NCBI GenBank assembly: GCA_013822425.1
Contig: PNKL01000014.1
Span: 1-61,284 of the forward strand
Source of the DNA: Gemmatimonas sp.
GTDB taxonomy: Bacteria > Gemmatimonadota > Gemmatimonadetes > Gemmatimonadales > Gemmatimonadaceae
Reading direction: 5' to 3'
DNA length: 61,284 bases
In this document: positions 1 through 61,284 of the stretch, piece after piece
Position numbering within the stretch: position 1 is the first letter of the stretch
Layout of the letters: every line of letters starts with the position of its first letter
Notes under the pieces: model-generated
Seen by the model: only the letters and a program-made list of their open reading frames with translations
What the model was told of the DNA's origin: nothing
Databases searched by the model: none
Made by a program: the position numbers and the translations under genes

Positions 1-7
1 CCCGCCA

Positions 8-1189
8 GTGCGATATACGAAGAGCATGCGCAATGCACCGGCGAACACTCTGGCGCCAGCAATCTTCGACGGCGAGAAGAAGCTGCGGGGCGCGAAGAGC
101 ATTCTCAAAGGACTGCCGCCCCTTCCGTCCGATGTGGCCACGCGCACCGTCGAGGAACTCTCGCAGAGCGTGGAGACCATGGCACGCTCCGATGTTATGA
201 AGCACTGGCTCGACGTGATGCGGCGTTTCCACGCGTACAGCCTATCCAACCAACTTCTGATCAGTCTAGCTGCTCCGCACGCGGACCGCGTAGCATCGCG
301 GACCACATGGAAGTCGCTGGGTCGTACGCCGAATCCGAATGCCACGCCCATCTGGATTTGGGCCCCGATGCGCGTCACAAAGTCCGACGCTGCGGTGGAG
401 CGGGTCACGAGCGAGGAGACCGCTGGCGAAGTCGTGACCACACTGGAGCTGACAGCGAAGCGCGCGGGACGCCCGCGATTCATACCCGTGCGGGTGTACG
501 ATATCGCGGAGACGTCCGGTCGTGACATCGACATCAGCTTGGCCCGGAGCGTGACCGGAGACTTTGAGGCGGTCATCGAACGCACGGTCGCAGCGGCACA
601 GGCTGCTGGCATCGACGTGACGTTCGGGTCGACGTTCTCCGCAAGCATGAAGGGGTACTCCGCCGGTGGTGTGGTCCGCGTGAAAGAGCAGGGCGAGGCA
701 CGCGGCAATCAGGCGAGTGTCCTGATGCACGAGCTGGCGCATGAAGTGCTGCACCAGACCCCGGATGCCCGCGCTGCGCGCGACGGATCCTTCGATGGCA
801 AACGTGCGCGCGAGGTCGAGGCCGAGTGTGTGTCGGCGGCGGTGATGCGTGGCCTGGCAGAGTCGGGGCTGATCGATCCCGAGGCGGCGGCGATCGCGCT
901 CGACAACGCCGCACGCTACCTCGCCACCTACCGGGTCCACGCCGGTCACCTGCAGGCGTCGATGGACCGTATTCGCAAGGGCTACCTGGCCGTGGCCACA
1001 ATGGCCGGGCTTATCACGCCGGTGCAGAACGTGGCGGAGCAGATGGCCGAGGAGCGCACGCGCGCCGCCGCACTGGCGGAGACCCTCCGCGAGGAGCCTG
1101 GGCTGGCCGTGTCCGAGCCCATCGTGGCGCCAGCCATGGTCACGGGTGCCGAATCGACGTCCGAGCGCTACACGACGAGGGGGCGGTGA
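8..1189 (+). CDS. ArdC-like antirestriction protein with zinc-protease motif
   Basis: Resembles the ArdC family, which protects incoming plasmid DNA during conjugation and couples an N-terminal ssDNA-binding-type domain to a metallopeptidase-type domain. From GTG at 8 (393 aa), an N-terminal region of about 125 aa includes RFHAYSLSNQLLI near 73-85. The zinc motif is HELAH at 241-245, with candidate third-ligand glutamates at about 271-273 (REVEAE). The start is uncertain: GTG 8 and ATG 26 are possible, and the frame is open to the window edge, so the gene could begin outside. The next gene overlaps its stop (GTGA), suggesting co-translation. The N-terminus lacks the usual ArdC opening, so the family call is by overall architecture. 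Confidence 0.75.
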   Translation: MRYTKSMRNAPANTLAPAIFDGEKKLRGAKSILKGLPPLPSDVATRTVEELSQSVETMARSDVMKHWLDVMRRFHAYSLSNQLLISLAAPHADRVASRTTWKSLGRTPNPNATPIWIWAPMRVTKSDAAVERVTSEETAGEVVTTLELTAKRAGRPRFIPVRVYDIAETSGRDIDISLARSVTGDFEAVIERTVAAAQAAGIDVTFGSTFSASMKGYSAGGVVRVKEQGEARGNQASVLMHELAHEVLHQTPDARAARDGSFDGKRAREVEAECVSAAVMRGLAESGLIDPEAAAIALDNAARYLATYRVHAGHLQASMDRIRKGYLAVATMAGLITPVQNVAEQMAEERTRAAALAETLREEPGLAVSEPIVAPAMVTGAESTSERYTTRGR

Positions 1190-1488
1190 CGTTCGCGCTG
1201 ATCATGCGGGCGGTGGCGACGCATATCCCAGTGGACGACCTGGGCGTCCTGCCGGCATCCGCGGAGATCGAGTCCGGCACGTACTGGGGCCGTGCTGATG
1301 ATCCGGATCCGACATCAACCTTGCGGCGTCGGCTTTCGCGCCTCCAGGGCCTTGAGCGGATCGCTTGCGCGACCGCGACCTTCGGCCGTCCGTGGGAGGA
1401 CCGGCTGCAGGATGTCGTCATCAAGGTGCCAGCGAGCGCGGTCCTTGAGTTGGACGCCTCGAAATGGGAGGCCGTGCCGGCCGCGTAG
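1186..1488 (+). CDS. Small protein of unknown function translationally coupled to ArdC-like gene
   Basis: 100-aa frame starting at a GTG that overlaps the stop of the ArdC-like gene (GTGA); an alternative ATG lies at 1204. No signal peptide, membrane segment or domain that I recognise. The central part is basic (LRRRLSRLQGL) and the C-terminus has VVIKVPASAVLELDASKW, which looks like ordinary folded protein. The overlap suggests the product works with, or is stoichiometric to, the antirestriction protein. The function is unknown. Confidence 0.55.
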   Translation: MTFALIMRAVATHIPVDDLGVLPASAEIESGTYWGRADDPDPTSTLRRRLSRLQGLERIACATATFGRPWEDRLQDVVIKVPASAVLELDASKWEAVPAA

Positions 1489-1538
1489 GTGGTCCTGCCC
1501 TACCGGCGCGCTGTGACGGTTCGCGCTGGCGGGCCGTC

Positions 1539-1544
1539 TACTGT
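1539..1544 (+). promoter_or_regulatory. -10-like box TACTGT, 5 nt before the integrase start
   Basis: TACTGT ends five bases before ATG 1550. It belongs to a recurring TAnnCT-like box placed 5-7 nt before start codons in this window, the geometry expected for leaderless transcripts. This copy is weak because the fifth base is G. Confidence 0.3.
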
Positions 1545-1549
1545 TTGCA

Positions 1550-2815
1550 ATGGCCTTCCCTTTCGAGCAGACCACACCGTACCTCGGGGTCGACGGCCAG
1601 CCGGCCTCGACGAGGTTGCGCCACGAACGCGTCTTGGAGGAATGGGGCCTGTATTTGGCCCGGCGCCGCATGAGCGCCGAGACGCTCCGCGCCTATCTGC
1701 AGGTGGCGAGCGCCGTCTGCGCGCGACTGGATGTCCGTCACCTGTTCGTCTTCGACGTGCGACGCGCCCAATGGGCTGAGATGGAAGACGCCGTGTTGTT
1801 TCCGTCGCGCGCCAGCACGGATGGGCGCCGTCTGGCTTGGGCCGCGGCGACGCGCAAGAAGAACCTTGCGGCGATGAGCGCCCTGTTCGGCTGGTGGATC
1901 GAGATCGGAGAACACGATCTCCGGAATCCCTTCCGCCAGGTCACCCGCGAGCGTGCGAGCGTGGAGCCGCTGGCGCGCACGCTGACGCCAGACGAGATCG
2001 CGAAGTTCTTCCGGTTCCTCGAATCGCGCGTGACCGGCATGTCGGACGACAACACCGCCGGCTACGAGGCGTTGATGGATCTGCTCGTCTTCTCGCTCGG
2101 CTACGCGCTGGCGCTGCGTGTGTCGGACGTCGTTGGCATGGTTGCCTCGAAAGTGCAGATGCCGACGGGGCGCCCGTGGCATGTCTTCGCCTGCGGCAAG
2201 GGCCAGCGACCCGGCGAATGGACGTCGTTCGTGGTGCCAGAGGCGTTGCAGCCCCTCTTGGCACGCTGGATGCAGGTGCGGCCGCCGGTGCGGCGTGTGC
2301 CGGCGCGGCGTCCGATGACCGCCGGGGTCCGGGTACGGTTCGGCACGGCGTTCGCCATGGCGGAGGCCGTCCCGACGCGCGCTGTGGTATGGACACCGCA
2401 CGACGCGCTGTGGGTCGTGCCGAGCACTGGCGTGGCGCTGTCGGAACGCACCATCAACCGCCGAACGAAGGCGCTTGCGCTCGCGGCGGGCCTGCCACCG
2501 GCGCGCGCGGCCCTCGTCTCCAGCCACTGGTTCCGCCATTCGCGGGGACAGGATCTCGCGGAGGCGGGCGTGCACCAGCGCGTCATCATGGAGCTCATGC
2601 GCCACTCCTCGACGGCGATCACGGACGTCTATGTCGGCGTGGAAAGCGGGACAGTCGAGGCGCTGCAGCGGGACGCCATCGTGCCCGGGCTCAACGTCCA
2701 GCCCGCCGCAGAGCCTAGTCTGGGATATGCGCCGGACACTCGCGATCCTTCTCTGCTGCAGCGTGAGCGTGTTCCCGGCACGCGCGCAGCACACGGGCAC
2801 GCTCGAACAGCGTGA
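1550..2815 (+). CDS. Tyrosine recombinase/integrase (XerC/D-like)
   Basis: 421-aa site-specific recombinase that would catalyse integration/excision or multimer resolution by a covalent 3'-phosphotyrosine intermediate. The N-terminal half (about 25-135) fits a SAM-like core-binding domain. The catalytic set is complete: Arg190 (ALALRVSD), Lys217 (CGKGQ), His326 and Arg329 (SHWFRH), His352 (LMRHSS) and nucleophile Tyr361 (DVYVGV). ATG 1550 has a -10-like box directly upstream and no clear Shine-Dalgarno. The last 89 bp overlap the start of the next, exported protein in another frame, so the C-terminal tail after about residue 385 may be dispensable. No excisionase or att repeats were found nearby. 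Confidence 0.9.
   Translation: MAFPFEQTTPYLGVDGQPASTRLRHERVLEEWGLYLARRRMSAETLRAYLQVASAVCARLDVRHLFVFDVRRAQWAEMEDAVLFPSRASTDGRRLAWAAATRKKNLAAMSALFGWWIEIGEHDLRNPFRQVTRERASVEPLARTLTPDEIAKFFRFLESRVTGMSDDNTAGYEALMDLLVFSLGYALALRVSDVVGMVASKVQMPTGRPWHVFACGKGQRPGEWTSFVVPEALQPLLARWMQVRPPVRRVPARRPMTAGVRVRFGTAFAMAEAVPTRAVVWTPHDALWVVPSTGVALSERTINRRTKALALAAGLPPARAALVSSHWFRHSRGQDLAEAGVHQRVIMELMRHSSTAITDVYVGVESGTVEALQRDAIVPGLNVQPAAEPSLGYAPDTRDPSLLQRERVPGTRAAHGHARTA
2716..2721 (+). promoter_or_regulatory. -10-like box TAGTCT inside the integrase gene
   Basis: TAGTCT ends five bases before ATG 2727, inside the 3' end of the recombinase gene. It supports independent, possibly leaderless, transcription of the downstream exported protein and supports the choice of that start. 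Confidence 0.4.
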
Positions 2816-4073
2816 CATCATCCTGCGCCTGCTGGAAGGGCGCAGCTTCTCCGTCATCTGCAGCGCGAATCGCTATGGGGGCGATGATCCCGCGACGGGT
2901 GCGCCACCGCCGGGTCTCACGATCGGTTTCAACGGGAAGTCTGGGGAGTGGTACGATCCACCGGAAATCCATTTCGGGGTGAACGTCGGCCTGTTCGGGA
3001 CCGACTACCAGATCGAAGAGGCCCAGGCGGAAGCGCAGATCCGCTTCGTTGAGGCGCCCGTCTTCCGCATGGCGTGGACCGAGGATAACCGATTCTCCCG
3101 TCGATTGACGCTCGGCGGCGTGAAGCGGAGTCGGCCGGCGGGCACGTCGACCGATGGCATCCTCGAGCTCGGTCTGGGAGCAGACGGATTGCTCAGCACG
3201 CCGATCGTGAAGTACGCGACCAATGTCGGATCCAACGGCGATCGCGAACTCTACTTCAACGCGAATCCGAAGTACGGCGTGTACGTATGGCACTATGAGT
3301 TTGTAGGTTGGCTCGCGCCCGGTCCGGATCAGTGGTCGCCGAATCTGCGGGGCGAATGGCGCACCATCGTGTGGACATCGCACACGATGCAGACCGCGGA
3401 CACGCTGCGCGCCGAGGTTGAGCTCTCAACCGGCGGATTGGACTCGCTCGGGAAGGAAGAGGCAAAGAAGCTCTTTGCCGCCGTTCGGAAACTTGACGGC
3501 GGCACTTGGAAATGGGCGGTCGACGCGGTGGAGTTTCCCGATGGCAGCCCGCCGGCGAGCCTGCACTATCAGACCGTCGTGGCGAGGTATGGGACGTACC
3601 CGGGTGGCGTGGCGTACGGGGAGCCGCCTGCGGTGCTTGGCCCGGATCACGCCGGCGACAACGCGCGTTCGATGTGCGAAGCGCTCAATGGCGGGCGCTC
3701 CTGCGCGGCCGGGGACGCCGACGTGTTTCGCCTGCCAGCGCCCGGTGAGGAGCGCGCGGTGCTCGACTACAGCGGCCGCTATGCGGCGGCCAAGCACCGC
3801 GGTTACCTCCCCACGGCGTGTTCCGGCGGCTGGTTTGGCGGCGGCGTGCCGCCGCCGCCGTCTTCAACGTCCGGACGCGCGCCGAACGGCGGTGCGATTG
3901 GTGACAGCGTGAACACCCTGAAGGTCGCGGAGAAGCCAACCGCCGATCTGCCAGCGGACCGGTTGCGCATGCTCCGGGCGTGGTGGGCGAAAAACTGCCC
4001 GGACCAGCCGCTGCCCGAGCGCGTACCATCGTCGGGCTTTCGCTGCGACCTGCCGACGCGGAAGCCGGACTAG
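2727..4073 (+). CDS. Exported protein of unknown function
   Basis: 448 aa. ATG 2727 gives a clean Sec signal peptide (MRRTLAILLCCSVSVFPARA, cleavage before QH). The longer upstream frame is the antisense-like arginine-rich shadow of the integrase and was discarded. The mature part is acidic, rich in Gly, Pro and aromatic residues, with several cysteines (CEALNGGRSC, NCPDQP, FRCDLP) that could form disulfides in the periplasm. No domain is recognised. It begins inside the integrase gene and is followed by a 262-bp gap. The host-like exported style suggests an envelope role, but the function is unknown. Confidence 0.75.
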   Translation: MRRTLAILLCCSVSVFPARAQHTGTLEQRDIILRLLEGRSFSVICSANRYGGDDPATGAPPPGLTIGFNGKSGEWYDPPEIHFGVNVGLFGTDYQIEEAQAEAQIRFVEAPVFRMAWTEDNRFSRRLTLGGVKRSRPAGTSTDGILELGLGADGLLSTPIVKYATNVGSNGDRELYFNANPKYGVYVWHYEFVGWLAPGPDQWSPNLRGEWRTIVWTSHTMQTADTLRAEVELSTGGLDSLGKEEAKKLFAAVRKLDGGTWKWAVDAVEFPDGSPPASLHYQTVVARYGTYPGGVAYGEPPAVLGPDHAGDNARSMCEALNGGRSCAAGDADVFRLPAPGEERAVLDYSGRYAAAKHRGYLPTACSGGWFGGGVPPPPSSTSGRAPNGGAIGDSVNTLKVAEKPTADLPADRLRMLRAWWAKNCPDQPLPERVPSSGFRCDLPTRKPD

Positions 4074-4195
4074 TGGAGCGCTGACGCGCCTCGTCCGAAG
4101 CGGGCAGTGCTCAGCCAGGTGGCACGAGAGCGATCGCATTGCGTCCAGCGTGCGCTCCACGCCCTAATCGAGGTCACCTTCGAAACCTAGGTGTT

Positions 4196-4217
4196 GGAGT
4201 GCTTCGTGTAACACTCC
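4196..4217 (+). other. Small inverted repeat in the 4074-4335 gap
   Basis: GGAGTG (4196-4201) and CACTCC (4212-4217) form a 6-bp stem with a 10-nt loop and no T-tract. It may be a weak terminator of the exported-protein gene. I see nothing else in the gap except the promoter box at 4310. Confidence 0.3.
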
Positions 4218-4309
4218 GCGCTGGCTACGCGTGCCTTCCCGCCAAGCCGGCAGCGTTGCCGTGGCGCAGCGCATTGAGCGGGCCGTGTGCGGTGGCCGTT
4301 GGGCTCCCC

Positions 4310-4315
4310 TACCCT
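4310..4315 (+). promoter_or_regulatory. -10-like box TACCCT before the 389-aa gene
   Basis: TACCCT lies 20 nt before ATG 4336 and is followed by the Shine-Dalgarno AGGAG (4327-4331). No clear -35 was identified. Confidence 0.45.
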
Positions 4316-4335
4316 GTCGGGCAACAGGAGAGCCC

Positions 4336-5505
4336 ATGCTACTGCGCTTCCATGACGAACCGCTCACGAGTGCGCGTTTCCGCGCCATGCTTGCCCTCTT
4401 CCCCCGCGCCCAGGTCCACATCGACCTGTCAACGCTGGGGACCTATCAACTCGTCCGCGCCGAAGTCCGGCGCTGGCCGGACGATCCGGCAGGTGGTGTC
4501 GCCTACGCCTCGTCCGTCTTCGCGCCAGTGCACGTCGCGCAGGTCCTGACGACGAACTGGGCACAGGCTGTGCGGGACGTGCAGGCGGCGGCCATCGACC
4601 GAGCGATCCAGAATCTCCCGGTGCCGAGCGCACACGCAGAATCCGTGAGCCCGACGGAAGTCGTGAAGACGGAGCGGGCCGCGTGGGCGTGGCTGCTCGA
4701 AGCCGTTGCGAAACAGCGCGAGTGGGCGGACGGACGTCAGGCGCTGCTCCGGTACCTGGTCAAGGAGATTGGCTTGACCGACGTGCAGCAGGGCGCAGCG
4801 AAGCAGGCGATTGAACGGGAGAAGCCAGACGCGGCTCTCCTCAATGCGCTCATCTGTACGCTCGCCGAGCGTGCCTCGGTGCAGGGCAAACTGGTGGACC
4901 TTCCGCGGCTGCTCAGCCAGCACTCCCGTGAGGCGGTGGCCGACCTCGAGCTGCCGGCGCCAGTGGTGACCGTGGAGCTGAAGCGCCGGTTCTTCGAGGC
5001 GCATCCGGAAGGCTCAATCCAGGCCACGGTCCGACCGTACGGTGACGCGACGGCGTTGGGTACGGTCTCCCGGAAGTTCGAGGCGTTCGTGACCTTCTAC
5101 ACGTCGCCGGACGCGCTGCCGACGCGCGTGGGCTTCGAGTTCACCACCGTGGGTCAGGCGCCGTCACTCCGCAATTTGGCGCCGATCGAGACCACGGAGA
5201 CGCTGGCCATTCGCAACGGGCTGATGGCCCTGGGGTTCCGAGCGGACGGGAGGAACCTCCCGGTGCTTGCTCGGGAGCCGGAAGTATCGACGGCGTACCT
5301 GAAGGTCCTGTATGGGGAGTTCGCGAAGCACAACGATGCGGTCGGGGCGGACCTGCTCGAGCGGCGGGTGGCCCGTTACGGGCTGACGCCGTGGCAGGCA
5401 GAGGCGGTTCGGGTTGCCCTAGGGCATGGACCAGTTGGCGAGGGCGTCGGACGCGTGATCCAGCAGGCGTCGGCACCCGCGACCGATTCCGAGGCCGCGG
5501 CCTAA
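4336..5505 (+). CDS. Cytoplasmic protein of unknown function
   Basis: 389 aa. ATG 4336 was chosen because AGGAG sits five bases upstream with a TACCCT box before it; the frame runs further upstream from 4231 but without these signals. No signal peptide or membrane segments. The N-terminal third (VHIDLSTLGTYQLVRAEV) looks beta-rich, the middle is helical and charged, and the C-terminus (YGLTPWQAEAVRVALG) is helical. No domain is recognised. It sits between two exported-protein genes and may be an accessory factor of the element. Confidence 0.7.
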   Translation: MLLRFHDEPLTSARFRAMLALFPRAQVHIDLSTLGTYQLVRAEVRRWPDDPAGGVAYASSVFAPVHVAQVLTTNWAQAVRDVQAAAIDRAIQNLPVPSAHAESVSPTEVVKTERAAWAWLLEAVAKQREWADGRQALLRYLVKEIGLTDVQQGAAKQAIEREKPDAALLNALICTLAERASVQGKLVDLPRLLSQHSREAVADLELPAPVVTVELKRRFFEAHPEGSIQATVRPYGDATALGTVSRKFEAFVTFYTSPDALPTRVGFEFTTVGQAPSLRNLAPIETTETLAIRNGLMALGFRADGRNLPVLAREPEVSTAYLKVLYGEFAKHNDAVGADLLERRVARYGLTPWQAEAVRVALGHGPVGEGVGRVIQQASAPATDSEAAA

Positions 5506-5508
5506 CCT
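5503..5508 (+). promoter_or_regulatory. Leaderless-type -10 box TAACCT
   Basis: TAACCT contains the stop codon of the preceding gene and ends six bases before ATG 5515. Same geometry as the other TAnnCT boxes abutting start codons. Confidence 0.4.
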
Positions 5509-5514
5509 ACCGCC

Positions 5515-6558
5515 ATGCACATGGGTCTCCATCGCTTCGTCTGGTTGGCATGGGCGTCGACGCTGAGTGCGCAAGCGCCTGCCGGTAGAGGCATCCTAAC
5601 GGCGGACCTTCTGACACCCATCGCGTCCGACACCACGCTCGCACACGTCTGGCGCGGCGCGACCGTGGCGGTACTCGTCGTGCCGGTGCAGGTCGCGAGT
5701 AAGCGCCCCAATCTGATACGTGCCCTGCCGTCCATCGATGTGGTGCAGCCGGCGTGGCGTGCCGCAGTGCGCGCGGCAAGCTACGGCCTCACGGACGTCG
5801 CGGTCGGGCGTACACCGACCCTGCGTTCGCGGCATGATCGCCCAGGGGCGCTGGCCCTCGCGGCCGTGCAGGGCGCAGACAGTACCACGGACCTGGCGCG
5901 ATATGCAGATCCAGCGGGACGGGTACGCAGCCTCGTGGTGGCGGTTGCTGGCAGTGGCGTTGTCGCGGCCATTACGTCGGTCCCTATGCGGTTCGTGGCG
6001 CGGTACGCCAGTCGTCGCGTGCTCGTCGAGACGGTGACGCTGGTTCCAGTGGCGACCGTAGCGGATCTGTCCTCGGTCCTGACCTCGTGGGCGGTGCTCG
6101 CGCCCGCGATGGGGGTGCCAAGCCAGCATGTTCTTCGTTACAGCGATGGTCGGATGGCGTGGAGTCCAGAAGTGCGCGCACGCCTCGGCTGGTTGGATCA
6201 GCTCGCGGACGTTTTGGTGACGACCGAGATTCAGTTCGAGGCGCGCGACGGTCCGGTTGGCATTCGCGTTCCAATCCCGGATGATTCGCTTGGGGGTCGC
6301 GTCGTGGTGGAGTCGGCGCCCGACACGACCCTGCGGATTCGACGGTATGCACTCGGTACTGCGCGTGCGCCCGGGCGATGCTGGATGGACTCGACGGTCG
6401 CGAGAGGCGCTTCGGTGCTCTTTCCGTTGCGTGGTCGCGCCGACCGCCTCGTGGCGATTGCGTGGGACAGCACTACCGCGCATGTGCAGGTTGCATTGTC
6501 GTCGGTCGGTGCCGATCGCGTGCGCGCACAGCGCGCCTGGGCGCGCGTATGGCCGTGA
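5515..6558 (+). CDS. Exported or membrane-associated protein of unknown function
   Basis: 347 aa. The N-terminus (MHMGLHRFVWLAWASTLSAQ, then APAGRG) is a short signal peptide with the A-Q cleavage style seen throughout the window; Met3 (5521) is an alternative start. A hydrophobic stretch near 137-160 (RSLVVAVAGSGVVAAITSVP) and a second around 172-200 could be membrane-associated. No family is recognised. The stop overlaps the helicase start (TGATG), so both are probably on one mRNA, which is an odd pairing of an envelope protein with a helicase. Confidence 0.65.
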   Translation: MHMGLHRFVWLAWASTLSAQAPAGRGILTADLLTPIASDTTLAHVWRGATVAVLVVPVQVASKRPNLIRALPSIDVVQPAWRAAVRAASYGLTDVAVGRTPTLRSRHDRPGALALAAVQGADSTTDLARYADPAGRVRSLVVAVAGSGVVAAITSVPMRFVARYASRRVLVETVTLVPVATVADLSSVLTSWAVLAPAMGVPSQHVLRYSDGRMAWSPEVRARLGWLDQLADVLVTTEIQFEARDGPVGIRVPIPDDSLGGRVVVESAPDTTLRIRRYALGTARAPGRCWMDSTVARGASVLFPLRGRADRLVAIAWDSTTAHVQVALSSVGADRVRAQRAWARVWP

Positions 6559-8639
6559 TGACCCAGCCGGAAGTCGTGTTTCCTGCGTCGGACGCTTGGC
6601 GCCGTTACGTGGACAGCCTGACCCCGGAGCAGCGCGCGGCCGCGACGGCGATTGCCAGCGTCACGCGCGTCATTGCGGGCGCGGGTACTGGGAAGACGCG
6701 CGTGCTCGCGGCGCGCGTGGCAGCCCTCGTCGGTTCTGGGGCGGTCCCGGCCGCGGAGATCGTCGTGGTCACCTTCACCCGCAAGGCGGCGGGGGAACTC
6801 CGCCGTCGGCTGGACGCACTCTTCCCCGCGGAAACCCTGCGGGGCCTGACCGTCACGACGTTCCACGCGCTTGGACTGCAGCTGCTACGCACGGAGGGTG
6901 GGCGCTTGGGGCTCTCGACTCGTGCGACGGTCCTCGACGCGGTCGATGCACGCCGCATGATGAAGCACGTGCTCGAGGCGGGGCATCTTCCTGCGACCGG
7001 GCGGGCGGTTGACGATCTCAGCGCGCGGATTGAAGCGGAGCGCTCCACCCTCACCACCGAGCTGTACGCGTCCGCGACGGCCGGAGAGACGTCGGTGCGC
7101 GGACTCAGCGTCTGGCGCCGCCTCGCGGGGTTCGGCGCCGCGGCGTCTGATCCATATCACCGTTACCATGCGGCACTCGAGCGCGACAAGGTCCTCGATT
7201 TCGGCTTGCTGGAGCATGCGGGGCTCGCGCTGCTCGCGACGGAGCCGGAGTTGTGCAGGTCGCTCCGTCAACAGTGGCGCCATTGGATCGTGGATGAGTT
7301 CCAGGATGTGAACACGACCCAGTTCCGGTTGCTGCAACTCCTGGTTGGTCGCAGCGGGACCCTGACGGTCGTTGGGGACGATGCACAGGCCATCTACGGG
7401 TGGCGCGGGGCGCGGCCCGATCTCTTGCGCCAACTCGAGCGCGAATACCCGGACGTCGAGACGATTACGCTCACGACGAACTTCCGGAGTGCACCGAAGA
7501 TTATTGAGGCGGCCAACGCCGTTTCGCGCCGGACGACCGCGCTGCCGCGCACGCTCGAGAGTGTGCGCGAGGAGTTGTTTCCCGTCCTGGTGTTGGATAC
7601 CCCGAGCCCTGCGGTGGAAGCGCAGGAAATCGCCCGACGGTTGGCGGTGTGGCGCGAGCAAGGCGTGATCGCCTCGTGGCGCGACGTCTTGATACTCTAT
7701 CGCCGGCACGAGCTCGCTGCGGCTGTCGAATACGCCCTGCGCACACGCGGGATTCCCTGCCGCGTTCTCGGTGGCCTCACCCATTTCGAGCGTCCGGAGG
7801 TGCGGGCTTTGCTGGGCGTGCTGCGCCTCGCGATCAATCCCCGGGATGGCGCGGCGCTGGTGCCGGCGATGGCCGTGTTCGCGACGCCGCCCTCGACGGG
7901 TACCATCAACACGGTCATCAGTGCCGCGAACGCGGCCGGCGTAGGCGTGCTCGAGGCGGCACGTGAAACGGTATCGGCGCAACTCACGTCAACGCCGCAG
8001 CGTGTGCGGTTGACGCGGGCGGTTGAGGTGTTGGAAGCCGCCATGCCGCGCGTGCAGCGCCACCCGGCCACCGGCCTGCGCTGGTTGCTGTCCGAGAGTG
8101 GCCTACGGAATCGGTGCGTGGACGCGGTGCCGGATGCGGATCCTTCGCTGCATCCGGAGATGGACGCGCGGGAACTGGCGGCACTCGTGTGGCGCCGCCA
8201 GGACCGCGTCGAGGCGCTCGATACGGTGGTGGCGTGGGCGGACGAGATCGGCGGTGGGCCGCTCAAGGTCCTCGATGCGTGCGTCGAACGCAGCATGGAC
8301 GACGATACCTTGCCCGACGACGGGCGTCTCGATGTGGTGCGGTGCATGTCAGTGCATGCGGCGAAGGGTCTTGAGGCGCCCGTGGTCGCCGTGGTCGGGT
8401 GCAACGAGCAGCACTTCCCCGCCCGGCGGCGCGACCTAGAGGCGCTGCGTGCCGACCTCACGGATCCGGAGGAGCTCCGGCTATTCTATGTGGCCGTCAC
8501 GCGCGCCCAGGTTCGGTTGATCCTGACGGCGGCGCGGGCGCGATCCAAGCCGGGCACGCGGTCCGCACCAGTCTCCACGCCGCCGTCGCGGTTTCTGTCG
8601 TATCTGCCGGACTGGGCGTACATGAGCGTGCGCGTCTAG
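6558..8639 (+). CDS. UvrD/PcrA-like superfamily 1A DNA helicase
   Basis: 693 aa from ATG 6558 (TGATG overlap with the previous stop; ATG 6549 is also possible). ATP-dependent 3'-5' DNA helicase of the UvrD/Rep/PcrA family. Motifs in order: Q motif LTPEQRAAA at 21-29, Walker A GAGTGKT at 41-47, motif Ia VTFTRKAA, motif II VDEFQD around 245-250, motif III GDDAQAIYGWRGA at 273-285, motif V-like SVHAAKGLE, and motif VI YVAVTRAQ near the C-terminus. Length is typical of the compact family members. With the nearby RecD2-like helicase it may process DNA ends or unwind DNA during transfer or replication of the element. A hairpin follows the stop. Confidence 0.92.
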   Translation: MTQPEVVFPASDAWRRYVDSLTPEQRAAATAIASVTRVIAGAGTGKTRVLAARVAALVGSGAVPAAEIVVVTFTRKAAGELRRRLDALFPAETLRGLTVTTFHALGLQLLRTEGGRLGLSTRATVLDAVDARRMMKHVLEAGHLPATGRAVDDLSARIEAERSTLTTELYASATAGETSVRGLSVWRRLAGFGAAASDPYHRYHAALERDKVLDFGLLEHAGLALLATEPELCRSLRQQWRHWIVDEFQDVNTTQFRLLQLLVGRSGTLTVVGDDAQAIYGWRGARPDLLRQLEREYPDVETITLTTNFRSAPKIIEAANAVSRRTTALPRTLESVREELFPVLVLDTPSPAVEAQEIARRLAVWREQGVIASWRDVLILYRRHELAAAVEYALRTRGIPCRVLGGLTHFERPEVRALLGVLRLAINPRDGAALVPAMAVFATPPSTGTINTVISAANAAGVGVLEAARETVSAQLTSTPQRVRLTRAVEVLEAAMPRVQRHPATGLRWLLSESGLRNRCVDAVPDADPSLHPEMDARELAALVWRRQDRVEALDTVVAWADEIGGGPLKVLDACVERSMDDDTLPDDGRLDVVRCMSVHAAKGLEAPVVAVVGCNEQHFPARRRDLEALRADLTDPEELRLFYVAVTRAQVRLILTAARARSKPGTRSAPVSTPPSRFLSYLPDWAYMSVRV

Positions 8640-8654
8640 CGCGGCGACACCTCT

Positions 8655-8690
8655 GCGCCGTGCTGTCCCGTTGGGGGGGTAGCACGGCGC
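8655..8690 (+). terminator. Strong hairpin after the helicase gene
   Basis: GCGCCGTGCT (8655-8664) pairs perfectly with AGCACGGCGC (8681-8690) across a 16-nt loop that includes a G7 run. It lies between the helicase stop and the next promoter, consistent with a transcription terminator, but it lacks a 3' T-tract. Confidence 0.5.
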
Positions 8691-8721
8691 GCCGGCCTGT
8701 GCTGACTTGTGGTTGACGCCC

Positions 8722-8727
8722 TACCCT
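8722..8727 (+). promoter_or_regulatory. Leaderless-type -10 box TACCCT
   Basis: TACCCT ends seven bases before ATG 8735. GCTGAC (8701-8706) or TTGACG (8713-8718) could be part of an upstream element, but neither has standard spacing. Confidence 0.5.
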
Positions 8728-8734
8728 ACCGAGT

Positions 8735-9550
8735 ATGACGGGTCGAGGCCATTTGGTGATCGGGGTCGGCGCGGCAGCTGCGGCGGGCATCCCGCTGGGG
8801 CTGCCACCGCTGGCGGTACTCGGCGCCGGCGCAGTGCTGTTGACGCGCCGGCGGTCCCTGCCCTTCACGATCGTCGCCATTGTGGTGATTGCCGCGGCCA
8901 ATGGCATGCCGCCCGGGGTACTCGGGACGTTCCTCACGGGAGCGCTGCTGGGGGCGATCGCGCCGGACATCGACCATGCGTACGGGCTCGTGGCGAGGGC
9001 GTCGGCGCGTGCGCTCGGCGCGGCGCTCGTTGCGCTCTCTTGCGCGGCGACCTTGTGGACTCCGAACGTGCCGGCGTGGGCCGCCGCGCTGCCTGGTGCG
9101 GTGGGGATCCTCGCGGTCCTGCGGCCGTCTTGGATGCCGCTGACGCTCTGGATCTACCGGGCGGTGCTCTCGAACCCGTTGACCTGGCTGTTCCTTGGGC
9201 GCGAGCGGATGTGCGCGCTCGTCACGCACCGGAAGCTGTCGCACACCGTTCTTGCGCTTCTGCTGTGGACTGCCGCGATGGTCGGGGGGCTCTGGGTCCT
9301 CGCGCCGTGGGTGCCGCCCGCGGTGTGGCCGTATCTCGGAGGCACGGTGTCGCTGGTCGAGCGAGTCGGCTTGGATGCCCGCACGGGTACGATGCTTCTG
9401 TGGGGCTACGCCGTCGCGGTCGGGTACACCTCGCACCTGCTTGGCGATGCCGCGACGGTGTCGCGCATTCAGCCGTGGCTGCCGTTTTCCGACGCGCGGT
9501 TCCAGGTGTTGCCGAGTCCATTGCTTCTGCGGACCGGAGGGCGTCACTGA
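8735..9550 (+). CDS. DUF457 (YdjM-type) membrane-bound metal-dependent hydrolase-like protein
   Basis: 271 aa. Polytopic membrane protein with the family's histidine/aspartate signature: GHLVIG at 5-10, PDIDH at 77-81, HRKLSHT from 165 and YTSHLLGD at 231-238, separated by hydrophobic helices (about 22-56, 62-76, 93-130, 172-195). In E. coli the relative YdjM is LexA-regulated. The physiological substrate is not established. ATG 8735 sits behind a TACCCT box. The stop overlaps the RecD2-like start (TGATG), tying this membrane protein to DNA repair or transfer helicases. Confidence 0.8.
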   Translation: MTGRGHLVIGVGAAAAAGIPLGLPPLAVLGAGAVLLTRRRSLPFTIVAIVVIAAANGMPPGVLGTFLTGALLGAIAPDIDHAYGLVARASARALGAALVALSCAATLWTPNVPAWAAALPGAVGILAVLRPSWMPLTLWIYRAVLSNPLTWLFLGRERMCALVTHRKLSHTVLALLLWTAAMVGGLWVLAPWVPPAVWPYLGGTVSLVERVGLDARTGTMLLWGYAVAVGYTSHLLGDAATVSRIQPWLPFSDARFQVLPSPLLLRTGGRH

Positions 9551-11916
9551 TGCGCTTGATGGGCACGGTGCTGCAGGTGCTTCGGCGGGACGAGGACACC
9601 GCGGAGACCGTGGTGCGCCTCGGGCCGCCGCACGCCCCCCAGAACAGGCTCCGCGTTGAGGAGCAAGCAACGATGGTGGCCTTCTCGGCGACGGGGTGGC
9701 TGGTCGGCGAGACATTGGAGTGCGAGGGCGAGTGGGGCGCGCATCCGCGCTTCGGGAAGGCGTTCCGCGCAACCCAGGTGACGCGCCGCACGCCGTTGTC
9801 GGCGGAAGAGGAGGCGCAGTTCGTCGCGTCGAACGTGACGCGACTCGGTGTGAAGAGGGCGCGCGTTGGCCTCGAGAAACTGGGGGGGCTCGCGGCGCTC
9901 GTGGAGGATGCGAAGTCCAATCCCGCGCGGGTGCGCGAGGCATTCGGGGAGGCCTTTGGGGGCAAGCTGCTTGCGGTGGACTGGGGCGGCGTGGATGTGC
10001 CGGCCGATCTCCATGCACAGCTCAAGGCGGCGGGCATGCGCATCATGCGGATGCGTCGCGTGGTAGAGCACTTTGGGCCCGAAGGCACCCGAGCCTTGAT
10101 GGCCACGCAACCGTACCGCTTGTGCGAGGTGCCGGGGTTGGGCTTCCAGACGGCCGAGGCGGTCGCGCAGGTCGTGGCAACGGCGCGCGGGCAGGCGCGC
10201 AACCCGCTGGATGCCGAGCGGCTCTTGCACGGCTTGGTGTGGGTGCTTGGGCAGGAGCGTGGTAACGGACACACGTGCATGCCGATGGACGACGCGCTGG
10301 CCGTGGCGATGCGGCGACTGCGCCTAGAGCGCAACGGGCCCGCGGACAAGTTGGTGCGCGACGCGATCCAGCGTGCGAAGGATCAGCGGCTCGTGGTCGA
10401 GGAGTTTGATCATCTGTATTCCACGTTTCTGTGGAAGGTGGAGCACGAGGCGGCCGATCACCTCCGGCGTATTCTCGGGCATCCCGTGGATGCGTCGCCG
10501 GTGCTGCGAGAGACCGTGGAGCAATACGTGGCGCGCACGGACCTGTCCGACGAGCAGCGCGGGGCCGTCGTGCAGCTGCTTGCGAGTCGCGTGGGGATTC
10601 TTACGGGGGGACCGGGCGTGGGTAAGACCCGAACGGTCGCGTCCCTGGTGAAGGTGGCGCAGCAGATGTCCAAGACCATGCGCCTGCTCGCCCCGACCGG
10701 GAAGGCTGCACAGCGGCTCACGGCGATGACCGGCCTGCAGGCGGAGACCTTGCATCGGGCGATGCAGCTCGGCGTGGCCGACGCGGACGATGACGCGAAC
10801 CCGGCGGTGCCCGCGCACCGACGCTCGCGGGGCGCACCCGTTCCGGTGATGGGACCGCGGTACTTCGACGAGGACATCGTCATTGTCGACGAGGCCGGCA
10901 TGCTGGAACTGTCGCTGTTCCGGGAACTCGTTGGTCGCCTGCGCTCGAAGAGGACCCAACTCATCCTCGTGGGCGACGGCGCGCAATTGCCACCGATCGG
11001 CGCAGGGCAGCCGTTCCTGGATCTGCTCGCGGCCGATGCGGTACCCGTCGCGCGGTTACAGAAGGTCTGGCGCCAGAGCGAGGCGTCCGCGAATGCCATC
11101 ATCGACGGCGCCTACGCGATCAATAATGGATGCTTGCCGGAGTTCGCGCGCGAGGGAACCGGGGTGCGACTCTTTGATCCGCGCGCGCATGCCAGTTGGC
11201 CAGCGCAGGCGGACATTGCCAGTCGCGACGCCTGGGAGGTACGCACGGTCTTCTCATGGCTCATCGGGGCCGCGCAGAAGTATGCGGACCTGCTCGGCAT
11301 CGACCCGATACGCGACATCCAGGTGCTTTCGCCGATGGTGGTGGGACCGTTGGGCGCTACCGCGATCAACACGGCCTTGCAGCAGGCGCTGAACCCGGAG
11401 GGTCGTGCGGTCGACAAGATCCAACTTGGCGAGGGCGATTACCGATCCGGTGTGCGACTCGGGGACAAGGTGATCCAGCGGAAGAACGACTACGGTCGTG
11501 AAGTCTTCAACGGCGAGTTGGGCTACGTGGTCTCCGCGGCCGCTGACGGGATGTCGCTCGAGGTGCGTTTCGAGGATCACCCCGAGACGACGGTCGTGTA
11601 CCGCGGGCGTGAAGAGACGAAACAGCTCTCGCTCGCGTATGCCTACTCGATTCACAAGGCGCAGGGCTCCGAGGCGCCCGTCGTCTTTCTGCCGATACAC
11701 GACATGCACCGCGTGCTGCTGAGTCGGCCGGTGCTCTACACGGGCTGGACGCGCGCCAAGAGCGCGGTCGCGGTGTTCGGCCCGGTGACGGCGTTGGAGC
11801 GCGGGATCCAGCAGCAGTCGGCCGGGATCCGGCACGGATTCTTCCGCCAGCGGCTCGAGGCGGCGTTGGCCGAGCATCGCGCGCTGATGCAGCGGCGCGG
11901 TCAGCGCCCCGCGTAG
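9550..11916 (+). CDS. RecD2-like superfamily 1B DNA helicase
   Basis: 788 aa from ATG 9550; the much longer open frame upstream is a shadow of the DUF457 gene. The N-terminal OB-like region (about 1-80: MGTVLQVLRR, WLVGETLECEGEW) and helix-hairpin-helix-like segments (95-230, VTRLGVKRARV, EVPGLGFQTAEAV) are characteristic of RecD2 rather than RecBCD-type RecD. Helicase motifs: Walker A GGPGVGKT at 353-360, motif Ia APTGKAAQRL, motif II VDEAGM at 446-451, motif III GDGAQLPPIG, C-terminal AYSIHKAQGSE and YTGWTRAKS. RecD2 proteins are 5'-3' helicases that act on DNA without RecBC. It could serve the element's replication or recombination. Confidence 0.9.
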   Translation: MRLMGTVLQVLRRDEDTAETVVRLGPPHAPQNRLRVEEQATMVAFSATGWLVGETLECEGEWGAHPRFGKAFRATQVTRRTPLSAEEEAQFVASNVTRLGVKRARVGLEKLGGLAALVEDAKSNPARVREAFGEAFGGKLLAVDWGGVDVPADLHAQLKAAGMRIMRMRRVVEHFGPEGTRALMATQPYRLCEVPGLGFQTAEAVAQVVATARGQARNPLDAERLLHGLVWVLGQERGNGHTCMPMDDALAVAMRRLRLERNGPADKLVRDAIQRAKDQRLVVEEFDHLYSTFLWKVEHEAADHLRRILGHPVDASPVLRETVEQYVARTDLSDEQRGAVVQLLASRVGILTGGPGVGKTRTVASLVKVAQQMSKTMRLLAPTGKAAQRLTAMTGLQAETLHRAMQLGVADADDDANPAVPAHRRSRGAPVPVMGPRYFDEDIVIVDEAGMLELSLFRELVGRLRSKRTQLILVGDGAQLPPIGAGQPFLDLLAADAVPVARLQKVWRQSEASANAIIDGAYAINNGCLPEFAREGTGVRLFDPRAHASWPAQADIASRDAWEVRTVFSWLIGAAQKYADLLGIDPIRDIQVLSPMVVGPLGATAINTALQQALNPEGRAVDKIQLGEGDYRSGVRLGDKVIQRKNDYGREVFNGELGYVVSAAADGMSLEVRFEDHPETTVVYRGREETKQLSLAYAYSIHKAQGSEAPVVFLPIHDMHRVLLSRPVLYTGWTRAKSAVAVFGPVTALERGIQQQSAGIRHGFFRQRLEAALAEHRALMQRRGQRPA

Positions 11917-11939
11917 CCGCAGCCGGCCTGCCACGCACC

Positions 11940-11945
11940 TATGCT
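11940..11945 (+). promoter_or_regulatory. -10-like box TATGCT
   Basis: TATGCT followed by CGG lies 27 nt before ATG 11973. It resembles the -10 half of the accessory-region promoter family but lacks the TGCGG half at -18. Confidence 0.4.
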
Positions 11946-11972
11946 CGGACATGGACCCTCTTCTTTCCGAGC

Positions 11973-13496
11973 ATGTCGATCTTCACGCGCGCTACTCGCT
12001 GGCAGCAGGTTCTGACCGCCGCTGACGCGACCGATCGACCCCGTGTGCGTGAGGGACTCGCACACGAGCTGGATTCGTACATCGACGAGGGCTACCAGAT
12101 CCTCCCCGCGGCCATGCTTAGCATGGTGGCAGGAGAACCAGAGAGTGTACAGGACACCGTCGTTCACGGCGCCGCCCGCGTGGCGGCGATTGCCGCGAAT
12201 GCACGGGCGTTCGACGAGCGCGTGCGGCACCTGGCATTGGCGTGGCAGTTCGCCGGGGCATTCGACGACGCCCTCCTGGTCGCTGGCGCCTCGCCGGAAG
12301 TGCGGCGTCTGAGCGAGCTCCTCAACTTTGAGGTGCTCGACGGCGCGGAGGCGGCGGCGGCGCTCGCCAGGGTCGAGGAGAGCCACTCGGCCGAGAGCGT
12401 TGTGACAGCGCTCGTCGAATTACACGCCGTGTCGCCGCCGCAACCAACGCGCTCAACGAGCTGGTTGTCTGCGCTTCGCGAACGCCTCGCACCAAAGCCG
12501 GCGACCGACGGACCCTCTCCCTGTGCGCGGGCGGTCGTCGCGGCGCGGAGCGAGGTGCGCTCTCGCCTGGTCACCGGGTTCGGCGCGACGGCAGCGGGTC
12601 TTCACATCCGTGACGAGGACCGGTGGTACCCTCCCGCCGCGCGTGGGCCCATCGCGCCGATCGAACCGACAGAGCGGGAGGCTCTGGCCACACATATGCG
12701 AGACCTGGCGCGCTGGCGCGGTCTGGAGCCGGCACGACTCGATTCGCGCGTCCGGGTGGCGCTTGATCTCCTGCATGACATGGACCGCGCGCAGGTGCCC
12801 CAACTCGCCGACGCGCTTCGCACCGAATTGCGTCGGGTCGCCAAATTGACCGAACACCGGAGCGGCGCGTTGCGGCAGGGTGTGGATGGATACCTCGCCA
12901 CGCGACGCGATGCAGGCGAGCGCCAGTTCATCGCGCAGGCGCTCTTCCTTGACGAGTGTGACGCGATGGGCCTCCCGCCCAGCGTGGCGCTCGCGTACGT
13001 CAGTCAGTGGGAGGCGGCAGGCGCCGCAACGCAGGAGCACGCGACGGTGCTGCGCGAACTCGCGACCGCCCTCGGGTCCGCGCAGCATCCGCATCTCATC
13101 GCCGGAATCGACGAGGACAGCCCACGCGGTGAACATGCCCGTCGGATCGCCTTCGGTCCCGATCCGGTGACGGCATTTGAACGGGCCATGCATGAGCAGC
13201 CGGAGGGCGCGGACACGTGGCCCCTTGCGCTGCGGACGCGGGCCGCCTTCCAGGAAGCGCAAGTCGTGCGCGCCGCGCGTCTCGGCTTCCCGGTTCCCCA
13301 AACGGTGCGCGACGAGGATCCCATGCGGGTCTTGCCCGACGCGGTGTACGCGCCGGAGCGCATGCCCACGAGTGGCCGGCTCGGCGTCGACATGACCGCG
13401 CTCTTCGCGGTCGCCAGCGGACGAGGTGCAACGGTGCGCGACGCGATGACGCTCCCGGAGACGTCGACGGCAACCGCGAGCGGCATCGCGCGCTAG
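11973..13496 (+). CDS. Large soluble protein of unknown function
   Basis: 507 aa beginning MSIFTRATRWQQVL. No signal peptide, membrane segment or nucleotide-binding motif. The sequence is mostly predicted helix with many Arg and Glu, and has proline-rich joints around 150-165 and 210-220 (WYPPAARGPIAPIEP). It opens the block that leads to the secretion operon and is separated from it by three further same-strand genes. I do not recognise a family. Confidence 0.65.
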   Translation: MSIFTRATRWQQVLTAADATDRPRVREGLAHELDSYIDEGYQILPAAMLSMVAGEPESVQDTVVHGAARVAAIAANARAFDERVRHLALAWQFAGAFDDALLVAGASPEVRRLSELLNFEVLDGAEAAAALARVEESHSAESVVTALVELHAVSPPQPTRSTSWLSALRERLAPKPATDGPSPCARAVVAARSEVRSRLVTGFGATAAGLHIRDEDRWYPPAARGPIAPIEPTEREALATHMRDLARWRGLEPARLDSRVRVALDLLHDMDRAQVPQLADALRTELRRVAKLTEHRSGALRQGVDGYLATRRDAGERQFIAQALFLDECDAMGLPPSVALAYVSQWEAAGAATQEHATVLRELATALGSAQHPHLIAGIDEDSPRGEHARRIAFGPDPVTAFERAMHEQPEGADTWPLALRTRAAFQEAQVVRAARLGFPVPQTVRDEDPMRVLPDAVYAPERMPTSGRLGVDMTALFAVASGRGATVRDAMTLPETSTATASGIAR

Positions 13497-13537
13497 TCTG
13501 CCAGTAGCGTCTTTCTTTCCCTCTCCTGACTCTGCCC

Positions 13538-14392
13538 ATGCCTGCCAAGTCGTCCGTTTCCGCGCCGTCGCTCGTGCTCACCTCGGTCTCTCCGCATCCG
13601 GAGCGGATCGTGATGGATCTCTATTTCGACGGCGATCTCACGAAGCTCCTCCTGGCCTGGCACGAGGCGATCGGCCAGAAGACGCTCGCAGACTCTGTGC
13701 CGTTTCAGAGTGTCAGTGTCTCCGTGCTGCTCGACAATGTCGGTGCCGAGAAAGCGCTGAAGGGTCACGTCGACGCGCTCGCGGCGGATGGGGCGCTGGT
13801 GATCGCGACGGCCACGCTCGCGCGCTGGTACCAGCTGGCGCAGGACGCGACGGTCTCGACCACGATGGCCGGTCGACTGGCGCTCGAATGCGTGCGGAGC
13901 GTGGCGCCGGTGCTGTTCGGTCCCGGCCAGCCGTCGGACCGGCGGGCCAAGGCGCTCACGGTCCTGGGTGACGTGCCGAGTGCCCTGCGCGCGCACGGAC
14001 TGCGGGTGGCGGTCGTGGCGCCGCTCTCGGAACACCTCGTGGTGCACGTGCACCAACACGCTGGCGTGCTCGCGAACGGGGCGGTCGCTCCGGCCGTCTT
14101 CGCCGCGCCCACGGCGGAGGTGACGTGCCGCGTCGATGATCCGCACGGGCTGGGCGCCCACGAGGTGGGCAAAGTGGCCCGCGCATTTCGCGCGTACCAG
14201 GATGCGACGACGAAGCTGGCCGAGGCGATGCTGGCGCACGAGATGGTGACGCTGATGCCGGCGGTGTTGCCCGGCTCGCTCGCACGCGACCTGCTGCTCG
14301 TGGCCACGCCGGCGCAGATGAAGGTGCTCGGCGACCTTGAGGCAGGGGCGTCCACGGGTCTCGCCGAGATCGCGGCGCCCTACCTGACCTAG
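13538..14392 (+). CDS. Protein of unknown function
   Basis: 284 aa, ATG 13538 preceded by a pyrimidine-rich leader with no obvious Shine-Dalgarno. Alternating beta/alpha character (VSVLLDNVGAEKALKGHV, RVAVVAPLSEHLVVHVHQH). No membrane segment and no recognised motif. The AIM24-family gene starts two bases after its stop, so the two are probably co-expressed. Confidence 0.65.
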   Translation: MPAKSSVSAPSLVLTSVSPHPERIVMDLYFDGDLTKLLLAWHEAIGQKTLADSVPFQSVSVSVLLDNVGAEKALKGHVDALAADGALVIATATLARWYQLAQDATVSTTMAGRLALECVRSVAPVLFGPGQPSDRRAKALTVLGDVPSALRAHGLRVAVVAPLSEHLVVHVHQHAGVLANGAVAPAVFAAPTAEVTCRVDDPHGLGAHEVGKVARAFRAYQDATTKLAEAMLAHEMVTLMPAVLPGSLARDLLLVATPAQMKVLGDLEAGASTGLAEIAAPYLT

Positions 14393-14393
14393 C

Positions 14394-15146
14394 ATGGTGG
14401 TCTCCCCCGCCCGTCCAATGGCCGCCGGCAGCGTCGTGACGACGGTGCATCGGGGCGGGTTTGAGGCGCTCGAGTTGGAGATGCCGGCGGGCGCGGTGGT
14501 GTGGGCAGAACCAGGTGCCTTCGTATCGGGGTCGGGGGACCTCGACTTTGCCGTGACGGCCGCCGGATCCGTCCGTGCGATGATCGGCCGTTTGCTGAGC
14601 GGGGAGCGCCTCATGCGCCAACGCATCATGGCGCGCGGTCCGTCGCGCGTGGTCCTCGCGGGTGAGGGGCCAGGGGGCGTGCTCGAGATTCCGATGCGCA
14701 CCGGGGACGTGCTGCGGGCGACGCGGGGCGCGTTACTGGCCACACTCGGATCCGTGCAGCCACGGCTCTTCCTCGACCGCCATTTTGCCCGAGGCGTCTT
14801 CACGGGCATGGGCTGGGCCCAGCAGGAACTTCGGGGTGAAGGGACGGCCTTTCTGCACGCGATCGGTGCGATCCTGCGCTATGACCTGCGGCCGGGCGAG
14901 ACGATGGCCGTGCAACCCGACAGCATCGTTGCGTACGACGCATCGGCGCGTCTCGACCTGCGCCTGTGGTCGAATGTGGTTGCGGGGATGTTCGGTGGGG
15001 AGGGCTGGTTCTTTTGCCAGGTGACCGGGCCGGGACGTGTCTGGGTGCAGAGCCTGTCGGCGCACCGGGCGCTCCGCCAGCTCAGACGCACACGGCGGAC
15101 GTCGGCCCACTCCAGCCGGACGCAGATCGAGGAAGGCACCCGATGA
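14394..15146 (+). CDS. AIM24/TIGR00266-family protein
   Basis: 250 aa. Fits the AIM24 (DUF124) family of beta-sandwich proteins: an early EPGAFVSGSG segment (about 39-48), LLSGERLMRQ, a glycine-punctuated core (GPGGVLEIPMRTGDVLRAT, GMGWAQQELRGEGTAFLHA), LRPGETMAVQPDSIVAYD, and a terminal GGEGWFFCQVTGPGRVWVQS. The family is widespread in bacteria and its biochemical role is unsettled. An Arg-rich tail follows about residue 225. The stop overlaps the metalloprotease start (ATGA). Presence upstream of a T4SS operon suggests a membrane-related role, which is inference. Confidence 0.75.
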   Translation: MVVSPARPMAAGSVVTTVHRGGFEALELEMPAGAVVWAEPGAFVSGSGDLDFAVTAAGSVRAMIGRLLSGERLMRQRIMARGPSRVVLAGEGPGGVLEIPMRTGDVLRATRGALLATLGSVQPRLFLDRHFARGVFTGMGWAQQELRGEGTAFLHAIGAILRYDLRPGETMAVQPDSIVAYDASARLDLRLWSNVVAGMFGGEGWFFCQVTGPGRVWVQSLSAHRALRQLRRTRRTSAHSSRTQIEEGTR

Positions 15147-16126
15147 CGTGGTGGTGGTGGTCGCGTCGACGCGGTGAGACGACGGCGCGTCGCGCGACGC
15201 GGCGTGAAGTGCTGATCGGCTGCGTGGCGATCGGCGCACTGAGTCTGCTGGCGATCGGCGCGGATCGGGCCTACCGCTGGGGCCATCCGCCGACGGTGAA
15301 CGGCTTGCCGGCGGCGAAGCGACCGGTGGTCATGGCGGGCATTGATTACCGCACATGGGCAGCGCGGGTCCGTCCGACGCTCGCCGGGGCGCGCTGTACC
15401 GCCGTGTTCCTCGAGGGCTTTGACCTCGCCTCATTCGTCTCATTTCGCGAGAAGCTGGCTCCACTCCAAGTGTATGCGCTCTACCTGCCGGGGACCGACA
15501 CCGTGGCCATTCCGCTCGGTCCATCGCGAGTGCCTCGGCGTGTGCTCGCGCATGAGCTGGCGCATGGCATTCTGGATCAGTATGTGCCGACCCGCTGGGC
15601 CGCTGCGCGCACGAGGACGCTGGACGCGACGCTCGCGTGGCGCGCGCTCCAAGAGGGGATCGCCGAGGCCGCGTCGGGACCCGTCACGACGCGCGAAGCA
15701 CGCTACGGCGCGGACTACCTCTCGAACGTCGATGCCCTGCTGTATCAGCAGGCGCCGCTATGGGCCGCGACCCAGTCGGGACCGCTCCTCCACGCGGTGA
15801 CCATCGGTCCGCGGACGACGTTCGAGTTCCTGTTTCCGGGCGTGCCGCTCACCGACTACGCGGTGGTCCCCGATTCGTCCGGTGCGCACGAGACCATCAC
15901 CTGCAGCGATGAACTCGGAGCGCTCGCGGTGTACTCCGCCGTGCGTCGGCGCAGTGGGTCCACCGCGTGGGCCGTGCGTGCCGCGCGCGCGTGGCGCGGC
16001 GACCGCGCGGAGCGCGTGAATACGCTGCACGGTCCCTATCTCCGGTGGCGGGTTCGATGGGGACCGGAAGCGGGTCCGCTGCGCGCCCAGTGGGCGACGT
16101 GGTTCGGGCGCCTGCCCACCACATAA
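15143..16126 (+). CDS. Membrane-anchored HELAH metalloprotease
   Basis: 327 aa from ATG 15143, overlapping the AIM24 stop; the longer frame upstream belongs to the AIM24 shadow. A Trp/Arg-rich N-terminus (MTWWWWSRRR) is followed by one transmembrane helix (about 24-40). The zinc motif is HELAH at 137-141, with EGIAE (171-175) about 30 residues later offering the third glutamate ligand, a gluzincin arrangement. The catalytic domain would face the periplasm. It lies directly before the pilin gene. Possible roles are envelope remodelling for the secretion channel (I see no VirB1 lytic transglycosylase) or protein processing. Neither is shown by the sequence. Confidence 0.75.
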   Translation: MTWWWWSRRRGETTARRATRREVLIGCVAIGALSLLAIGADRAYRWGHPPTVNGLPAAKRPVVMAGIDYRTWAARVRPTLAGARCTAVFLEGFDLASFVSFREKLAPLQVYALYLPGTDTVAIPLGPSRVPRRVLAHELAHGILDQYVPTRWAAARTRTLDATLAWRALQEGIAEAASGPVTTREARYGADYLSNVDALLYQQAPLWAATQSGPLLHAVTIGPRTTFEFLFPGVPLTDYAVVPDSSGAHETITCSDELGALAVYSAVRRRSGSTAWAVRAARAWRGDRAERVNTLHGPYLRWRVRWGPEAGPLRAQWATWFGRLPTT

Positions 16127-16146
16127 CCGCCGGTCAGTCGACGCAC

Positions 16147-16152
16147 TACCCT
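16147..16152 (+). promoter_or_regulatory. -10-like box TACCCT before the secretion operon
   Basis: TACCCT lies 24 nt before ATG 16177 and is followed by the Shine-Dalgarno CAGGAG (16166-16171). It probably drives the T4SS operon. Confidence 0.5.
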
Positions 16153-16176
16153 CTCAGCATCAACTCAGGAGCAAGC

Positions 16177-16560
16177 ATGAAACTCTCGTCGTCGCCCCCG
16201 TCGTCCGGGTCCCGTCAGCCGATCGCCGCGTCCCTCGTTCTCTCGCTGCTGGTCGTCCTCGTCGCGCAGCCCTTGCTGGCGCAGGAGCCGGCCATCCAGG
16301 GCGCCTTCATGCAGAAGAACACGTACGCCCTGTTCGCGATCATTCGCGGCGTCCTCCTGATCGCCGGCATGCTCTTTACGGGATACCGTGGGCTCGAGTC
16401 CCTCTTCTCCGAAGATGCCGGCAAGTGGAAACAGGTCGGCTTCGGGTTCATCGCGGTGCTCATCCTGTACAACCCGAACTGGCCGCTCAAGTGGCTCTTC
16501 GGCATGGGCAACGTAATTCCGGCCACGTATATCGGGCTGCCCTTCGCGGGGCTCTCATAA
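16177..16560 (+). CDS. VirB2/TrbC-like pilin subunit
   Basis: 127 aa. A long Sec-type leader (hydrophobic 18-36, ending LLAQEPA) is followed by a short mature part with two hydrophobic helices (about 52-68 IIRGVLLIAGMLFTG and 85-98 GFIAVLILYNPNW) separated by a charged turn. This is the architecture of T4SS major pilins. AGGAG sits upstream of ATG 16177. It is the first gene of the operon, in the usual place ahead of VirB3 and VirB4. The ending PATYIGLPFAGLS is hydrophobic and could be trimmed. Pilins diverge too fast for a name by sequence alone, so this rests on size, topology and position. Confidence 0.75.
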   Translation: MKLSSSPPSSGSRQPIAASLVLSLLVVLVAQPLLAQEPAIQGAFMQKNTYALFAIIRGVLLIAGMLFTGYRGLESLFSEDAGKWKQVGFGFIAVLILYNPNWPLKWLFGMGNVIPATYIGLPFAGLS

Positions 16561-16566
16561 GCACCG

Positions 16567-16881
16567 ATGTCCGGGGAACCGACCGGACTCCAGACCGAAC
16601 GGGTCCTCGATCGTGACGGGTCCGCCGCGGGCTTCTTCGGTCTGACGTTTGGCGAGGCTGGGATCCTCCTCGGGACGGCGTGGGTCTGCGCCATCCTCGA
16701 CTTGGGTCCCATCCTTTCCTTGTGTCTGCTCGCGCTGGCGTACGTCTATCTCGTGAAGATCAAGCGGGTGCTTCCTGATCACTTCCTTGGTCATCTCTGG
16801 GACTGGCTGACGAAGAAGCATCATCACTATCGCGCCAGTGGCCCCGACGTGCAGGCGCGATCGTATCTCCGTCCGGAGTGA
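16567..16881 (+). CDS. VirB3-like inner-membrane protein
   Basis: 104 aa. A short cytoplasmic N-terminus is followed by two close transmembrane helices (about 28-45 and 48-64) and a basic tail (KKHHHYRAS). Size, topology and position between pilin and VirB4 match VirB3/TrbD, which binds VirB4 at the inner membrane and helps pilus assembly. The stop overlaps a GTG (GTGA) six bases before the VirB4 ATG. Confidence 0.75.
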   Translation: MSGEPTGLQTERVLDRDGSAAGFFGLTFGEAGILLGTAWVCAILDLGPILSLCLLALAYVYLVKIKRVLPDHFLGHLWDWLTKKHHHYRASGPDVQARSYLRPE

Positions 16882-16883
16882 GC

Positions 16884-19751
16884 ATGCGGTGGCGCGATCT
16901 CTTCTGGCTGCCCTTCCCGCGCGAGTACGCGGCCAATCCGATGCAGCATTTCGGAACGTTGGCCAGTCAGGTCCCCATCGCCGAGATCCTGGATGATGTC
17001 TACGCCTTGACCGACGGCTCGCTGGCCGTCGTGTTTCGCGTGACGCCGTTCGATGCGGGCCTCGCGGACGAGGGGGATTACACGCGCTGGCACCACACGA
17101 TGAGCCGCGTCCTCAACGCGATGACCCCGGGGCTGAACGTCAAGGTCATTCACCGGGCGCACCACAACTATCAGGATCGCATCGACGCGATGCGAGTCGG
17201 CGCGGACGGCGAGAATGCCTTCGGTCGTGTCCTGCTGGACGAGGATCTCGCCGCATGGCAGGGAATGATGCATCACAAGCTGGTGGTGCGTGCCGACTGT
17301 CTCATCACGCTGACGTTCCGGCCCAAGGGATCGCTGTTCCGCTCGGGACGCATAGTCGAGGACCTCAGAGCCGCGTTCCTCGAGCGGCGCTCGAGTCAGT
17401 TCATCCAGCGCACGCAGCAGGCGCACCGGATGGCGCTGGAGGAACTCGACCTGGCAATCACGCCCGTACGCCAGGCGATCGAAGCGGCCGGCCTGAAGCC
17501 GAAGCGCCTCACCACGCGCGAGCTGGAAGTGCTGGCCTATGAGCTGTTGAATCCGGAAACCAGCCTCCGGGAACCGGCGCCGGCGATCCAGCGCCCGACG
17601 TCGCGCGATCCCTTCTTCGGGCGGTTCGCGGCGGGTCCGGGCAAGAGTGCCCTCGACCTGAATCCGTCGCTCGAGCTCCTGGTGCCGCACTCGACACGGG
17701 AGCAACTCTGCCACGGCGACCTGCGGGTCACCGATGCCTTCGTGGAGATGGACGGGGCGCGCGCGGCTGTCGTCTCGATGCGTCTCCTGCCCACGCATAC
17801 GCATCCCGCACAGATGCTCCCACTCCTCTCGCTTGGGTTCGCCTCCCAGATCACGGTGGATGCGTACATGCTCGACAAGGCCGGCGAGCTCAAGCGCCGC
17901 GAGCGGCGGAAGAAGATGCTGGCTGGCACATCGCAAGTGACCTTCTTCAAGACCGCGAAGCCCGACGAGATCAAGACCGGCATCGCGGCTGAGGCGGCCG
18001 AGGCGTACACGAAGTTGGCCGATCCGCAGCAGCAGGCATTTCGGGTCCGCGTCCTGGTGACCGTGTGGGCCAGCTCGAGCGAGGAATTGACGGAGCGCGT
18101 CCAGCTCGTGCTCGGGGCGATGCGCTCGATGCAGAATATGCACGGCCTGCGGGAGCGCTTCGCGGTCGACACGCTGCTCAAGCAGACGTGGCCGTTCATG
18201 ACCGTCGCCGACGTGAATTGCCGGAAGACGGAGACGAGCCACCTTGCCGCGCTCCTGCCGCTGTATGCGCAGTGGGAGGGCGCGCGGTCGCCGACGGTCC
18301 TCTTCCGGACGCGGGCGAGCCGTGTGTTCGGGTACGATCCGTTCGACGGCGAGCTGATGAACAAGAACGTCCTCGTCACCGGCACCACCGGGTCGGGCAA
18401 GTCGTTCAACATGATCAACGTCGGGATGCTGCCCGCGCTGGCCCGACAGACGGAGATCATGGTCGTCGAGTCGGGCGCCTCCTACGAGGCGGCCGTGCGC
18501 GCCGCGGAGGGCCATTTTCTGCGCGTCGGTCCGCGGGCGGAGTTCCAGTTCAACCTGCTCGATCTCCCGGGCGGATTCCTGGACCTGCCAGAGGGCGAGC
18601 AGCAGGCGGTGATCGCATTCAAGTGCGCGGCCGTTGCTGACGTGCTTCAGGTGATGGCGGGGATTCAGGACGTGCGCGAGAACCGACGGCTGGCGGGTAT
18701 TCTCGCGGAACTCACCAAGGGCCTGTACGACGTGCTGTTGACACGCGCGCGCCGGGGCGAGGTCGCACTGCGGTCGAACGTCATGCCGCGCCTGGGCGAC
18801 GTCGTGCGCGCCCTCCGGGGCTATACGAACGACCAGGATCCGGATGCGACCCGCCTGGCGCAGATCGTGGCGACGGACGTCCGCCGCTACGTACACAGTG
18901 AGACCCCCGCGGCGGGGGGCGGCGTGCAGATGACGGCGGGTCTCTACGCGAAGGTGTTTGATGCGCCGACGACCGTGCCCGAAGGGGCGCCCCTGCTCGT
19001 CCTCGACTTCGCCGACATCAAGGACGTCCAGGATCTGATGGGGCCGCTCACCATCATCTGGATCAGCGGCTACATCTACAATCGCGTGATGCGTCGCGAT
19101 GGCGTGAAGCGGCTGGTGCAGATCGATGAGGGCTGGTCGATGATCAAGCACCCGCTGGCGTCACAGGCGGTCGTTCGGTTCTATCGAGAGATCCGCAAGT
19201 ACGGGGGCTCGGTCTGGCTGGCCACGCAGGGGCTCGACGAACTCGACAATGAGCGTGGGCGCGAACTGACGAACAATGCGGGCACTACGGTCTTCCTGCG
19301 CCAGGCAACGACCGAGGCGAACAAGAGCGCGCTGCGCGGCCGTTCACTCACACGCCGCCAGGAAGAGGCGATCTTCGGCCTGCAGCAGCGGAAGGGCGAG
19401 TTCTCCGAGTTCGTGCTCGATCTCGCGGGGGATCAGGCGCTGGTCCGGCTGGAGCCGACCCCGCTTCGGCTCTGGCTTGCCACAACGGACCCCAAGGACA
19501 TCGCGGTGCGGACGGAATACGTGCGGTTGTTCGTCGAGCACTATGGTCTCTCGTGGGCTGAGACGCTGGTCATCCTCGCGCATGACTATCCGGCGGGGGT
19601 GCAGCGCGATGAGGAGCGACCGCGGCCCAAGCTCAGCGAGTACGCCGCCTTGGCGCTCGCCGAACGGTTTCGTCAGCGCGTGGCCATGATGGAACTGCGG
19701 ATTCAGGACGAGCAGGTGCAGCGCCAGTCACGGCGCTCGGAGGTCGCGTGA
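16884..19751 (+). CDS. virB4: VirB4-family conjugation ATPase
   Basis: 955 aa from ATG 16884 (GTG 16878 also possible). The hallmark T4SS ATPase, energising pilus biogenesis and substrate transfer at the inner membrane. The N-terminal half is the VirB4/CagE domain. Walker A is GTTGSGKS at about 500-507 (LVTGTTGSGKSFNMIN); Walker B is VQIDEGWSMI with Asp748 and Glu749, followed by FYREIRKYGG and WLATQGLDEL. Length is slightly above the usual 800-900. It sits between VirB3-like and the exported VirB5-position genes, and its stop overlaps the next GTG. This is the most secure T4SS gene in the window. Confidence 0.95.
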   Translation: MRWRDLFWLPFPREYAANPMQHFGTLASQVPIAEILDDVYALTDGSLAVVFRVTPFDAGLADEGDYTRWHHTMSRVLNAMTPGLNVKVIHRAHHNYQDRIDAMRVGADGENAFGRVLLDEDLAAWQGMMHHKLVVRADCLITLTFRPKGSLFRSGRIVEDLRAAFLERRSSQFIQRTQQAHRMALEELDLAITPVRQAIEAAGLKPKRLTTRELEVLAYELLNPETSLREPAPAIQRPTSRDPFFGRFAAGPGKSALDLNPSLELLVPHSTREQLCHGDLRVTDAFVEMDGARAAVVSMRLLPTHTHPAQMLPLLSLGFASQITVDAYMLDKAGELKRRERRKKMLAGTSQVTFFKTAKPDEIKTGIAAEAAEAYTKLADPQQQAFRVRVLVTVWASSSEELTERVQLVLGAMRSMQNMHGLRERFAVDTLLKQTWPFMTVADVNCRKTETSHLAALLPLYAQWEGARSPTVLFRTRASRVFGYDPFDGELMNKNVLVTGTTGSGKSFNMINVGMLPALARQTEIMVVESGASYEAAVRAAEGHFLRVGPRAEFQFNLLDLPGGFLDLPEGEQQAVIAFKCAAVADVLQVMAGIQDVRENRRLAGILAELTKGLYDVLLTRARRGEVALRSNVMPRLGDVVRALRGYTNDQDPDATRLAQIVATDVRRYVHSETPAAGGGVQMTAGLYAKVFDAPTTVPEGAPLLVLDFADIKDVQDLMGPLTIIWISGYIYNRVMRRDGVKRLVQIDEGWSMIKHPLASQAVVRFYREIRKYGGSVWLATQGLDELDNERGRELTNNAGTTVFLRQATTEANKSALRGRSLTRRQEEAIFGLQQRKGEFSEFVLDLAGDQALVRLEPTPLRLWLATTDPKDIAVRTEYVRLFVEHYGLSWAETLVILAHDYPAGVQRDEERPRPKLSEYAALALAERFRQRVAMMELRIQDEQVQRQSRRSEVA

Positions 19752-20620
19752 TACGCTTCGCAATGGGTTCGGCAATGCGCCCGACGATGCGCCCATGGTG
19801 CCGCGCCCTCCTTCTCGTGGCCTTCGTGGCGCGTCCGGCGTGGGCGTGCGTCTGGTTCCCGTGGGATTTCTTCAGCCCGCTTCCACCGTGCCCGATCCAC
19901 GACAATGCGAACCGGGCACAGAGCGAGACCGGCGCTGCGCTCAGTACCATGCGCGTGGCGGCGTTCCGCGCGCGCGTTGGCGACGTGCGTCGCGAGGTCG
20001 AGCAGTGGAGCCGGACGTCGACGAGGGCGCAGGCCTTCAAGACGCGCATCGATCAGTGGGTCGGCACCGACGTGCAGGCGCTGGATCCACTGCCGGCGTT
20101 CGTGGCCGAGTACAATCGGCGCAAGGACTCGGGCATGCAGTACATCCTCGAATCCGAGACGAACTTGTATCGTCGGTGGAGTATAGACGGTCTTTCGCCC
20201 GACTCGGTGCTTGCACTCGCGCGTCAGCGGCTGGCGCGCCGGGACGTTTTCGACTCGGTGTTCCGCTTGCCCGCGGACATGCGGGCCATCGGGTATGGAC
20301 GCTCCGCGCGTAATGTGATGGATGCCATGGGCCTGACGCTGTTGGATCGCGCCGACTCGGTGCAGCAACAGGCGGAGCAGATCCGGCGCTACGGCGAGCG
20401 GGTCAGTCAGGACGTGGCAGGGATTACCAACCGTTCGGGGCAAGCAAAAGCCGATCTCGTCACGTTCGCCGCCCGACTCGCGCGTGCTCAGGGCGATCGG
20501 GCGCGTATGGCGCAGCAGGGGCAGACGCTGCGCGTCGAGTTGCTGCGTGCCTACCAGGCGCTGCGCGCGGACGCGAGTGACGCGCAGGCCCGCAAGCACG
20601 GGTGGGCGATCCTGCCATGA
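19748..20620 (+). CDS. Exported coiled-coil protein in VirB5/TrbJ position (1 of 4)
   Basis: 290 aa, GTG 19748 overlapping the VirB4 stop. A signal sequence (hydrophobic to about 33, RPAWA then CVWFPWDFF) precedes a helical mature protein with heptad-like stretches (RADSVQQQAEQIRRYGERV). VirB5/TrbJ proteins are exported, helical, minor pilus-tip subunits encoded right after VirB4, which is where this gene lies. The sequence itself is not diagnostic. The stop overlaps the next gene (ATGA). Confidence 0.65.
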   Translation: MIRFAMGSAMRPTMRPWCRALLLVAFVARPAWACVWFPWDFFSPLPPCPIHDNANRAQSETGAALSTMRVAAFRARVGDVRREVEQWSRTSTRAQAFKTRIDQWVGTDVQALDPLPAFVAEYNRRKDSGMQYILESETNLYRRWSIDGLSPDSVLALARQRLARRDVFDSVFRLPADMRAIGYGRSARNVMDAMGLTLLDRADSVQQQAEQIRRYGERVSQDVAGITNRSGQAKADLVTFAARLARAQGDRARMAQQGQTLRVELLRAYQALRADASDAQARKHGWAILP

Positions 20621-21450
20621 GACGATGCCTGATCGGCGTGCTGCTCGTGTCGAGCGTGACATGGTCCCGCATGGGGGAAGCGCAAGGCGCGCCGGTGCGC
20701 GACGACGTGGTTGGCGGGGCGCGGGCAGCGCAGTTCATGGCGGACTGGCTGGCCGGGTATCGGACGCTTGCCCGCTGGCGGGAGGCGTTGAGCACGCGCC
20801 TGGACTCCGCGTATGCCACGCTGGATCGTGCGGATGACCTGCGCTGGTCCACGGAAGTCAATCGCATCGGTGAACTCACGGGGTACGGGCAGCAGGTTAC
20901 CGACTTCCGCAATTGGTTGCCGGTGTTGCCCGGGCAATCACAACTCGCGCGTCTTGAGGAGCGGCTGCTCGCTCTGCCCGATTCGCTTGGTCAGGTTGTC
21001 ACCTCGCCGCTGGCGGCCTTTTCCGCGTCCCTGACGGCCAACGCCGCGATTGATAGCGTTCTGGGTCTCGCGCTGGCGCCCCTGCACCGGGATGCGCGGG
21101 TCCAAGCGAGTTTGTCGCAGGTCGCGCGCGGTGTCGGGGCGTACGCAGCCACGACCGGCGATGTGGCCGACTGGCTCGCGGACTTCGAACACCGCTTTCA
21201 GGGGATTGACAGTCTGCTGGCGACTCTGCCCACGGAGGAGGGCATGGAGACGCTGACCTCCACGGGCCGCGCGACGCAGGCGGGCGCCGTCATCGGGATG
21301 GCCACAGCGCGCATCAGTGCCGATCAGGCGACGATGGAGGCATTGGCACTCCGCGCCAGCGCGACGCAGCTCTATCGCGAGCGGGCGAGTCAGTCGGGGC
21401 CGGCCGGCTGGGGGGTGGGGCTGCCAATGCCTGCGAGACGGAAGCCATGA
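20617..21450 (+). CDS. Exported protein in VirB5 position (2 of 4)
   Basis: 277 aa from ATG 20617 (ATGA overlap with the previous stop). Short signal peptide (MRRCLIGVLLVSSVTWSRMGEAQ, then GAPVR), then a helical acidic protein with repeated Leu/Ala-rich segments (LARLEERLLALPDSLGQVV). Similar in size and build to its neighbours on both sides, but clearly different in sequence. Probably a T4SS periplasmic or pilus component; exact role unknown. Confidence 0.6.
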   Translation: MRRCLIGVLLVSSVTWSRMGEAQGAPVRDDVVGGARAAQFMADWLAGYRTLARWREALSTRLDSAYATLDRADDLRWSTEVNRIGELTGYGQQVTDFRNWLPVLPGQSQLARLEERLLALPDSLGQVVTSPLAAFSASLTANAAIDSVLGLALAPLHRDARVQASLSQVARGVGAYAATTGDVADWLADFEHRFQGIDSLLATLPTEEGMETLTSTGRATQAGAVIGMATARISADQATMEALALRASATQLYRERASQSGPAGWGVGLPMPARRKP

Positions 21451-22352
21451 CGGGGCGGCTGGGGGTCATGGCGGGGGTGCTGTCCGTCGCGGTGCGTTCG
21501 CTCGCTGCGCAGTCCGTCCCCACCACGGATCAGGGCCAGGTGGCTTCGGAGCGTGATGCGAACCGGCTCAGCGCCTCGGTCACCACCGCCGTGCTTCTCG
21601 GGCGCGCGACGATTCAGCTTGGCTTGCGAGTCGTGCGGGAGTATGACTCGGTCCAGGCCGAGTTCCACGCGCTCGCGCGCGGCGTGCGTACGGCGCTCGG
21701 GGAGCACCCGGCCGAACAGCCGGTCCTGCGGCTGACCGTGGCGTCCGATGCGGATGTGGCGCGTGCACGCGGCATGGTCGATGCCCTGAGTCTGCGGACG
21801 ATCGACGCCTCGTTCCCTCGCTACCGGCTGATGATGCTTGCCGCCGTTGACGCCGTGCGGGAAGCGGAACGCACGAAGATGGAGACGGCTACGCTCGTCG
21901 CGCAATCGCAGACCCTGTGGGACGCCCTCGCTGAGCGCGGGGCACTCGCGATCCCGGGTGCGTCCGCGCTGCGGGGCGCCCAGGCACTCGTCGGCGTCGG
22001 CAAGACGAGCCTGCTTGAAGGGGCGGGCCTGCGGAGTGCGGGCCTTCGCGGCGCGTCCGCGGTGTCCGGGGACTCCGTCCTGCCGGCGTTGGCGGGCGCC
22101 CCCGGATCCGTCTCCGCCGACGTGACGTGTCGCGATCCGTTCGCGGGCATGCGCCGCGTCGCGCCAGAAGTGATGAGCAGTCGCGTGCTCGCGTCCGCGC
22201 TCGGTTCACAGGTGATCGGGGCGGCGCGACAAGTACAGCTCGACGAAACGCATGCGCGGATGAGCGCGCTGGTGATGCAGGAGGACGCCATGGAGCGATT
22301 CTGGTCCTCGCTGGTGCCCACCATCCGTCTCCTGTTCCCGAGGGCGAAATGA
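21447..22352 (+). CDS. Exported protein in VirB5 position (3 of 4)
   Basis: 301 aa, ATG 21447 overlapping the previous stop. Signal peptide (MTGRLGVMAGVLSVAVRSLA then AQSV), followed by a long helical mature part and a Gly/Ala/Ser-rich middle (about 165-215). Single cysteine near 226 (DVTCRDPF). No domain recognised. Linked to its neighbours by 4-bp overlaps, so translated in step with them. Confidence 0.6.
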   Translation: MTGRLGVMAGVLSVAVRSLAAQSVPTTDQGQVASERDANRLSASVTTAVLLGRATIQLGLRVVREYDSVQAEFHALARGVRTALGEHPAEQPVLRLTVASDADVARARGMVDALSLRTIDASFPRYRLMMLAAVDAVREAERTKMETATLVAQSQTLWDALAERGALAIPGASALRGAQALVGVGKTSLLEGAGLRSAGLRGASAVSGDSVLPALAGAPGSVSADVTCRDPFAGMRRVAPEVMSSRVLASALGSQVIGAARQVQLDETHARMSALVMQEDAMERFWSSLVPTIRLLFPRAK

Positions 22353-23299
22353 TGATGCAACGACGGGTGAGGTACCTCGCGGCGGTTGTCCTGGCGGCTC
22401 TTCTGTCCCGGCCGGTCGCGGCGCAATCGATCGACCTCGAGACGTTTGCCGGCAACGCCAAGCGCCTGCTAGGTCCCTGCGACTACCAGGCATACCTGAC
22501 CCAGGCGAAGACGCTGAGCGACAGGTTGGGGCTGATCAAATCGCTCGATCTCGCGACGGTGAAAGGCTGGATCGCCGCGCCGACGATGGATGTCCTTTCC
22601 ACCCTCGCGACGGCGGGCACCAAGCGGGCGCTGGACAAGCAGAACCAGTACGAGAAGGAAGGACTCATCTTCCAGATGGAGCAGGCGTGCCAGGCGTGGC
22701 AGATGACGCAGCACGTCAAGCGACAGATGGAGTTCGCGCGCGCGGCAAACTGGGGGATTGAGAAGAGTCTGGCGTCTGCGATGAACCTGCTCGGGGTCTC
22801 GGTCCCGGCGAAGCGCACGGCCGCCGATCCGCTCATCGTCGTGCAGGCCGCGATGGCTCGTTTCAGCCATCACGCGGCGACCGATCAGGCGCTGATGGCG
22901 GGGGTGGACTCCACGGTGTTGTCCGCGATGCGCGGCGCCTCGGTTCTCGCGCAGCAGACGGATTCGATGCGCCGGTATCTCGACGACCTGCAGCTCGACC
23001 TGAACGCCTACGGCGAGGACTCGTCGGGTGTGGTGCTCTGCCCGTCCGGCTATCCGGCCATTCGGACCGAAACGGCGACGCTGGTACCCGGCCACGGCTA
23101 CATCTGCGGGCCGGTGGCACCAGCGCGTGCGCAGCAGGTGACGGCGGCGATGGAAGCCACCCGCCTGCAACTCGACGCCGCGCGGAACCTCGCCCGTGCG
23201 CACCAGGTAGAGGTGGACGCGGCACGGCTGATGGTCATGAGCGTCGAGAACCGGCGCAAGCGCGAGTCGATGGCGACGGCCTTCCGCTATCTCCCGTAG
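22349..23299 (+). CDS. Exported protein in VirB5/TrbJ position (4 of 4)
   Basis: 316 aa from ATG 22349 (overlaps the previous stop). Signal peptide (MMMQRRVRYLAAVVLAALLS, cleavage after RPVAA before QS). The mature part is helical with cysteine pairs (GPCDYQ, EQACQAW, VVLCPSGY, GYICGPV) that could form two disulfides. The segment QYEKEGLIFQMEQACQAW is coiled-coil-like. Of the four exported proteins this one looks most like a TrbJ/VirB5 pilus-tip protein, but the assignment is by position and build only. The TrbL-like gene follows after a 48-bp gap with its own promoter box. Confidence 0.6.
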   Translation: MMMQRRVRYLAAVVLAALLSRPVAAQSIDLETFAGNAKRLLGPCDYQAYLTQAKTLSDRLGLIKSLDLATVKGWIAAPTMDVLSTLATAGTKRALDKQNQYEKEGLIFQMEQACQAWQMTQHVKRQMEFARAANWGIEKSLASAMNLLGVSVPAKRTAADPLIVVQAAMARFSHHAATDQALMAGVDSTVLSAMRGASVLAQQTDSMRRYLDDLQLDLNAYGEDSSGVVLCPSGYPAIRTETATLVPGHGYICGPVAPARAQQVTAAMEATRLQLDAARNLARAHQVEVDAARLMVMSVENRRKRESMATAFRYLP

Positions 23300-23335
23300 C
23301 ACGCACCGGGCGCACCGCCAGCCCGTTCCGTGCCG

Positions 23336-23341
23336 TACTCT
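23336..23341 (+). promoter_or_regulatory. Leaderless-type -10 box TACTCT
   Basis: TACTCT ends six bases before ATG 23348, inside the short gap after the exported-protein cluster. Suggests a second, internal transcription start for the distal T4SS genes. Confidence 0.45.
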
Positions 23342-23347
23342 AGGACC

Positions 23348-26300
23348 ATGACTGCGATCCCTGCTCCGTGGCGGTTTCCGTGGGCGAAACGCGCGACGAC
23401 CCTGGCGCTGACCGGCCTGTTGAGCGCGGCCCTCTTGCAGCTGTCGACGGACGGTGTGCGCCGAGACAGCTTTGCCGCCCAGGTCACCATGGGTCGCCTG
23501 ACGCTCCAAGCCGCAGGGTCGTCCACCGCCGGGCTGTCCGCGCACGCCCTTGCGCAAGCCAGCGCGGGGGCGGCACTCAGCTGGGACACGGTGCACAAGC
23601 TGGAATGGTTCTTGGATCCCGCAGGATTGTTCACGGATCAGGCCAGCGCGATCGATACGGTCCGCGCGAACGCGCTCAAGCCCAACGACATCTATACCAA
23701 GACCTTCCGGTTGCGCGGCGGCATTCTCGCGCCGTACCGCGCGCTGGTCTACAACATCGCGTACGTCCTCATTCCGATCTTCCTCCTGTTGGCCATCGGC
23801 ACCGGATACTTCCTGGCGCCCACCGGCATGGCCGGGGGCGAGTCGCCCGAAGAAGCCCTGGTCGGCACCGTATTTCGCACGGTGGTCGCCGTGCTGCTAC
23901 TGGCGACGCATGTGCAGTATCACGTCGGCGTCTCGTCGCTGACGCGCGGTCTCATCGACACGCTCGAGAACACGGTCGAGCCGTCCGCGCTCGCGCGTAT
24001 CTCCACCCGCTTGAACAACTCCGGCGACGCCAGCGTGGCGGATGCCGCCAGTCGCATGCGCGGCTTTCAGAGTGAGGCGAACGCCCGCGCCAAGTCGAAG
24101 GGGCAGGTGGGTCTCCAAGGACTCAACTCGCAGTTCTCCTGCCTCGGGAAGAGCACGAATGCGCTGCTTGATACCGGACGCGTCGGTGGGGTCGGCGTGG
24201 TCACCGGGGAGGGCGTGAAGACCATCTGCGAACAGGAAGACGACGTCCCCAGCGATGCGTCGCTCTACGGCGCTGGCATTGGCAACTTCTTCAAGACGCT
24301 GCTCTCGGGACATCCCATCGACGCGGTGGTGGACTTCCTCACGCGGAACATCCTGGGTGTGGCGATGCTCGCGATCATGTTCCTGCAGATGCTCTTCCTG
24401 TGGGTCAATGTGCTGGCGATCGTGGTCGGCATCGGGATCTCGCTCACGTTCGCGCCGCTCGCGATGGCCATGTTCATCTGGCCCGTCACGGCGCAGCGCA
24501 CCGGCGGCTGGTTCGCGAGTCACTTGAAGCTCCTCTTCCGGCTGCCCTTCCTGCAGATCTTCGTCGGACTGTTCAGCATTCTGATGCCGGTGCTCTATAC
24601 GCAGCTTGAGGCGCTCGGGCCGATGTCGGCGTTCGTGATGTTCGTGGGCTTTACGATGTTGCTGCTTAAGGGCGGTGACCTCGCGGAGTCGTTCGGCACG
24701 GATGCGTCGGCGCTTGTCGGCACGCTCGGCAGCGCCTTCTTCACCATGGCGACAACGGCGGCAGCCGTGGCGGTCACTGGAGGACTCTCGGCGGGAGCGG
24801 GGGCCGCCACCGGGGCGAAGGCGGCCGGCGATGCGGCCGTGAAGGGCGCGTCGGGTGGCGTCGGCGGGTTCCGTGGCCTGATGAACATCGCCGGACAGGG
24901 TCTTGGTGGCGCGATGCGCGGCTTTGGTTCCGTGGGCTGGCAGGGACTGCGTGGCGCGGCGACGGGCGGCATCGGCAAGGGGCTGTTGGGGCGCGACGTG
25001 GGCGACATGGCCCGGTCGTTCACCGAGGTGTCGGCGTTCACGGCTGGTAGTCCGTCGGCGATGTTCCAGGCGTCCCAACGCCTGCTTGACCGAGCACAGC
25101 AGCGACGCGCCGAGCGCGACAAGGCGCGGGCGGAACAGCCGCCGGCCGCGGTCTCGGCTGATGACGCGTCCGGATTGGTGCCAACACGAGGCGGTTGGGG
25201 TCCGCCGGCGGCGGTGGCGACTGACGGCGCTGCAGCGCCCGGCGCTCCTGCCGCCGCTGGTGCGCCAAGCGGTCTGGGTGCCGGCGCGCCGGTGGGCGTG
25301 GTCCCTGCCGGCCCGAGTGGCACCCTGCGCCCGACGGACCGCCGTCTTGTTCCGACGGAGATGCTGCGGGCGGACGGTACACCGCTCTTCGTCCCTCCGC
25401 AGGTCGCGGCGGGCGATGCGGACGGCGAGGCGAGGTCGCAGGCGCTCGCGATTGTTGCCGACCAACTCAAGGCGAAGGGATTGGGCGGCTTCGTGTCCGT
25501 TCGGCCACCCAATGAACGGGTACCGTACCACCACCTTGCCGTCGATGAGACGGGCGAGGCGCAATTCGCGTCCCTGGTGACGCCAGGTTCGTCATCCTTC
25601 GATCCGGACCTGTTCGCGGCCGTGCAGACCATTGCGTCGCACGATGACATCGGCACGCTGGCCGATCCGGTGACCGACATCGAATACCAGAACTTGAGTT
25701 CGATCGCGGGGATGGTGTCGCCGAACACCGCTGCGCTCGCTGGCTTCTTCTCCAAGCGGATGCAAGCGCGCATGCAGCCACGGCAGGTCCGGCTCAGCGA
25801 TCTGGCGACCCGGTCCAAGGATGGCGCCTCAGCGGTCCTCGCCGCGCATCGCGCGACCGCGATGGAGGATGGCGAGTTGGCACGGCGCGATCAGGTCGGC
25901 CAGATGCTCAAGGTCGACCCGGATTCCGGTGCCGGCGTGATGGCACGTCATCTGCACCCGTCGTTCACCGAAGACTACGGAGATCCACCGCAGGTGCTCG
26001 CGTCTCGCCTCGCCCCGCTCGTGGATGACACGCAAGTGGAGCAGGGGTTGCATGAGTGGATGGCGACGACGACGGCCGGAGAGTCGTACCAGCCGATCTG
26101 GAATGCGGCTGGTCCGGCGCAGCAGCGGGCGATCGTGCAGCAGGTAGCGCGCGTCCCAGGCGCGCACGCCCAGTATCCCGGGCTTGTTGAGGTGCTCGCG
26201 AAGCGAGCGGCCGCCACCTATGTGAACGGGCAGTTCATCCGGCAAAACGTCGCCACCGATCCCACCGGTACGCACGCGGGGCGCTTCGGGCTCGATGTGG

Positions 26301-26512
26301 ACGCCTTCGTGCGTTCGGGCGGTACTTCCGTTTCGTACGTCGGCACCGCCGGATCCCGGTTCGAGACGGCACGCGCTGCGTCTCCTGGCCTGCAGGCTGC
26401 GCAGATCGAGCAGCAGGTGCGGCAGTCCGTGGAACAGGCATACCCCAAGAAGTCCGCTGAATCCGCCGGCGCATACCGCGATCGCATCAACGTTGAGATG
26501 TTCATCCACTAA
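23348..26512 (+). CDS. VirB6/TrbL-like polytopic membrane protein with long C-terminal domain
   Basis: 1054 aa from ATG 23348. The first half is a polytopic VirB6/TrbL-type channel component: hydrophobic segments near 15-35, 135-160, 175-195, 320-375, 385-430, 430-450 and 470-500, with a conserved-looking aromatic/Gly-rich block around LFRLPFLQIFVGLF. From about 500 on, Gly/Ala-rich low-complexity sequence (GGVGGFRGLMNIAGQGLGG) gives way to a large soluble domain (about 670-1054). VirB6 normally has 300-400 residues, so the C-terminal 550 residues are an extension, as in TraG-like or extended VirB6 proteins, perhaps exposed for recipient contact or substrate gating. Confidence 0.8.
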   Translation: MTAIPAPWRFPWAKRATTLALTGLLSAALLQLSTDGVRRDSFAAQVTMGRLTLQAAGSSTAGLSAHALAQASAGAALSWDTVHKLEWFLDPAGLFTDQASAIDTVRANALKPNDIYTKTFRLRGGILAPYRALVYNIAYVLIPIFLLLAIGTGYFLAPTGMAGGESPEEALVGTVFRTVVAVLLLATHVQYHVGVSSLTRGLIDTLENTVEPSALARISTRLNNSGDASVADAASRMRGFQSEANARAKSKGQVGLQGLNSQFSCLGKSTNALLDTGRVGGVGVVTGEGVKTICEQEDDVPSDASLYGAGIGNFFKTLLSGHPIDAVVDFLTRNILGVAMLAIMFLQMLFLWVNVLAIVVGIGISLTFAPLAMAMFIWPVTAQRTGGWFASHLKLLFRLPFLQIFVGLFSILMPVLYTQLEALGPMSAFVMFVGFTMLLLKGGDLAESFGTDASALVGTLGSAFFTMATTAAAVAVTGGLSAGAGAATGAKAAGDAAVKGASGGVGGFRGLMNIAGQGLGGAMRGFGSVGWQGLRGAATGGIGKGLLGRDVGDMARSFTEVSAFTAGSPSAMFQASQRLLDRAQQRRAERDKARAEQPPAAVSADDASGLVPTRGGWGPPAAVATDGAAAPGAPAAAGAPSGLGAGAPVGVVPAGPSGTLRPTDRRLVPTEMLRADGTPLFVPPQVAAGDADGEARSQALAIVADQLKAKGLGGFVSVRPPNERVPYHHLAVDETGEAQFASLVTPGSSSFDPDLFAAVQTIASHDDIGTLADPVTDIEYQNLSSIAGMVSPNTAALAGFFSKRMQARMQPRQVRLSDLATRSKDGASAVLAAHRATAMEDGELARRDQVGQMLKVDPDSGAGVMARHLHPSFTEDYGDPPQVLASRLAPLVDDTQVEQGLHEWMATTTAGESYQPIWNAAGPAQQRAIVQQVARVPGAHAQYPGLVEVLAKRAAATYVNGQFIRQNVATDPTGTHAGRFGLDVDAFVRSGGTSVSYVGTAGSRFETARAASPGLQAAQIEQQVRQSVEQAYPKKSAESAGAYRDRINVEMFIH

Positions 26513-26558
26513 CTGGGAACTACCCGCTACGCGGGCACCATCCGGATGGGCGGCACAC

Positions 26559-26564
26559 TACCCT
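26559..26564 (+). promoter_or_regulatory. Leaderless-type -10 box TACCCT before virB8-like gene
   Basis: TACCCT ends seven bases before ATG 26572. A small CCCGC/GCGGG hairpin (26523-26535) precedes it. TCCGG stands 18 nt upstream of the box, a partial match to the accessory-region element. Confidence 0.5.
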
Positions 26565-26571
26565 AGCAGGT

Positions 26572-27255
26572 ATGGCTGACCCGACGGAGAAGGCTGACGC
26601 GCTCGTGGTGCCCAGTCATCGCGGGGATGGCACGGCGCGCTACCCAGTGATGTACGTGCACGTCGTGTGGATGTGGCGCATCGTGGCACTCCTCGTCGTG
26701 TGCCTGATCGTTCTGGTATGGACGAACTACCGGCAAACCCAGAAGTACGTGCCAGCGGTGCAGCTGGTGGACATGGCCTCGGGTCGAGCAGTGGCCGTGT
26801 GCAGTGCGACCGGGGGGGTTGCCGTTGGAGACAACAAGTACAACCTCGTCCAGGTGCAGTCGGTGGCGGGCGGGTTCCTCAGGGACCGGTACCAGTACCA
26901 GGAGTTCGGACTCAACGACCGGCTTGCCGAAGCATTCGCGCGCATGAGTGATTCCGCGAAGACGGTCGAGATCGAGCGCGTGCGCACGGCGGACCTGGCC
27001 ACCGTCGTTGTCGGTGCGGGCGCGAAGTATGACCTCATCCTGCTGGACGATTCGTGGCGGGTGGAGTCGTTCGGTTCGCGCTTCCTACGGGTCAGCGTGC
27101 GTGGGACGGTGCACATGACCAATGCGACGGTCTATCGGGAGCGTCCCTTCGAGAAACCCGTGTCCTTCACGCTGGTGTTGGAGCAGGTCGTGCCGAGCAA
27201 GATCTACCCGCTCGGGCTGCGAATCGTCTCCAACGACAGCAAGGACGTCCTCTGA
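26572..27255 (+). CDS. VirB8/TrbF-like inner-membrane protein
   Basis: 227 aa. A cytoplasmic N-terminus of about 30 residues, one transmembrane helix (about 37-54, WRIVALLVVCLIVLVW) and a periplasmic NTF2-like domain of about 170 residues, the standard VirB8/TrbF layout. Typical length is 220-240. VirB8 nucleates the T4SS inner-membrane complex. It is directly upstream of the VirB9-position gene (TGATG overlap), the canonical order. It begins behind a TACCCT box. Confidence 0.8.
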   Translation: MADPTEKADALVVPSHRGDGTARYPVMYVHVVWMWRIVALLVVCLIVLVWTNYRQTQKYVPAVQLVDMASGRAVAVCSATGGVAVGDNKYNLVQVQSVAGGFLRDRYQYQEFGLNDRLAEAFARMSDSAKTVEIERVRTADLATVVVGAGAKYDLILLDDSWRVESFGSRFLRVSVRGTVHMTNATVYRERPFEKPVSFTLVLEQVVPSKIYPLGLRIVSNDSKDVL

Positions 27256-28169
27256 TGCGCCGCGCGCTGCTGGGCCTTGGTCTCGCGTTGCTCGCGCGTC
27301 CCGCACTCGCGCAGTCACCAAGCCTGCCAGCGGAGGAAGGACGCATTCTCGGCGCGCCATCGCGAGCAGTGACGTATCTCGACATGAAGCCGGGTGAGGT
27401 GCAGACGGTCGCGATCCGACCCGGGGATTTCACCGTGATCGAGTTTCCGCTGCCCGTGTTCAACTACGGCATTGCGGCCAAGAGCTTGGTCACCGTCGAG
27501 AAGTTCGCGAACAAGATCATTCTGAAGGCCAAGGACTTCAGTGGCGAGACCCCGCTGGCCGTCTTCCTCGACGATTCCGCGTACACGACGGTACCGCTGC
27601 AGATCCGCATCGACTCCGCGAGCCATCCGCTGTACGTGCTGCGGTTCACGGATCCCGTCGCCGTGCACGTGCGTGCCACCGAACGGGCCACCGCGCAGCG
27701 CCTCGAAGCGATCGCGCGCGCGACGGAGGCCGAGCGGCTCGAACAACTCTTCCGGACCCGGCTCCTGCTCGGCGCGACGGAAGGCACGTTTGCGACGAAG
27801 GCAGAGCAGTCCGCGTTGAACGCCGTGGGCGATCGCGTGACGATGCAGCTCGTGAAGGTTGTTCGGCTGCACGTGACTTCGAGCGTCGAGCGGTTCTACC
27901 TCAGCTACCGCGTGGCGAATCTCACGCGGAAGCCGCTTGAGGCGTTGGAGTTTCGCGTGGCCATGGTGCGCCGCAAGGGCAAGCCGCTCGAGGTCTATGA
28001 TTTCGAAGACTCGCGCGGGGGGGTGACCGTGCCGTCCGGTCATGTGGCGGACGGATTGTTGGTGTTTGACGTGCCGGATACCTACCGGACGGATGACACG
28101 TTCCGGGTGACGCTTGGCGCCGACGGCGGATTGCGCGTCGTCGTGCAGTCCGCGCCCCGATTCCCGTGA
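27255..28169 (+). CDS. Exported protein in VirB9/TrbG position
   Basis: 304 aa, ATG 27255 overlapping the previous stop (TGATG). Signal peptide (MRRALLGLGLALLARPALA, then QSPSL). Mature part is beta-rich (VQTVAIRPGDFTVIEFPLP, FYLSYRVANLTRKPLEALEF), consistent with the VirB9/TrbG/TraK role of a periplasmic and outer-membrane-ring subunit between VirB8 and VirB10. The usual VirB9 C-terminal signature is not obvious, so the name rests on position, export and fold character. Confidence 0.65.
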   Translation: MRRALLGLGLALLARPALAQSPSLPAEEGRILGAPSRAVTYLDMKPGEVQTVAIRPGDFTVIEFPLPVFNYGIAAKSLVTVEKFANKIILKAKDFSGETPLAVFLDDSAYTTVPLQIRIDSASHPLYVLRFTDPVAVHVRATERATAQRLEAIARATEAERLEQLFRTRLLLGATEGTFATKAEQSALNAVGDRVTMQLVKVVRLHVTSSVERFYLSYRVANLTRKPLEALEFRVAMVRRKGKPLEVYDFEDSRGGVTVPSGHVADGLLVFDVPDTYRTDDTFRVTLGADGGLRVVVQSAPRFP

Positions 28170-28181
28170 GGCACGACTGAG

Positions 28182-29618
28182 ATGTCTGCGGAACTCGACC
28201 AGGACCTTGCGGCCCTCCGGGAAGCAACGAGCGGCGATCCCGGGTCTGCGGCGGCCGCGCCGCCACCTGATGCCGCGAATGCGCCTGATTTGCGTCCCGA
28301 TTCGCTGTCACAGGCCATGGGAATGCGGATCAACAAGAATGACCGCGCGTCAGCAGCCCCGCGGCGGTGGTGGGCGATCTTGGCCGTCGCGGGGTTGGCG
28401 TTGCTCGCTATTGTCTATGTACGCCGTTCGAACGCCGCCGCGCACGCCAAGTCCCAGCAGCAGTCGGCGGCACAGGAGGATTCGGCGCGCCAAGCCCGCG
28501 TGACGACGGCGTCCCCGACGAGCGCGCAGTCCATCGCGACCGTGACGGGCGTGTCGACCGCCGACGCCATGGCGGGTGCATCGACTGCCTCCGCGGGAGC
28601 GATGCCGACCAGCGCGCCTAGTGTGGGGCTGCCTGGAGCCCAAGGGACGCCTGCGATGTCGGCCGGTCGGTCGCTGGCGCCCGAGCCGGGACGGACCACG
28701 GGAGCCGGCGCACCGCCCGGTACAAATGCTGGTGCGCCGGCCGAGCGAGCACTGGCGGGCTCCTATCGACCAGTGCCGGTCGAGTCTCTGCCAAGACCCG
28801 TACCGATGCCCAGCGGACCCACACCCGCTGAGCTCGCGCGTCAGCGCAGCGACTCGATTGCGCGTGCACGTGACGCGGAGACGGCAGCGGAACGCGAACG
28901 ACTGCGGAAACGGCTCGAAGAGCCGGTCTTGGGCGAAGGTGCCACAGTGCGCCCATCCGCGCCTTCCGCAGGTGGCGGCGCGAAGGACGCGACGGGGGGC
29001 GCCAACGGCAGCGCGGTCGCGGGGGCATTCAGTGGCACGACGGGGGGGCTCAACGATCAGGTCGTACCAGGCACGAAGGTCGCCGCGACGCTGCTCCTTC
29101 CCTTCTCCTCCCTGACGGCGGATGTGGCCGCTGTGCAAGCGCGCGTGGATGCCAGCCTGCGCAGCAAGACGGGAGCGATCCTGGTCCCGCGCGGCTCGGT
29201 GGCGTTCTGCCGCGCTGACGTCCGGCAGGGCGCCGGCGGTACGGCGGCACGCGTCCTGCTCGCGTGCGAAACCTTTGTCGCACCGGACAAGCACACGATC
29301 TCCGGCGTGCGCGGACTGGCGATGAGCATGCAGACGAACCTCCTCGGCCTTGAAGGCGTCGTGAACCGACGCATGGTATCGCGCACGACGAAAGCCCTGG
29401 CGGCGGCGGCGCTCGGCATTGCCGCGACGAACGGGACGCAGCCGAGGTCCGCCTACCTGGCCCCGTCCGCTGGAGATATACTCCGTGCGCAATTCGGTGC
29501 GAACATGGTCCAGATGGCCCAAAGCCAGCTGGGGGGCACCGGCGGGGAGCTGCAGAATGAGGTCCGCCTTGCCGAAGGCGTGTCGTTCTATCTCGTCTTC
29601 GGCCTTCCGGGGCGCTGA
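28182..29618 (+). CDS. VirB10/TrbI-like channel protein
   Basis: 478 aa. Cytoplasmic N-terminus, one transmembrane helix (about 62-79, WWAILAVAGLALLAIVYV), a long Pro/Ser/Thr/Ala-rich periplasmic linker (about 80-280), then the conserved VirB10 beta-barrel domain (about 285-478: PGTKVAATLLLPF, TGAILVPRGSVAF, VLLACETFVAPDKH, AEGVSFYLVFGLP). VirB10 spans both membranes and senses the ATPases to open the outer-membrane pore. The linker is rich in low-complexity sequence, as is usual. TGATG overlap with the next gene. Confidence 0.88.
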   Translation: MSAELDQDLAALREATSGDPGSAAAAPPPDAANAPDLRPDSLSQAMGMRINKNDRASAAPRRWWAILAVAGLALLAIVYVRRSNAAAHAKSQQQSAAQEDSARQARVTTASPTSAQSIATVTGVSTADAMAGASTASAGAMPTSAPSVGLPGAQGTPAMSAGRSLAPEPGRTTGAGAPPGTNAGAPAERALAGSYRPVPVESLPRPVPMPSGPTPAELARQRSDSIARARDAETAAERERLRKRLEEPVLGEGATVRPSAPSAGGGAKDATGGANGSAVAGAFSGTTGGLNDQVVPGTKVAATLLLPFSSLTADVAAVQARVDASLRSKTGAILVPRGSVAFCRADVRQGAGGTAARVLLACETFVAPDKHTISGVRGLAMSMQTNLLGLEGVVNRRMVSRTTKALAAAALGIAATNGTQPRSAYLAPSAGDILRAQFGANMVQMAQSQLGGTGGELQNEVRLAEGVSFYLVFGLPGR

Positions 29619-30151
29619 TGACCAGCTCTACTATTCCGACGCTCGATGATCGGGCCCCGACGGCCCCGACAGCCCCGGTTGCCCAAGTGCGGGCCTGGAT
29701 CGCGCTGTCCCTCATGCTGGGCTTCATCCTTGGCTTTGCGCTGGGACGCGCTGGCGACAGCAGCCGGGCGGTCGCTGCCTCGACGCTCGCTGCCGAAGAC
29801 CATGTGTCGGCGCTGCGCATGGCGCGCGACAGCCTGAGCGAGGATCTGAAGTTCGACCACTTCCTGCGCGCGGTTGCCGCGAAGCTACCACTCGGATTCC
29901 AGACGTGGCGACGTGACAGCAACGGCAACCTCGTGCTTTACGTGGGCGATCCCGCCGCGTGGTCCGCGCTCGCGCCCGACGTGCGCCAGAAGGTCATGGA
30001 ACTGATCGGGGTCGGCTACACCAGCTTCCGGATTGAGATGGGTCTCGCAGTGGATCTGTCGAGAGGCCATCCGGTGATTTCGCTGGCAGGACCCGATGGT
30101 ACGCTGCTCGCCACGCGCACGCAGACGGGGCCGGTGGTCGTGTATCGATAG
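29618..30151 (+). CDS. Bitopic membrane protein of unknown function
   Basis: 177 aa. One transmembrane helix (about 27-46, ARAWIALSLMLGFILGFALG), then a periplasmic domain (LPLGFQTWRRDSNGNLVLYVGD, VGYTSFRIEMGLAVDLSRG). Starts by TGATG overlap with the VirB10-like stop and overlaps the next GTG. No family recognised. Position after VirB10 suggests an accessory scaffold subunit. Confidence 0.65.
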   Translation: MTSSTIPTLDDRAPTAPTAPVAQVRAWIALSLMLGFILGFALGRAGDSSRAVAASTLAAEDHVSALRMARDSLSEDLKFDHFLRAVAAKLPLGFQTWRRDSNGNLVLYVGDPAAWSALAPDVRQKVMELIGVGYTSFRIEMGLAVDLSRGHPVISLAGPDGTLLATRTQTGPVVVYR

Positions 30152-30711
30152 TGCCGGCCCCACATGCCTCGATCCGTGCGCTGGAGCGCGCAGCCGTCCG
30201 GCGCGCGACGGGACGGCGCTGGATGTTGGTGGCGCTCTTTCCCGTGCTTGGCTTCGCCGCGCTCGTGGTCCTCGCCGCGACCGGCCTGACGGACGATCTC
30301 GATCCGGCCGCGCTGGCACGCGGCCATCTGGCGCGACGGGTGATACCACCAGCGTTACCCCTGCCGCTCACAGGGACACCAACGGGCTCGCGAGCGCTTG
30401 CCGCGCGTTGGGTGGCAACGCTGAACAGCGGGAATGGTGATGCCATTGAGGCGTTCGATGTGGACCACTTCGGGAACCTCTACCTGATGTTGGCGCCGCC
30501 ATTCGACTCGCTGGACACCGCGCAGCAGACCGCGCTGCTCGATCAATTGGGCGGGTACTGGCGACAATATCTCGCCGCCAATCTGGGCACGGTGCCGACC
30601 GACACGACCTTCGCGCCGGGCATTCTCGTGGTCGATGAGACGGGCCTGCGCGCGGAGAACCGGAATGGCCGCATCCGGGTCTTCGCACCCTCAGCGCGTC
30701 CGGCGCACTAA
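30151..30711 (+). CDS. Bitopic membrane protein of unknown function
   Basis: 186 aa, GTG 30151 overlapping the previous stop. One transmembrane helix (about 24-44, WMLVALFPVLGFAALVVLAA), then a periplasmic segment with an NTF2-like flavour (RWVATLNSGNGDAIEAFDVD, GGYWRQYLAANL). It may be a second VirB8-like scaffold protein, but I cannot show this. The downstream gap carries TAATCT at 30708 overlapping its stop. Confidence 0.6.
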   Translation: MPAPHASIRALERAAVRRATGRRWMLVALFPVLGFAALVVLAATGLTDDLDPAALARGHLARRVIPPALPLPLTGTPTGSRALAARWVATLNSGNGDAIEAFDVDHFGNLYLMLAPPFDSLDTAQQTALLDQLGGYWRQYLAANLGTVPTDTTFAPGILVVDETGLRAENRNGRIRVFAPSARPAH

Positions 30712-30744
30712 TCTGCAAGGAAACGTCCCTCTGTGGAGTCGCCA

Positions 30745-31863
30745 ATGCCTGCCCGTGCGCTTCGGTTCTTCCCGGTAGTCGCTGCATTGCTCGGTGTGAC
30801 CGCTGATCCGCTGGCGGCGCAGTGGACGCCGACCAAGGACTGGCCGGCGCCTCCGACGCCCACGTGGGCGCACGTGCGGTTCGGCTGGGACCAGATGCCG
30901 GCGGGCGATCGCGGGTTGCCGCTGCGCGCAGCGCGTGGGTTCGAACTCGCTGTCGGGATGGGCGCGTCGGCCTGGCGTCGCTTCGACGTGGCATGGACGC
31001 GTCTCAGTACGCGAAGCACGTCGTACGTCGGGGTGTCACCGGGCCGGGTGACGAGCGGCAACGCCGTCACCGTCGCGTACACCCCTGCCCTGGTGTCGCG
31101 TGGACCCGTCGCCGCGAACCTGCGCGTCGGAGCGGGTGTTGTGCAGTGGGCGCAGATCGGCGGCGCCGGTGAGGGCGGAGGGGTCCATCCGACGAGCCTT
31201 CAAGGAACGGTGGGAGTCGACCTGCGGTGGCGCGTCCACGAACTTGTCGACGTGACGGTGGGCTACGCGCACATGTACACGCCGGTGCGCGCCAGTTGGT
31301 TTGTTGGTGGCGCATCAAGCCCGCGTTCCGTGCCCGGACTGCAGCGCGTCTTCGTAGGTGTCGCGCTTCGCGCACCTGGCGTCCACGTTCCAACCTTCTC
31401 CATCGCCCAATTACCGCCGGCGGACGTGGCACCCGTGGATCCGTCGACGGAACCGCTCGTGCCATCTGTCCCCATGCTCCTGCAACACTCCGACGGTGAA
31501 AGCGAAGCAGGCCTCGTACAGGCGGCCTCGAGCTATCGCGGACCGCAGCGACTGACGCTTTTCTTCAAGGATCAGTCGTCCACCGTGAGCGCGGACGATC
31601 TGCCGCGCCTCGAGCGGGTTGCGAAGCTCCTCGCGGAAGTGCCGGGCACCGTGATCGTCTTGCGCGGGTGGGACAGCCCCACCCGCACTCGGCGCGAGAC
31701 CTACCAGATGGCCGAAGCGCGCGCCAGCGCGGTGCGGGATGTGCTTGTGTCGCTGGTGCCGGGCGTGAACCCGCAGCGCGTCTCGGTGGTTGTCATGGGG
31801 CCTGATGAGGCGATAACGGACGCCGCTCGTGGTCGCCGCGTCGAACTCCAGTACTACCGGTGA
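30745..31863 (+). CDS. OmpA-family outer-membrane protein with C-terminal peptidoglycan-binding domain
   Basis: 372 aa. ATG 30745 has GGAG six bases upstream; GTG 30733 is the alternative. Signal peptide (FFPVVAALLGVTADPLAA, then QWTP) followed by a beta-rich barrel-like region (about 35-210, alternating aromatic/hydrophobic strands, ending near LQRVFVGVALRAPG), a linker, and an OmpA-like domain in the last about 110 residues (LTLFFKDQSSTVSADDLPRL, QMAEARASAVRDVLV, RVSVVVMGPDEA, ARGRRVELQY). OmpA-like domains anchor to peptidoglycan. In a T4SS operon it could fix the outer part of the channel or act in mating contact. Confidence 0.8.
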   Translation: MPARALRFFPVVAALLGVTADPLAAQWTPTKDWPAPPTPTWAHVRFGWDQMPAGDRGLPLRAARGFELAVGMGASAWRRFDVAWTRLSTRSTSYVGVSPGRVTSGNAVTVAYTPALVSRGPVAANLRVGAGVVQWAQIGGAGEGGGVHPTSLQGTVGVDLRWRVHELVDVTVGYAHMYTPVRASWFVGGASSPRSVPGLQRVFVGVALRAPGVHVPTFSIAQLPPADVAPVDPSTEPLVPSVPMLLQHSDGESEAGLVQAASSYRGPQRLTLFFKDQSSTVSADDLPRLERVAKLLAEVPGTVIVLRGWDSPTRTRRETYQMAEARASAVRDVLVSLVPGVNPQRVSVVVMGPDEAITDAARGRRVELQYYR

Positions 31864-31887
31864 TGTGCGGACCGGCATCCGGCGCCC

Positions 31888-31901
31888 TAGACTGTGGATA
31901 A
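31888..31901 (+). promoter_or_regulatory. TAGACT -10-like box overlapping a consensus DnaA box
   Basis: TAGACT (31888-31893) precedes ATG 31917 by 23 nt. It overlaps TGTGGATAA (31893-31901), the exact reverse complement of the DnaA box TTATCCACA. A single box is weak evidence for replication control. Confidence 0.3.
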
Positions 31902-31916
31902 CTCGACCAAGAGCCG

Positions 31917-32216
31917 ATGATGACCCAGACGCGGCATGAGGTGACGCTCCAGCGTGGTCGCGCACCGACCACGGCCGAGATTTTCGCGGCTGCGGAATGG
32001 CTCACGGGACTGCCGGTGTCGGCGCTGGGCGATGACTGGTCGTACATCCGAGACATGGCGGAGGACCTGATTTGGCGACTGCGTCGACTCCATCACGGGC
32101 TGACGATGGCCGTCGCGGTGCCGGCGGGACCGCCGCGAGGTGTCGTGTACCGTGATGTCGTGGGCACCGGGCGCTTGGTGATCGAGTTGGATGACCGTCC
32201 GCTGGGAGCGACCTGA
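31917..32216 (+). CDS. Small soluble protein of unknown function
   Basis: 99 aa. Helical N-terminal half (ARAPTTAEIFAAAEWLTGL) and a beta-like C-terminal half (VYRDVVGTGRLVIELDDRP). No motif recognised. It starts a run of four small genes that close the operon, joined to the next by TGATG. Confidence 0.55.
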   Translation: MMTQTRHEVTLQRGRAPTTAEIFAAAEWLTGLPVSALGDDWSYIRDMAEDLIWRLRRLHHGLTMAVAVPAGPPRGVVYRDVVGTGRLVIELDDRPLGAT

Positions 32217-32470
32217 TGCTGATCGATCAATGGCTCGAGCGCGCCGAGCGCGTGCTCCCAACCGTACTGCTTGGGCTCGGGGTCGTGTGGGGCGTGTGGT
32301 GTATCGGAGGCGCGGTGTTTGTGATCGGGCGGCCGATGCAGGCGCTGTATGCGATGTTCTTCGGCGTGGCGGGTTCGTCGCTGCTGGCGAGCAGTGCCAT
32401 CGTGGTCCGCTACTTGGGACCGCTCGTACGTGGATTGCACGCGTTGCTCACTTCTGAGGGGAATCGGTGA
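32216..32470 (+). CDS. Small two-helix membrane protein
   Basis: 84 aa, ATG 32216 (TGATG overlap). Two hydrophobic helices (about 16-38 VLPTVLLGLGVVWGVWCIGG and 45-66 LYAMFFGVAGSSLLASSAIV). No family recognised. Probably an accessory membrane component of the secretion system or an entry-exclusion-type protein, but this is only position-based. Confidence 0.55.
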   Translation: MLIDQWLERAERVLPTVLLGLGVVWGVWCIGGAVFVIGRPMQALYAMFFGVAGSSLLASSAIVVRYLGPLVRGLHALLTSEGNR

Positions 32471-32868
32471 TGGCCGCCAACGAGTCGCATCCGGGAGAGC
32501 CGACGGCGGGGTTGGATGCGTCGCTTGGGGTCGAGGGCCAGTACACCTCGATCTTCACGCGACAATCGGACGAGACGCTCAGGAGCTGGAACCGCATTAC
32601 GAGCGTGTCGGCCGGCGTATGGGGAGTCGGGCTCTATCTGAGCCTTCGGGTGCCGACGTTTGTGGGGACGTTGCTGGTGTTGGTGACGGCGCTGTTCACG
32701 CTGCTCTTCGCGCTCGCGTGGCGCGCCATTGCGAATGAGCGGCAGTCGCGCGACATGGCGCGGCGTCGCGAGCAGGACTTGCTCGCACACATGCAGGCGG
32801 AGGAGGCGCTGGTGGAGCGAGCGACGGCGCTGCTGGACCAGCACGGCAAACCGCCCGCGAAGTCTTGA
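32470..32868 (+). CDS. Small membrane protein with C-terminal coiled coil
   Basis: 132 aa, ATG 32470 (TGATG overlap; GTG 32467 adjacent). Polar N-terminus, two closely spaced hydrophobic helices (about 47-60 and 62-86, TFVGTLLVLVTALFTLLFAL), then a charged helical tail (RQSRDMARRREQDLLAHMQ). No domain recognised. Confidence 0.55.
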   Translation: MAANESHPGEPTAGLDASLGVEGQYTSIFTRQSDETLRSWNRITSVSAGVWGVGLYLSLRVPTFVGTLLVLVTALFTLLFALAWRAIANERQSRDMARRREQDLLAHMQAEEALVERATALLDQHGKPPAKS

Positions 32869-32881
32869 GCCCGGAGCCCCG

Positions 32882-33511
32882 ATGAACGCAACGCCGGACA
32901 ACACCCTTCGCAGTTCGTGGTGGCGCCCGGCGTCTCTGTTTGAGGCGCTCGCGGGCACGGTCTGGCTCGGCTTCGCCCTGGCCGCCAGCATCACGCTGCT
33001 CTGGTACTCGGCATTCCCGGCCGGCGTGGCGGCGGTGGGGCGCGCCCTCGTAACGGAAGCGTGCTTCGCGGCGATGCTGTGGGCGCTCATGCAATGCGTG
33101 GCCGTGTTGCAGACCGGGCGGTGGCGGGTGCGGCGTCGTGGGGCGCGCGCGCGTCGCGTCCCGCCCATGCTGGCCCTGCCGTCCCGTGAGGCCGCGCCGC
33201 ATCCGGCGTGGAGGCTCTTCTCGTCCGCTCCGCGAGCGATGCCGCAACACGAGGAGATGATCGACGCGCTCCGGATGATCTTCTCGCGTCCGTACGAAGA
33301 GCTCTACGCGGAAGCGGCGAACCCGGCCTCCGGCTCGAGTGTTGAGGATCTGCATGCCATGGCGGCCGAGTACATTATGCGACTCAAGGCTGCGACGGCA
33401 GAACGGATCGTCGGACGCACGCCGGCACCGATCGTGATGCCGACCCGGTTGCCTCGTACGGGCGAGTATTTCGACTTCGTGAAGCGTCGGCCGCGGTTTC
33501 TCGGCAAGTAA
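32882..33511 (+). CDS. Membrane protein of unknown function, last gene of the operon
   Basis: 209 aa from ATG 32882. Two transmembrane helices (about 22-46 and 56-76) are followed by a basic linker (RWRVRRRGARARRV) and a soluble helical domain (HEEMIDALRMIFSRPYEELY, EDLHAMAAEYIMRLKAAT). A strong double hairpin follows the stop, marking the operon end. Confidence 0.55.
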   Translation: MNATPDNTLRSSWWRPASLFEALAGTVWLGFALAASITLLWYSAFPAGVAAVGRALVTEACFAAMLWALMQCVAVLQTGRWRVRRRGARARRVPPMLALPSREAAPHPAWRLFSSAPRAMPQHEEMIDALRMIFSRPYEELYAEAANPASGSSVEDLHAMAAEYIMRLKAATAERIVGRTPAPIVMPTRLPRTGEYFDFVKRRPRFLGK

Positions 33512-33515
33512 GTAT

Positions 33516-33534
33516 CCCCCGGCCAAGCCGGGGG
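33516..33534 (+). terminator. GC-rich hairpin after the T4SS operon
   Basis: CCCCCGGC (33516-33523) pairs with GCCGGGGG (33527-33534) across CAA, starting five bases after the operon's last stop. Likely first part of the terminator. Confidence 0.55.
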
Positions 33535-33557
33535 GTCTCCCGGGTGATGCTAGGCGT

Positions 33558-33609
33558 CACAAACCGAGCGCGCCTCCTCAGGTCCTTGAGGAGGCGCGCT
33601 CGGTTTGTG
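33558..33609. terminator. Perfect 23-bp hairpin, bidirectional terminator
   Basis: Bases 33558-33580 and 33587-33609 are perfect reverse complements around the 6-nt loop GGTCCT. The stem starts with CACAAACCGAG and, on the other side, ends in GGTTTGTG, giving T-rich flanks in both directions. It separates the convergent T4SS operon and the minus-strand coupling-protein operon, so it should stop both. Confidence 0.85.
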
Positions 33610-33617
33610 TGGTCGTG

Positions 33618-34340
33618 CTAAGCCGTGAGGACGTGCGGTGCGGAGCGACTCTGGAGGGTTGCGAGATCCATGGCGCGCTGCTTCGCGAGCGGCGGCAGGT
33701 CGTTGAACCACCGATCGGGATGGAGCAGACGATCCTGTGCCCTGTCGTACTGCCACTGGCCCGCCTGGTCGAGTTGGAGGAGGATGTCACCGCGCGGCGT
33801 TGTGGGCGTTCGCTGCCGCTCGGCGCGTCGCATGTCGATGGCGGCCGCCGCCTGGAGCAGCAGGAGATCGGCCAGCAGCTCGCCCATTTCCACGAGCGGA
33901 AGGGCGTTGGTTGCCGGAGTCTCGGTGAGGACGTCGGCCCGCGCTTTCAAGTGTACGGCGAAGGCCGCCGGCAGTTCCGTCGTTGCAAGGAATTGCGCCG
34001 GCCATCGCATCGCCCAGGCGAGGAGCGCATCACCACCGGGCGTCGTGCGCGCACGTTGGAGCCCCTGCAAGACCGGAATCGGCAGACAGTACCCTCCACA
34101 CGTCTTCCAATAGAACGCCGCGACGGCATCATCGAGCGCGACCAGCATCACTTCGTCGGTTCCGATGCAACGCGTGACAATCTCCATGAAGACTTGCAGC
34201 GGGTTGTAGCACGTCCACAGGCGCGCGCAGAAATATGCCGGCGCATCGACCATGTGCACGAGGCGGCCGTCATCGTCCGTCCGCGAAGCGCCTGGCGCGG
34301 CGTCCGTCGACCAACAGATCAGGCGAGGCACGGCGGTCAT
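33618..34340 (-). CDS. Protein of unknown function co-transcribed with coupling protein
   Basis: 240 aa, start overlapping the stop of the upstream coupling-protein gene by 4 bp. Soluble, no signal peptide. N-terminal half has several cysteines (YFCARLWTCYNP, TRCIGTDE, KTCGGYCLP); the C-terminal half is helical and charged (AAAIDMRRAERQRT). No family recognised. Its tight link to the VirD4-type gene suggests an adaptor or accessory of the coupling protein. Confidence 0.6.
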   Translation of the reverse strand: MTAVPRLICWSTDAAPGASRTDDDGRLVHMVDAPAYFCARLWTCYNPLQVFMEIVTRCIGTDEVMLVALDDAVAAFYWKTCGGYCLPIPVLQGLQRARTTPGGDALLAWAMRWPAQFLATTELPAAFAVHLKARADVLTETPATNALPLVEMGELLADLLLLQAAAAIDMRRAERQRTPTTPRGDILLQLDQAGQWQYDRAQDRLLHPDRWFNDLPPLAKQRAMDLATLQSRSAPHVLTA

Positions 34341-36922
34341 CGCGGAGCCTCCAGGAGTCCCTGCGCGTCAAGCACGCGCAGCAGCGCCAGTCGGTCGGCA
34401 ATGGAGGTGATAGGCGCACCGGCCGGATCCAGCGCCGGCGGTTCGGTCGCATCGAAATCGAGGTCGCAGAGCGTCTTGAGGTCGCGCGAGTAGCGCGGCA
34501 GCGGCCCGACTGGCGCGACACTTGAGCGCGCACCGCCGGTGGGCAGGGCGACAAGCCCCGGGACAGCGTTCGCGGCCAAGGGTTTGGGCACCACCTCAGG
34601 CCCGACCGACGGCCCCGCGATCCCGACTGCGGGAACCCCGAGGGGCGCCGTCGCGCCCTGTGCCCTGTCCGTCACGGCCGCAGGTGGCGGAGCGGAGGAA
34701 CGGGGCGTCTGGGCGCCACTCTTCCTCAGTTGTTCGTCGGGATTGGGCTCCGACACGCCGATTGCCTTGAGGTCGAGCACCGGGGCTTGCAACGCATCCG
34801 GAGTGATCGGGCGCACCGAGAGCATGAAGTCGAGCGAATCCGCGAACGGATCGCGCTTCTCGTCCATACCGAACTGGCGGCGCGTGAGGTACGTCGTGTC
34901 GGAACGCGTTGGCTCCAGGCGGCCCCGCAGGCGCTCGATCCACACGCGAAGCCGCGTCGTGAGGGGCGCGTCGGGCGGCATCGCCGGCTCGCGGCGCATC
35001 TTCAACAGCCCGCGAATGAACGGGTCGTTCCAAAACGGTACCGGGATGAACGGGAACGCCGCGGGCGCGTTGATCTGGAGGGCCACGTCCCGGCGCGGGC
35101 GGCCGTTGATGCGCATCTTGTTGATGTCGGCGCCCGACATCAACGGCACTTCCTCAAGACTCTCGTTGATCGTATGCGTACCGTCCTTGCCCGAGGTTCG
35201 GCTCTTCTGTCGGCGGACGAGGCGCACCTTGCCCATGATCGTCTCCCCGACGTACTGCGTGGTCTCGGGGTGAGTAGCCGGCAGGACAACTTGCGTGTGG
35301 GCGTTGGCTTCAATCGTCGTGACGGTCTCGCCGTACATCGCTTTCATCTTGCCGCGGTCCTGAATCAGAATGTCGATCCCGACGTTGAACGATCGGAGGG
35401 TCGACATCGGTCCGTCCGGATTGCGCAAGCCGAGGTTGGCGAACTCGTCGAGGTGCAGGTAGACCGGATGGAACGCAATGCCCGGTTCGTCTCGGGCGAC
35501 GCGGGCCGGTCGGCCTTCGAGCAGCTTGAGAAGCTGTTTCGTCAGCAGCGAGCCGACGAACCCTGCACCGGTCTGCATCTCCTCGAGTGGTGCGCCGATG
35601 AGCAGCAGGCTGGGCTCGCGGATGAGTGCTTCGATGTCCAGCTCGTCCCGGCTAAACGCCGCCGCCACGGCGGGAAACGCGAAGGGCGCGAGCTTGTTGG
35701 CGAGTTCGTTGACGGTGCTGTTCTGTGTTTCCGGTGCGCTTTGCAGGAAATCGTTGATGTTGATCAGCGACTGCCGGAGCGCGTCGGTCCGTGCGCGCAG
35801 ACGGCGCTGGAGGGCGGTTCGCAATTGCTCGCGGACGTCTGACGCGATGGGGCCAGGAAGCGGGGCGTCACCCTGGCGCATCGCGCGGACGACGCGCTGG
35901 ATTTCGAAGCCCATGCGGTCGAGCAGTTGCAGGGCGTCATGCAGATCGGGATCGCGCACAACGCGCCCGTCCACTCGGCTCCCGCGCAGCCGGTCCGCCG
36001 GTGCGGTCAGGACGCGTTCGACCGCGGCGAGTACAGCCTCGGTGGTCGGGAGCGACTTCTGGGCGTGACTATACGCCTCGAGCACTGCCTTGCCTCCGAG
36101 GCCTACGAGCTGCTGAATGCACGGGAGATTGCAGTAGCGGCGCGGCCACATGTCGGCCAGATCCATCAGACTCCGCAGGACTTTTTGGGCCTGCCCCTCG
36201 AAGAACTGCGCCGTCGAGTCCTTGCTGACCTGCTCGGCGGTGGGGATGTATTCAATGATCTGCTGCGCGAGTCGCGTGCGTTCTGCGTCGGAGGCACGGT
36301 ACAACGGCTCGTAGGCGAGCGTGGCGTGCGGGAGCCAAGGATCGAAGAAGAGGACGCGCTTGCCGTTTTCCGCGTACGGCTGCGAGAACACCCGAAAGAG
36401 TTCCGGCGTCTTCACGTCGATCACGACGTCGGAGCAGTTGATCAGCGTGTCGTAGGCCAGCCACGGATAGATGAACCCGGTGGACTTGCCCCGTCCCGTG
36501 GGGCCTGTGACAATGATATGCTCGACGCGTTTCTGTCGAGACAGGAAGATCGGCCGACTGAACCACTCGATCCACACGCGCCGGGCTTCGGCGAGTGGTA
36601 CCCAGGACGACATCGGAATCGGGATGAACAGCGGGAGCGTGCGACCGAGTGGCGCCATGCCCTGACGGATGGCCTCGTCGGTCGTCGCTGTCGTGAAGCG
36701 GTTGTCGCTGCCGTCGGTCGGGCGGCGTGCGAGCCACTCGGAGCGCGGCTGCCAATCGCGAGGATAGAACGCGCCCTTGTGCTTGCGCCGCTGCCAGGCG
36801 AACGCCGAGGCGACTCCGAAACTGCCGAGCAGCGCGCCGCCGATCGCAGCGGTCGCCAGGACGGTGCTGCTCAGAAGCAGGGTGGCCGCGTGCTCGAGAA
36901 ACCCGGACGAGGAGAGCGCCAT
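34337..36922 (-). CDS. VirD4/TraG-type coupling ATPase (first)
   Basis: 861 aa from ATG 36922. I chose this over ATG 36958 because TACTCT ends six bases upstream of 36922 and lies inside the longer frame. The N-terminal membrane segment is about 13-44. Walker A is GPTGRGKST at about 140-148 (numbered from this start), followed by VVIDVKTPELF and LFFDPWLP. Walker B is LHLDEFANLG, Asp492/Glu493. Further TraG-type features are RDRGKMKAMYGE and LPATHPETTQYVGETIMG. The C-terminal about 150 residues are Pro/Ala-rich. It should deliver the DNA-relaxase substrate to the T4SS. It is divergent from a second coupling-type ATPase. Confidence 0.88.
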   Translation of the reverse strand: MALSSSGFLEHAATLLLSSTVLATAAIGGALLGSFGVASAFAWQRRKHKGAFYPRDWQPRSEWLARRPTDGSDNRFTTATTDEAIRQGMAPLGRTLPLFIPIPMSSWVPLAEARRVWIEWFSRPIFLSRQKRVEHIIVTGPTGRGKSTGFIYPWLAYDTLINCSDVVIDVKTPELFRVFSQPYAENGKRVLFFDPWLPHATLAYEPLYRASDAERTRLAQQIIEYIPTAEQVSKDSTAQFFEGQAQKVLRSLMDLADMWPRRYCNLPCIQQLVGLGGKAVLEAYSHAQKSLPTTEAVLAAVERVLTAPADRLRGSRVDGRVVRDPDLHDALQLLDRMGFEIQRVVRAMRQGDAPLPGPIASDVREQLRTALQRRLRARTDALRQSLININDFLQSAPETQNSTVNELANKLAPFAFPAVAAAFSRDELDIEALIREPSLLLIGAPLEEMQTGAGFVGSLLTKQLLKLLEGRPARVARDEPGIAFHPVYLHLDEFANLGLRNPDGPMSTLRSFNVGIDILIQDRGKMKAMYGETVTTIEANAHTQVVLPATHPETTQYVGETIMGKVRLVRRQKSRTSGKDGTHTINESLEEVPLMSGADINKMRINGRPRRDVALQINAPAAFPFIPVPFWNDPFIRGLLKMRREPAMPPDAPLTTRLRVWIERLRGRLEPTRSDTTYLTRRQFGMDEKRDPFADSLDFMLSVRPITPDALQAPVLDLKAIGVSEPNPDEQLRKSGAQTPRSSAPPPAAVTDRAQGATAPLGVPAVGIAGPSVGPEVVPKPLAANAVPGLVALPTGGARSSVAPVGPLPRYSRDLKTLCDLDFDATEPPALDPAGAPITSIADRLALLRVLDAQGLLEAPR

Positions 36923-36928
36923 ACCGTC

Positions 36929-36934
36929 AGAGTA
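36929..36934 (-). promoter_or_regulatory. Leaderless-type -10 box (TACTCT on minus strand)
   Basis: On the minus strand TACTCT ends six bases before ATG 36922. It forms half of a divergent promoter pair with TATCCT at 36973. Confidence 0.5.
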
Positions 36935-36972
36935 GGGCGCCGGCGGTTGGACGGTCATCCCGTGCCGCGCAC

Positions 36973-36978
36973 TATCCT
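36973..36978 (+). promoter_or_regulatory. Leaderless-type -10 box TATCCT
   Basis: TATCCT ends six bases before ATG 36985, 38 bp away from the opposing TACTCT box. The two coupling-type genes therefore share one very short control region. Confidence 0.5.
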
Positions 36979-36984
36979 AGGCTC

Positions 36985-39789
36985 ATGGAGATCACGAAGC
37001 CGACGCTCCTGGGAGGCGTCGAAACCCGTGCGGGTGAAAAGCAGAAACGTCGCGATCGCCTCAAGGAGCTGCGGCGCTACTTGATCGTCGCCCTGGCGAG
37101 TGTCGTGTTCGGGCTGGTGGTGATCTATGCGCGTCGTGAGAGCAGCGCCCCGGTAAGCTTCGTGCGCTGGCTCGCGACGGTGTTTCGGGACCCGGTGTCC
37201 TTGCTGGCCACGCTTGGCGCGATCAGCGCGGTCACTGCGGCGCTGTACGGCTACGCGCATCGCAACGACCCGTACCCGGTCGTGCTACCGCCCTACCCGC
37301 CGGATCCGGACCTGCGTTTCTGCGACGACCTGCTCCTCGGTCGCGGCTGGACCTGGGACGGGAAGATGCCGGGCGCGGCGCAGTTGTCGACGGATCCCTG
37401 CGAAGCGTCGCCGTTCGTGACCATTCCCGCTCAGGGTATCGTTGGCAACTTGCGCGCCATTGGCGCTATTGGGTCTCGCAAGACGGAAGGCGTCATCAAG
37501 AACCTCGTGTGGCAGATTCTGCAGAAGTTCCCCGCCCCGGGCGCCGATGATGCAGCGGTGCCGCTTGACGCGCCCTCGGTTGAGGAACGCGCTCGGCTCC
37601 ACCGTGAAGCTCGGCCTGGCATGTTCCTTATTGATGCGAAGGGCAACCTGTCAGAGTGGGTGATGAAGGCGGCAGCAGCGGCCGGCCGAGGGGACGACGT
37701 GATCGTCCTGCGCCCGGGCGGCCCGTGGACGTACAACCCGCTCCTAATCACCGAAAACCCGACGGTGTTGGCGTCACAGATCGTGGAAGGCGCGCGCGTC
37801 GTGGCTGAGGGAGAGACGGGTCCTGACTTCTACCGCCTCACGATGTCGGAGTGGCTGGCGAACGCCATCCAGCTCATCCTCGCGGTGGATCCGTCTCAGC
37901 TGACCATCATGCGATTGCTGGAACTCGCTCGAGACGAGAGTCTGCGGGCGCGCTACGTCGATCAGGCCGAGGCGTTGGCCGCGCTCAATGCGCGCGAGGA
38001 CGCAGCGGTCCAACGGCGCGGCCGGGCCGTCACGGGCTACCGCATTGACCCGAACGTGGTGTCGTATTTCCGCGACTTCGATCGCGACACCAGCGAGGCA
38101 TCGAAGCTGCGTACGATGGTGCTCAGCGGCATCAAAAGCCATTTCGCGTTGTTCGTGGAACGCGAACTGCGCGAGTTTCTGTCCCCGGACGGCAAACCGA
38201 CCTTCGCGGGCTTCGCGCAGTGCTTCAACGAAGGCAAGATCGTCGTGCTACGGCTGCCCATGGACCAGTACGACCAGGTGGGCCGTACGTTGGGCATTCT
38301 GACGTCGCTCGACTTCCAGCAGGTGGCCCGTCGACGGCTGAACGATCGCGGGATGAACCGCGAGCGGCTCGTCTATCTGGTCCTGGATGAGATGCACTAC
38401 TACGTCACCGGCTCGCTCGCGACCTTCCTCAGCGTGAGCCGGGAATCGCGGGTTCCCGCGATCGGTGCGCACCAGTCTCTCGGACAGACCGGCTCCGACC
38501 AGGCCATTGCGCGCGTCTTGAACGACAACTTCCGCACCAATCTCGTGATGACCGCGCCGAACGCGGAGGCGGGTGCGGTGCTCGCTTCCATGATTGGCGA
38601 GCGCGAGGTGCTCCGGACGAGCGTGCACGAAACGACGAGCGTCGAGGGCGGCGTGCACCTGATGGGCCGCACGGAAATGCTCGGACAGAACGTCGGGGTC
38701 CAGGTGGCGACGGAGGCGTATTTCCCCGCCGACGAACTGGTGCACCTGCCCAGCGCCGAGGCGATCGCCATGGTCTTTGATGGGGACGGCAACCGACGGC
38801 CACGGCGCATGCGCACCCCGCTGTTCTACGAGGAACATCTCGAGCGGATCGCCCCGTTCGATCACCTGCGGCTGACGCCGCAGCCGCCGCATCCGGTCAT
38901 CATGGTGTCCGGGGATCGGATGTCGCTGCCGTATTTCACGAAGTTCGTGACCAGCACCTATTTCCTGATCGCGAGCGCGATCGCCGATGCCGAAGGACGG
39001 CTGCGAGCCCTGCGCTTCACGTCAGAACACGGAACAGCCATCCTGCCGCTCGAGTTCCTGGATGATGCGGAGTCGCAGTTGAGCCTCGGACTGCAGCGGG
39101 AGGCGTGCATTGTGGCGTTTCCCCATAGCCATGCGGCGCTCGCCGTCTTCTGGGGCCTGCTCGAGCTGCCCCCCCGTCACCCGCTGTTTCTCGATGCGGC
39201 GGCAACCGCGGCGCGGATGGCTGACGGGCTGCCGGCGTCGCTCGAGAGTCTCGCCGCCAAGCACGGATGGGATCCCGCCGTGCTCGGGAGCGCCGGTGCC
39301 TGGGAGCGAATCGATGGACTCTCGCCCGCAGGCACCCAGCTGGTGGACCGCGAGGCGCGTGCACTCGTCGCGCTCTACCGCTCGGTGGCCGAAGCCATTG
39401 ATGCTGAGGATCCGGCATTGCTCGACCTGGTCACCCTGCGGTTTGGCAACGACGCCGAGGCTGCCGTCGGTGCTCTCTCCTCCCCTATCACCGCGCTGCG
39501 GAACCGCGTGTTCGCGGCTGATGGCGCGTTGTCCGAGGTAACGCTTGCCGATCTCGACGCCTTCCCATTCCACGCGACCCTCACTCGCCCCCGTTCGGTA
39601 TCCGCCGGCGCTGGATCGGCGGCATCGGGAAGTAGCCCTCTTGGTCGCGACGTTTCAGACGATGACGACGGCGCAGGTGGCGTCGATGCGGACGGGGATT
39701 CCGCGGGCGGCGTTGGGTCACGCCGAACTGGCGCAGGCGACTCGGCTGCTGCGCGAGCTAACGACGAAGAGAGTCCTTTCAACGATTGA
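36985..39789 (+). CDS. Second coupling-protein-type ATPase (TraD/TraG-like)
   Basis: 934 aa from ATG 36985; the upstream open frame is the shadow of the opposite gene. Two transmembrane segments (about 34-50 and 71-91), then an ATPase domain with Walker A GAIGSRKT at 160-167 (a basic residue replaces the usual Gly before Lys), FLIDAKGNLSEWV, and Walker B VYLVLDEMHYY with Asp468/Glu469, followed by SRESRVPAIGAHQSLGQ. The C-terminus is a long helical region and an acidic tail (SDDDDGAGGVDADGD, ending DEESPFND). Resembles VirD4/TraD proteins with a TraM-recognition-type domain. A second coupling ATPase could handle a different substrate. The last 245 bp overlap the next gene. Confidence 0.82.
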   Translation: MEITKPTLLGGVETRAGEKQKRRDRLKELRRYLIVALASVVFGLVVIYARRESSAPVSFVRWLATVFRDPVSLLATLGAISAVTAALYGYAHRNDPYPVVLPPYPPDPDLRFCDDLLLGRGWTWDGKMPGAAQLSTDPCEASPFVTIPAQGIVGNLRAIGAIGSRKTEGVIKNLVWQILQKFPAPGADDAAVPLDAPSVEERARLHREARPGMFLIDAKGNLSEWVMKAAAAAGRGDDVIVLRPGGPWTYNPLLITENPTVLASQIVEGARVVAEGETGPDFYRLTMSEWLANAIQLILAVDPSQLTIMRLLELARDESLRARYVDQAEALAALNAREDAAVQRRGRAVTGYRIDPNVVSYFRDFDRDTSEASKLRTMVLSGIKSHFALFVERELREFLSPDGKPTFAGFAQCFNEGKIVVLRLPMDQYDQVGRTLGILTSLDFQQVARRRLNDRGMNRERLVYLVLDEMHYYVTGSLATFLSVSRESRVPAIGAHQSLGQTGSDQAIARVLNDNFRTNLVMTAPNAEAGAVLASMIGEREVLRTSVHETTSVEGGVHLMGRTEMLGQNVGVQVATEAYFPADELVHLPSAEAIAMVFDGDGNRRPRRMRTPLFYEEHLERIAPFDHLRLTPQPPHPVIMVSGDRMSLPYFTKFVTSTYFLIASAIADAEGRLRALRFTSEHGTAILPLEFLDDAESQLSLGLQREACIVAFPHSHAALAVFWGLLELPPRHPLFLDAAATAARMADGLPASLESLAAKHGWDPAVLGSAGAWERIDGLSPAGTQLVDREARALVALYRSVAEAIDAEDPALLDLVTLRFGNDAEAAVGALSSPITALRNRVFAADGALSEVTLADLDAFPFHATLTRPRSVSAGAGSAASGSSPLGRDVSDDDDGAGGVDADGDSAGGVGSRRTGAGDSAAARANDEESPFND

Positions 39790-40549
39790 CGTTGCGCCAA
39801 AAGCTGCCATCGGCGAGCCCGCGCACGCTGAATATCGGCTCACCGAGCGCGGCCGGGAGGCGCTCCGCTGCCTCGGAAGCATCCACCGCCACCTCCCGCA
39901 CTTCGCCGCTGGCCCTCTCACCCTACCGGTGGCCTGCGCTGCGCTCGGTGCCGGGATGGACCGTCCAAGCGCCCGACGGGCACGGGCCAAGCTGCAGAAG
40001 CTCATCGACAAGGGCCTGATCGAGAAGACGTCCCTCCGGACCCCGTGGCTCCGGGCATGGCAGATGACCGGAGCCATGATGCGGCGGTTCCAGGTGCCGA
40101 CGGTCCGGCCGCCCCGCCTAGACCGAATGCACCATCACCTCGCGGTGGTGGACTTCATCGGTGACCTCCTTGCCGCGGCGGGTCCGGGTTGGTCGGTCGC
40201 ACGCTTCGCGGGCGACGAGGACCTGCGTTCCCGTGCGTTTCGGCGAGCATTCCGCGAGGGGCGTGGACATGGGCAAGCGTTGGCCTTGGATGCCGAAGTG
40301 ATCGTACGGACGTCGCAGGGTAGCCACGTTGCTCTCGAGGTGGAGTACATCTCGGCGGCGTATCGCAACGCCGACATCGCACAGAAGGCCCGGGCGGTGC
40401 CGGCTCACCGCGTCTTCGTCGCCTCGGACGCGCGTATCGCGAGGCGGGCCCATCGCGTCTTGAAGCACCCGGTGTGGCGCTCGGATCGCGTCAATGCAGC
40501 AGACGCACACGCTATTCTGTCGAAAGGAACCCCTGTCTCCCTGCCATGA
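39545..40549 (+). CDS. Winged-helix protein, replication-relaxation family-like (first)
   Basis: 334 aa from TTG 39545, chosen because GAGG lies six bases upstream and because the next ATG (39660) would cut the DNA-binding domain. Winged-helix region at about 28-120 (RHREVALLVATFQTMTTAQV, ATRLLRELTTKRVL, EYRLTERGREALR). After it comes a domain with HHLAVVDFIGDLL, DLRSRAFRRAFREG, ALDAEVIVRT and VALEVEYISA, reminiscent of the replication-relaxation (Replic_Relax) family implicated in plasmid replication and DNA relaxation. With no canonical relaxase in the window, this and the next gene are candidates for oriT or oriV processing. It overlaps the ATPase gene by 245 bp in another frame. Confidence 0.65.
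   Translation: MPISTPSHSTRPSLAPVRYPPALDRRHREVALLVATFQTMTTAQVASMRTGIPRAALGHAELAQATRLLRELTTKRVLSTIDVAPKAAIGEPAHAEYRLTERGREALRCLGSIHRHLPHFAAGPLTLPVACAALGAGMDRPSARRARAKLQKLIDKGLIEKTSLRTPWLRAWQMTGAMMRRFQVPTVRPPRLDRMHHHLAVVDFIGDLLAAAGPGWSVARFAGDEDLRSRAFRRAFREGRGHGQALALDAEVIVRTSQGSHVALEVEYISAAYRNADIAQKARAVPAHRVFVASDARIARRAHRVLKHPVWRSDRVNAADAHAILSKGTPVSLP
40495..40518 (+). promoter_or_regulatory. Accessory-type promoter element (variant), before second winged-helix gene
   Basis: TGCAG at 40495 and TATTCT at 40513-40518 with the same 18-nt register as the accessory-region family. AAAGGA and ATG 40546 follow 27 nt later. It lies inside the end of the preceding gene. Confidence 0.4.
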
Positions 40550-41463
40550 CATCACCCGTCGTTCCGCTGGATGAACCGTCCGAGTTGCCGCCCGCCTACC
40601 TCCCGGACGGTGGCGAGGCGTTGCCAAAACACCCCATGCGGGTACGCCATGTCCGGTCACTTCTCCGATTCGTGGACTACTTCCGCGTCGTCACGCCGTT
40701 CCAGATTTGGCGGGAGTACGACGCGGCGGTGGGCAAGCACTTCCGGTCGACGCACAAGAACATCGAGGCGTTGGTGCGGCGTCGGTTGCTCAAGCCGGTT
40801 TCCCTTGCGGCGCCTGGCATGGTGGGACGTCCCCGGAACGGCTTCACCTTGACGGTCGAAGGCGGCGACGTTCTCGGAATCGGCGACCGCATCCGGCGGC
40901 GGGTTCCGCTGAAGGCCCGGAGGGCGGCCCTCTTCGCTCAACAGACGGAAATGCTCCAGACGCGCTTCGCCGAAGGTTGGCGCCTCGCGATGAGCAAGCG
41001 CGCGGCGCCCTACGTGAAAGCGGCGGGACAGGCGCGGTTTGGGACGGTTCCGCGCTCGGAAGGCGAGCACGCACGGCGGGAACTGCTGCGCCAAGGCCTT
41101 GAGGCGTTGGACCGAGTAAGCCTGAATATCTTGTATCGCAACAACGGTTCGCGGCGCGACCCAACGGAGATTCGTATCATTCTCGCGGCTGAATCCATGC
41201 TGGATTTCCGGCGCGTTCTGCGCGGAATCGACCCGATCTTCCACCACATTGGCCCGAGTGTCGAGGTCGTACTGGCCGAAAGCCGAATGGTCTCGATGGC
41301 TGTCGAGGAGGTCCGCACCTTCTTCGCCGGCGCAGGAATTCAGCCGGACGTTGCCGTGGTCTCCCCGTTTTTCCTCAACAGCGGGTGCGTCCCCCACGCG
41401 GCGGACGCTCGCAAACGGCTCGCACGGCGTGTTGCTGGATGGGAGCCCTGGCGTTCGCTCTGA
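40546..41463 (+). CDS. Winged-helix protein, replication-relaxation family-like (second)
   Basis: 305 aa from ATG 40546 (ATGA overlap with the previous stop). N-terminal winged helix at about 28-115 (RHVRSLLRFVDYFRVVTPFQ, STHKNIEALVRRRLLKPV, NGFTLTVEGGDVLG), then a mixed alpha/beta domain (PTEIRIILAAESMLDFR, SVEVVLAESRMVSMAVEEV). The layout parallels the preceding gene, suggesting a divergent pair from one ancestor. It borders the 1.4-kb non-coding region, as expected for an origin-binding protein. Family assignment is tentative. Confidence 0.6.
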   Translation: MTSPVVPLDEPSELPPAYLPDGGEALPKHPMRVRHVRSLLRFVDYFRVVTPFQIWREYDAAVGKHFRSTHKNIEALVRRRLLKPVSLAAPGMVGRPRNGFTLTVEGGDVLGIGDRIRRRVPLKARRAALFAQQTEMLQTRFAEGWRLAMSKRAAPYVKAAGQARFGTVPRSEGEHARRELLRQGLEALDRVSLNILYRNNGSRRDPTEIRIILAAESMLDFRRVLRGIDPIFHHIGPSVEVVLAESRMVSMAVEEVRTFFAGAGIQPDVAVVSPFFLNSGCVPHAADARKRLARRVAGWEPWRSL

Positions 41464-41573
41464 CGGGTTTGGGCCCTTACGGAATGAGCCCGCCGAATCT
41501 GGTAGCGCGCCAGGCGTCAGCCGTCGAGCGGGCGCAAACCCGTCAATTTTCATCCCTCCAAGCGGCGTGCCTG

Positions 41574-41654
41574 AACGGGCATAAAGCCGCCCGTCGAACG
41601 GGCCGCTGCGTCGGTTCGCCGACGCCCGTTCCGGCGTGGGGGTATTGGCCCGTT
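41574..41654 (+). repeat. Cluster of AACGGGC repeats in both orientations
   Basis: AACGGGC at 41574-41580 and 41597-41603; the reverse GCCCGTT at 41624-41630 and 41648-41654; a one-base-short copy GCCCGT at 41589-41594. Five copies in 81 bp, forming inverted pairs around 41589-41603 and 41597-41630. It could bind an origin or transfer protein. Confidence 0.45.
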
Positions 41655-42104
41655 CGGACCTGGCGTCTTCCCTCGGTGCACCGTAGCTTCTCGCCGACAT
41701 GGGGATGGGGTTATCCACTCCCGCAGTTGAGTGGGGTGTTTTGCAAGGGTGGCGAGCGATGGGTGATGCGCGGTTGTATGAGGCGCGCTGGTGCGGAACT
41801 CTCTGTTTCTGTTGTGGCGTCGGGTTGCGTGCTCGGAACGATGGGTTTTGGGGGGTGCCGACGGAGCACATCGCGCTGGCTTGGGCGGAGGCTTCCCGGT
41901 CGAGAGGGACAGGCGTGGCCGTGGCGACGCTAGGTGGTATCGGGTGCGAAAAGGGATGGGGAGGCGACGTGGCGGCGACATCTGGCGCCCTGACGGTCGG
42001 CGGCAGCCGCAGTGGGGAGGCTGGTGCGGGAGACACGGCGCGCTTGCCAACGACGCACCTGACCATGTGGCCGGCAACCGCGCAGGTCTTGTTTGCGAGG
42101 CCAG

Positions 42105-42123
42105 GGTCCGTGCGGCACGGACC
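42105..42123. other. Perfect inverted repeat with 9-bp arms
   Basis: GGTCCGTGC and GCACGGACC flank a single central G (42105-42113, 42115-42123). It could act as a protein-binding palindrome or, as single strand, a hairpin. Confidence 0.4.
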
Positions 42124-42175
42124 GGGTAGGGTGGCGTCCGCGCGCGTGCGCTGATGGGTAGGTGCGGGTCCGGTC

Positions 42176-42191
42176 CCAGCCACGTGGCTGG
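42176..42191. other. Perfect 16-bp palindrome
   Basis: CCAGCCACGTGGCTGG is its own reverse complement. It lies 53 bp after the other palindrome in the same non-coding region. Possible dimer-binding site. Confidence 0.4.
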
Positions 42192-42668
42192 CGGATGGTG
42201 GATGACGCGAGGGCTCTGCGGGCACGGCAGACGGGGGCCTTGCAGGAAAGAAGCGGCGGACGAGTGTGAGCAACGCGGAAGCTGATGCGACCGTGCCGCG
42301 CGGTACACTCCGTTTGTCACCCTACGTTGATCACGTTGCGTTGACGCGGCCTGCCCTGCCCTGCCCTAGCCTTCGGCGACCGGCGCTAGCGAGAGTGGCG
42401 TGTCGGGGCTGCGAGGGCTTCTTCACCCTGCGTCGTCGGTGACCCCTCCCACCGCCCTGGCGTCAGCGCCGTTCGGGGTACCGAACGACTCCGCATGCCA
42501 GGCAACTGGGAACGGCCCGAGCCTGTAAGCGAAGGGGGGTGACCTCTCGCGGATCGCCGCACACCACGGAGTGGAGCGACAGCGAGAGTCACGATGGAGC
42601 GCCGCGCTGGCGGTGCGACCGGGGTCACGCGGCCGCCTTATGGCTAGTCGGCCTCCGTCCCAGGCTCG

Positions 42669-42692
42669 TGCGGTCGGGGCGCGCGGTACCCT
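42669..42692 (+). promoter_or_regulatory. Accessory-type promoter element
   Basis: TGCGG at 42669, TACCCT at 42687-42692, 18-nt register. No strong gene follows at the usual distance; GTG 42727 would give a 28-residue peptide ending in a CGVC motif (stop 42811-42813), and GTG 42717 an unlikely arginine-rich frame. Confidence 0.5.
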
Positions 42693-42898
42693 CTCGGCAA
42701 GTCCTACCATCCACTCGTGTCACGCAGTGGCGCACCGGTTTGCATCGGCTCCCAACGGCGGCCAAGACGCTGCACCGGGAGCGCACTGTGGGGTCTGCCG
42801 CAGTCGGTACTGATTAGGTGCCGTGTGCGATTGCTGTGCGTCTCCGCGACGACGGCGGCCTACATCGTGACTATCCATTTTGCTCTGAGGCGCCGCTC

Positions 42899-43225
42899 AT
42901 GTCCGACCAGACTGCGGATATTCCGCGAGACCCGAGGCCGTCGACGCGCCCGCGCCGGCACTTTCGCGATAAGGACGCGCTGACCGCCCTCATCCTGGAT
43001 ACAGCGCTATATCACGGTTACAACAGCGAACCGGATCATGAGGTTGGCGACCTCCGGGACGTACTCCGGGTGGCGATCGCACTCCTCACTCCCGCGCAGC
43101 GTGAACTGCTCACGCTGCGGATCGCGCGGGGCGTGTTCGAGGGCGAGGGCTGGGAGGGTGTGCCCGCAATCCTCGCGCAGGCGCGTCCAGGTTGGCGTGC
43201 CACGCGAGTGACGGAACGGCGCTGA
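42899..43225 (+). CDS. Small accessory protein with PDHEVGDL motif
   Basis: 108 aa from ATG 42899 (an in-frame GTG at 42818 would add 27 residues). Basic N-terminus (RDPRPSTRPRRHFRDK), then a helical body with ILDTALYHGYNSEPDHEVGD and LRDVLRVAIALLTPAQRELL. I believe small proteins with this PDHEVGDL signature occur in other conjugative accessory regions, but the family has no function I know of. First convincing gene of the accessory array. Confidence 0.6.
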   Translation: MSDQTADIPRDPRPSTRPRRHFRDKDALTALILDTALYHGYNSEPDHEVGDLRDVLRVAIALLTPAQRELLTLRIARGVFEGEGWEGVPAILAQARPGWRATRVTERR

Positions 43226-43437
43226 GGCGAGAAGGAACCGAGGGGGGGGCCAGTGCTTGCGCGCGGCCTCCCCACCCGGCACGGTTGTGTGCCGGCGGGC
43301 CGCTACGCTCCTGCCAGCCGGTGCTGCTGAGGTGCTGTGGTGCGGACCTGCCCTGACCGTACCCTCCACTTCCTGGTGCGCTCGATCGTGCCGCCACCCG
43401 CTGCGGCTGGACCCGATATCGCAGCGCCCATCCGCAC

Positions 43438-43707
43438 GTGCAGGGCGTCGTTGAGACGGCATACGCGATCGATGGCTGGCGACGGCGTGCGTCGGGCGTG
43501 ATCGTGCTTGGTTACCTCGCGGCCCTGCGCGCGCGGGACGCGCCAGGCGATGGCGTCACACTGTCCGTGCTTCGGGCGCCTCTCGCGGACTGGGCGTCTG
43601 GCGCGGAGCATAACACCGTGATCAGAGCCCTCACCATTGCGGAGGGCTGCACGCCGGATGAGCCCGCGGCGGCAAGCGCCTCGGGGCTGCCGCCGGTGCG
43701 CTTATGA
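43438..43707 (+). CDS. Possible small protein of unknown function
   Basis: 89 aa from GTG 43438. The body (RRASGVIVLGYLAALRARDA, AEHNTVIRALTIAEG) looks like real helical protein, and the frame is open from 43357 without another start codon. No Shine-Dalgarno. A TACCCT box at 43360 with TGCGG at 43341 (19-nt register, one off) may be its promoter. Low confidence. The rest of 43226-44010 shows no gene I can support. Confidence 0.35.
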   Translation: MQGVVETAYAIDGWRRRASGVIVLGYLAALRARDAPGDGVTLSVLRAPLADWASGAEHNTVIRALTIAEGCTPDEPAAASASGLPPVRL

Positions 43708-44010
43708 CGGTCCGCATGCTCTAAGCATCATCCCGCAGTGGACCACCCTGACGCCGCCCTCCGGGCAGCAGTTGGCGCGGTCGTCCGTGTCAGCTCCCAC
43801 GAGCCGGCGGCGCTTTGGCGCTGAGGTCGCCGCTGTGGCGGCGCAAGCAACGCCAGAGGCCTCGGCAGGGTGGCCCTCCCGGGGCCGATGACATCGGACA
43901 CGTCGATGCGGCTTGCCGGCGCTCCTCGGGATCGCACGGCCCGCCGTGGGGGCGGGTGCGCTGCCGGCGGGGTGACGTCGTACGCAGCCGGGCCAGCGTG
44001 CGGGCACCGC

Positions 44011-44034
44011 TGCGGCTCGGCAGCGCCGCACGCT
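44011..44034 (+). promoter_or_regulatory. Accessory-type promoter element
   Basis: TGCGG at 44011, CACGCT at 44029-44034, followed by CTCGG; 27 nt before ATG 44062. Confidence 0.6.
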
Positions 44035-44061
44035 CTCGGTGTGCGATACGGGGAGTGGACC

Positions 44062-44577
44062 ATGCGTATCCCGCGTTCGATGTGCCAGATGACCGTCGTT
44101 GTCCTGCTCGCCGCGTGCCGGCGCGGAAGCGTGCCGACGGAGCCGGTCGTGCCCATCGTTCCCGACACCGCCGACCAGCACCCACCCATCCGCTCGCTGT
44201 TCTTCGGGGAGTTCGCCTATTCGACCGGCGCGCCGCAGGGTGAGTGGCTGAACTTCACGAGCGCTGCGTTCGCGCTGCCTCTCGTGGTAATTCACGTGCC
44301 GTGCGTCAGCCAAGGCTTCAACGAGACCAGAGTGCCGACGTTGGTGGGAGTGCTAGTGACAGGCGACACGGTGCGGATGCCGGCTGCCAACTTCGACTGG
44401 ACGTCGTCCGACACGTCAGTGCTCGCGTTCGCGGACAACCGCAAGGGCTCGTTTACGGCGACGTACAAGCGGGTGGGCGTGGTGACCGTGTCGGCGACGT
44501 ACCGCGACGGTATGATGGTCTCGCAGAAGCATGAAGTCATTGCGCGTGACCCTGGCCTAGGGAGCTGCGCGCGGTAG
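44062..44577 (+). CDS. Lipoprotein with Ig-like (Big2-type) domain
   Basis: 171 aa from ATG 44062 with GGGGAG upstream; the longer open frame upstream is noise crossing the promoter. Lipoprotein signal (SMCQMTVVVLLAAC, lipobox LLAAC at about 14-18), then a Pro-rich spacer. The C-terminal Big2-like fold (about 95-160) has FDWTSSDTSVLAFADN, SFTATYKRVGVVTVSATY and MMVSQKHEV, the typical pattern of bacterial Ig-like group 2 repeats. It would be surface or periplasm anchored, perhaps for mating contact or exclusion. Confidence 0.7.
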   Translation: MRIPRSMCQMTVVVLLAACRRGSVPTEPVVPIVPDTADQHPPIRSLFFGEFAYSTGAPQGEWLNFTSAAFALPLVVIHVPCVSQGFNETRVPTLVGVLVTGDTVRMPAANFDWTSSDTSVLAFADNRKGSFTATYKRVGVVTVSATYRDGMMVSQKHEVIARDPGLGSCAR

Positions 44578-44712
44578 GGCGGGCCGCAGCTCTGTACCGT
44601 CCATCCGTTGGCCCGGGTGGGCGGTGTGCGTATGTGCAGTTGCCGCGGGACTGTCGGGACGCGCCACGCGGGCAGGAACGCTCGTCAGTAGGGCAACCGG
44701 ACTCGGCGCCGA

Positions 44713-44736
44713 TGCGGCGCGGCGTGGCCGTATGCT
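44713..44736 (+). promoter_or_regulatory. Accessory-type promoter element
   Basis: TGCGG at 44713, TATGCT at 44731-44736; 25 nt before ATG 44762, with GGAG between. Confidence 0.65.
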
Positions 44737-44761
44737 TGGGTCATCCCGCCTGGAGTGGCTG

Positions 44762-45091
44762 ATGACCTTTGCCGATCTGCGCGCAGCCTATCCCGAACTG
44801 CCGGAAGTGCAGGTGCGCGAGCTGTTGCTCTATCGCGACGGTGCGCACCCGTATCCGTTCGAGCGCTTCCTGACGGCGGTGCTGGCCAACGACTTGTTCA
44901 CCGCAGCGCGGGTGGCCGACGGCACCAACAGGCGGCTGCTCGCGACCTACGCGCAGTTCGTGGTGGCGGTCATCCCGTCGACGGCCCGCGGGTCCTACGA
45001 TGCGGTGCAACTGGCACTGATGGCCCAGAACGACAGTTCGGTGACTGCTCCGGCCGAGCCGTGGCGCGTTGCGCTCGAGGTGGCAACCTGA
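44762..45091 (+). CDS. Small accessory protein (VLANDL-type) of unknown function
   Basis: 109 aa from ATG 44762, GGAG six bases upstream. Core FERFLTAVLANDLFTAARVA, then ADGTNRRLLATYAQFVVAV and PSTARGSYDAVQLA. This pattern (initial acidic/aromatic helix, VLANDL, AD..N, P..A.GS) is one I associate with small conserved proteins of conjugative elements. No biochemical function is known to me. Soluble, no signal peptide. Confidence 0.65.
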   Translation: MTFADLRAAYPELPEVQVRELLLYRDGAHPYPFERFLTAVLANDLFTAARVADGTNRRLLATYAQFVVAVIPSTARGSYDAVQLALMAQNDSSVTAPAEPWRVALEVAT

Positions 45092-45246
45092 CAGCCACTC
45101 GGACCGGATGGCCAGGATACCGGCGCCAGCACGCGCTGCGCCGCACCGGTGAGACACATCCATTAGTAGGGAGGGAAAGCACTGGTCTGGCGGCGGCTTG
45201 TGCGGTGAAGGACTCACTGGCGACGCTTGGACGGACGCTCGACTGG

Positions 45247-45270
45247 TGCGCGTGGCAGGGGGCGTACCCT
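45247..45270 (+). promoter_or_regulatory. Accessory-type promoter element
   Basis: TGCGC at 45247, TACCCT at 45265-45270, followed by CGGGG; 40 nt before ATG 45311. Confidence 0.6.
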
Positions 45271-45310
45271 CGGGGCAGACGCAACCCTCACCCGCGAGAG
45301 GTATCCGACG

Positions 45311-45640
45311 ATGACGACGATCCAGTGGCTCACCCCGGGCAGCGCCGCGCCGACGCGCGGTGAGCTGCAGTCCTTTGACGCGTTCGAGGTGTCGCCGGTG
45401 CTGGTCGACGCTGACGGGGTGTCGGAGCGGGTCGATGGGCCGACGCTTCCCGATTTGAAGGTCGGCGAGTCGCTGATCTTCACGGCGTTCGGTCACCGCC
45501 CGCACCGCGGGGTTGAGGCGCTTGCCGATTTCGAGACGGAAAGCGAGGCGGTCGAGGTTGCCGCAGCTCTCGATGCCTTCCGCCTCTCCGACGGTCCGGC
45601 CACGGAGCTGTTTGGCCCTGCGGGTGCACCAACGGCGTGA
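45311..45640 (+). CDS. Small soluble protein of unknown function
   Basis: 109 aa from ATG 45311 with GAGAGG upstream. Beta-rich middle (VSPVLVDADGVSERVDGP, GESLIFTAFGHRP) and acidic C-terminal helix (FETESEAVEVAAALDAFRL). No motif recognised. Single-gene unit with its own promoter. No gene is supported between its stop and the operator at 45883. Confidence 0.6.
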   Translation: MTTIQWLTPGSAAPTRGELQSFDAFEVSPVLVDADGVSERVDGPTLPDLKVGESLIFTAFGHRPHRGVEALADFETESEAVEVAAALDAFRLSDGPATELFGPAGAPTA

Positions 45641-45882
45641 CCGAGAGGGCTTCAAAGCCCCGCACAGGCGGCACCAAACCGCCGCAACCGAGGTACGCTA
45701 TGATGTCGGCCCTGCGGTCTGGATTCCGGGTACGGAAGCGGCAGACGAGTCGGCGTGCCGTCGCGTGCACCGGATCGGCCTGCGCGCGATCGCCCAGCAC
45801 CCCGCTGCTGCGCTGCGGAGCGCTGGCAGTCTCTGCCAATGCCCACCCGTGACATTCGGCGACGCGCCTCTGGCACTTCGGG

Positions 45883-45912
45883 TCACCTGAGCCTATCTTT
45901 AGGGTCAGGTGA
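45883..45912. promoter_or_regulatory. Near-perfect 30-bp palindrome overlapping a -10 box: likely toxin-antitoxin operator
   Basis: TCACCTGA (45883-45890) and TCAGGTGA (45905-45912) are perfect inverted arms; the inner CCTA/TAGG also pairs, giving 13-bp half-sites with one mismatch around TCTT. TATCTT (45894-45899) at the centre is -10-like, 32 nt before the antitoxin GTG. This is the layout expected for autorepression by an Xre/DUF2384 antitoxin. It could alternatively be a terminator stem. Confidence 0.6.
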
Positions 45913-45931
45913 TCCCACCGCCGGAGGGACC

Positions 45932-46855
45932 GTGCCACACCATGTCTCGAAGGATCCGAAAACCGCCAAGCGCACCGGCGCCACGACCATCCCGGCGTCG
46001 GCGGCGGGTTCCACGGGCGCCAAGCTGGTAGGGCGCGCATCCGGCGGGTCCGCTGCCGGGCGTCCCTCGGCTCAACGGCCCGAAGCCGCTGCGCCGCGAG
46101 GTACCTACGTGAGGGATGCCGTGCGGAGAGTGCAAGCGGACGATGCCGAGAGGAAGGGCGTCGCGCACATCTTGGAGAATCTGCGAGCCGCGCGTGAGGA
46201 AGCAGCCAGCGCGGCCGCCGACTTGGCGGGCGCGACACGGGCGGTGGCGACGCAGGCGGCGCGAGCATCGGAGGCCTCCGCGACGCTCGTGGCTGCCTTG
46301 GCGGCGACCGCACTCCCGGACGGTGCCGAAGCGGTAGGACTGGGCGCGATTCCCGCTGCCGCCCCGCCCACGGTTCCTGCGGCGGCGATACCGGAAGGCG
46401 TGCGTGCTGCCGACCGACTTCCCGTCCAAGCGCGAGAGGTGGCGAGCGTGCTTGGGCTCGAAGCCGCGGACCCCCGGGGTCTCAACTGGCTCAACCTCGC
46501 AGAGACGGTGCGTGCCGGCCGCTTACCAACCAGCGCGGTGGTTGCCGTGGTCACGGCGGCGGCGGAGCGGTCGCAGCAGACCGTCGTGCGTCGCACGATC
46601 CTCTCCGATGCCTCGTGGAAGCGGCGGCGGGACACGGTGTCCGCTGCGGTCGGCGACCGGGTGCTTCGGCTGGCGACGGTGGTGGCGTTGGCGCGCTATG
46701 TCTGGCACGGGGATGTCGAGGGTGCCCGGGAGTTCCTGATGCACCCGAGCCGTCAGCTCGGTGGCCATACCCCGCTGCAGTGCAGCATCGACACCGCCGG
46801 CGTCCGCGCGGTGGAAGACCTGCTGCTTGACATTCTCTACGAGTTCGCAGCATGA
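45932..46855 (+). CDS. Xre/MbcA/ParS-type (DUF2384) antitoxin with long N-terminal extension
   Basis: 307 aa from GTG 45932, GGAGGG four bases upstream. The C-terminal toxin-binding domain (about 240-307) is clear: DRVLRLATVVALARYVW, EGAREFLMHPSRQLGGHTPL and AVEDLLLDILYEF match the DUF2384 pattern (vvalA..vfgd...A..WL..p...LGG.tPl......G...V..lL..i.yG). An alanine-rich, probably coiled-coil stretch occupies about 60-130, and the first 50 residues are low complexity. Typical family members have about 120-170 residues, so the extension is unusual. The stop overlaps the RES toxin (ATGA). It should neutralise the toxin and repress at the palindrome upstream. Confidence 0.85.
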   Translation: MPHHVSKDPKTAKRTGATTIPASAAGSTGAKLVGRASGGSAAGRPSAQRPEAAAPRGTYVRDAVRRVQADDAERKGVAHILENLRAAREEAASAAADLAGATRAVATQAARASEASATLVAALAATALPDGAEAVGLGAIPAAAPPTVPAAAIPEGVRAADRLPVQAREVASVLGLEAADPRGLNWLNLAETVRAGRLPTSAVVAVVTAAAERSQQTVVRRTILSDASWKRRRDTVSAAVGDRVLRLATVVALARYVWHGDVEGAREFLMHPSRQLGGHTPLQCSIDTAGVRAVEDLLLDILYEFAA

Positions 46856-47343
46856 AGCGCGGGGCGCACGCGACGGAGCGTCTGTGTTACCGCCTTACCG
46901 ATCCCGCATTCACCGGCCTTGATGGCGTCGGCGGGCGCAGGAAGGCGGGCCGGTGGCACGTGGTGGGCGAACCGGTCGTGTATTGCGGGCGGTCACAGCC
47001 CGGTGCCGTGCTGGAGTCCCTGGCGCGGTTGCAGGGACTTGGCAGGCTCCCGCCCCGCGCGGTACTTCGGATCCACATCCCGGCTGGGGTGGTGATCGAA
47101 GCGATCGAGGCCACCGACGTGCCGGGCTGGGATTACGATGACTACCAGGCCAGCCAGGCGTACGGCAGTGCATGGCTGCGCGAAGGACGCTCCGTCGCGC
47201 TCCTCGTCCCCGCGGTGACCTCCAAGCCGTGGGGGGAGAACGTCCTCCTCAATCCGGCGCATCCCGACATGGCGCGCCTCACGGTCGACGTCGTGCCGTC
47301 GTTCGCGTGGGACGGACGGCTCCAGCCACTCGGTGCGCCGTAG
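46852..47343 (+). CDS. RES-domain toxin
   Basis: 163 aa. RES-family toxins (MbcT, ParT-type) act on NAD+ or ADP-ribosylate targets and arrest growth. Conserved elements: Arg14 (CYRLTD), GRW at 33-35 within RKAGRWHVVGEPVVYCGRS, Tyr44, Glu55 (VLESLARL), Trp108, Ser114 (GRSVALLVPAV) and the terminal ENVLLNPAHPDM with Asn130, Asn134 and His137. Length matches the family. ATG overlaps the antitoxin stop, antitoxin first, as in RES-Xre operons. The likely role is stabilisation of the element or defence. Confidence 0.88.
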   Translation: MKRGAHATERLCYRLTDPAFTGLDGVGGRRKAGRWHVVGEPVVYCGRSQPGAVLESLARLQGLGRLPPRAVLRIHIPAGVVIEAIEATDVPGWDYDDYQASQAYGSAWLREGRSVALLVPAVTSKPWGENVLLNPAHPDMARLTVDVVPSFAWDGRLQPLGAP

Positions 47344-47455
47344 CAGCACGCGCATGTGTGCCGGCGTCTGAGGCGGATCGTCGCCTGATGCTGGTGTTGG
47401 GGATCGGCGGTGTCCCGAACCGTGGCTGGGTCGGTGACGCGTCCATGCTCCCTGC

Positions 47456-47479
47456 TGCGGGTGCTGCGGACGGCATGCT
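47456..47479 (+). promoter_or_regulatory. Accessory-type promoter element
   Basis: TGCGG at 47456, CATGCT at 47474-47479; 46 nt before ATG 47526. The downstream GGTCTTCTTCCGAGCCCG is shared with the element at 48170, indicating a duplicated promoter segment. The 47344-47455 gap is otherwise empty. Confidence 0.6.
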
Positions 47480-47525
47480 TTGAGGGTCTTCTTCCGAGCC
47501 CGTTTCCACGCTATCCGAGAGCCCC

Positions 47526-47834
47526 ATGCTCAGACCTCTCCCGGTTGCCTATCCACTCGCAGACGACGTCCTTGAGGCCTTTGTCGACCTCGCCATCAGC
47601 CTCTGTCCGGAACATCTCTCCCGCGATGGCGAGTTGTCGCCCACGACCACACGACGGCGTGCTCGCGTGTACCAGCGTGCGTGGGCGGCGCTCGAGCGGC
47701 AGATCGGCTTCCGCGTGTCGGAGGACACGGTCTGGGCGATGCGGGAAGCACGTCAGCAGCAGGAGTTTGAGGCAGCGGAGCGTACTGCGGTCCGACGTCC
47801 GGAGACTGAGCCAGGACCTCCCCTGTTTCGTTAG
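47526..47834 (+). CDS. Small soluble protein of unknown function
   Basis: 102 aa from ATG 47526. Helical throughout (DDVLEAFVDLAISLCPEHL, TRRRARVYQRAWAALERQI) with an acidic/Arg-rich tail. No recognised motif. The promoter leader is shared with the DUF6573 gene 700 bp downstream. Confidence 0.55.
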   Translation: MLRPLPVAYPLADDVLEAFVDLAISLCPEHLSRDGELSPTTTRRRARVYQRAWAALERQIGFRVSEDTVWAMREARQQQEFEAAERTAVRRPETEPGPPLFR

Positions 47835-47885
47835 CACGAGGCACTGTCAAGCGACGCCCTCACCGTGGCAGCGCAGCGCGCCACT

Positions 47886-48130
47886 GGACGTTGCCAGCGG
47901 CGGAGCGCGATGCTGACACGCGCGTTGGCATCGGCGAAGCGGGCGCTTGCCGGAGACTCCAACGACGCGGGGCATGATGTGCTCGTGGGTCTTGTCGAGA
48001 TGGTCGAGGACCTGGTGCCGGCGATTCCCTCGGAGTCGCATGCGCTCCTTGCGGACAACGCCGGGTCCGTCATCCATGGCTCGGAGGCTAACATCATGCA
48101 CCTGTTTCGGTGCGCCGCGCTGCGAGTCTC
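47886..48130 (+). repeat. Direct repeat copy 1 of a 245-bp accessory gene segment
   Basis: Closely matches 59767-60012 base for base, with scattered substitutions and one 1-bp length difference near 48064-48090. It includes the start of the 47910 gene. Confidence 0.85.
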
Positions 48131-48248
48131 AGCATCGCGGGCGGTCGGAGACGCGTGCGCTCTTGCTGTTGCGGGCGCCGCGGGCGGCATGCTCTGGGGG
48201 TCTTCTTCCGAGCCCGCCCATGACCGCCGTTGCTTCGCTCTTCGCTGA
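47910..48248 (+). CDS. Small duplicated protein, C-terminus altered by frameshift
   Basis: From ATG 47910, the first about 45 residues (MLTRALASAKRALAGDSNDA, VLVGLVEMVEDLVPAIPSES) are nearly identical to the 60-aa product at 59791. A 1-bp difference near the end removes the stop present in the other copy, so this frame runs on as 112 aa through the next promoter and into the start of the DUF6573 gene. The N-terminal helix pair is probably the real protein and the extension a consequence of decay. No function known. Confidence 0.5.
   Translation: MLTRALASAKRALAGDSNDAGHDVLVGLVEMVEDLVPAIPSESHALLADNAGSVIHGSEANIMHLFRCAALRVSASRAVGDACALAVAGAAGGMLWGSSSEPAHDRRCFALR
48170..48193 (+). promoter_or_regulatory. 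Accessory-type promoter element
   Basis: TGCGG at 48170, CATGCT at 48188-48193; 26 nt before ATG 48220. Confidence 0.65.
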
Positions 48249-48657
48249 CGCGCCCGTGATCTCGTGCTACTCGCGTGCGCAGGCACTCGCCGATGGCGTG
48301 CTGGTGGACGCCGCCCACGGTGACCTCGCGCCGGTGACGGCGCAGCACTTCGTCGGCTTGACGCCCCTGCCCTCCGTGGTGATCGCGCCCCACCTCGGCG
48401 CGGCGATGCGTGCGGCTGTGGCGGCCGGCGCAGACCTCTCGGGCGTGTGGCACGATGTGCTCTTCCTCGCCACGGCGGCCAGTGGGGCCGCGGGGAACCT
48501 CGGCCGCGCCTTCTATGAGAGCGTGACCACGCTCGGTCCCCGTCGCTGGTCGTTTGTCGTGCGGATCGGCGCTGCGACCGAACTGGTGCTCTGCGACATC
48601 GGCCCTGGTGACGCGGGCGAGCCGGTCGTGACGTTCATGCTGCGGGCGGATCGCTGA
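48220..48657 (+). CDS. DUF6573-like accessory protein
   Basis: 145 aa from ATG 48220. The N-terminal half has the DUF6573-type pattern ISCYSRAQALADGVLVDAA and DLAPVTAQHFVGLTPL; the rest is mixed alpha/beta (RRWSFVVRIGAATELVL, EPVVTFMLRADR). The family is typical of plasmid and ICE accessory regions and has no established function. Own promoter 26 nt upstream. Confidence 0.7.
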   Translation: MTAVASLFADAPVISCYSRAQALADGVLVDAAHGDLAPVTAQHFVGLTPLPSVVIAPHLGAAMRAAVAAGADLSGVWHDVLFLATAASGAAGNLGRAFYESVTTLGPRRWSFVVRIGAATELVLCDIGPGDAGEPVVTFMLRADR

Positions 48658-48669
48658 GCGGATGGCCGC

Positions 48670-48693
48670 TGCGACGTATGGTCGTGGCATGCT
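48670..48693 (+). promoter_or_regulatory. Accessory-type promoter element
   Basis: TGCGA at 48670, CATGCT at 48688-48693, followed by CTCGG. ATG 48724 stands 30 nt downstream and is in frame with the gene starting at 48811. Confidence 0.55.
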
Positions 48694-48810
48694 CTCGGTA
48701 CCACTCGCCGGCGCGTATCTCGGATGTGCGCACCGTTCCGTGGGTGCGCCGGCTCGATCTCGACGTCCTTGTCGTGTCGGATGTGTAGCGTTCCCTCCCA
48801 TTACCGAATC

Positions 48811-49095
48811 ATGCCCACGAAACTCAAGCCCGGATTCACCAAGCCTGGCACCGACGAGTATGTGCCCGCCCAGGAGGTTGTGCGTGAGATCGGTAACCTG
48901 ATCGTGACGCTGACCGTGCACGGTCTCCGTATTCGCGAAAAGGGCCGGCGCGTCGAGGTCGGGCCGCTCGCCTACGAGGTGCTATACCGCGACGGCCTGC
49001 AGCGTGACAAGGGACTGGCGCCGATCAAGCCGCGCGCGAAGGGCCGTGGGAAGATGGTAAGCCGTGGGCTCCTCGCCACGGCGAAGGGCAAGTAA
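48811..49095 (+). CDS. Small basic protein of unknown function
   Basis: 94 aa from ATG 48811. Helix-forming core (AQEVVREIGNLIVTLTVHGL), a central RIREKGRRVEVGPLAYEVLY and a very basic tail (KPRAKGRGKMVSRGLLATAK) suggest nucleic-acid binding. The promoter spacing favours ATG 48724, which would add 29 Cys/Ser-rich residues; composition favours 48811. No family recognised. Confidence 0.55.
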   Translation: MPTKLKPGFTKPGTDEYVPAQEVVREIGNLIVTLTVHGLRIREKGRRVEVGPLAYEVLYRDGLQRDKGLAPIKPRAKGRGKMVSRGLLATAKGK

Positions 49096-49246
49096 GCGCT
49101 CGGCGCGTGCACAGTTGTCAGCTCACCGACGCGGCGCTCGGCGCGCCCGCCATGACTGGCGCTCCGATTCCGCTCTCGTCCGGCGATCTACTCCGCACCG
49201 CCAGCGTGCCTCTCACCTATGGCCTGATCGACTCGTCGGCTCGGGC

Positions 49247-49501
49247 TCAACGCGTGGCTGTTTCGCTCCCGGCGCTGGTTGCATCGCGCATGGACTGGAA
49301 GGAAGGCGTAGTACGTTGTATCAGCGCTTGGGCCGCGTAGTAGTGGTCGGGTAGTCCCTGCCAGTTGATCGTGACTGCCACGCACACGCCTCCCTGCGGC
49401 TCCCAGCCCTGTGCGAGGAAGGCGTTGACCCTGTGGGTAACGTTCGCGACGACGTCCCGAAGCTCACCTGCGCCGCTTGCGGCGCAAATCTGATAGAGCA
49501 T
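49247..49501 (-). CDS. DUF1737-like small protein
   Basis: 84 aa on the minus strand, ATG 49501 with GGGAGG three bases upstream; an in-frame ATG at 49558 is less well placed. Pattern MLYQICAASG, NVTHRVNAFLAQGWEPQGGV and DHYYAAQALIQR matches the DUF1737 layout (short strand, helix, V...l..GW...GGv, yyQAl.R). The family is common in phages and mobile elements with no known function. One of only two minus-strand genes in the accessory array. Confidence 0.65.
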   Translation of the reverse strand: MLYQICAASGAGELRDVVANVTHRVNAFLAQGWEPQGGVCVAVTINWQGLPDHYYAAQALIQRTTPSFQSMRDATSAGSETATR

Positions 49502-50003
49502 AGACCTCCCGATTCGGTGTGTGTCCGCGTCATGGGAGCTCTGAAGGTACCACCGCATGCGCGCGCTGCCGACAGTTGGCGTTGGTCCTGGACGAGCTGC
49601 ATACGTAGGCGCTCGACGGGGCGCGCGCCACGCGCGCCTGTTGTCGGCGCTGGCGGTCTCAGCCTGGTGGTAGCGAGTCGTATCGGGTACACGCTGTCGG
49701 GGAGCGCTGCGTCAGCGCATCCCGGTAACCGCCAGGGGACGGCAGTGTTTCTCCGCCGCACGTCAGTCCGGTCGCGTTCCATGGCGCACGCGCAACCGTC
49801 GCGGCGGGTCACCCTCCGACGTCTCGACCATGCGCCTCGCCGCTGCCTCCGGCCCTGCGGGAGGCGATGCTCCGGCGATTCAGCGATTCGTGTTGACGGC
49901 GGGGCGCTACGCCGAGAGTGATACGGACATCCCGTCCGGTTCTTCTTGCCGGGTAGTGCTCGCTTGCGCGGGCGCGCCGGCCTGTGCTCCTAGGCCGTGG
50001 CCG
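49502..50003 (+). other. About 500 bp without a supported gene
   Basis: Open frames on both strands here have arginine- and serine-rich shadow composition and no start signals. I see nothing I would call a gene or repeat. Confidence 0.4.
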
Positions 50004-50009
50004 TACACT
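50004..50009 (+). promoter_or_regulatory. Leaderless-type -10 box TACACT
   Basis: TACACT ends six bases before ATG 50016. Confidence 0.4.
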
Positions 50010-50015
50010 CCAGTC

Positions 50016-50153
50016 ATGCGCCGGGGCAATCTGGCCCGGCTAGAGTGGCGAGACCCCGTGACCGTTATCACCGTGACCCCGGCCGCCCGCCGCGCCATAC
50101 TGACCACTACTAACGGAGCATGCAATGAACAACCGAACACAGCAGCGGTTTGA
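50016..50153 (+). CDS. Possible 45-residue peptide or leader ORF
   Basis: MRRGNLARLEWRDPVTVITV and on, 45 aa, starting directly after a -10-like box and overlapping the start of the next gene by 29 bp. It could be a leader peptide for that gene. Short, so uncertain. Confidence 0.35.
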   Translation: MRRGNLARLEWRDPVTVITVTPAARRAILTTTNGACNEQPNTAAV

Positions 50154-50376
50154 TCGTTCCATACGTGAAGCTGTGGCCGAAACCGCACGGGCAAATCTCG
50201 CCACGCCCCGCCGCGACTTGACGAAGAACGTCCAACGTTGCACGGAAGTGCCAACAGTTGGCGAGAGTCGTCGCGGTTGGAAGCTCCGCCTTGACCCAGA
50301 AACCGGCGCAACGGTTTGGGGTCCACTGGGGACGCCTAATGGAGGTGAGGCACCCCTTCCCCGCGAACGTCGGTAA
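50125..50376 (+). CDS. Small basic protein of unknown function
   Basis: 83 aa from ATG 50125, CGGAGC upstream. Polar, Arg-rich (NNRTQQRFDRSIREAVAETA, SRRGWKLRLDPETGATVWG). No motif recognised. Possibly nucleic-acid binding from composition alone. Confidence 0.5.
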   Translation: MNNRTQQRFDRSIREAVAETARANLATPRRDLTKNVQRCTEVPTVGESRRGWKLRLDPETGATVWGPLGTPNGGEAPLPRERR

Positions 50377-50430
50377 ACCGACGGAGCGGGCGGTGAGCAC
50401 CGGCTTTCCCGCCGCAACCTGCGCACTTCC

Positions 50431-50697
50431 GTGCGGACGAGCGAGCCGGAAGTGATTCTCGCGGTTCTGCGTCGCGCCCTGATGCGCGGCGCGGTCCCGA
50501 CGGGCGATTTCGCCCGGCGCCTGGGTGCGCTCGCGCAGGAGCTGTACGATCGGCGAACGCAGGACATCGAATCGGAGGCCGGTCGGATGCTGGTGTTGGC
50601 TGCGTCACGGCGCACGCCGGGCGCGTACGGCGCGAGTGTACGATTGATGCCGGCAGAGGTCGCGGCCACCGTGCGGCGCGTCGCGGACGTATTCTGA
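50431..50697 (+). CDS. Small helical protein of unknown function
   Basis: 88 aa from GTG 50431. Helical segments VILAVLRRALMRGAVPTGD and FARRLGALAQELYDRR, then VRLMPAEVAATVRRVADVF. The end of the gene contains the promoter element of the next gene (50672-50695). No family recognised; the start is uncertain. Confidence 0.5.
   Translation: MRTSEPEVILAVLRRALMRGAVPTGDFARRLGALAQELYDRRTQDIESEAGRMLVLAASRRTPGAYGASVRLMPAEVAATVRRVADVF
50672..50695 (+). promoter_or_regulatory. Accessory-type promoter element
   Basis: TGCGG at 50672, TATTCT at 50690-50695; 43 nt before ATG 50739. Lies in the last codons of the preceding gene. Confidence 0.6.
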
Positions 50698-50738
50698 CAG
50701 GTGGTACTCGACAACTCGCCGGCTTCGGAGACTGGACC

Positions 50739-51482
50739 ATGGGGAAGACACACGAGACGATGAGCGAACGCCACGCGCCTGAGCATCGGGATGCGGCGAT
50801 TCAGGCGCACGGGCCAACCGCGCCGAACGCCACGACGTCCGTCTCGGACGGGGAGACACGACGCGCGATCGAGCAGCTGCGGGCGGCTTCCGCGGAAGCC
50901 GCGGCGCCGTTGACCGAGTCGCATCGGCAGATGAGCACCGCGTGGAGGGAGATTCATGAGCTGCTGTGGAACGAAAGCCCCGCGTATCGTCAGCAGACCG
51001 GCGAGACGGCCGGCCAGCGTGCCGTGCGGGTCATTCGGGAGTCCCTGGCGGTCCAGCGCGAAGTGGCCGAGAGCACGAAGGTTGATGGGGTGCGCGGCCA
51101 GGCGATCGTCACGCTGCGGAATCGTCATATTCCCGGGTGCGGTGTGCCTCCGACGCTGCCGCCGCATGAGACGCTGGAGTACCTGTCCTATCACGAGAAC
51201 ATGTATGGCGAACAGGCCATTCTTCTTCGCGAAGCGGGCGCCGCGAACCTCCGGCTGCTCTTGGCCGACGCGGGATGGGACAAGGAGTATTCGATTGGAG
51301 ACGATGGTTACCCTGAAGGGTTGATTCTGGCCGAATGCGAGCGCGAATGGCTGATCGCCGGTACGGCTGCGGCGTTCCGCCTTCCCGTCGAGACCGTCAG
51401 GGACGGCTTCACGACACGCGCATTTGCCGCGGCAGCGGCGATGCAGCAGCTGCAGCGTGATCGCATCGCGCGCAGCCGGTAA
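50739..51482 (+). CDS. Soluble protein of unknown function
   Basis: 247 aa, acidic and helical. N-terminal coiled-coil-like segment (ETRRAIEQLRAASAEAAAPL), then HRQMSTAWREIHELLWNESP, LEYLSYHENMYGEQAILLRE and YPEGLILAECEREWLIAGTA. No motif recognised. Larger than most genes of the array and driven by its own promoter element. Confidence 0.6.
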   Translation: MGKTHETMSERHAPEHRDAAIQAHGPTAPNATTSVSDGETRRAIEQLRAASAEAAAPLTESHRQMSTAWREIHELLWNESPAYRQQTGETAGQRAVRVIRESLAVQREVAESTKVDGVRGQAIVTLRNRHIPGCGVPPTLPPHETLEYLSYHENMYGEQAILLREAGAANLRLLLADAGWDKEYSIGDDGYPEGLILAECEREWLIAGTAAAFRLPVETVRDGFTTRAFAAAAAMQQLQRDRIARSR

Positions 51483-51511
51483 CGGAGTCGCGGGGACCAT
51501 CGGACCCAGGC

Positions 51512-51922
51512 GTGGGCCCGGTGAGCAGTGACAGCCTCGAGGAGGCGCACGAGCGCCGGATGGGCTGCGTCGATGATGACGAACGACAGCCCGCGGCGCC
51601 GAGCGGCGTGTCGGACGAGGAGCGGACGGCACTGCGGCACGTTGGATCGGTATGCTCAGGGAGTCACCGCATCGACTGGTGGGCGTCCCGTGCGCCAGGA
51701 CTCTCGATCGGCGACGTCATCGACGCGCGCGCGACCGTGAAGAAGCATGAGGAGTACAAGGGCGTCAAGCAGACCGTGGTGACGCGCCTCGATGTGTTGC
51801 CGGGGAGGCCGAAGGCCGTTGACGTGCTGGCGGCGGCCGCGGCCGCCGATCAAGCAGTTGCGGCGGATACTCCAGGCCCGACCTTTGTCCCGGGCGACGA
51901 GTGGTACCAGCGCGGGCGGTGA
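51512..51922 (+). CDS. Small OB-like protein with GDV...VKKH.EY.G motif
   Basis: 136 aa if GTG 51512 is used. The informative part is IDWWASRAPGLSIGDVIDAR, ATVKKHEEYKGVKQTVVTRL, a beta-rich motif I have seen at the ends of phage and plasmid DNA-metabolism proteins, probably an OB-like fold. A good promoter element sits inside the frame (51633-51656), followed by AGGGAG and an ATC just before IDWW, so a shorter product with a rare start, or a remnant of a larger gene, is possible. Confidence 0.45.
   Translation: MGPVSSDSLEEAHERRMGCVDDDERQPAAPSGVSDEERTALRHVGSVCSGSHRIDWWASRAPGLSIGDVIDARATVKKHEEYKGVKQTVVTRLDVLPGRPKAVDVLAAAAAADQAVAADTPGPTFVPGDEWYQRGR
51633..51656 (+). promoter_or_regulatory. Accessory-type promoter element inside an open frame
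   Basis: TGCGG at 51633, TATGCT at 51651-51656, followed by CAGGG. No ATG, GTG or TTG occurs in the expected place in the 51512 frame. Confidence 0.5.
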
Positions 51923-52085
51923 TCACATCCCGCGTGGTCACATCCGCGAGATGGCGAGCAACGACGAGGGCGGTTTCGCCTTTGACGTGACGGACGAGAT
52001 CCCGGCGCGTAACGATCCCGCGTGAGGTGGCGCGGGTTGCCTTGCGCGGAAGGCGGGCGTCTGTGGTGATATAGCGGAGCAACCG

Positions 52086-52625
52086 ATGCCATCCCGCGGA
52101 CAACCCCTCCTGAGTCTCGTGCGCCTGGACGCGCCACCGGTGACGGTGGGCGGTGCGCGGTCGCCGCGGGACATGGGCGTGCTCGCGGCCCAACTGCCGG
52201 CGCCGAGTTGCCCGGATGGATGGCTCGTCGCATGCGAGGGGGTCGATGTCACGCTGGTTGCGCGCCTCGGGGAATTACCGGACGTCTCCGACGTCACGAG
52301 CCTGCGCCGGGAAGTGCAGCGCCGCAGCCTACAAGGACTCCTTCTGGCCGACGCCCGCGTGGCGATTATCCTGGTGCGGACCACGGGACCATCCGCGGCA
52401 AACCTCGCCGGTGCCCTCTCTGTGCTGTTCGATGAATTGCAGGGTCTCTGCCACCGGGTGAACAGTCAGCTGCGCGACCTCGTCTGGGTACGGGACGGCG
52501 TGATCATGTCGTACCGTGTGGGTCGGGTGACACAACCGTATGCCAGTATCGCCGGTGTGTGGCAGGCCGGCGTGGTCACCGCCGACGATCCGGGCGTGGC
52601 CAGTTACGCGCGCTTGCTTACGTAG
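52086..52625 (+). CDS. Soluble protein of unknown function
   Basis: 179 aa from ATG 52086 with CGGAG upstream. Alternating alpha/beta character (GWLVACEGVDVTLVARLGEL, ADARVAIILVRTTGPSAANL, LQGLCHRVNSQLRDLVWV). No signal peptide or motif. TATAGC at 52070 may be its -10. No family recognised. Confidence 0.6.
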   Translation: MPSRGQPLLSLVRLDAPPVTVGGARSPRDMGVLAAQLPAPSCPDGWLVACEGVDVTLVARLGELPDVSDVTSLRREVQRRSLQGLLLADARVAIILVRTTGPSAANLAGALSVLFDELQGLCHRVNSQLRDLVWVRDGVIMSYRVGRVTQPYASIAGVWQAGVVTADDPGVASYARLLT

Positions 52626-52798
52626 CCCCGGTCCCCGGGGCACCTGGGCGAGCGGCGGTGCCCAACTTGCACTTCACGCGCCCGCCGGCAGACGTTGTGC
52701 AGCGGGCGCCCGCACTCGGCATGGCGTCACGCACAGGGACCGTCTGGTCACCTTGGCGCGATTTCCGTAGCGCGCACATCGCTTGCCTCGTGATCGGC

Positions 52799-54226
52799 TC
52801 ATGACCCGTGATCTGGCGCCGACGCTCCCGTCCGTCGCCGTCGGGTGAAGACGAACACACCTCGCTGTCGCGCCTCGTCCGCTTCGTCGCTGAACCATGC
52901 CACGGGTCGCCCCAGCGCCTCGTGCTGGCGCCGCGCGATCGCGTAGAGTGCGGCGATTCGTGCGGCGTCGCGTGCTGGGATCCGCTGTGCGGTGCGCGCC
53001 AAGCGCTGCGTGACCAGCGCCCACTCGAGCTGGGCTCGGCACACGGCCGCGAGTGCACGATCGGCGGCGCGCGGACTAGTCCGGATGGCCGCTTCGATCT
53101 CCATCAGCATGGCATTGGCGTCCGCCGTCCGTCCGAGGCGTGTCAACCCGCGAATGATGACCAGACGCACCTGGCAGTTCTCTCGCGAGATCGGGAGGTG
53201 TCGTTCGAGACGCAGCGCCTGCGCTCCCCAGCGCACGCAGCGATACGTCGCGCGGTTACGGAAGGCCGCGTCTTGATAGGCCGCGAGGAACAACTCCCCC
53301 AGCGCGCGGTCAAACGTCAGGAGGTCGCGCGCGGCTGCGGCGCACGCGAGCGCGGCTGCGGCGGTGGCGCGTGCGCGCGCGAACGCTCGGGTGCGTCGCC
53401 AAGCCAGCGCGGTCGTTGCGAGCAGGGTGCCGGCGTCCCCGGCACTGACGAGGCCGGGCGTCCGTCGCAATTCCGTCTCGATCTCGCTGAGCCGTTGCTG
53501 CACGGCCTGTACCGTGGTGGTGTCGAGAAGGGCGAACCGATACCGATGTAAGCGGACGGTGCGGCCGATGGCGCCGTGGGCATGCGCCATCTCGCTGAGC
53601 TGACGCGCGATTCCCGGGTGCTCGCGCCCAGCTTGTCGCTGGCGCGTTTCGGCTAAGATGAGCAGCGGCCCCGCTTTGCCGGCCACGGATGGCGCCATCG
53701 CGACCGCTTGGTCGAAGAGTCGCGCGGCCGGCTGCAGGCGTTCGGTTGCGAGGCGCGCCAAGCCCTTGGACAGCGCCGCGAGCCACGCGTCAAAGGTTGG
53801 GGCGTCCGGATCTACGCGCCACTCGGCGAGTCCCGGGCTACTGAGTCCCGCCTCCAAGTCGGCGGGACGCAGGTTCGTCCAGCGAATGGCGGTTCCGCTC
53901 GCCAGTCGCCACGCGACCGTCTTCTCCTTGTAGGCGATGGCCGGAATGTGGGCCGCCTCCCAGCGGGCGATGTAATGCCACACGCGATTGCCAACGGACG
54001 CCTGTTTGAGGCCTTGCCACGGAGGAAAGTCGGCAAGCACCTCGACCGGGAGATATGCCTTCTCGCCGACCGCGCTGGCCCGCAACGCGAGCAATGCCAG
54101 TAGCACCGCGGCCTTGTCGGGTCGGCCATTGTGCACGGCGGGTCGGAACTCCAGCAGGCCCGCGGACAGGACGACATCGAACCCGTAGGCACTGTACCTG
54201 TAGGTCTTCGGCGGTGTCGTCGACAT
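52799..54226 (-). CDS. Helical-repeat (TPR-like) protein, possible regulator
   Basis: 475 aa from ATG 54226, preceded by GGAGGGAAGA; the frame continues upstream to 54466 but with shadow composition. The N-terminal about 130 residues (VVLSAGLLEFRPAVHNGRPD, DKAAVLLALLALRAS, SVGNRVWHYIARWEAAH) look like a DNA-binding or winged-helix region. The remainder is repeated Ala/Leu/Arg-rich helices (TALAWRRTRAFARARATAAA) of TPR character, recalling SARP/BTAD or LuxR-type large regulators. No clear HTH motif confirmed. It is divergent from the CFI-box gene and has an AT-rich promoter (TATATT on the minus strand near 54322). Confidence 0.6.
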   Translation of the reverse strand: MSTTPPKTYRYSAYGFDVVLSAGLLEFRPAVHNGRPDKAAVLLALLALRASAVGEKAYLPVEVLADFPPWQGLKQASVGNRVWHYIARWEAAHIPAIAYKEKTVAWRLASGTAIRWTNLRPADLEAGLSSPGLAEWRVDPDAPTFDAWLAALSKGLARLATERLQPAARLFDQAVAMAPSVAGKAGPLLILAETRQRQAGREHPGIARQLSEMAHAHGAIGRTVRLHRYRFALLDTTTVQAVQQRLSEIETELRRTPGLVSAGDAGTLLATTALAWRRTRAFARARATAAAALACAAAARDLLTFDRALGELFLAAYQDAAFRNRATYRCVRWGAQALRLERHLPISRENCQVRLVIIRGLTRLGRTADANAMLMEIEAAIRTSPRAADRALAAVCRAQLEWALVTQRLARTAQRIPARDAARIAALYAIARRQHEALGRPVAWFSDEADEARQRGVFVFTRRRRTGASAPDHGS

Positions 54227-54391
54227 CCAGTCTTCCCTCCGTCCGGCGGCACGCGAGTGTCTGGGAGTCGCAAACCAACGCAAACGCTCTCCCCGCTGCG
54301 CGCTTCGGCGCCCGGTCGCAAATATACACCTGCGTCGCGGCGCGGCCGTGCACGACGCGCAGCATTCACCATCCACCGTGCGGAGGTCACG

Positions 54392-54988
54392 ATGAGCGCG
54401 CACAATGAGCACTACCACAACAAGGGTCAGGAGGATGCGGGCGATGGGAAGTACGAGTTGCCGCATGGCGTGCTGGACAGTCTGGTCACGTGGGATTCAG
54501 CTACGATGGAACGTCACATCGAGGAGAACGACGCGTACCGGCGTGGCCATGCGAATACCGAGGGCCAGGCGGATGGCGCGGAGAATCACTACGATCCGCC
54601 ATCCAATCCTGACGCCCGCGAGGCGTACGACGAAGCATGGCGGGCGTCGCATGACGAGACACACAAGAGCGGCTGTTTCCTGACCACGGCGTGTGTCGCC
54701 TTCGCGGGGCTGCCCGATACCTGCGCGGAACTGCAGACCCTGCGGGCCTTCCGCGACGGCTACGTGCGCCAGCTCCCGGACGGGGACGCGCTGATCAGCG
54801 AGTACTATCGCGTCGCCCCATCCATCGTACGCCAGATCCTCGGGAGCGCGGACCGTGACGCGTGCCTGCGCGACATCCTGACGGCGGTCCGGCGCGCCGT
54901 GGCCCTCATCGCGCGTGGCGACATGCCGGGTGCCTTCGATGTGTACGTGTCGCTCGTAAAGGGCCTTCGCCTGCGCGTGCCGCTCTAA
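54392..54988 (+). CDS. CFI-box-CTERM domain protein
   Basis: 198 aa from ATG 54392, GGAGG six bases upstream. Polar N-terminal half (AHNEHYHNKGQEDAGDGKYE), then a conserved C-terminal domain starting SGCFLTTACVAFAGLPDTCA, followed by ELQTLRAFRDGYVRQLPDGD, ISEYYRVAPSIVRQI. This is the CFI-box-CTERM signature (CFITTAC...GLPDdC.EL..LR.fRD...). The two cysteines suggest modification or metal binding. Function unknown. Divergent from the helical-repeat protein, with which it shares a 165-bp control region. Confidence 0.75.
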   Translation: MSAHNEHYHNKGQEDAGDGKYELPHGVLDSLVTWDSATMERHIEENDAYRRGHANTEGQADGAENHYDPPSNPDAREAYDEAWRASHDETHKSGCFLTTACVAFAGLPDTCAELQTLRAFRDGYVRQLPDGDALISEYYRVAPSIVRQILGSADRDACLRDILTAVRRAVALIARGDMPGAFDVYVSLVKGLRLRVPL

Positions 54989-55056
54989 CGGGCTGGTGTC
55001 GGACCGGGGGCGTGTAGCGCCGGTATGCGGCGCTAACGTCGCGGTGCCCGCGCAGG

Positions 55057-55062
55057 TATCAT
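55057..55062 (+). promoter_or_regulatory. Leaderless-type -10 box TATCAT
   Basis: TATCAT ends six bases before GTG 55069. Confidence 0.35.
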
Positions 55063-55068
55063 TGGCGC

Positions 55069-55611
55069 GTGCGCATCGTGCCGATGGGACCCTCTGCACG
55101 CGAGATTCTTCGCGTTGACGCGGCCACCCGGGCGGCCGCGCGCAGCGTCTTCGACGCGGAAGTGGGGGTGCTGGCGAGCCCCCGGGTGCGTGCCATCCGA
55201 GCGTGGATCTTCGAGACGGTACCGGTCAACGCGGTGCAGAAGGACCTGGCGGTGACACTGGGCTGCCGTCCCGAAACGCTCGCCTTGTGGTTCGTCCGCG
55301 CTTCCCTCCCGTCCCCGGTACGCTGGCATCATGCGCTCGTCGTGCTGCGCGTGGCGGCAGTGCTACGGATTCCGCACGTCACGGTGGTGGATCTCGCGCG
55401 GGTGCTGGGCGCGCCCAGCTCGCAGGGCATCTACCGGCTGGTGGCGAGCGCCGCTGGCGAGTCATGGTCTCGGTGGGCGGCGCGGGTCCGGCAGGACCGG
55501 GCGCACGCGCTCCAGCAATTCCAAGCGATGCTCGTGAAGCACCGCGAGGACTGGCGCCGACTGGATGCCGCGCGCTGGCACCACCGCGCAGGGATCGACG
55601 GCCTCATCTAG
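55069..55611 (+). CDS. Putative helix-turn-helix DNA-binding protein
   Basis: 180 aa from GTG 55069 (an in-frame ATG at 55084 is possible). Two helical HTH-like blocks: VPVNAVQKDLAVTLGCRPET with LALWFVRASLPSP, and VTVVDLARVLGAPSSQGIYR with LVASAAGESWSRW. The pattern of paired HTH motifs with a helical C-terminus recalls AraC-type or similar small regulators. This is inference from pattern only. Basic overall. Could regulate the array. Confidence 0.55.
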   Translation: MRIVPMGPSAREILRVDAATRAAARSVFDAEVGVLASPRVRAIRAWIFETVPVNAVQKDLAVTLGCRPETLALWFVRASLPSPVRWHHALVVLRVAAVLRIPHVTVVDLARVLGAPSSQGIYRLVASAAGESWSRWAARVRQDRAHALQQFQAMLVKHREDWRRLDAARWHHRAGIDGLI

Positions 55612-55657
55612 CGTACGCTGCCACCGGCGCTCGCGGTGCCGTGACACGCACGCACCG

Positions 55658-55681
55658 TGCGCTGGGCCGTGACGGGAGTCT
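55658..55681 (+). promoter_or_regulatory. Accessory-type promoter element (weak -10)
   Basis: TGCGC at 55658, GAGTCT at 55676-55681, followed by CTCGGG; 28 nt before ATG 55710. Confidence 0.45.
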
Positions 55682-55709
55682 CTCGGGACCATCCTCCGAG
55701 ACAACCATC

Positions 55710-55985
55710 ATGGCCTACCGCACGCTGACCGACGACGCCTTCATTGCGCAGTACCGACCCGAGCGCAACGCCGATGGGAGCCTCTACCGTCAGCGCGACT
55801 TCTCGAACGCGGCCGACATGCGGGCCGTGGATGCGGCGCGCGCGGAGCATCGGGTGTGGACCATGCTGGACGTCGACGGCACCCTTGTCCTGTCGGCTGG
55901 GTGCCACGTGGTGAATCGCCTGTACTATGTGATCTGTGCCGTGCCCTTCGATCCCGCCGACGAGCTGGATGTGATGGAGGACTGA
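55710..55985 (+). CDS. Small accessory protein (VWT...VNR-type) of unknown function
   Basis: 91 aa from ATG 55710. Sequence runs MAYRTLTDDAFIAQYRPERN, AADMRAVDAARAEHRVWTML, then VLSAGCHVVNRLYYVICAVP. I recognise this arrangement (acidic start, RPxxN, HVWT, VNRxxY) from small conserved proteins in ICE and plasmid accessory regions, but they lack an assigned function. Soluble. Confidence 0.65.
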   Translation: MAYRTLTDDAFIAQYRPERNADGSLYRQRDFSNAADMRAVDAARAEHRVWTMLDVDGTLVLSAGCHVVNRLYYVICAVPFDPADELDVMED

Positions 55986-56021
55986 TGCGGCGTGCCGCGT
56001 CGCTCCCGGGGGGACTGCCCG

Positions 56022-56045
56022 TGCGCGGGACCGGGTACGCACGCT
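56022..56045 (+). promoter_or_regulatory. Accessory-type promoter element
   Basis: TGCGC at 56022, CACGCT at 56040-56045, followed by CTCGG; 45 nt before GTG 56091. Confidence 0.6.
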
Positions 56046-56090
56046 CTCGGCGCCTCCGACTTCCCTTCATTCACCCGACCAGGTGCTCGC

Positions 56091-56579
56091 GTGCGCTACC
56101 GAAACGAGCAGGAGCTGCGACAGGCCGTGTATGACGTCCTCCGTGGTGTCGTGTCCGACGACGACGCGAAGGCACTCGAATCCGTGATTGTCTCACGGGC
56201 GGCTGCCCGGACGCGGCGATCGCGGGGCGCTGCCAACATCCGCGACGTCGGGTCGCCTGGGCTTCGCATTGGTGCATCGGTGTGTCCCGACCACCTGTCC
56301 GGGGCGGACTTCAACGCCGTGCCGTGGTTCGCGCAGGCATCCGACGACGAGATCCTGGCGCTCTCGCGCGGCCGGTGGCGCAACTCGAGCGACTCCGATG
56401 CGGTCGCGGTCTTCATGGCGACGCAGGATCAGCGGGTCGCCGCGGTGCTGGACTACGCGCGTGTAGTGGACGCAGGCACCGTTTGCGAGATCAACGCCGG
56501 CGAGGCACTCGCGTGGCTGGCGATCCACCGGCCGACCATCGCGCGGCGCGCCCGGGCGTCCTTGGCGAGCGTCGCGTAG
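56091..56579 (+). CDS. Soluble accessory protein of unknown function
   Basis: 162 aa from GTG 56091 with AGGT upstream; the open frame further upstream crosses the promoter. Helical and Arg/Asp-rich: NEQELRQAVYDVLRGVVSDD, FNAVPWFAQASDDEILALSR, VCEINAGEALAWLAIHRPTI. No motif recognised. Confidence 0.6.
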   Translation: MRYRNEQELRQAVYDVLRGVVSDDDAKALESVIVSRAAARTRRSRGAANIRDVGSPGLRIGASVCPDHLSGADFNAVPWFAQASDDEILALSRGRWRNSSDSDAVAVFMATQDQRVAAVLDYARVVDAGTVCEINAGEALAWLAIHRPTIARRARASLASVA

Positions 56580-56628
56580 CGGACCCGGCGCGGTGATGAG
56601 GCGCCGAGCGGCGCACCGGCGCCGCTTC

Positions 56629-56652
56629 TGCGCCACGTCATGGCGGCACGCT
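56629..56652 (+). promoter_or_regulatory. Accessory-type promoter element
   Basis: TGCGC at 56629, CACGCT at 56647-56652; 26 nt before GTG 56679. An ATG at 56640 lies inside this element and is therefore unlikely to be the start. Confidence 0.6.
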
Positions 56653-56678
56653 CTGCAGCACCTCGAATGGAGTCGACC

Positions 56679-57125
56679 GTGGTGCGCTTTCAGGAACAGC
56701 AGGACCGTCGGACGGGATTGCGTTTGGTGGCCGCATTGGACGCAGGCACGCCCGACACGAAGGACGGCAAGGAAGTCATTGAGATCAGCGTGTGCTACCG
56801 CATGGGCGGGACGAATGGCTGGAGCGGCGCCGCGGAGCCGCGCGGGGTCTACCTCCACATCAATCCGGTTCGGATCGGTGTCGCCGCAACGTCCGGGCTC
56901 GAGATGCGGATGACGGAGATCAGCGGCGCGGTGCGCACCTCCGGCATGCGGGCGTTCGTCGCGCCCCTGCCTCGGCGCAACGATGCGCGGTTGCGGCGCG
57001 TGGCCGCCGTGCTCGAGGGGGAGGTCGAGATGCTCGCGCGACTCTGGGTGCTGGACACGCCGGCCGGCGTCGAGCGACTGGGGGAGCTGGCGCGCTACGC
57101 GTCGCAAACTCTCGCGGTGGCCTAG
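56679..57125 (+). CDS. Tandem paralogue A of a 148-aa accessory family
   Basis: 148 aa from GTG 56679, chosen because GGAG lies six bases upstream, the promoter element precedes it, and the length then equals that of the paralogue at 57201. Shared blocks: LDAGTPDTKDGKEVIEISVC, GVYLHINPVR, SGMRAFVAPLPRRNDARLRR, VAAVLEGEVEMLARLWVLDT. Conserved Asp/Glu/Arg-rich core suggests a common fold of unknown function. Soluble, beta-rich centre and helical C-terminus. Confidence 0.7.
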   Translation: MVRFQEQQDRRTGLRLVAALDAGTPDTKDGKEVIEISVCYRMGGTNGWSGAAEPRGVYLHINPVRIGVAATSGLEMRMTEISGAVRTSGMRAFVAPLPRRNDARLRRVAAVLEGEVEMLARLWVLDTPAGVERLGELARYASQTLAVA

Positions 57126-57151
57126 TCCGCCGTCGCCGCCCGGTCGCCTGA

Positions 57152-57175
57152 TGCGCGGCCCGGTGGTGGCACCCT
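57152..57175 (+). promoter_or_regulatory. Accessory-type promoter element
   Basis: TGCGC at 57152, CACCCT at 57170-57175; 25 nt before ATG 57201. Confidence 0.6.
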
Positions 57176-57200
57176 CCAAGTTCTCACACGGAGCACTCGC

Positions 57201-57647
57201 ATGGAGCATTTCATCGCGCGGCAAAGAAGGTCCGGCCTGGAGTTCTCGGCCGATGTGGACGCCGGGACGGCCGACACCAGCGACGGGAAGGAAGTGATCG
57301 AGGTGCAGGTGTGCTACGATCGCGGCGGGAGTACCCCGTTCGCGTCCACCGCGGTGGCGCGCGGCATCTGGCTGTACGTCCGGCCGAAACGCGTGCGCAC
57401 CGTGGACGGCATGCGCTGCGCCACGCGCTCGCTGGCGGTTTTCGGGGGGAACCGGCGGTCGAGTGGCGTGCGCGTGTTTGTCGCCCCGCTGAGCCGTCGC
57501 CTTGATACGCGGCTGGAACGGGTTGCGGCCGCGCTCGACGGCGAAGTGCCTGCCCTCGCCCGGCTATGGGTGGCAGACGATGCCGTGGCCACGCAGCGCA
57601 TTCTGGAGCTCGCCACGTACGCTGCCGCCACGTTGGCAGCCGCCTGA
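57201..57647 (+). CDS. Tandem paralogue B of a 148-aa accessory family
   Basis: 148 aa from ATG 57201, GGAG seven bases upstream. Matches paralogue A along its length: DAGTADTSDGKEVIEVQVCY, RGIWLYVRPKR, SGVRVFVAPLSRRLDTRLER, VAAALDGEVPALARLWVADD, ELATYAAATLAAA. Separate promoter of the same type, so each copy is an independent unit. Divergence is substantial, so the duplication is not recent. Function unknown. Confidence 0.7.
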   Translation: MEHFIARQRRSGLEFSADVDAGTADTSDGKEVIEVQVCYDRGGSTPFASTAVARGIWLYVRPKRVRTVDGMRCATRSLAVFGGNRRSSGVRVFVAPLSRRLDTRLERVAAALDGEVPALARLWVADDAVATQRILELATYAAATLAAA

Positions 57648-57800
57648 ACGACACTTCGCATCGGTTCGTCACGATGGAACGGTCGCCGGCACGGTCCCGA
57701 CGGCGACGCCGGTCGCGTCGGGGCCGCTGTCCGAACGCGTCGGATCAGCCCTGCGGTGCGGGAGGACAACGAATCACCAGGGCGGCGGACCGATCGCTGG

Positions 57801-57824
57801 TGGGCGGCAGGCGGTCGGTACGCT
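57801..57824 (+). promoter_or_regulatory. Accessory-type promoter element (variant)
   Basis: TGGGC at 57801 (G replaces C), TACGCT at 57819-57824. It lies 110 nt before ATG 57935; GTG 57860 would encode a 22-residue leader peptide ending just before the gene. The remainder of 57648-57934 shows nothing else. Confidence 0.4.
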
Positions 57825-57934
57825 CATGGAGCATTCGGCACCTCGTAAGCGCGGCAACGGTGAGTCGCTCTCACCACTTCACGCCGCAGCGGGCTGCGTG
57901 CCACACACTCGTGTCAGTCTGGGGGTAACCAACC

Positions 57935-58465
57935 ATGGCATCGCGAAACGACAGCGGATCGGCGGATGCGGTCGAAGTGTCTTTCGACCATAACGATGGC
58001 TGGATTGTCGAGGTACCGATCCGTGTCGACGGGCAGGAAGACGCCGAAATGGAGTACGCGTGGTTGCATCACGACGGCGTGGAACACCCGTCCACCCGCG
58101 CCGAGGCCGAAGAAACCGGGCGGGCGCTTGCGCGGACATTGGGACTTCCACTGCGCGTGTTCAATCGCGGCGACGGGAGGGAGTCTCTTCCCGGCCGGTC
58201 GTCGCGTCGGTGTTCGGATGAAGATGTGCGGACGGCCCCGACGACCGGAGTCGGTGTGCGGGGCGGAGACATACCGAACTCGGTCCGCTGCGCCGGGCTG
58301 GATCTGCGCGATGCGCTTGAGGATGCGGGAACGCAAGAGGACGATTGTGAACGGATCGCGATCTTCCTGTCACGCGCCGACGTGCAAGGAGTGCTCGCTC
58401 GCGTGACGGCCCCGACGAGGCCGACCCGGCGCGCCGCGCGCGCGCTGTCGGGAGCGGCCAGATGA
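57935..58465 (+). CDS. Soluble accessory protein of unknown function
   Basis: 176 aa from ATG 57935, GGGGG upstream. Acidic first half (AVEVSFDHNDGWIVEVPIRV, EMEYAWLHHDGVEHPSTRAE), then a linker and an acidic/Arg helical C-terminus (CERIAIFLSRADVQGVLARV). No family recognised. ATGA overlap with the next gene. Confidence 0.6.
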   Translation: MASRNDSGSADAVEVSFDHNDGWIVEVPIRVDGQEDAEMEYAWLHHDGVEHPSTRAEAEETGRALARTLGLPLRVFNRGDGRESLPGRSSRRCSDEDVRTAPTTGVGVRGGDIPNSVRCAGLDLRDALEDAGTQEDDCERIAIFLSRADVQGVLARVTAPTRPTRRAARALSGAAR

Positions 58466-58737
58466 GCGCATGTCATTCACCGAGGCGTGCGACGACCTCG
58501 CCTGCCCGACGTGATCCACCTCCCGCGCTGACGCTGCGCGCGCAGAAGGCGCGCCTCGACTACCTGACCGGCGTGAGTGCCTGTCGCCACGTCTGCGGTG
58601 CGTGCGACCAATGTCAGGAGGACGCGCAGGCGGATGGGGAGATTGCCGTGTTGGAAGCGGCCATCAGCGCCGCGGAGACCGCGCCTACGGTGCGTCCCGA
58701 CGACGGAGGGCGGTCCGCGATCGCCGGCGCTCCGTGA
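58462..58737 (+). CDS. Small cysteine-rich protein, possible zinc binder
   Basis: 91 aa, ATG overlapping the previous stop. Basic N-terminus, then LRAQKARLDYLTGVSACRHV and CGACDQCQEDAQADGEIAVL. The cluster C-x3-C-x2-C-x2-C (CRHVCGACDQC) could bind a metal. The C-terminal helix is acidic. Probably co-translated with the preceding protein. Confidence 0.55.
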   Translation: MSACHSPRRATTSPARRDPPPALTLRAQKARLDYLTGVSACRHVCGACDQCQEDAQADGEIAVLEAAISAAETAPTVRPDDGGRSAIAGAP

Positions 58738-58806
58738 TGCCTGCTCGTCCGGATAAGGCGCGGCTCCGCTACGTCAGAGACTCGCGACCGGTCGGATGAC
58801 GGCTGG

Positions 58807-58830
58807 TGCGGGGGCCGGCGGCCGGATTCT
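58807..58830 (+). promoter_or_regulatory. Accessory-type promoter element
   Basis: TGCGG at 58807, GATTCT at 58825-58830, followed by CCGAG; 24 nt before ATG 58855. Confidence 0.5.
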
Positions 58831-58854
58831 CCGAGTAACCACAGGAGACGGCTC

Positions 58855-59433
58855 ATGAGCATGAAACGGACGGACGCAAAGGCGGTGCAGGGCAATTCGT
58901 CGCCCCGTGCGGTGGCGGGGCAAAAGCCGTTGCTCGCGGGGCGCCGCCGCACCCGCACGCCTACCAGTCAAGAGGAGGCGCAGCGGGCGATGGAGGAGTA
59001 CGGTCGGGCGATCGTGCAGTACGTCAACGTTGGCGGCCCCAGGAAGCGACTTGATGCCGCGAAAACCGCCCTCCTCGCCCTGAGCGTGCCTGCGCGATGC
59101 GCCCCCGGACTTTGGGCTCTGCGTAAAAGAGTGTGGAATTGGGGCGCGCCGGTAGGGTGGCTGCACTATCTTGGAAATAATCGTGTGTTCTGGGAACCGG
59201 ACGCATCTACGAGGAGAACGGTATGTCTAGTGTGTGCGAGAAGGACCGCACGGCGGGAGGAATCCGCGATGTCCGCCCCGTCGCATATCAGGACCACCTG
59301 GAATTGGCCTCGTTTCTCTGGATGGTCAGCGCCGTGCCGTTTCTCGTCATTCCCCTGCAGTGGACGGTTGCTGGCCTGCTGGTGGTGGTACCGCCACCAT
59401 GGATCACGCCGCTCTGCCTCGCTCTTACGATAG
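58855..59433 (+). CDS. Basic accessory protein, C-terminal half doubtful
   Basis: ATG 58855 has CAGGAG upstream and a promoter element 24 nt before it. The first about 110 residues (AVAGQKPLLAGRRRTRTPTS, EEAQRAMEEYGRAIVQYVNV) look coding. After that the frame becomes Arg/Ser/Trp-rich and overlaps the well-formed membrane protein starting at 59223 by 211 bp, so the reading frame has probably lost its original stop or been shifted. 192 aa in total if translated to the end. Confidence 0.4.
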   Translation: MSMKRTDAKAVQGNSSPRAVAGQKPLLAGRRRTRTPTSQEEAQRAMEEYGRAIVQYVNVGGPRKRLDAAKTALLALSVPARCAPGLWALRKRVWNWGAPVGWLHYLGNNRVFWEPDASTRRTVCLVCARRTARREESAMSAPSHIRTTWNWPRFSGWSAPCRFSSFPCSGRLLACWWWYRHHGSRRSASLLR

Positions 59434-59687
59434 TCATCATTAGCTGTGCCGGAGTCGTACGGGGGATTGCCGTTCACCTCAGGGCAGCGGGCACGGTGGT
59501 ATCCGTCCTGACCGGGGTCGCCCTACTGGCCTGTGGTGTGGTCGTACTGGTGGGCGCGTGGTCCTTCAGCGCACGAGTGTCACCACTCGCGCAGTACGCC
59601 CTTCTGACTGCCTCTATTCTGCTCGCACCCTACTGGATTTGCTCGGGCGCTTGCGCCCTGGTGCTATCCGCGTGGCACCGCCGATAG
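59223..59687 (+). CDS. Four-helix membrane protein of unknown function
   Basis: 154 aa from ATG 59223, GAGGAG seven bases upstream. Hydrophobic helices at about 28-55 (FLWMVSAVPFLVIPLQWTVA), 59-80, 88-112 and 120-148. A TATCTT box at 59167-59172 may be its -10. The 5' region around 59120-59220 is visibly less GC-rich than its surroundings, hinting at separate acquisition. No family recognised. Confidence 0.65.
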   Translation: MSSVCEKDRTAGGIRDVRPVAYQDHLELASFLWMVSAVPFLVIPLQWTVAGLLVVVPPPWITPLCLALTIVIISCAGVVRGIAVHLRAAGTVVSVLTGVALLACGVVVLVGAWSFSARVSPLAQYALLTASILLAPYWICSGACALVLSAWHRR

Positions 59688-59766
59688 GCAGCTCCTTTCC
59701 ACATTCGCCAAGGCGTTGAAAGAGCGTCTCACCGACCGCTGCTTCCACACTCATTTACGCAGAGCC

Positions 59767-60012
59767 GGACTTTGCCAGAGGCGGAGCGCGATGCTGACAC
59801 GCGCGTTGGCATCGGCGAAGCGGGCGCTTGCAGGAGACTCGAACGACGCGGAGCATGATGCGCTCGTGGGTCTTGTCGAGACGGTCGCGGACCTGGTGAC
59901 GGCGATTCCCTCGGAGTCGCATGCGCGTCGTGCGGGCAACGCCGGGGCGCGTCATTCCGTGATCGGAGGCTAACGTCATGCCCCTGTGTCGGTGCGCCGC
60001 GCTGCGCGTCTC
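59767..60012 (+). repeat. Direct repeat copy 2 of a 245-bp accessory gene segment
   Basis: Counterpart of 47886-48130, one base longer. In this copy the first gene ends at a TAA, and a second gene starts four bases after it. Confidence 0.85.
59791..59973 (+). CDS. Small duplicated protein, intact copy
   Basis: 60 aa from ATG 59791. Two helices (MLTRALASAKRALAGDSNDA, LVGLVETVADLVTAIPSESH). The nearly identical copy at 47910 lost the stop by a 1-bp change. Conservation of the shared part, with substitutions often at third positions, supports a real short protein. Function unknown. Confidence 0.55.
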   Translation: MLTRALASAKRALAGDSNDAEHDALVGLVETVADLVTAIPSESHARRAGNAGARHSVIGG

Positions 60013-60271
60013 TGACTCCCGCTGTCGCGTCCTGTTCCGCGACGATGCCACGGGCGAACTCACAGGTGTTGAGATGCCCCCCGCCACCTATCGGCTCATC
60101 CCGCTCGGAACACCAGCAACCCCTGCGGACTACCAAGCGCTCGACGGCGGGCCGTTCTTACCTGCCCCCTCCACCTTCATCGATCTGTACTACCCCCCTC
60201 CTCCACATCAAGACGCGTGGCGTGGGTTCTCCCGGCGTGACGCGCTCGCGTCATGTCAGGGGTTCCCGTGA
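59978..60271 (+). CDS. Small protein of unknown function downstream of the duplicated gene
   Basis: 97 aa from ATG 59978, with GGAGG (59965-59969) upstream spanning the previous stop. Cys/Arg start (MPLCRCAALRVSDSRCRVLF), then RDDATGELTGVEMPPATYRL and a proline/tyrosine-rich end (IDLYYPPPPHQDAW). The first codons are part of the duplicated segment; in the other copy they are fused in frame to the preceding gene. Confidence 0.5.
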   Translation: MPLCRCAALRVSDSRCRVLFRDDATGELTGVEMPPATYRLIPLGTPATPADYQALDGGPFLPAPSTFIDLYYPPPPHQDAWRGFSRRDALASCQGFP

Positions 60272-60360
60272 CGGCGGGATGCGTCCGGGGCGTGGGTGCA
60301 AGGCCGGCGCAGAGTTTTGCACCATGCCTGCTCCGAGGGGAACGCCGGAGTGCCACCCGC

Positions 60361-60588
60361 ATGCCTAACGGGAAGCGCACGCCCGTCTACGGGTACTGCG
60401 AGACGTGCCGGGTGGACATTCGGATTGAGCAGAACGGTCGCGCCGCACGCCACTCGTACGGATTCCGTTATGTCGAGCGGGTCGGCCCGGGCACGGCGCA
60501 TCCGCGGTGGCGCACGGTGATCTGCCCATTGAGTGGCGCGCGCATCGTCGCGTTCAGCGCCAGCGAGCGCGTCGATGGGGCGGCGTGA
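60361..60588 (+). CDS. Small protein with CxxC motif, unknown function
   Basis: 75 aa from ATG 60361. RTPVYGYCETCRVDIRIEQN holds a CxxC pair, then HSYGFRYVERVGPGTAHPRW and TVICPLSGARIVAFS. Looks like a small beta-rich, possibly zinc-binding domain. The stop overlaps the next GTG (GTGA), so the two are translated together. The upstream in-frame extension to 60253 is of low quality. Confidence 0.5.
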   Translation: MPNGKRTPVYGYCETCRVDIRIEQNGRAARHSYGFRYVERVGPGTAHPRWRTVICPLSGARIVAFSASERVDGAA

Positions 60589-60722
60589 CCGTGTACGTCG
60601 ACGACATGTACGCGACGTTCGGGCGCATGCGCATGTGCCATATGATCGCAGACTCCCGCGCCGAGCTGGATGCGATGGTGGACCAGATCGGCGTGGCGCG
60701 TCGCGCCGCCGGTGCCTCGTGA
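60585..60722 (+). CDS. DUF4031-like protein, truncated
   Basis: 45 aa from GTG 60585 (GTGA overlap). VTVYVDDMYATFGRMRMCHM and IADSRAELDAMVDQIGVARR are the first two-thirds of a DUF4031-type protein (tVYVDd......GR..cHmiAD...ELh.mA..iG), which normally runs to about 80 residues or more. The frame stops right after, 75 bp before the tRNA-like gene, so the 3' end appears lost. Confidence 0.65.
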   Translation: MTVYVDDMYATFGRMRMCHMIADSRAELDAMVDQIGVARRAAGAS

Positions 60723-60797
60723 GGGAGCGGAGCGCTGGTTGCCGGGTTGGCGTTGGATCCATAGGTTCTTCGTTGCCGAAACCAAAGGGATCGGTGT

Positions 60798-60886
60798 ACA
60801 GAGGTGTGGCCGAGTGGCTTAAGGCGCCTGACTGATAATCGGGTGGGCCCGCAAGGGCTCCGTGGGTTCGAATCCCACCATCTGTC
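60798..60886 (+). tRNA. Class II (Ser/Leu-like) tRNA gene with GAU (Ile) anticodon, irregular acceptor stem
   Basis: D arm GCC (60809-60811)/GGC (60823-60825) with GAGTGGC; anticodon stem CCTGA (60827-60831)/TCGGG (60839-60843), loop CTGATAA, anticodon GAT at 60834-60836. The long variable arm GGGCCC-GCAA-GGGCTC (60845-60860) has a GNRA-type tetraloop. T arm is GTGGG-TTCGAAT-CCCAC (60862-60878). Acceptor: ACAGA (60798-60802) pairs with TCTGT (60881-60885), and TG with CA, leaving GG bulged; the other register has one mismatch. No CCA encoded. The long variable arm implies Ser-type charging, which conflicts with the Ile anticodon. It may be a pseudogene or an unusual decoder. Confidence 0.75.
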
Positions 60887-60890
60887 TCGA

Positions 60891-60922
60891 CAAAGGGCCC
60901 TTCCCACGGGAAGGGTCCTTTG
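60891..60922 (+). terminator. 15-bp hairpin after the tRNA
   Basis: CAAAGGGCCCTTCCC (60891-60905) pairs with 60908-60922 with one G-T wobble and a 2-nt loop, beginning five bases after the tRNA. Followed by GTGTTGCTG. Likely tRNA terminator. Confidence 0.7.
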
Positions 60923-61139
60923 TGTTGCTGCCTTCGCATCACCCGGAACACCGGGCTGGCGACTGGCCTGTTCTCAGACTGTAGCCCGCATTGTCTGACC
61001 GCACTGCCCTGCGAGAACACCGAAGCCGTACCGCGTTGCTGCGTGTGCGCGCTACTCTGCGTGGAGGGCGTTGTTGTTCCAGCGGCGGTGACGCCGTCGG
61101 ACGTTTCCGTGTGGGGCACGCGCCCGAATGGCCGGCCGG

Positions 61140-61163
61140 TGCGGCGGGTGGCGCTCGTATGCT
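61140..61163 (+). promoter_or_regulatory. Accessory-type promoter element
   Basis: TGCGG at 61140, TATGCT at 61158-61163, followed by CGG. ATG 61171 and ATG 61185 follow. The 60923-61139 stretch shows no gene. Confidence 0.6.
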
Positions 61164-61184
61164 CGGTCACATGAGGAAGAGTCG

Positions 61185-61262
61185 ATGAGGCGCAACCCAC
61201 AGCGCATCGAGGCCGAACACCATACACGCCGGCACGGGCTGGCGGGAGAGAAGTATGTCTGA
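61185..61262 (+). CDS. Possible 25-residue peptide before the terminal gene
   Basis: ATG 61185 with AGGAAGAG five bases upstream and a promoter at 61140-61163. It encodes MRRNPQRIEAEHHTRRHGLA and five more residues and overlaps the start of the next gene by 8 bp. May be a leader peptide coupling translation. Confidence 0.35.
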   Translation: MRRNPQRIEAEHHTRRHGLAGEKYV

Positions 61263-61284
61263 CCCGACCGCGAGGGAGCTGGAC
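61255..61284 (+). CDS. Start of a gene cut by the window edge
   Basis: ATG 61255 with GGGAGAG upstream; reads MSDPTARELD before the window ends. Identity unknown. It continues the plus-strand array to the right. Confidence 0.4.
   Translation, partial: MSDPTARELD

Follow-up and report, generated by a model that had tools for sequence, protein, structure and literature searches.

A candidate non-HUH relaxase and its putative partner in a Gemmatimonas element with a type IV secretion system

Transfer genes and the search for a canonical relaxase

Conjugative elements are recognized and typed by their relaxases. The question raised by this locus, a 61,284-nucleotide stretch of a Gemmatimonas sp. 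genome (the window), is which protein would nick the DNA of an element that has a type IV secretion system (T4SS) and no canonical relaxase. The element carries a tyrosine recombinase (1550..2815, plus strand; Phage_integrase, E 5.8e-14) and a RecD2-like helicase (9550..11916, plus strand), a homologue of which is found in the related element of genome G216. The T4SS genes, all on the plus strand, encode a VirB4/TraC-like ATPase (16884..19751), a VirB8-like protein (26572..27255; sub-threshold, E 0.027), a protein assigned to VirB9 by position (27255..28169; homologue L126:2688-3881 in the G216 element, E 2.9e-18) and a VirB10/TrbI-like protein (28182..29618; E 9.8e-10). They are followed by two coupling-protein genes. 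CP1 is VirD4/TraG-like (34337..36958, minus strand; PF02534, E 3.2e-24) and has the canonical P-loop GPTGRGKS, and CP2 is TrwB-like (36985..39789, plus strand; PF10412, E 3.3e-5) with the P-loop GAIGSRKT. A T4SS and two coupling proteins had been noticed from the sequence alone, and the profile matches bear this out.

The same sequence-only reading had seen no canonical relaxase in the window, which was confirmed and extended. Profile searches of the whole host genome gave zero matches to PF03432, PF08751, PF03389 and PF07514, each of which matched in at least one control genome. PF13814 likewise gave zero matches in the host genome; it had no match in any control genome, but the same model picked up members elsewhere in Gemmatimonadota. 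These five Pfam families made up the genome-wide search, while MOBT, MOBV, MOBB and MOBL were covered by Pfam scans of the window, where relaxase families were absent from 53 of the 55 predicted genes (all except 32216-32470 and 45311-45640). Since the contig ends where the window ends, sequence beyond it was covered by the genome-wide searches, and no standard relaxase of the five families was found there either. The genomes of the related element, G216 and G314, also lack PF03432, PF08751, PF03389 and PF07514.

The tandem genes P1 and P2

Directly after CP2 lie two genes on the plus strand, P1 (39545..40549, TTG start, 334 aa) and P2 (40546..41463, 305 aa), at the positions first given for them. 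The last 245 nt of CP2 overlap P1. For P2, ATG 40546 is a better start than GTG 40474 and overlaps the P1 stop codon by 4 nt (ATGA). In a related element in MAG fen_1247, coupling protein, P1 and P2 follow in identical order with a similar overlap of about 240 nt, so that the coupling protein–P1 overlap measures 245 and 239 nt in two distant elements. Beyond the host, the order recurs in two MAGs, both of its family, and P1 was not found in any of 98 other close relatives. The positional counterpart of P2 is L023 15850-17085, which is not significant by BLASTP alone (E 0.23). The tandem genes are real, and the recurrence of their order is more than chance. Among plasmids no match was found for P1, P0001, P0002 or the famA and famB proteins of L158 (families described below), and the coupling protein, P1 and famA drew no match in viral contigs.

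The predicted P1 protein has one or more putative N-terminal winged-helix regions and a C-terminal PD-(D/E)XK-like motif, H196..D249..E265-x-E267..Y273R274..K281. The winged helix is suggested by HTH-type Pfam matches at residues 66-113 and 117-161, all sub-threshold, and by low-confidence AlphaFold models (pLDDT 39 for P1 and for P2, from two-row alignments). P2 is predicted to have a winged helix followed by an alpha/beta domain that lacks the acidic/lysine motif. P1′, the P1 homologue of G216, has no equivalent of the acidic residue E265. An early P1–P1′ alignment with a two-residue gap was dropped for an ungapped reading in which the conserved acid is E267, and the joint alignment described below agrees. 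P1 and P2 had looked like a divergent pair, but as detectable paralogues they were rejected (hhalign E 0.13).

Resemblance to the 'replication-relaxation' family (PF13814) had also been suggested, and it persists in architecture and motif but is not supported at the profile level. P1 had no match to PF13814 at E<1 and P1′ had none at E<5; membership of P1 in this family was therefore rejected. A profile-profile alignment of P1 with TraX-type MOBC proteins of pTEF1 was not significant (E 0.59, probability 0.1%). These pTEF1 proteins served as the MOBC reference, and CloDF13 mobC was left out because no intact frame was found in its record. MOBC relaxases (pAD1 TraX, CloDF13 MobC; PF13814 Replic_Relax / NF041423) have a winged helix and then a PD-(D/E)XK-like domain, as proposed for P1. 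One mark of MOBC is a set of PD-(D/E)XK-type active-site residues that follow a winged helix at the N-terminus; the motif is present in P1, P1′ lacks the equivalent of E265, and the fold model of P1 has a pLDDT of 39. Both MOBC and P1 lack an HUH motif and are encoded near a coupling-protein gene, which known MOBC/Replic_Relax genes adjoin in pTEF1, a Manganitrophus plasmid and genome G223. Moreover, the pTEF1 TraX-type proteins contain HHL..D and D..E-x-E..RY, and P1 contains HHL..D and D..E-x-E..YR..K. The likeness of P1 to MOBC lies in architecture and motif, namely a putative winged helix, a PD-(D/E)XK-like D..E..K motif and a coupling-protein-gene neighborhood. Unlike MOBC, P1 and P2 are two tandem genes without a PF13814 or a significant profile-profile match. 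TraX is described as binding five direct repeats away from nic (PMC12857230), whereas no direct repeats of this sort were found beside P1/P2.

Two families in related VirB/D4 elements

Two previously unnamed Gemmatimonadota families, famA and famB, were recognized in this analysis. famA carries the motif H..E..PD..E..Y(R)..K and has no match in Pfam or among solved structures (PDB), and no significant profile link to MOBC/PF13814. famB is a second winged-helix gene; famA co-occurs in all 20 famB loci (20/20), beside VirB/D4 T4SS genes. famB lies immediately upstream of virD4, and famA is near the integrase end or adjoins famB. In most famA genomes famA is located between ardC and the integrase module, and the two genes are adjacent only in G187 loci, being apart in most of these elements.

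With P1 left out, and rows L148 and L150 dropped from the famA set, a profile of the famA C-terminal domain placed P1 at the head of 833 ORFs (E 0.0033). P1 also came top of 6,139 non-family ORFs scoring below 20 bits, with 12.9 bits against 8.1 for the next, and its score was reached by none of 2000 shuffles. All 11 rows of the joint alignment, P1 and P1′ included, share the famA residues E236, Y242 and K250 without exception. The full-length famA search placed one other ORF above P1 (17.4 vs 11.2 bits), and one shuffle of 2000 reached P1. P1′ fits famA weakly, its score being attained by 9 of 2000 shuffles. In the reverse direction, G223 supplied a famA member (E 0.0535) among the weak matches of a P1 profile over 395 genomes. 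Among 2337 T4SS-locus ORFs a two-row P1 profile scored an unrelated 110-aa ORF best (E 0.00054), and the first famA member came behind it (E 0.0063). A regular expression for the motif matched 42 of 7345 ORFs, and the distinct matches listed were famA or P1 throughout; it was composed after P1 had been seen, so the match of P1 to it is no evidence and its specificity alone is informative. P1 thus has the C-terminal motif and a profile score above unrelated sequences, by which famA membership was judged, and on these comparisons it falls closer to famA, a different unnamed family, than to PF13814. P2 did not match the famB profile and was rejected as a famB member by sequence; its element has P2 in the place where famB would be expected.

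The elements share the D..E..Y(R)..K motif, the T4SS context and a second winged-helix gene. They differ in that famB mostly precedes virD4 with famA near the integrase, whereas P1 and P2 stand in tandem and P2 lacks a famB-profile match. Within the famB–virD4 gap, a covarying inverted repeat was found in 18 of 20 loci and is oriT-like; L171, which contains runs of N, was left out of one repeat comparison. In the window, an inverted repeat at 41461..41545 (no strand assigned) begins at the P2 stop codon, with 16-nt arms that are 15/16 complementary and 53 nt apart. It was equaled by 1 of 200 dinucleotide shuffles and is a possible oriT-type element or terminator. The GAGCGACCCCCC core showed no enrichment in the window.

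Proposed function, alternatives and significance

Because its motif is common to famA of related transfer elements, P1 is the best candidate for the missing nicking enzyme. We give about even weight to the reading that P1 is the non-HUH relaxase of the element, with a MOBC-like build in the separate family famA, and P2 its winged-helix partner. This builds on the gene order, the overlap, the motif, the absence of the tested relaxases and the finding that related T4SS elements have famA and famB together. The N-terminal winged helix of P1 would bind DNA and its restriction-endonuclease-like C-terminal domain would nick it, in the manner of pAD1 TraX. P2, probably co-translated with P1 and carrying a degenerate alpha/beta domain, may help to bind oriT or help the complex to dock on the coupling protein, whose gene lies directly upstream, and could be the equivalent of famB. 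TraX was reported to nick oriT with no covalent intermediate detected (PMC12857230). If this reading is right, P1 acts at the same step of transfer as the HUH relaxases (MOBP, MOBF, MOBQ) and MOBH, of which the host genome holds no sequence match (PF03432, PF08751 and PF03389; PF07514).

It is rather unlikely, though a serious contender, that P1 and P2 are plain winged-helix regulators of transfer genes, the element then being a 'MOBless' T4SS that exports proteins or has decayed, or one that uses a relaxase in trans. The only Pfam matches of P1 are sub-threshold and HTH-type, P2 has no catalytic motif, and a 2011 genome survey found many T4SS without a nearby relaxase, a good number of which it took to be more likely protein secretion systems (PMC3158045). 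However, overlap with a coupling-protein gene and an invariant E..Y..K motif are unexpected of a regulator, and a genome without the tested relaxases has none of them to act in trans. Less probable still is a PD-(D/E)XK-type nuclease with another role (anti-host, repair or excision). The position of famA between ardC and the integrase module, seen in most famA genomes, is in keeping with such a role. Moreover, PF03432 relaxases occur in 18 of 19 other famA genomes, mostly on different contigs, though one lies 7 kb away from a copy of famA (G112:C58), so famA might have another function there. Against it, the gene adjoins coupling-protein or virD4 genes in G187, in G216/G314 and in the window itself, and the T4SS elements inspected hold no other relaxase-like gene.

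Two further sources of a relaxase were considered. One of the MOBT, MOBV, MOBB or MOBL family could be encoded on another contig, as these families were outside the genome-wide set and the contig stops at the window end; this is very improbable, given that Pfam scans of 53 of the 55 window genes showed none and that G216/G314 share the absence of the four families searched there. The tandem pair had been called the only processing candidates. It stands as the best candidate, but 'only' goes too far, since the element's tyrosine recombinase (1550-2815) could formally serve as a MOBM-type (TcpM-like) relaxase, with P1/P2 as accessory proteins: MOBM relaxases are tyrosine recombinases (PMC12857230). 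We give this the least credence, for in integrated elements a tyrosine recombinase normally serves as the integrase, and this one lies near the contig end, about 37 kb from the pair.

A wider form of the preferred reading is offered tentatively: a PD-(D/E)XK-like nickase (famA/P1) with a winged-helix partner (famB/P2) may stand in for the canonical relaxase across a widespread group of ICEs in Gemmatimonadota, acting at an oriT for which the covarying GAGCGACCCC...GGGGTCGCTC inverted repeat ahead of virD4 would be the mark. The genome survey did not decide whether unknown relaxases serve some of the MOBless T4SS (PMC3158045); if true, a two-protein non-HUH system would account for a share of them. 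Should famA/P1 be relaxases, a specific protein and its motif, together with a candidate oriT, are at hand for testing, and Gemmatimonadota elements that typing by profile would class as non-mobilizable or as protein secretion systems would be conjugative.

T4SS genes and the search for canonical relaxases

The sequence-only reading had placed a T4SS and two coupling proteins in the window, which is the entire contig C14 (61,284 bases) of a 3.57 Mb assembly in 206 contigs. These were indeed identified, as a VirB4/TraC-like gene (16884-19751), VirB8-like and TrbI/VirB10-like genes, and the coupling proteins CP1 (34337-36958, minus strand) and CP2 (36985-39789, plus strand). Tyrosine recombinase, ArdC-like, UvrD-like and RecD2-like genes are also encoded, and loci related to the window are from Gemmatimonadetes MAGs. 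Elsewhere lie an Xre/MbcA/ParS-like antitoxin paired with a RES-domain toxin (46130-47343), a tRNA-Ile (GAT) gene (60800-60886) ~400 bases short of the contig end and, between convergent genes, a near-perfect inverted repeat with ~19-nt arms (33557-33610), probably a bidirectional terminator.

The same reading had seen no canonical relaxase. Genome-wide profile searches with PF03432, PF08751 and PF03389 (HUH relaxases) and PF07514 (MOBH), each of which matched at least one control genome, gave no match in the window's genome, and likewise none in genomes G216, G314 and G187 of the phylum. PF13814 (Replic_Relax, MOBC) had no match genome-wide in the window's genome, in a search in which no control matched; this model did detect members elsewhere in the phylum. 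Pfam scans found no relaxase families among 53 of the 55 window gene calls. The claim stood to the extent of these five profiles genome-wide and of the window genes scanned.

The P1/P2 gene pair

The candidate relaxase P1 (39545-40549, plus strand, 334 aa) starts at a TTG within the 3' end of CP2, overlapping it by 245 nt, and its candidate partner P2 (40546-41463, plus strand, 305 aa) starts at an ATG on the P1 stop. A CP2 search of 395 genomes of the phylum found matches in 15, its own included, among which G216 and G314 (contigs PMEM01000004.1 and PLEG01000335.1) scored best and had a long open frame. In these two, the gene after that of the coupling protein overlaps it by 239 nt and encodes 327 aa; the next encodes 411 aa. 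P1 and its G216 homologue P1' agree at 26% in alignment, and BLASTP detects their similarity in the C-terminal motif (E 3e-5). For P2 and its positional counterpart the BLASTP match was not significant (E 0.23), and no P1 homologue was found in 98 other close relatives. VirB4, the VirB9-position gene, AIM24 and the RecD2-like gene are also common to the window and the related G216 element. In both, AIM24 sits beside the genes for the T4SS pilin and VirB4 (window 14418-15146; L126 17060-17941).

An out-of-frame overlap of ~240 nt between coupling protein and P1 is conserved in two distant elements (window 39545-39789; L023 14858-15096). GC3 of the P1 frame is 0.756 in the overlap versus 0.767 in the remainder, whereas that of CP2 falls to 0.573 from 0.812, and the trend is the same in G216. 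Because of this pattern and the similar PF(N/D)-type C-terminal tails of the coupling proteins (SPFND and NPFDI), the long overlap is probably real. The P-loop of CP2, GAIGSRKT, is a degenerate Walker A in which R replaces the second G, whereas canonical GxxxxGKS is kept by CP1 and by the G216 coupling protein (GAPGTGKS); the ATPase work may therefore lie with CP1.

Downstream, a window inverted repeat with 16-nt arms (41461-41545) begins at the P2 stop and could be an oriT-type element or a terminator; when the 1.4-kb gap was shuffled, 1 of 200 trials gave an equally good repeat. In L023, the P2 counterpart is followed by a gap of 2 kb in which no gene was called with confidence; CCTAAGT repeats resembling iterons and a tandem repeat of 103 bp lie there (17224-17310, 18109-18376).

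The famA and famB families

The G187 T4SS element carries 311-aa and 329-aa winged-helix-like genes ahead of virD4, whose families were named famA and famB, respectively. The 311-aa protein matched in 23 of 39 VirB4-bearing genomes at a limit of E 0.1, with E below 1e-7 in 20. Invariant famA residues (9 rows) are H142 D143, E172, P217 D218, G228, E236, Y242 and K250. No Pfam family above cut-off, PDB sequence match or plasmid match was found for famA.

On a famA C-terminal profile built without P1, P1 ranked first of 833 ORFs (E 0.0033). With 33 of 6,172 non-redundant ORFs taken as famA (>20 bits), it was the best of the remaining 6,139, at 12.9 bits versus 8.1 for the next; its score was reached by 0 of 2000 shuffles and that of P1' by 9 of 2000. 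The full-length profile placed P1 second, at 11.2 bits versus 17.4 for another ORF (1 of 2000 shuffles reached P1), and with a P1/P1' profile run on 2337 ORFs the top score went to an unrelated ORF of 110 aa, a famA member coming next. P1 is taken as a likely member of famA.

Among the loci searched, 20 had famB, and all 20 also had famA; famA without famB was seen in two loci, L187 and L196, both ending at contig edges. The usual order is virB8, famB, virD4, virB11, small gene, ardC, famA, small membrane protein, HTH, integrase, and no standard relaxase-like gene was found in it. Eleven other VirB4-bearing loci, several truncated at contig ends, had neither family. A relaxase role for famA is contested by PF03432 genes elsewhere in famA genomes: they occur in 18 of the 19 other famA genomes, and on G112:C58, where only famA was seen, one lies ~7 kb away. 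Among the matches listed, however, contigs with both famA and famB had PF03432 either not at all or >20 kb from famA. In G223 a sub-threshold PF03432 match lies ~10 kb from virB4. The single case inspected by eye (L197:16554-17861), with a MobC-like neighbour, resembles the relaxase of a mobilizable element.

Between famB and virD4 in Gemmatimonadota T4SS elements lies a covarying inverted repeat, GAGCGACCCC...GGGGTCGCTC (L158 11370-11789 and 17 other loci), in which the inner arms are constant (GCGACC...GGTCGC) and the outer arms change in step. It was found in 18 of 20 loci, with loops of 39-75 nt, and not in L193 and L194. Over 17 distinct outer-arm pairs (13 rows in an earlier version of the count), 101 of 119 positions were complementary, whereas 20,000 re-pairings averaged 64 and never exceeded 87; the count overstates independence because related sequences share history. 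Even so, at four of the outer positions all rows are paired and the pairs are of two or three types. The repeat is a candidate oriT; a protein-binding dyad or an RNA hairpin ahead of virD4 would also fit. Its sequence is unlike that of the 41461-41545 repeat.

Comparison with MOBC and a possible mechanism

PD-(D/E)XK endonucleases and MOBC relaxases are described as related, and TraX as having an N-terminal winged helix (PMC12857230). The pTEF1 TraX-type protein, annotated as replication-relaxation in a record typed MOBC, is encoded near a coupling-protein gene. Replic_Relax genes also follow coupling-protein genes on two Gemmatimonadota contigs, the two genes overlapping by 4 nt in G223, and on a Candidatus Manganitrophus plasmid with a primase gene in between. 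That plasmid (CP114554.1; L065 14749-19131) also has an F-type T4SS and is typed non-mobilizable. In two Gemmatimonadota MAGs, the gene for a long Replic_Relax-type protein overlaps a coupling-protein-like gene at its end or directly adjoins it there (L092 492-2132; L094 359-2236). P1 resembles MOBC/Replic_Relax genes in gene order and motif. The likeness to the replication-relaxation family proposed earlier did not extend to profiles, neither Pfam (PF13814) nor hhalign detecting homology, and membership of P1 in MOBC is therefore not claimed.

No description of a P1/P2-like pair in Gemmatimonadota was found in the literature covered, which took in PMC11104534, PMC8152469, PMC12857230 and PMC3158045 but few subscription papers or preprints. 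Beyond the motif, we infer every step of the mechanism proposed for the pair. The winged helix of P1 would bind the element's oriT, and its PD-(D/E)XK-type site (D249, E267, perhaps E265 and K281) would nick one strand. P2 would assist P1, and the complex would then be handed to CP2, or to CP1.
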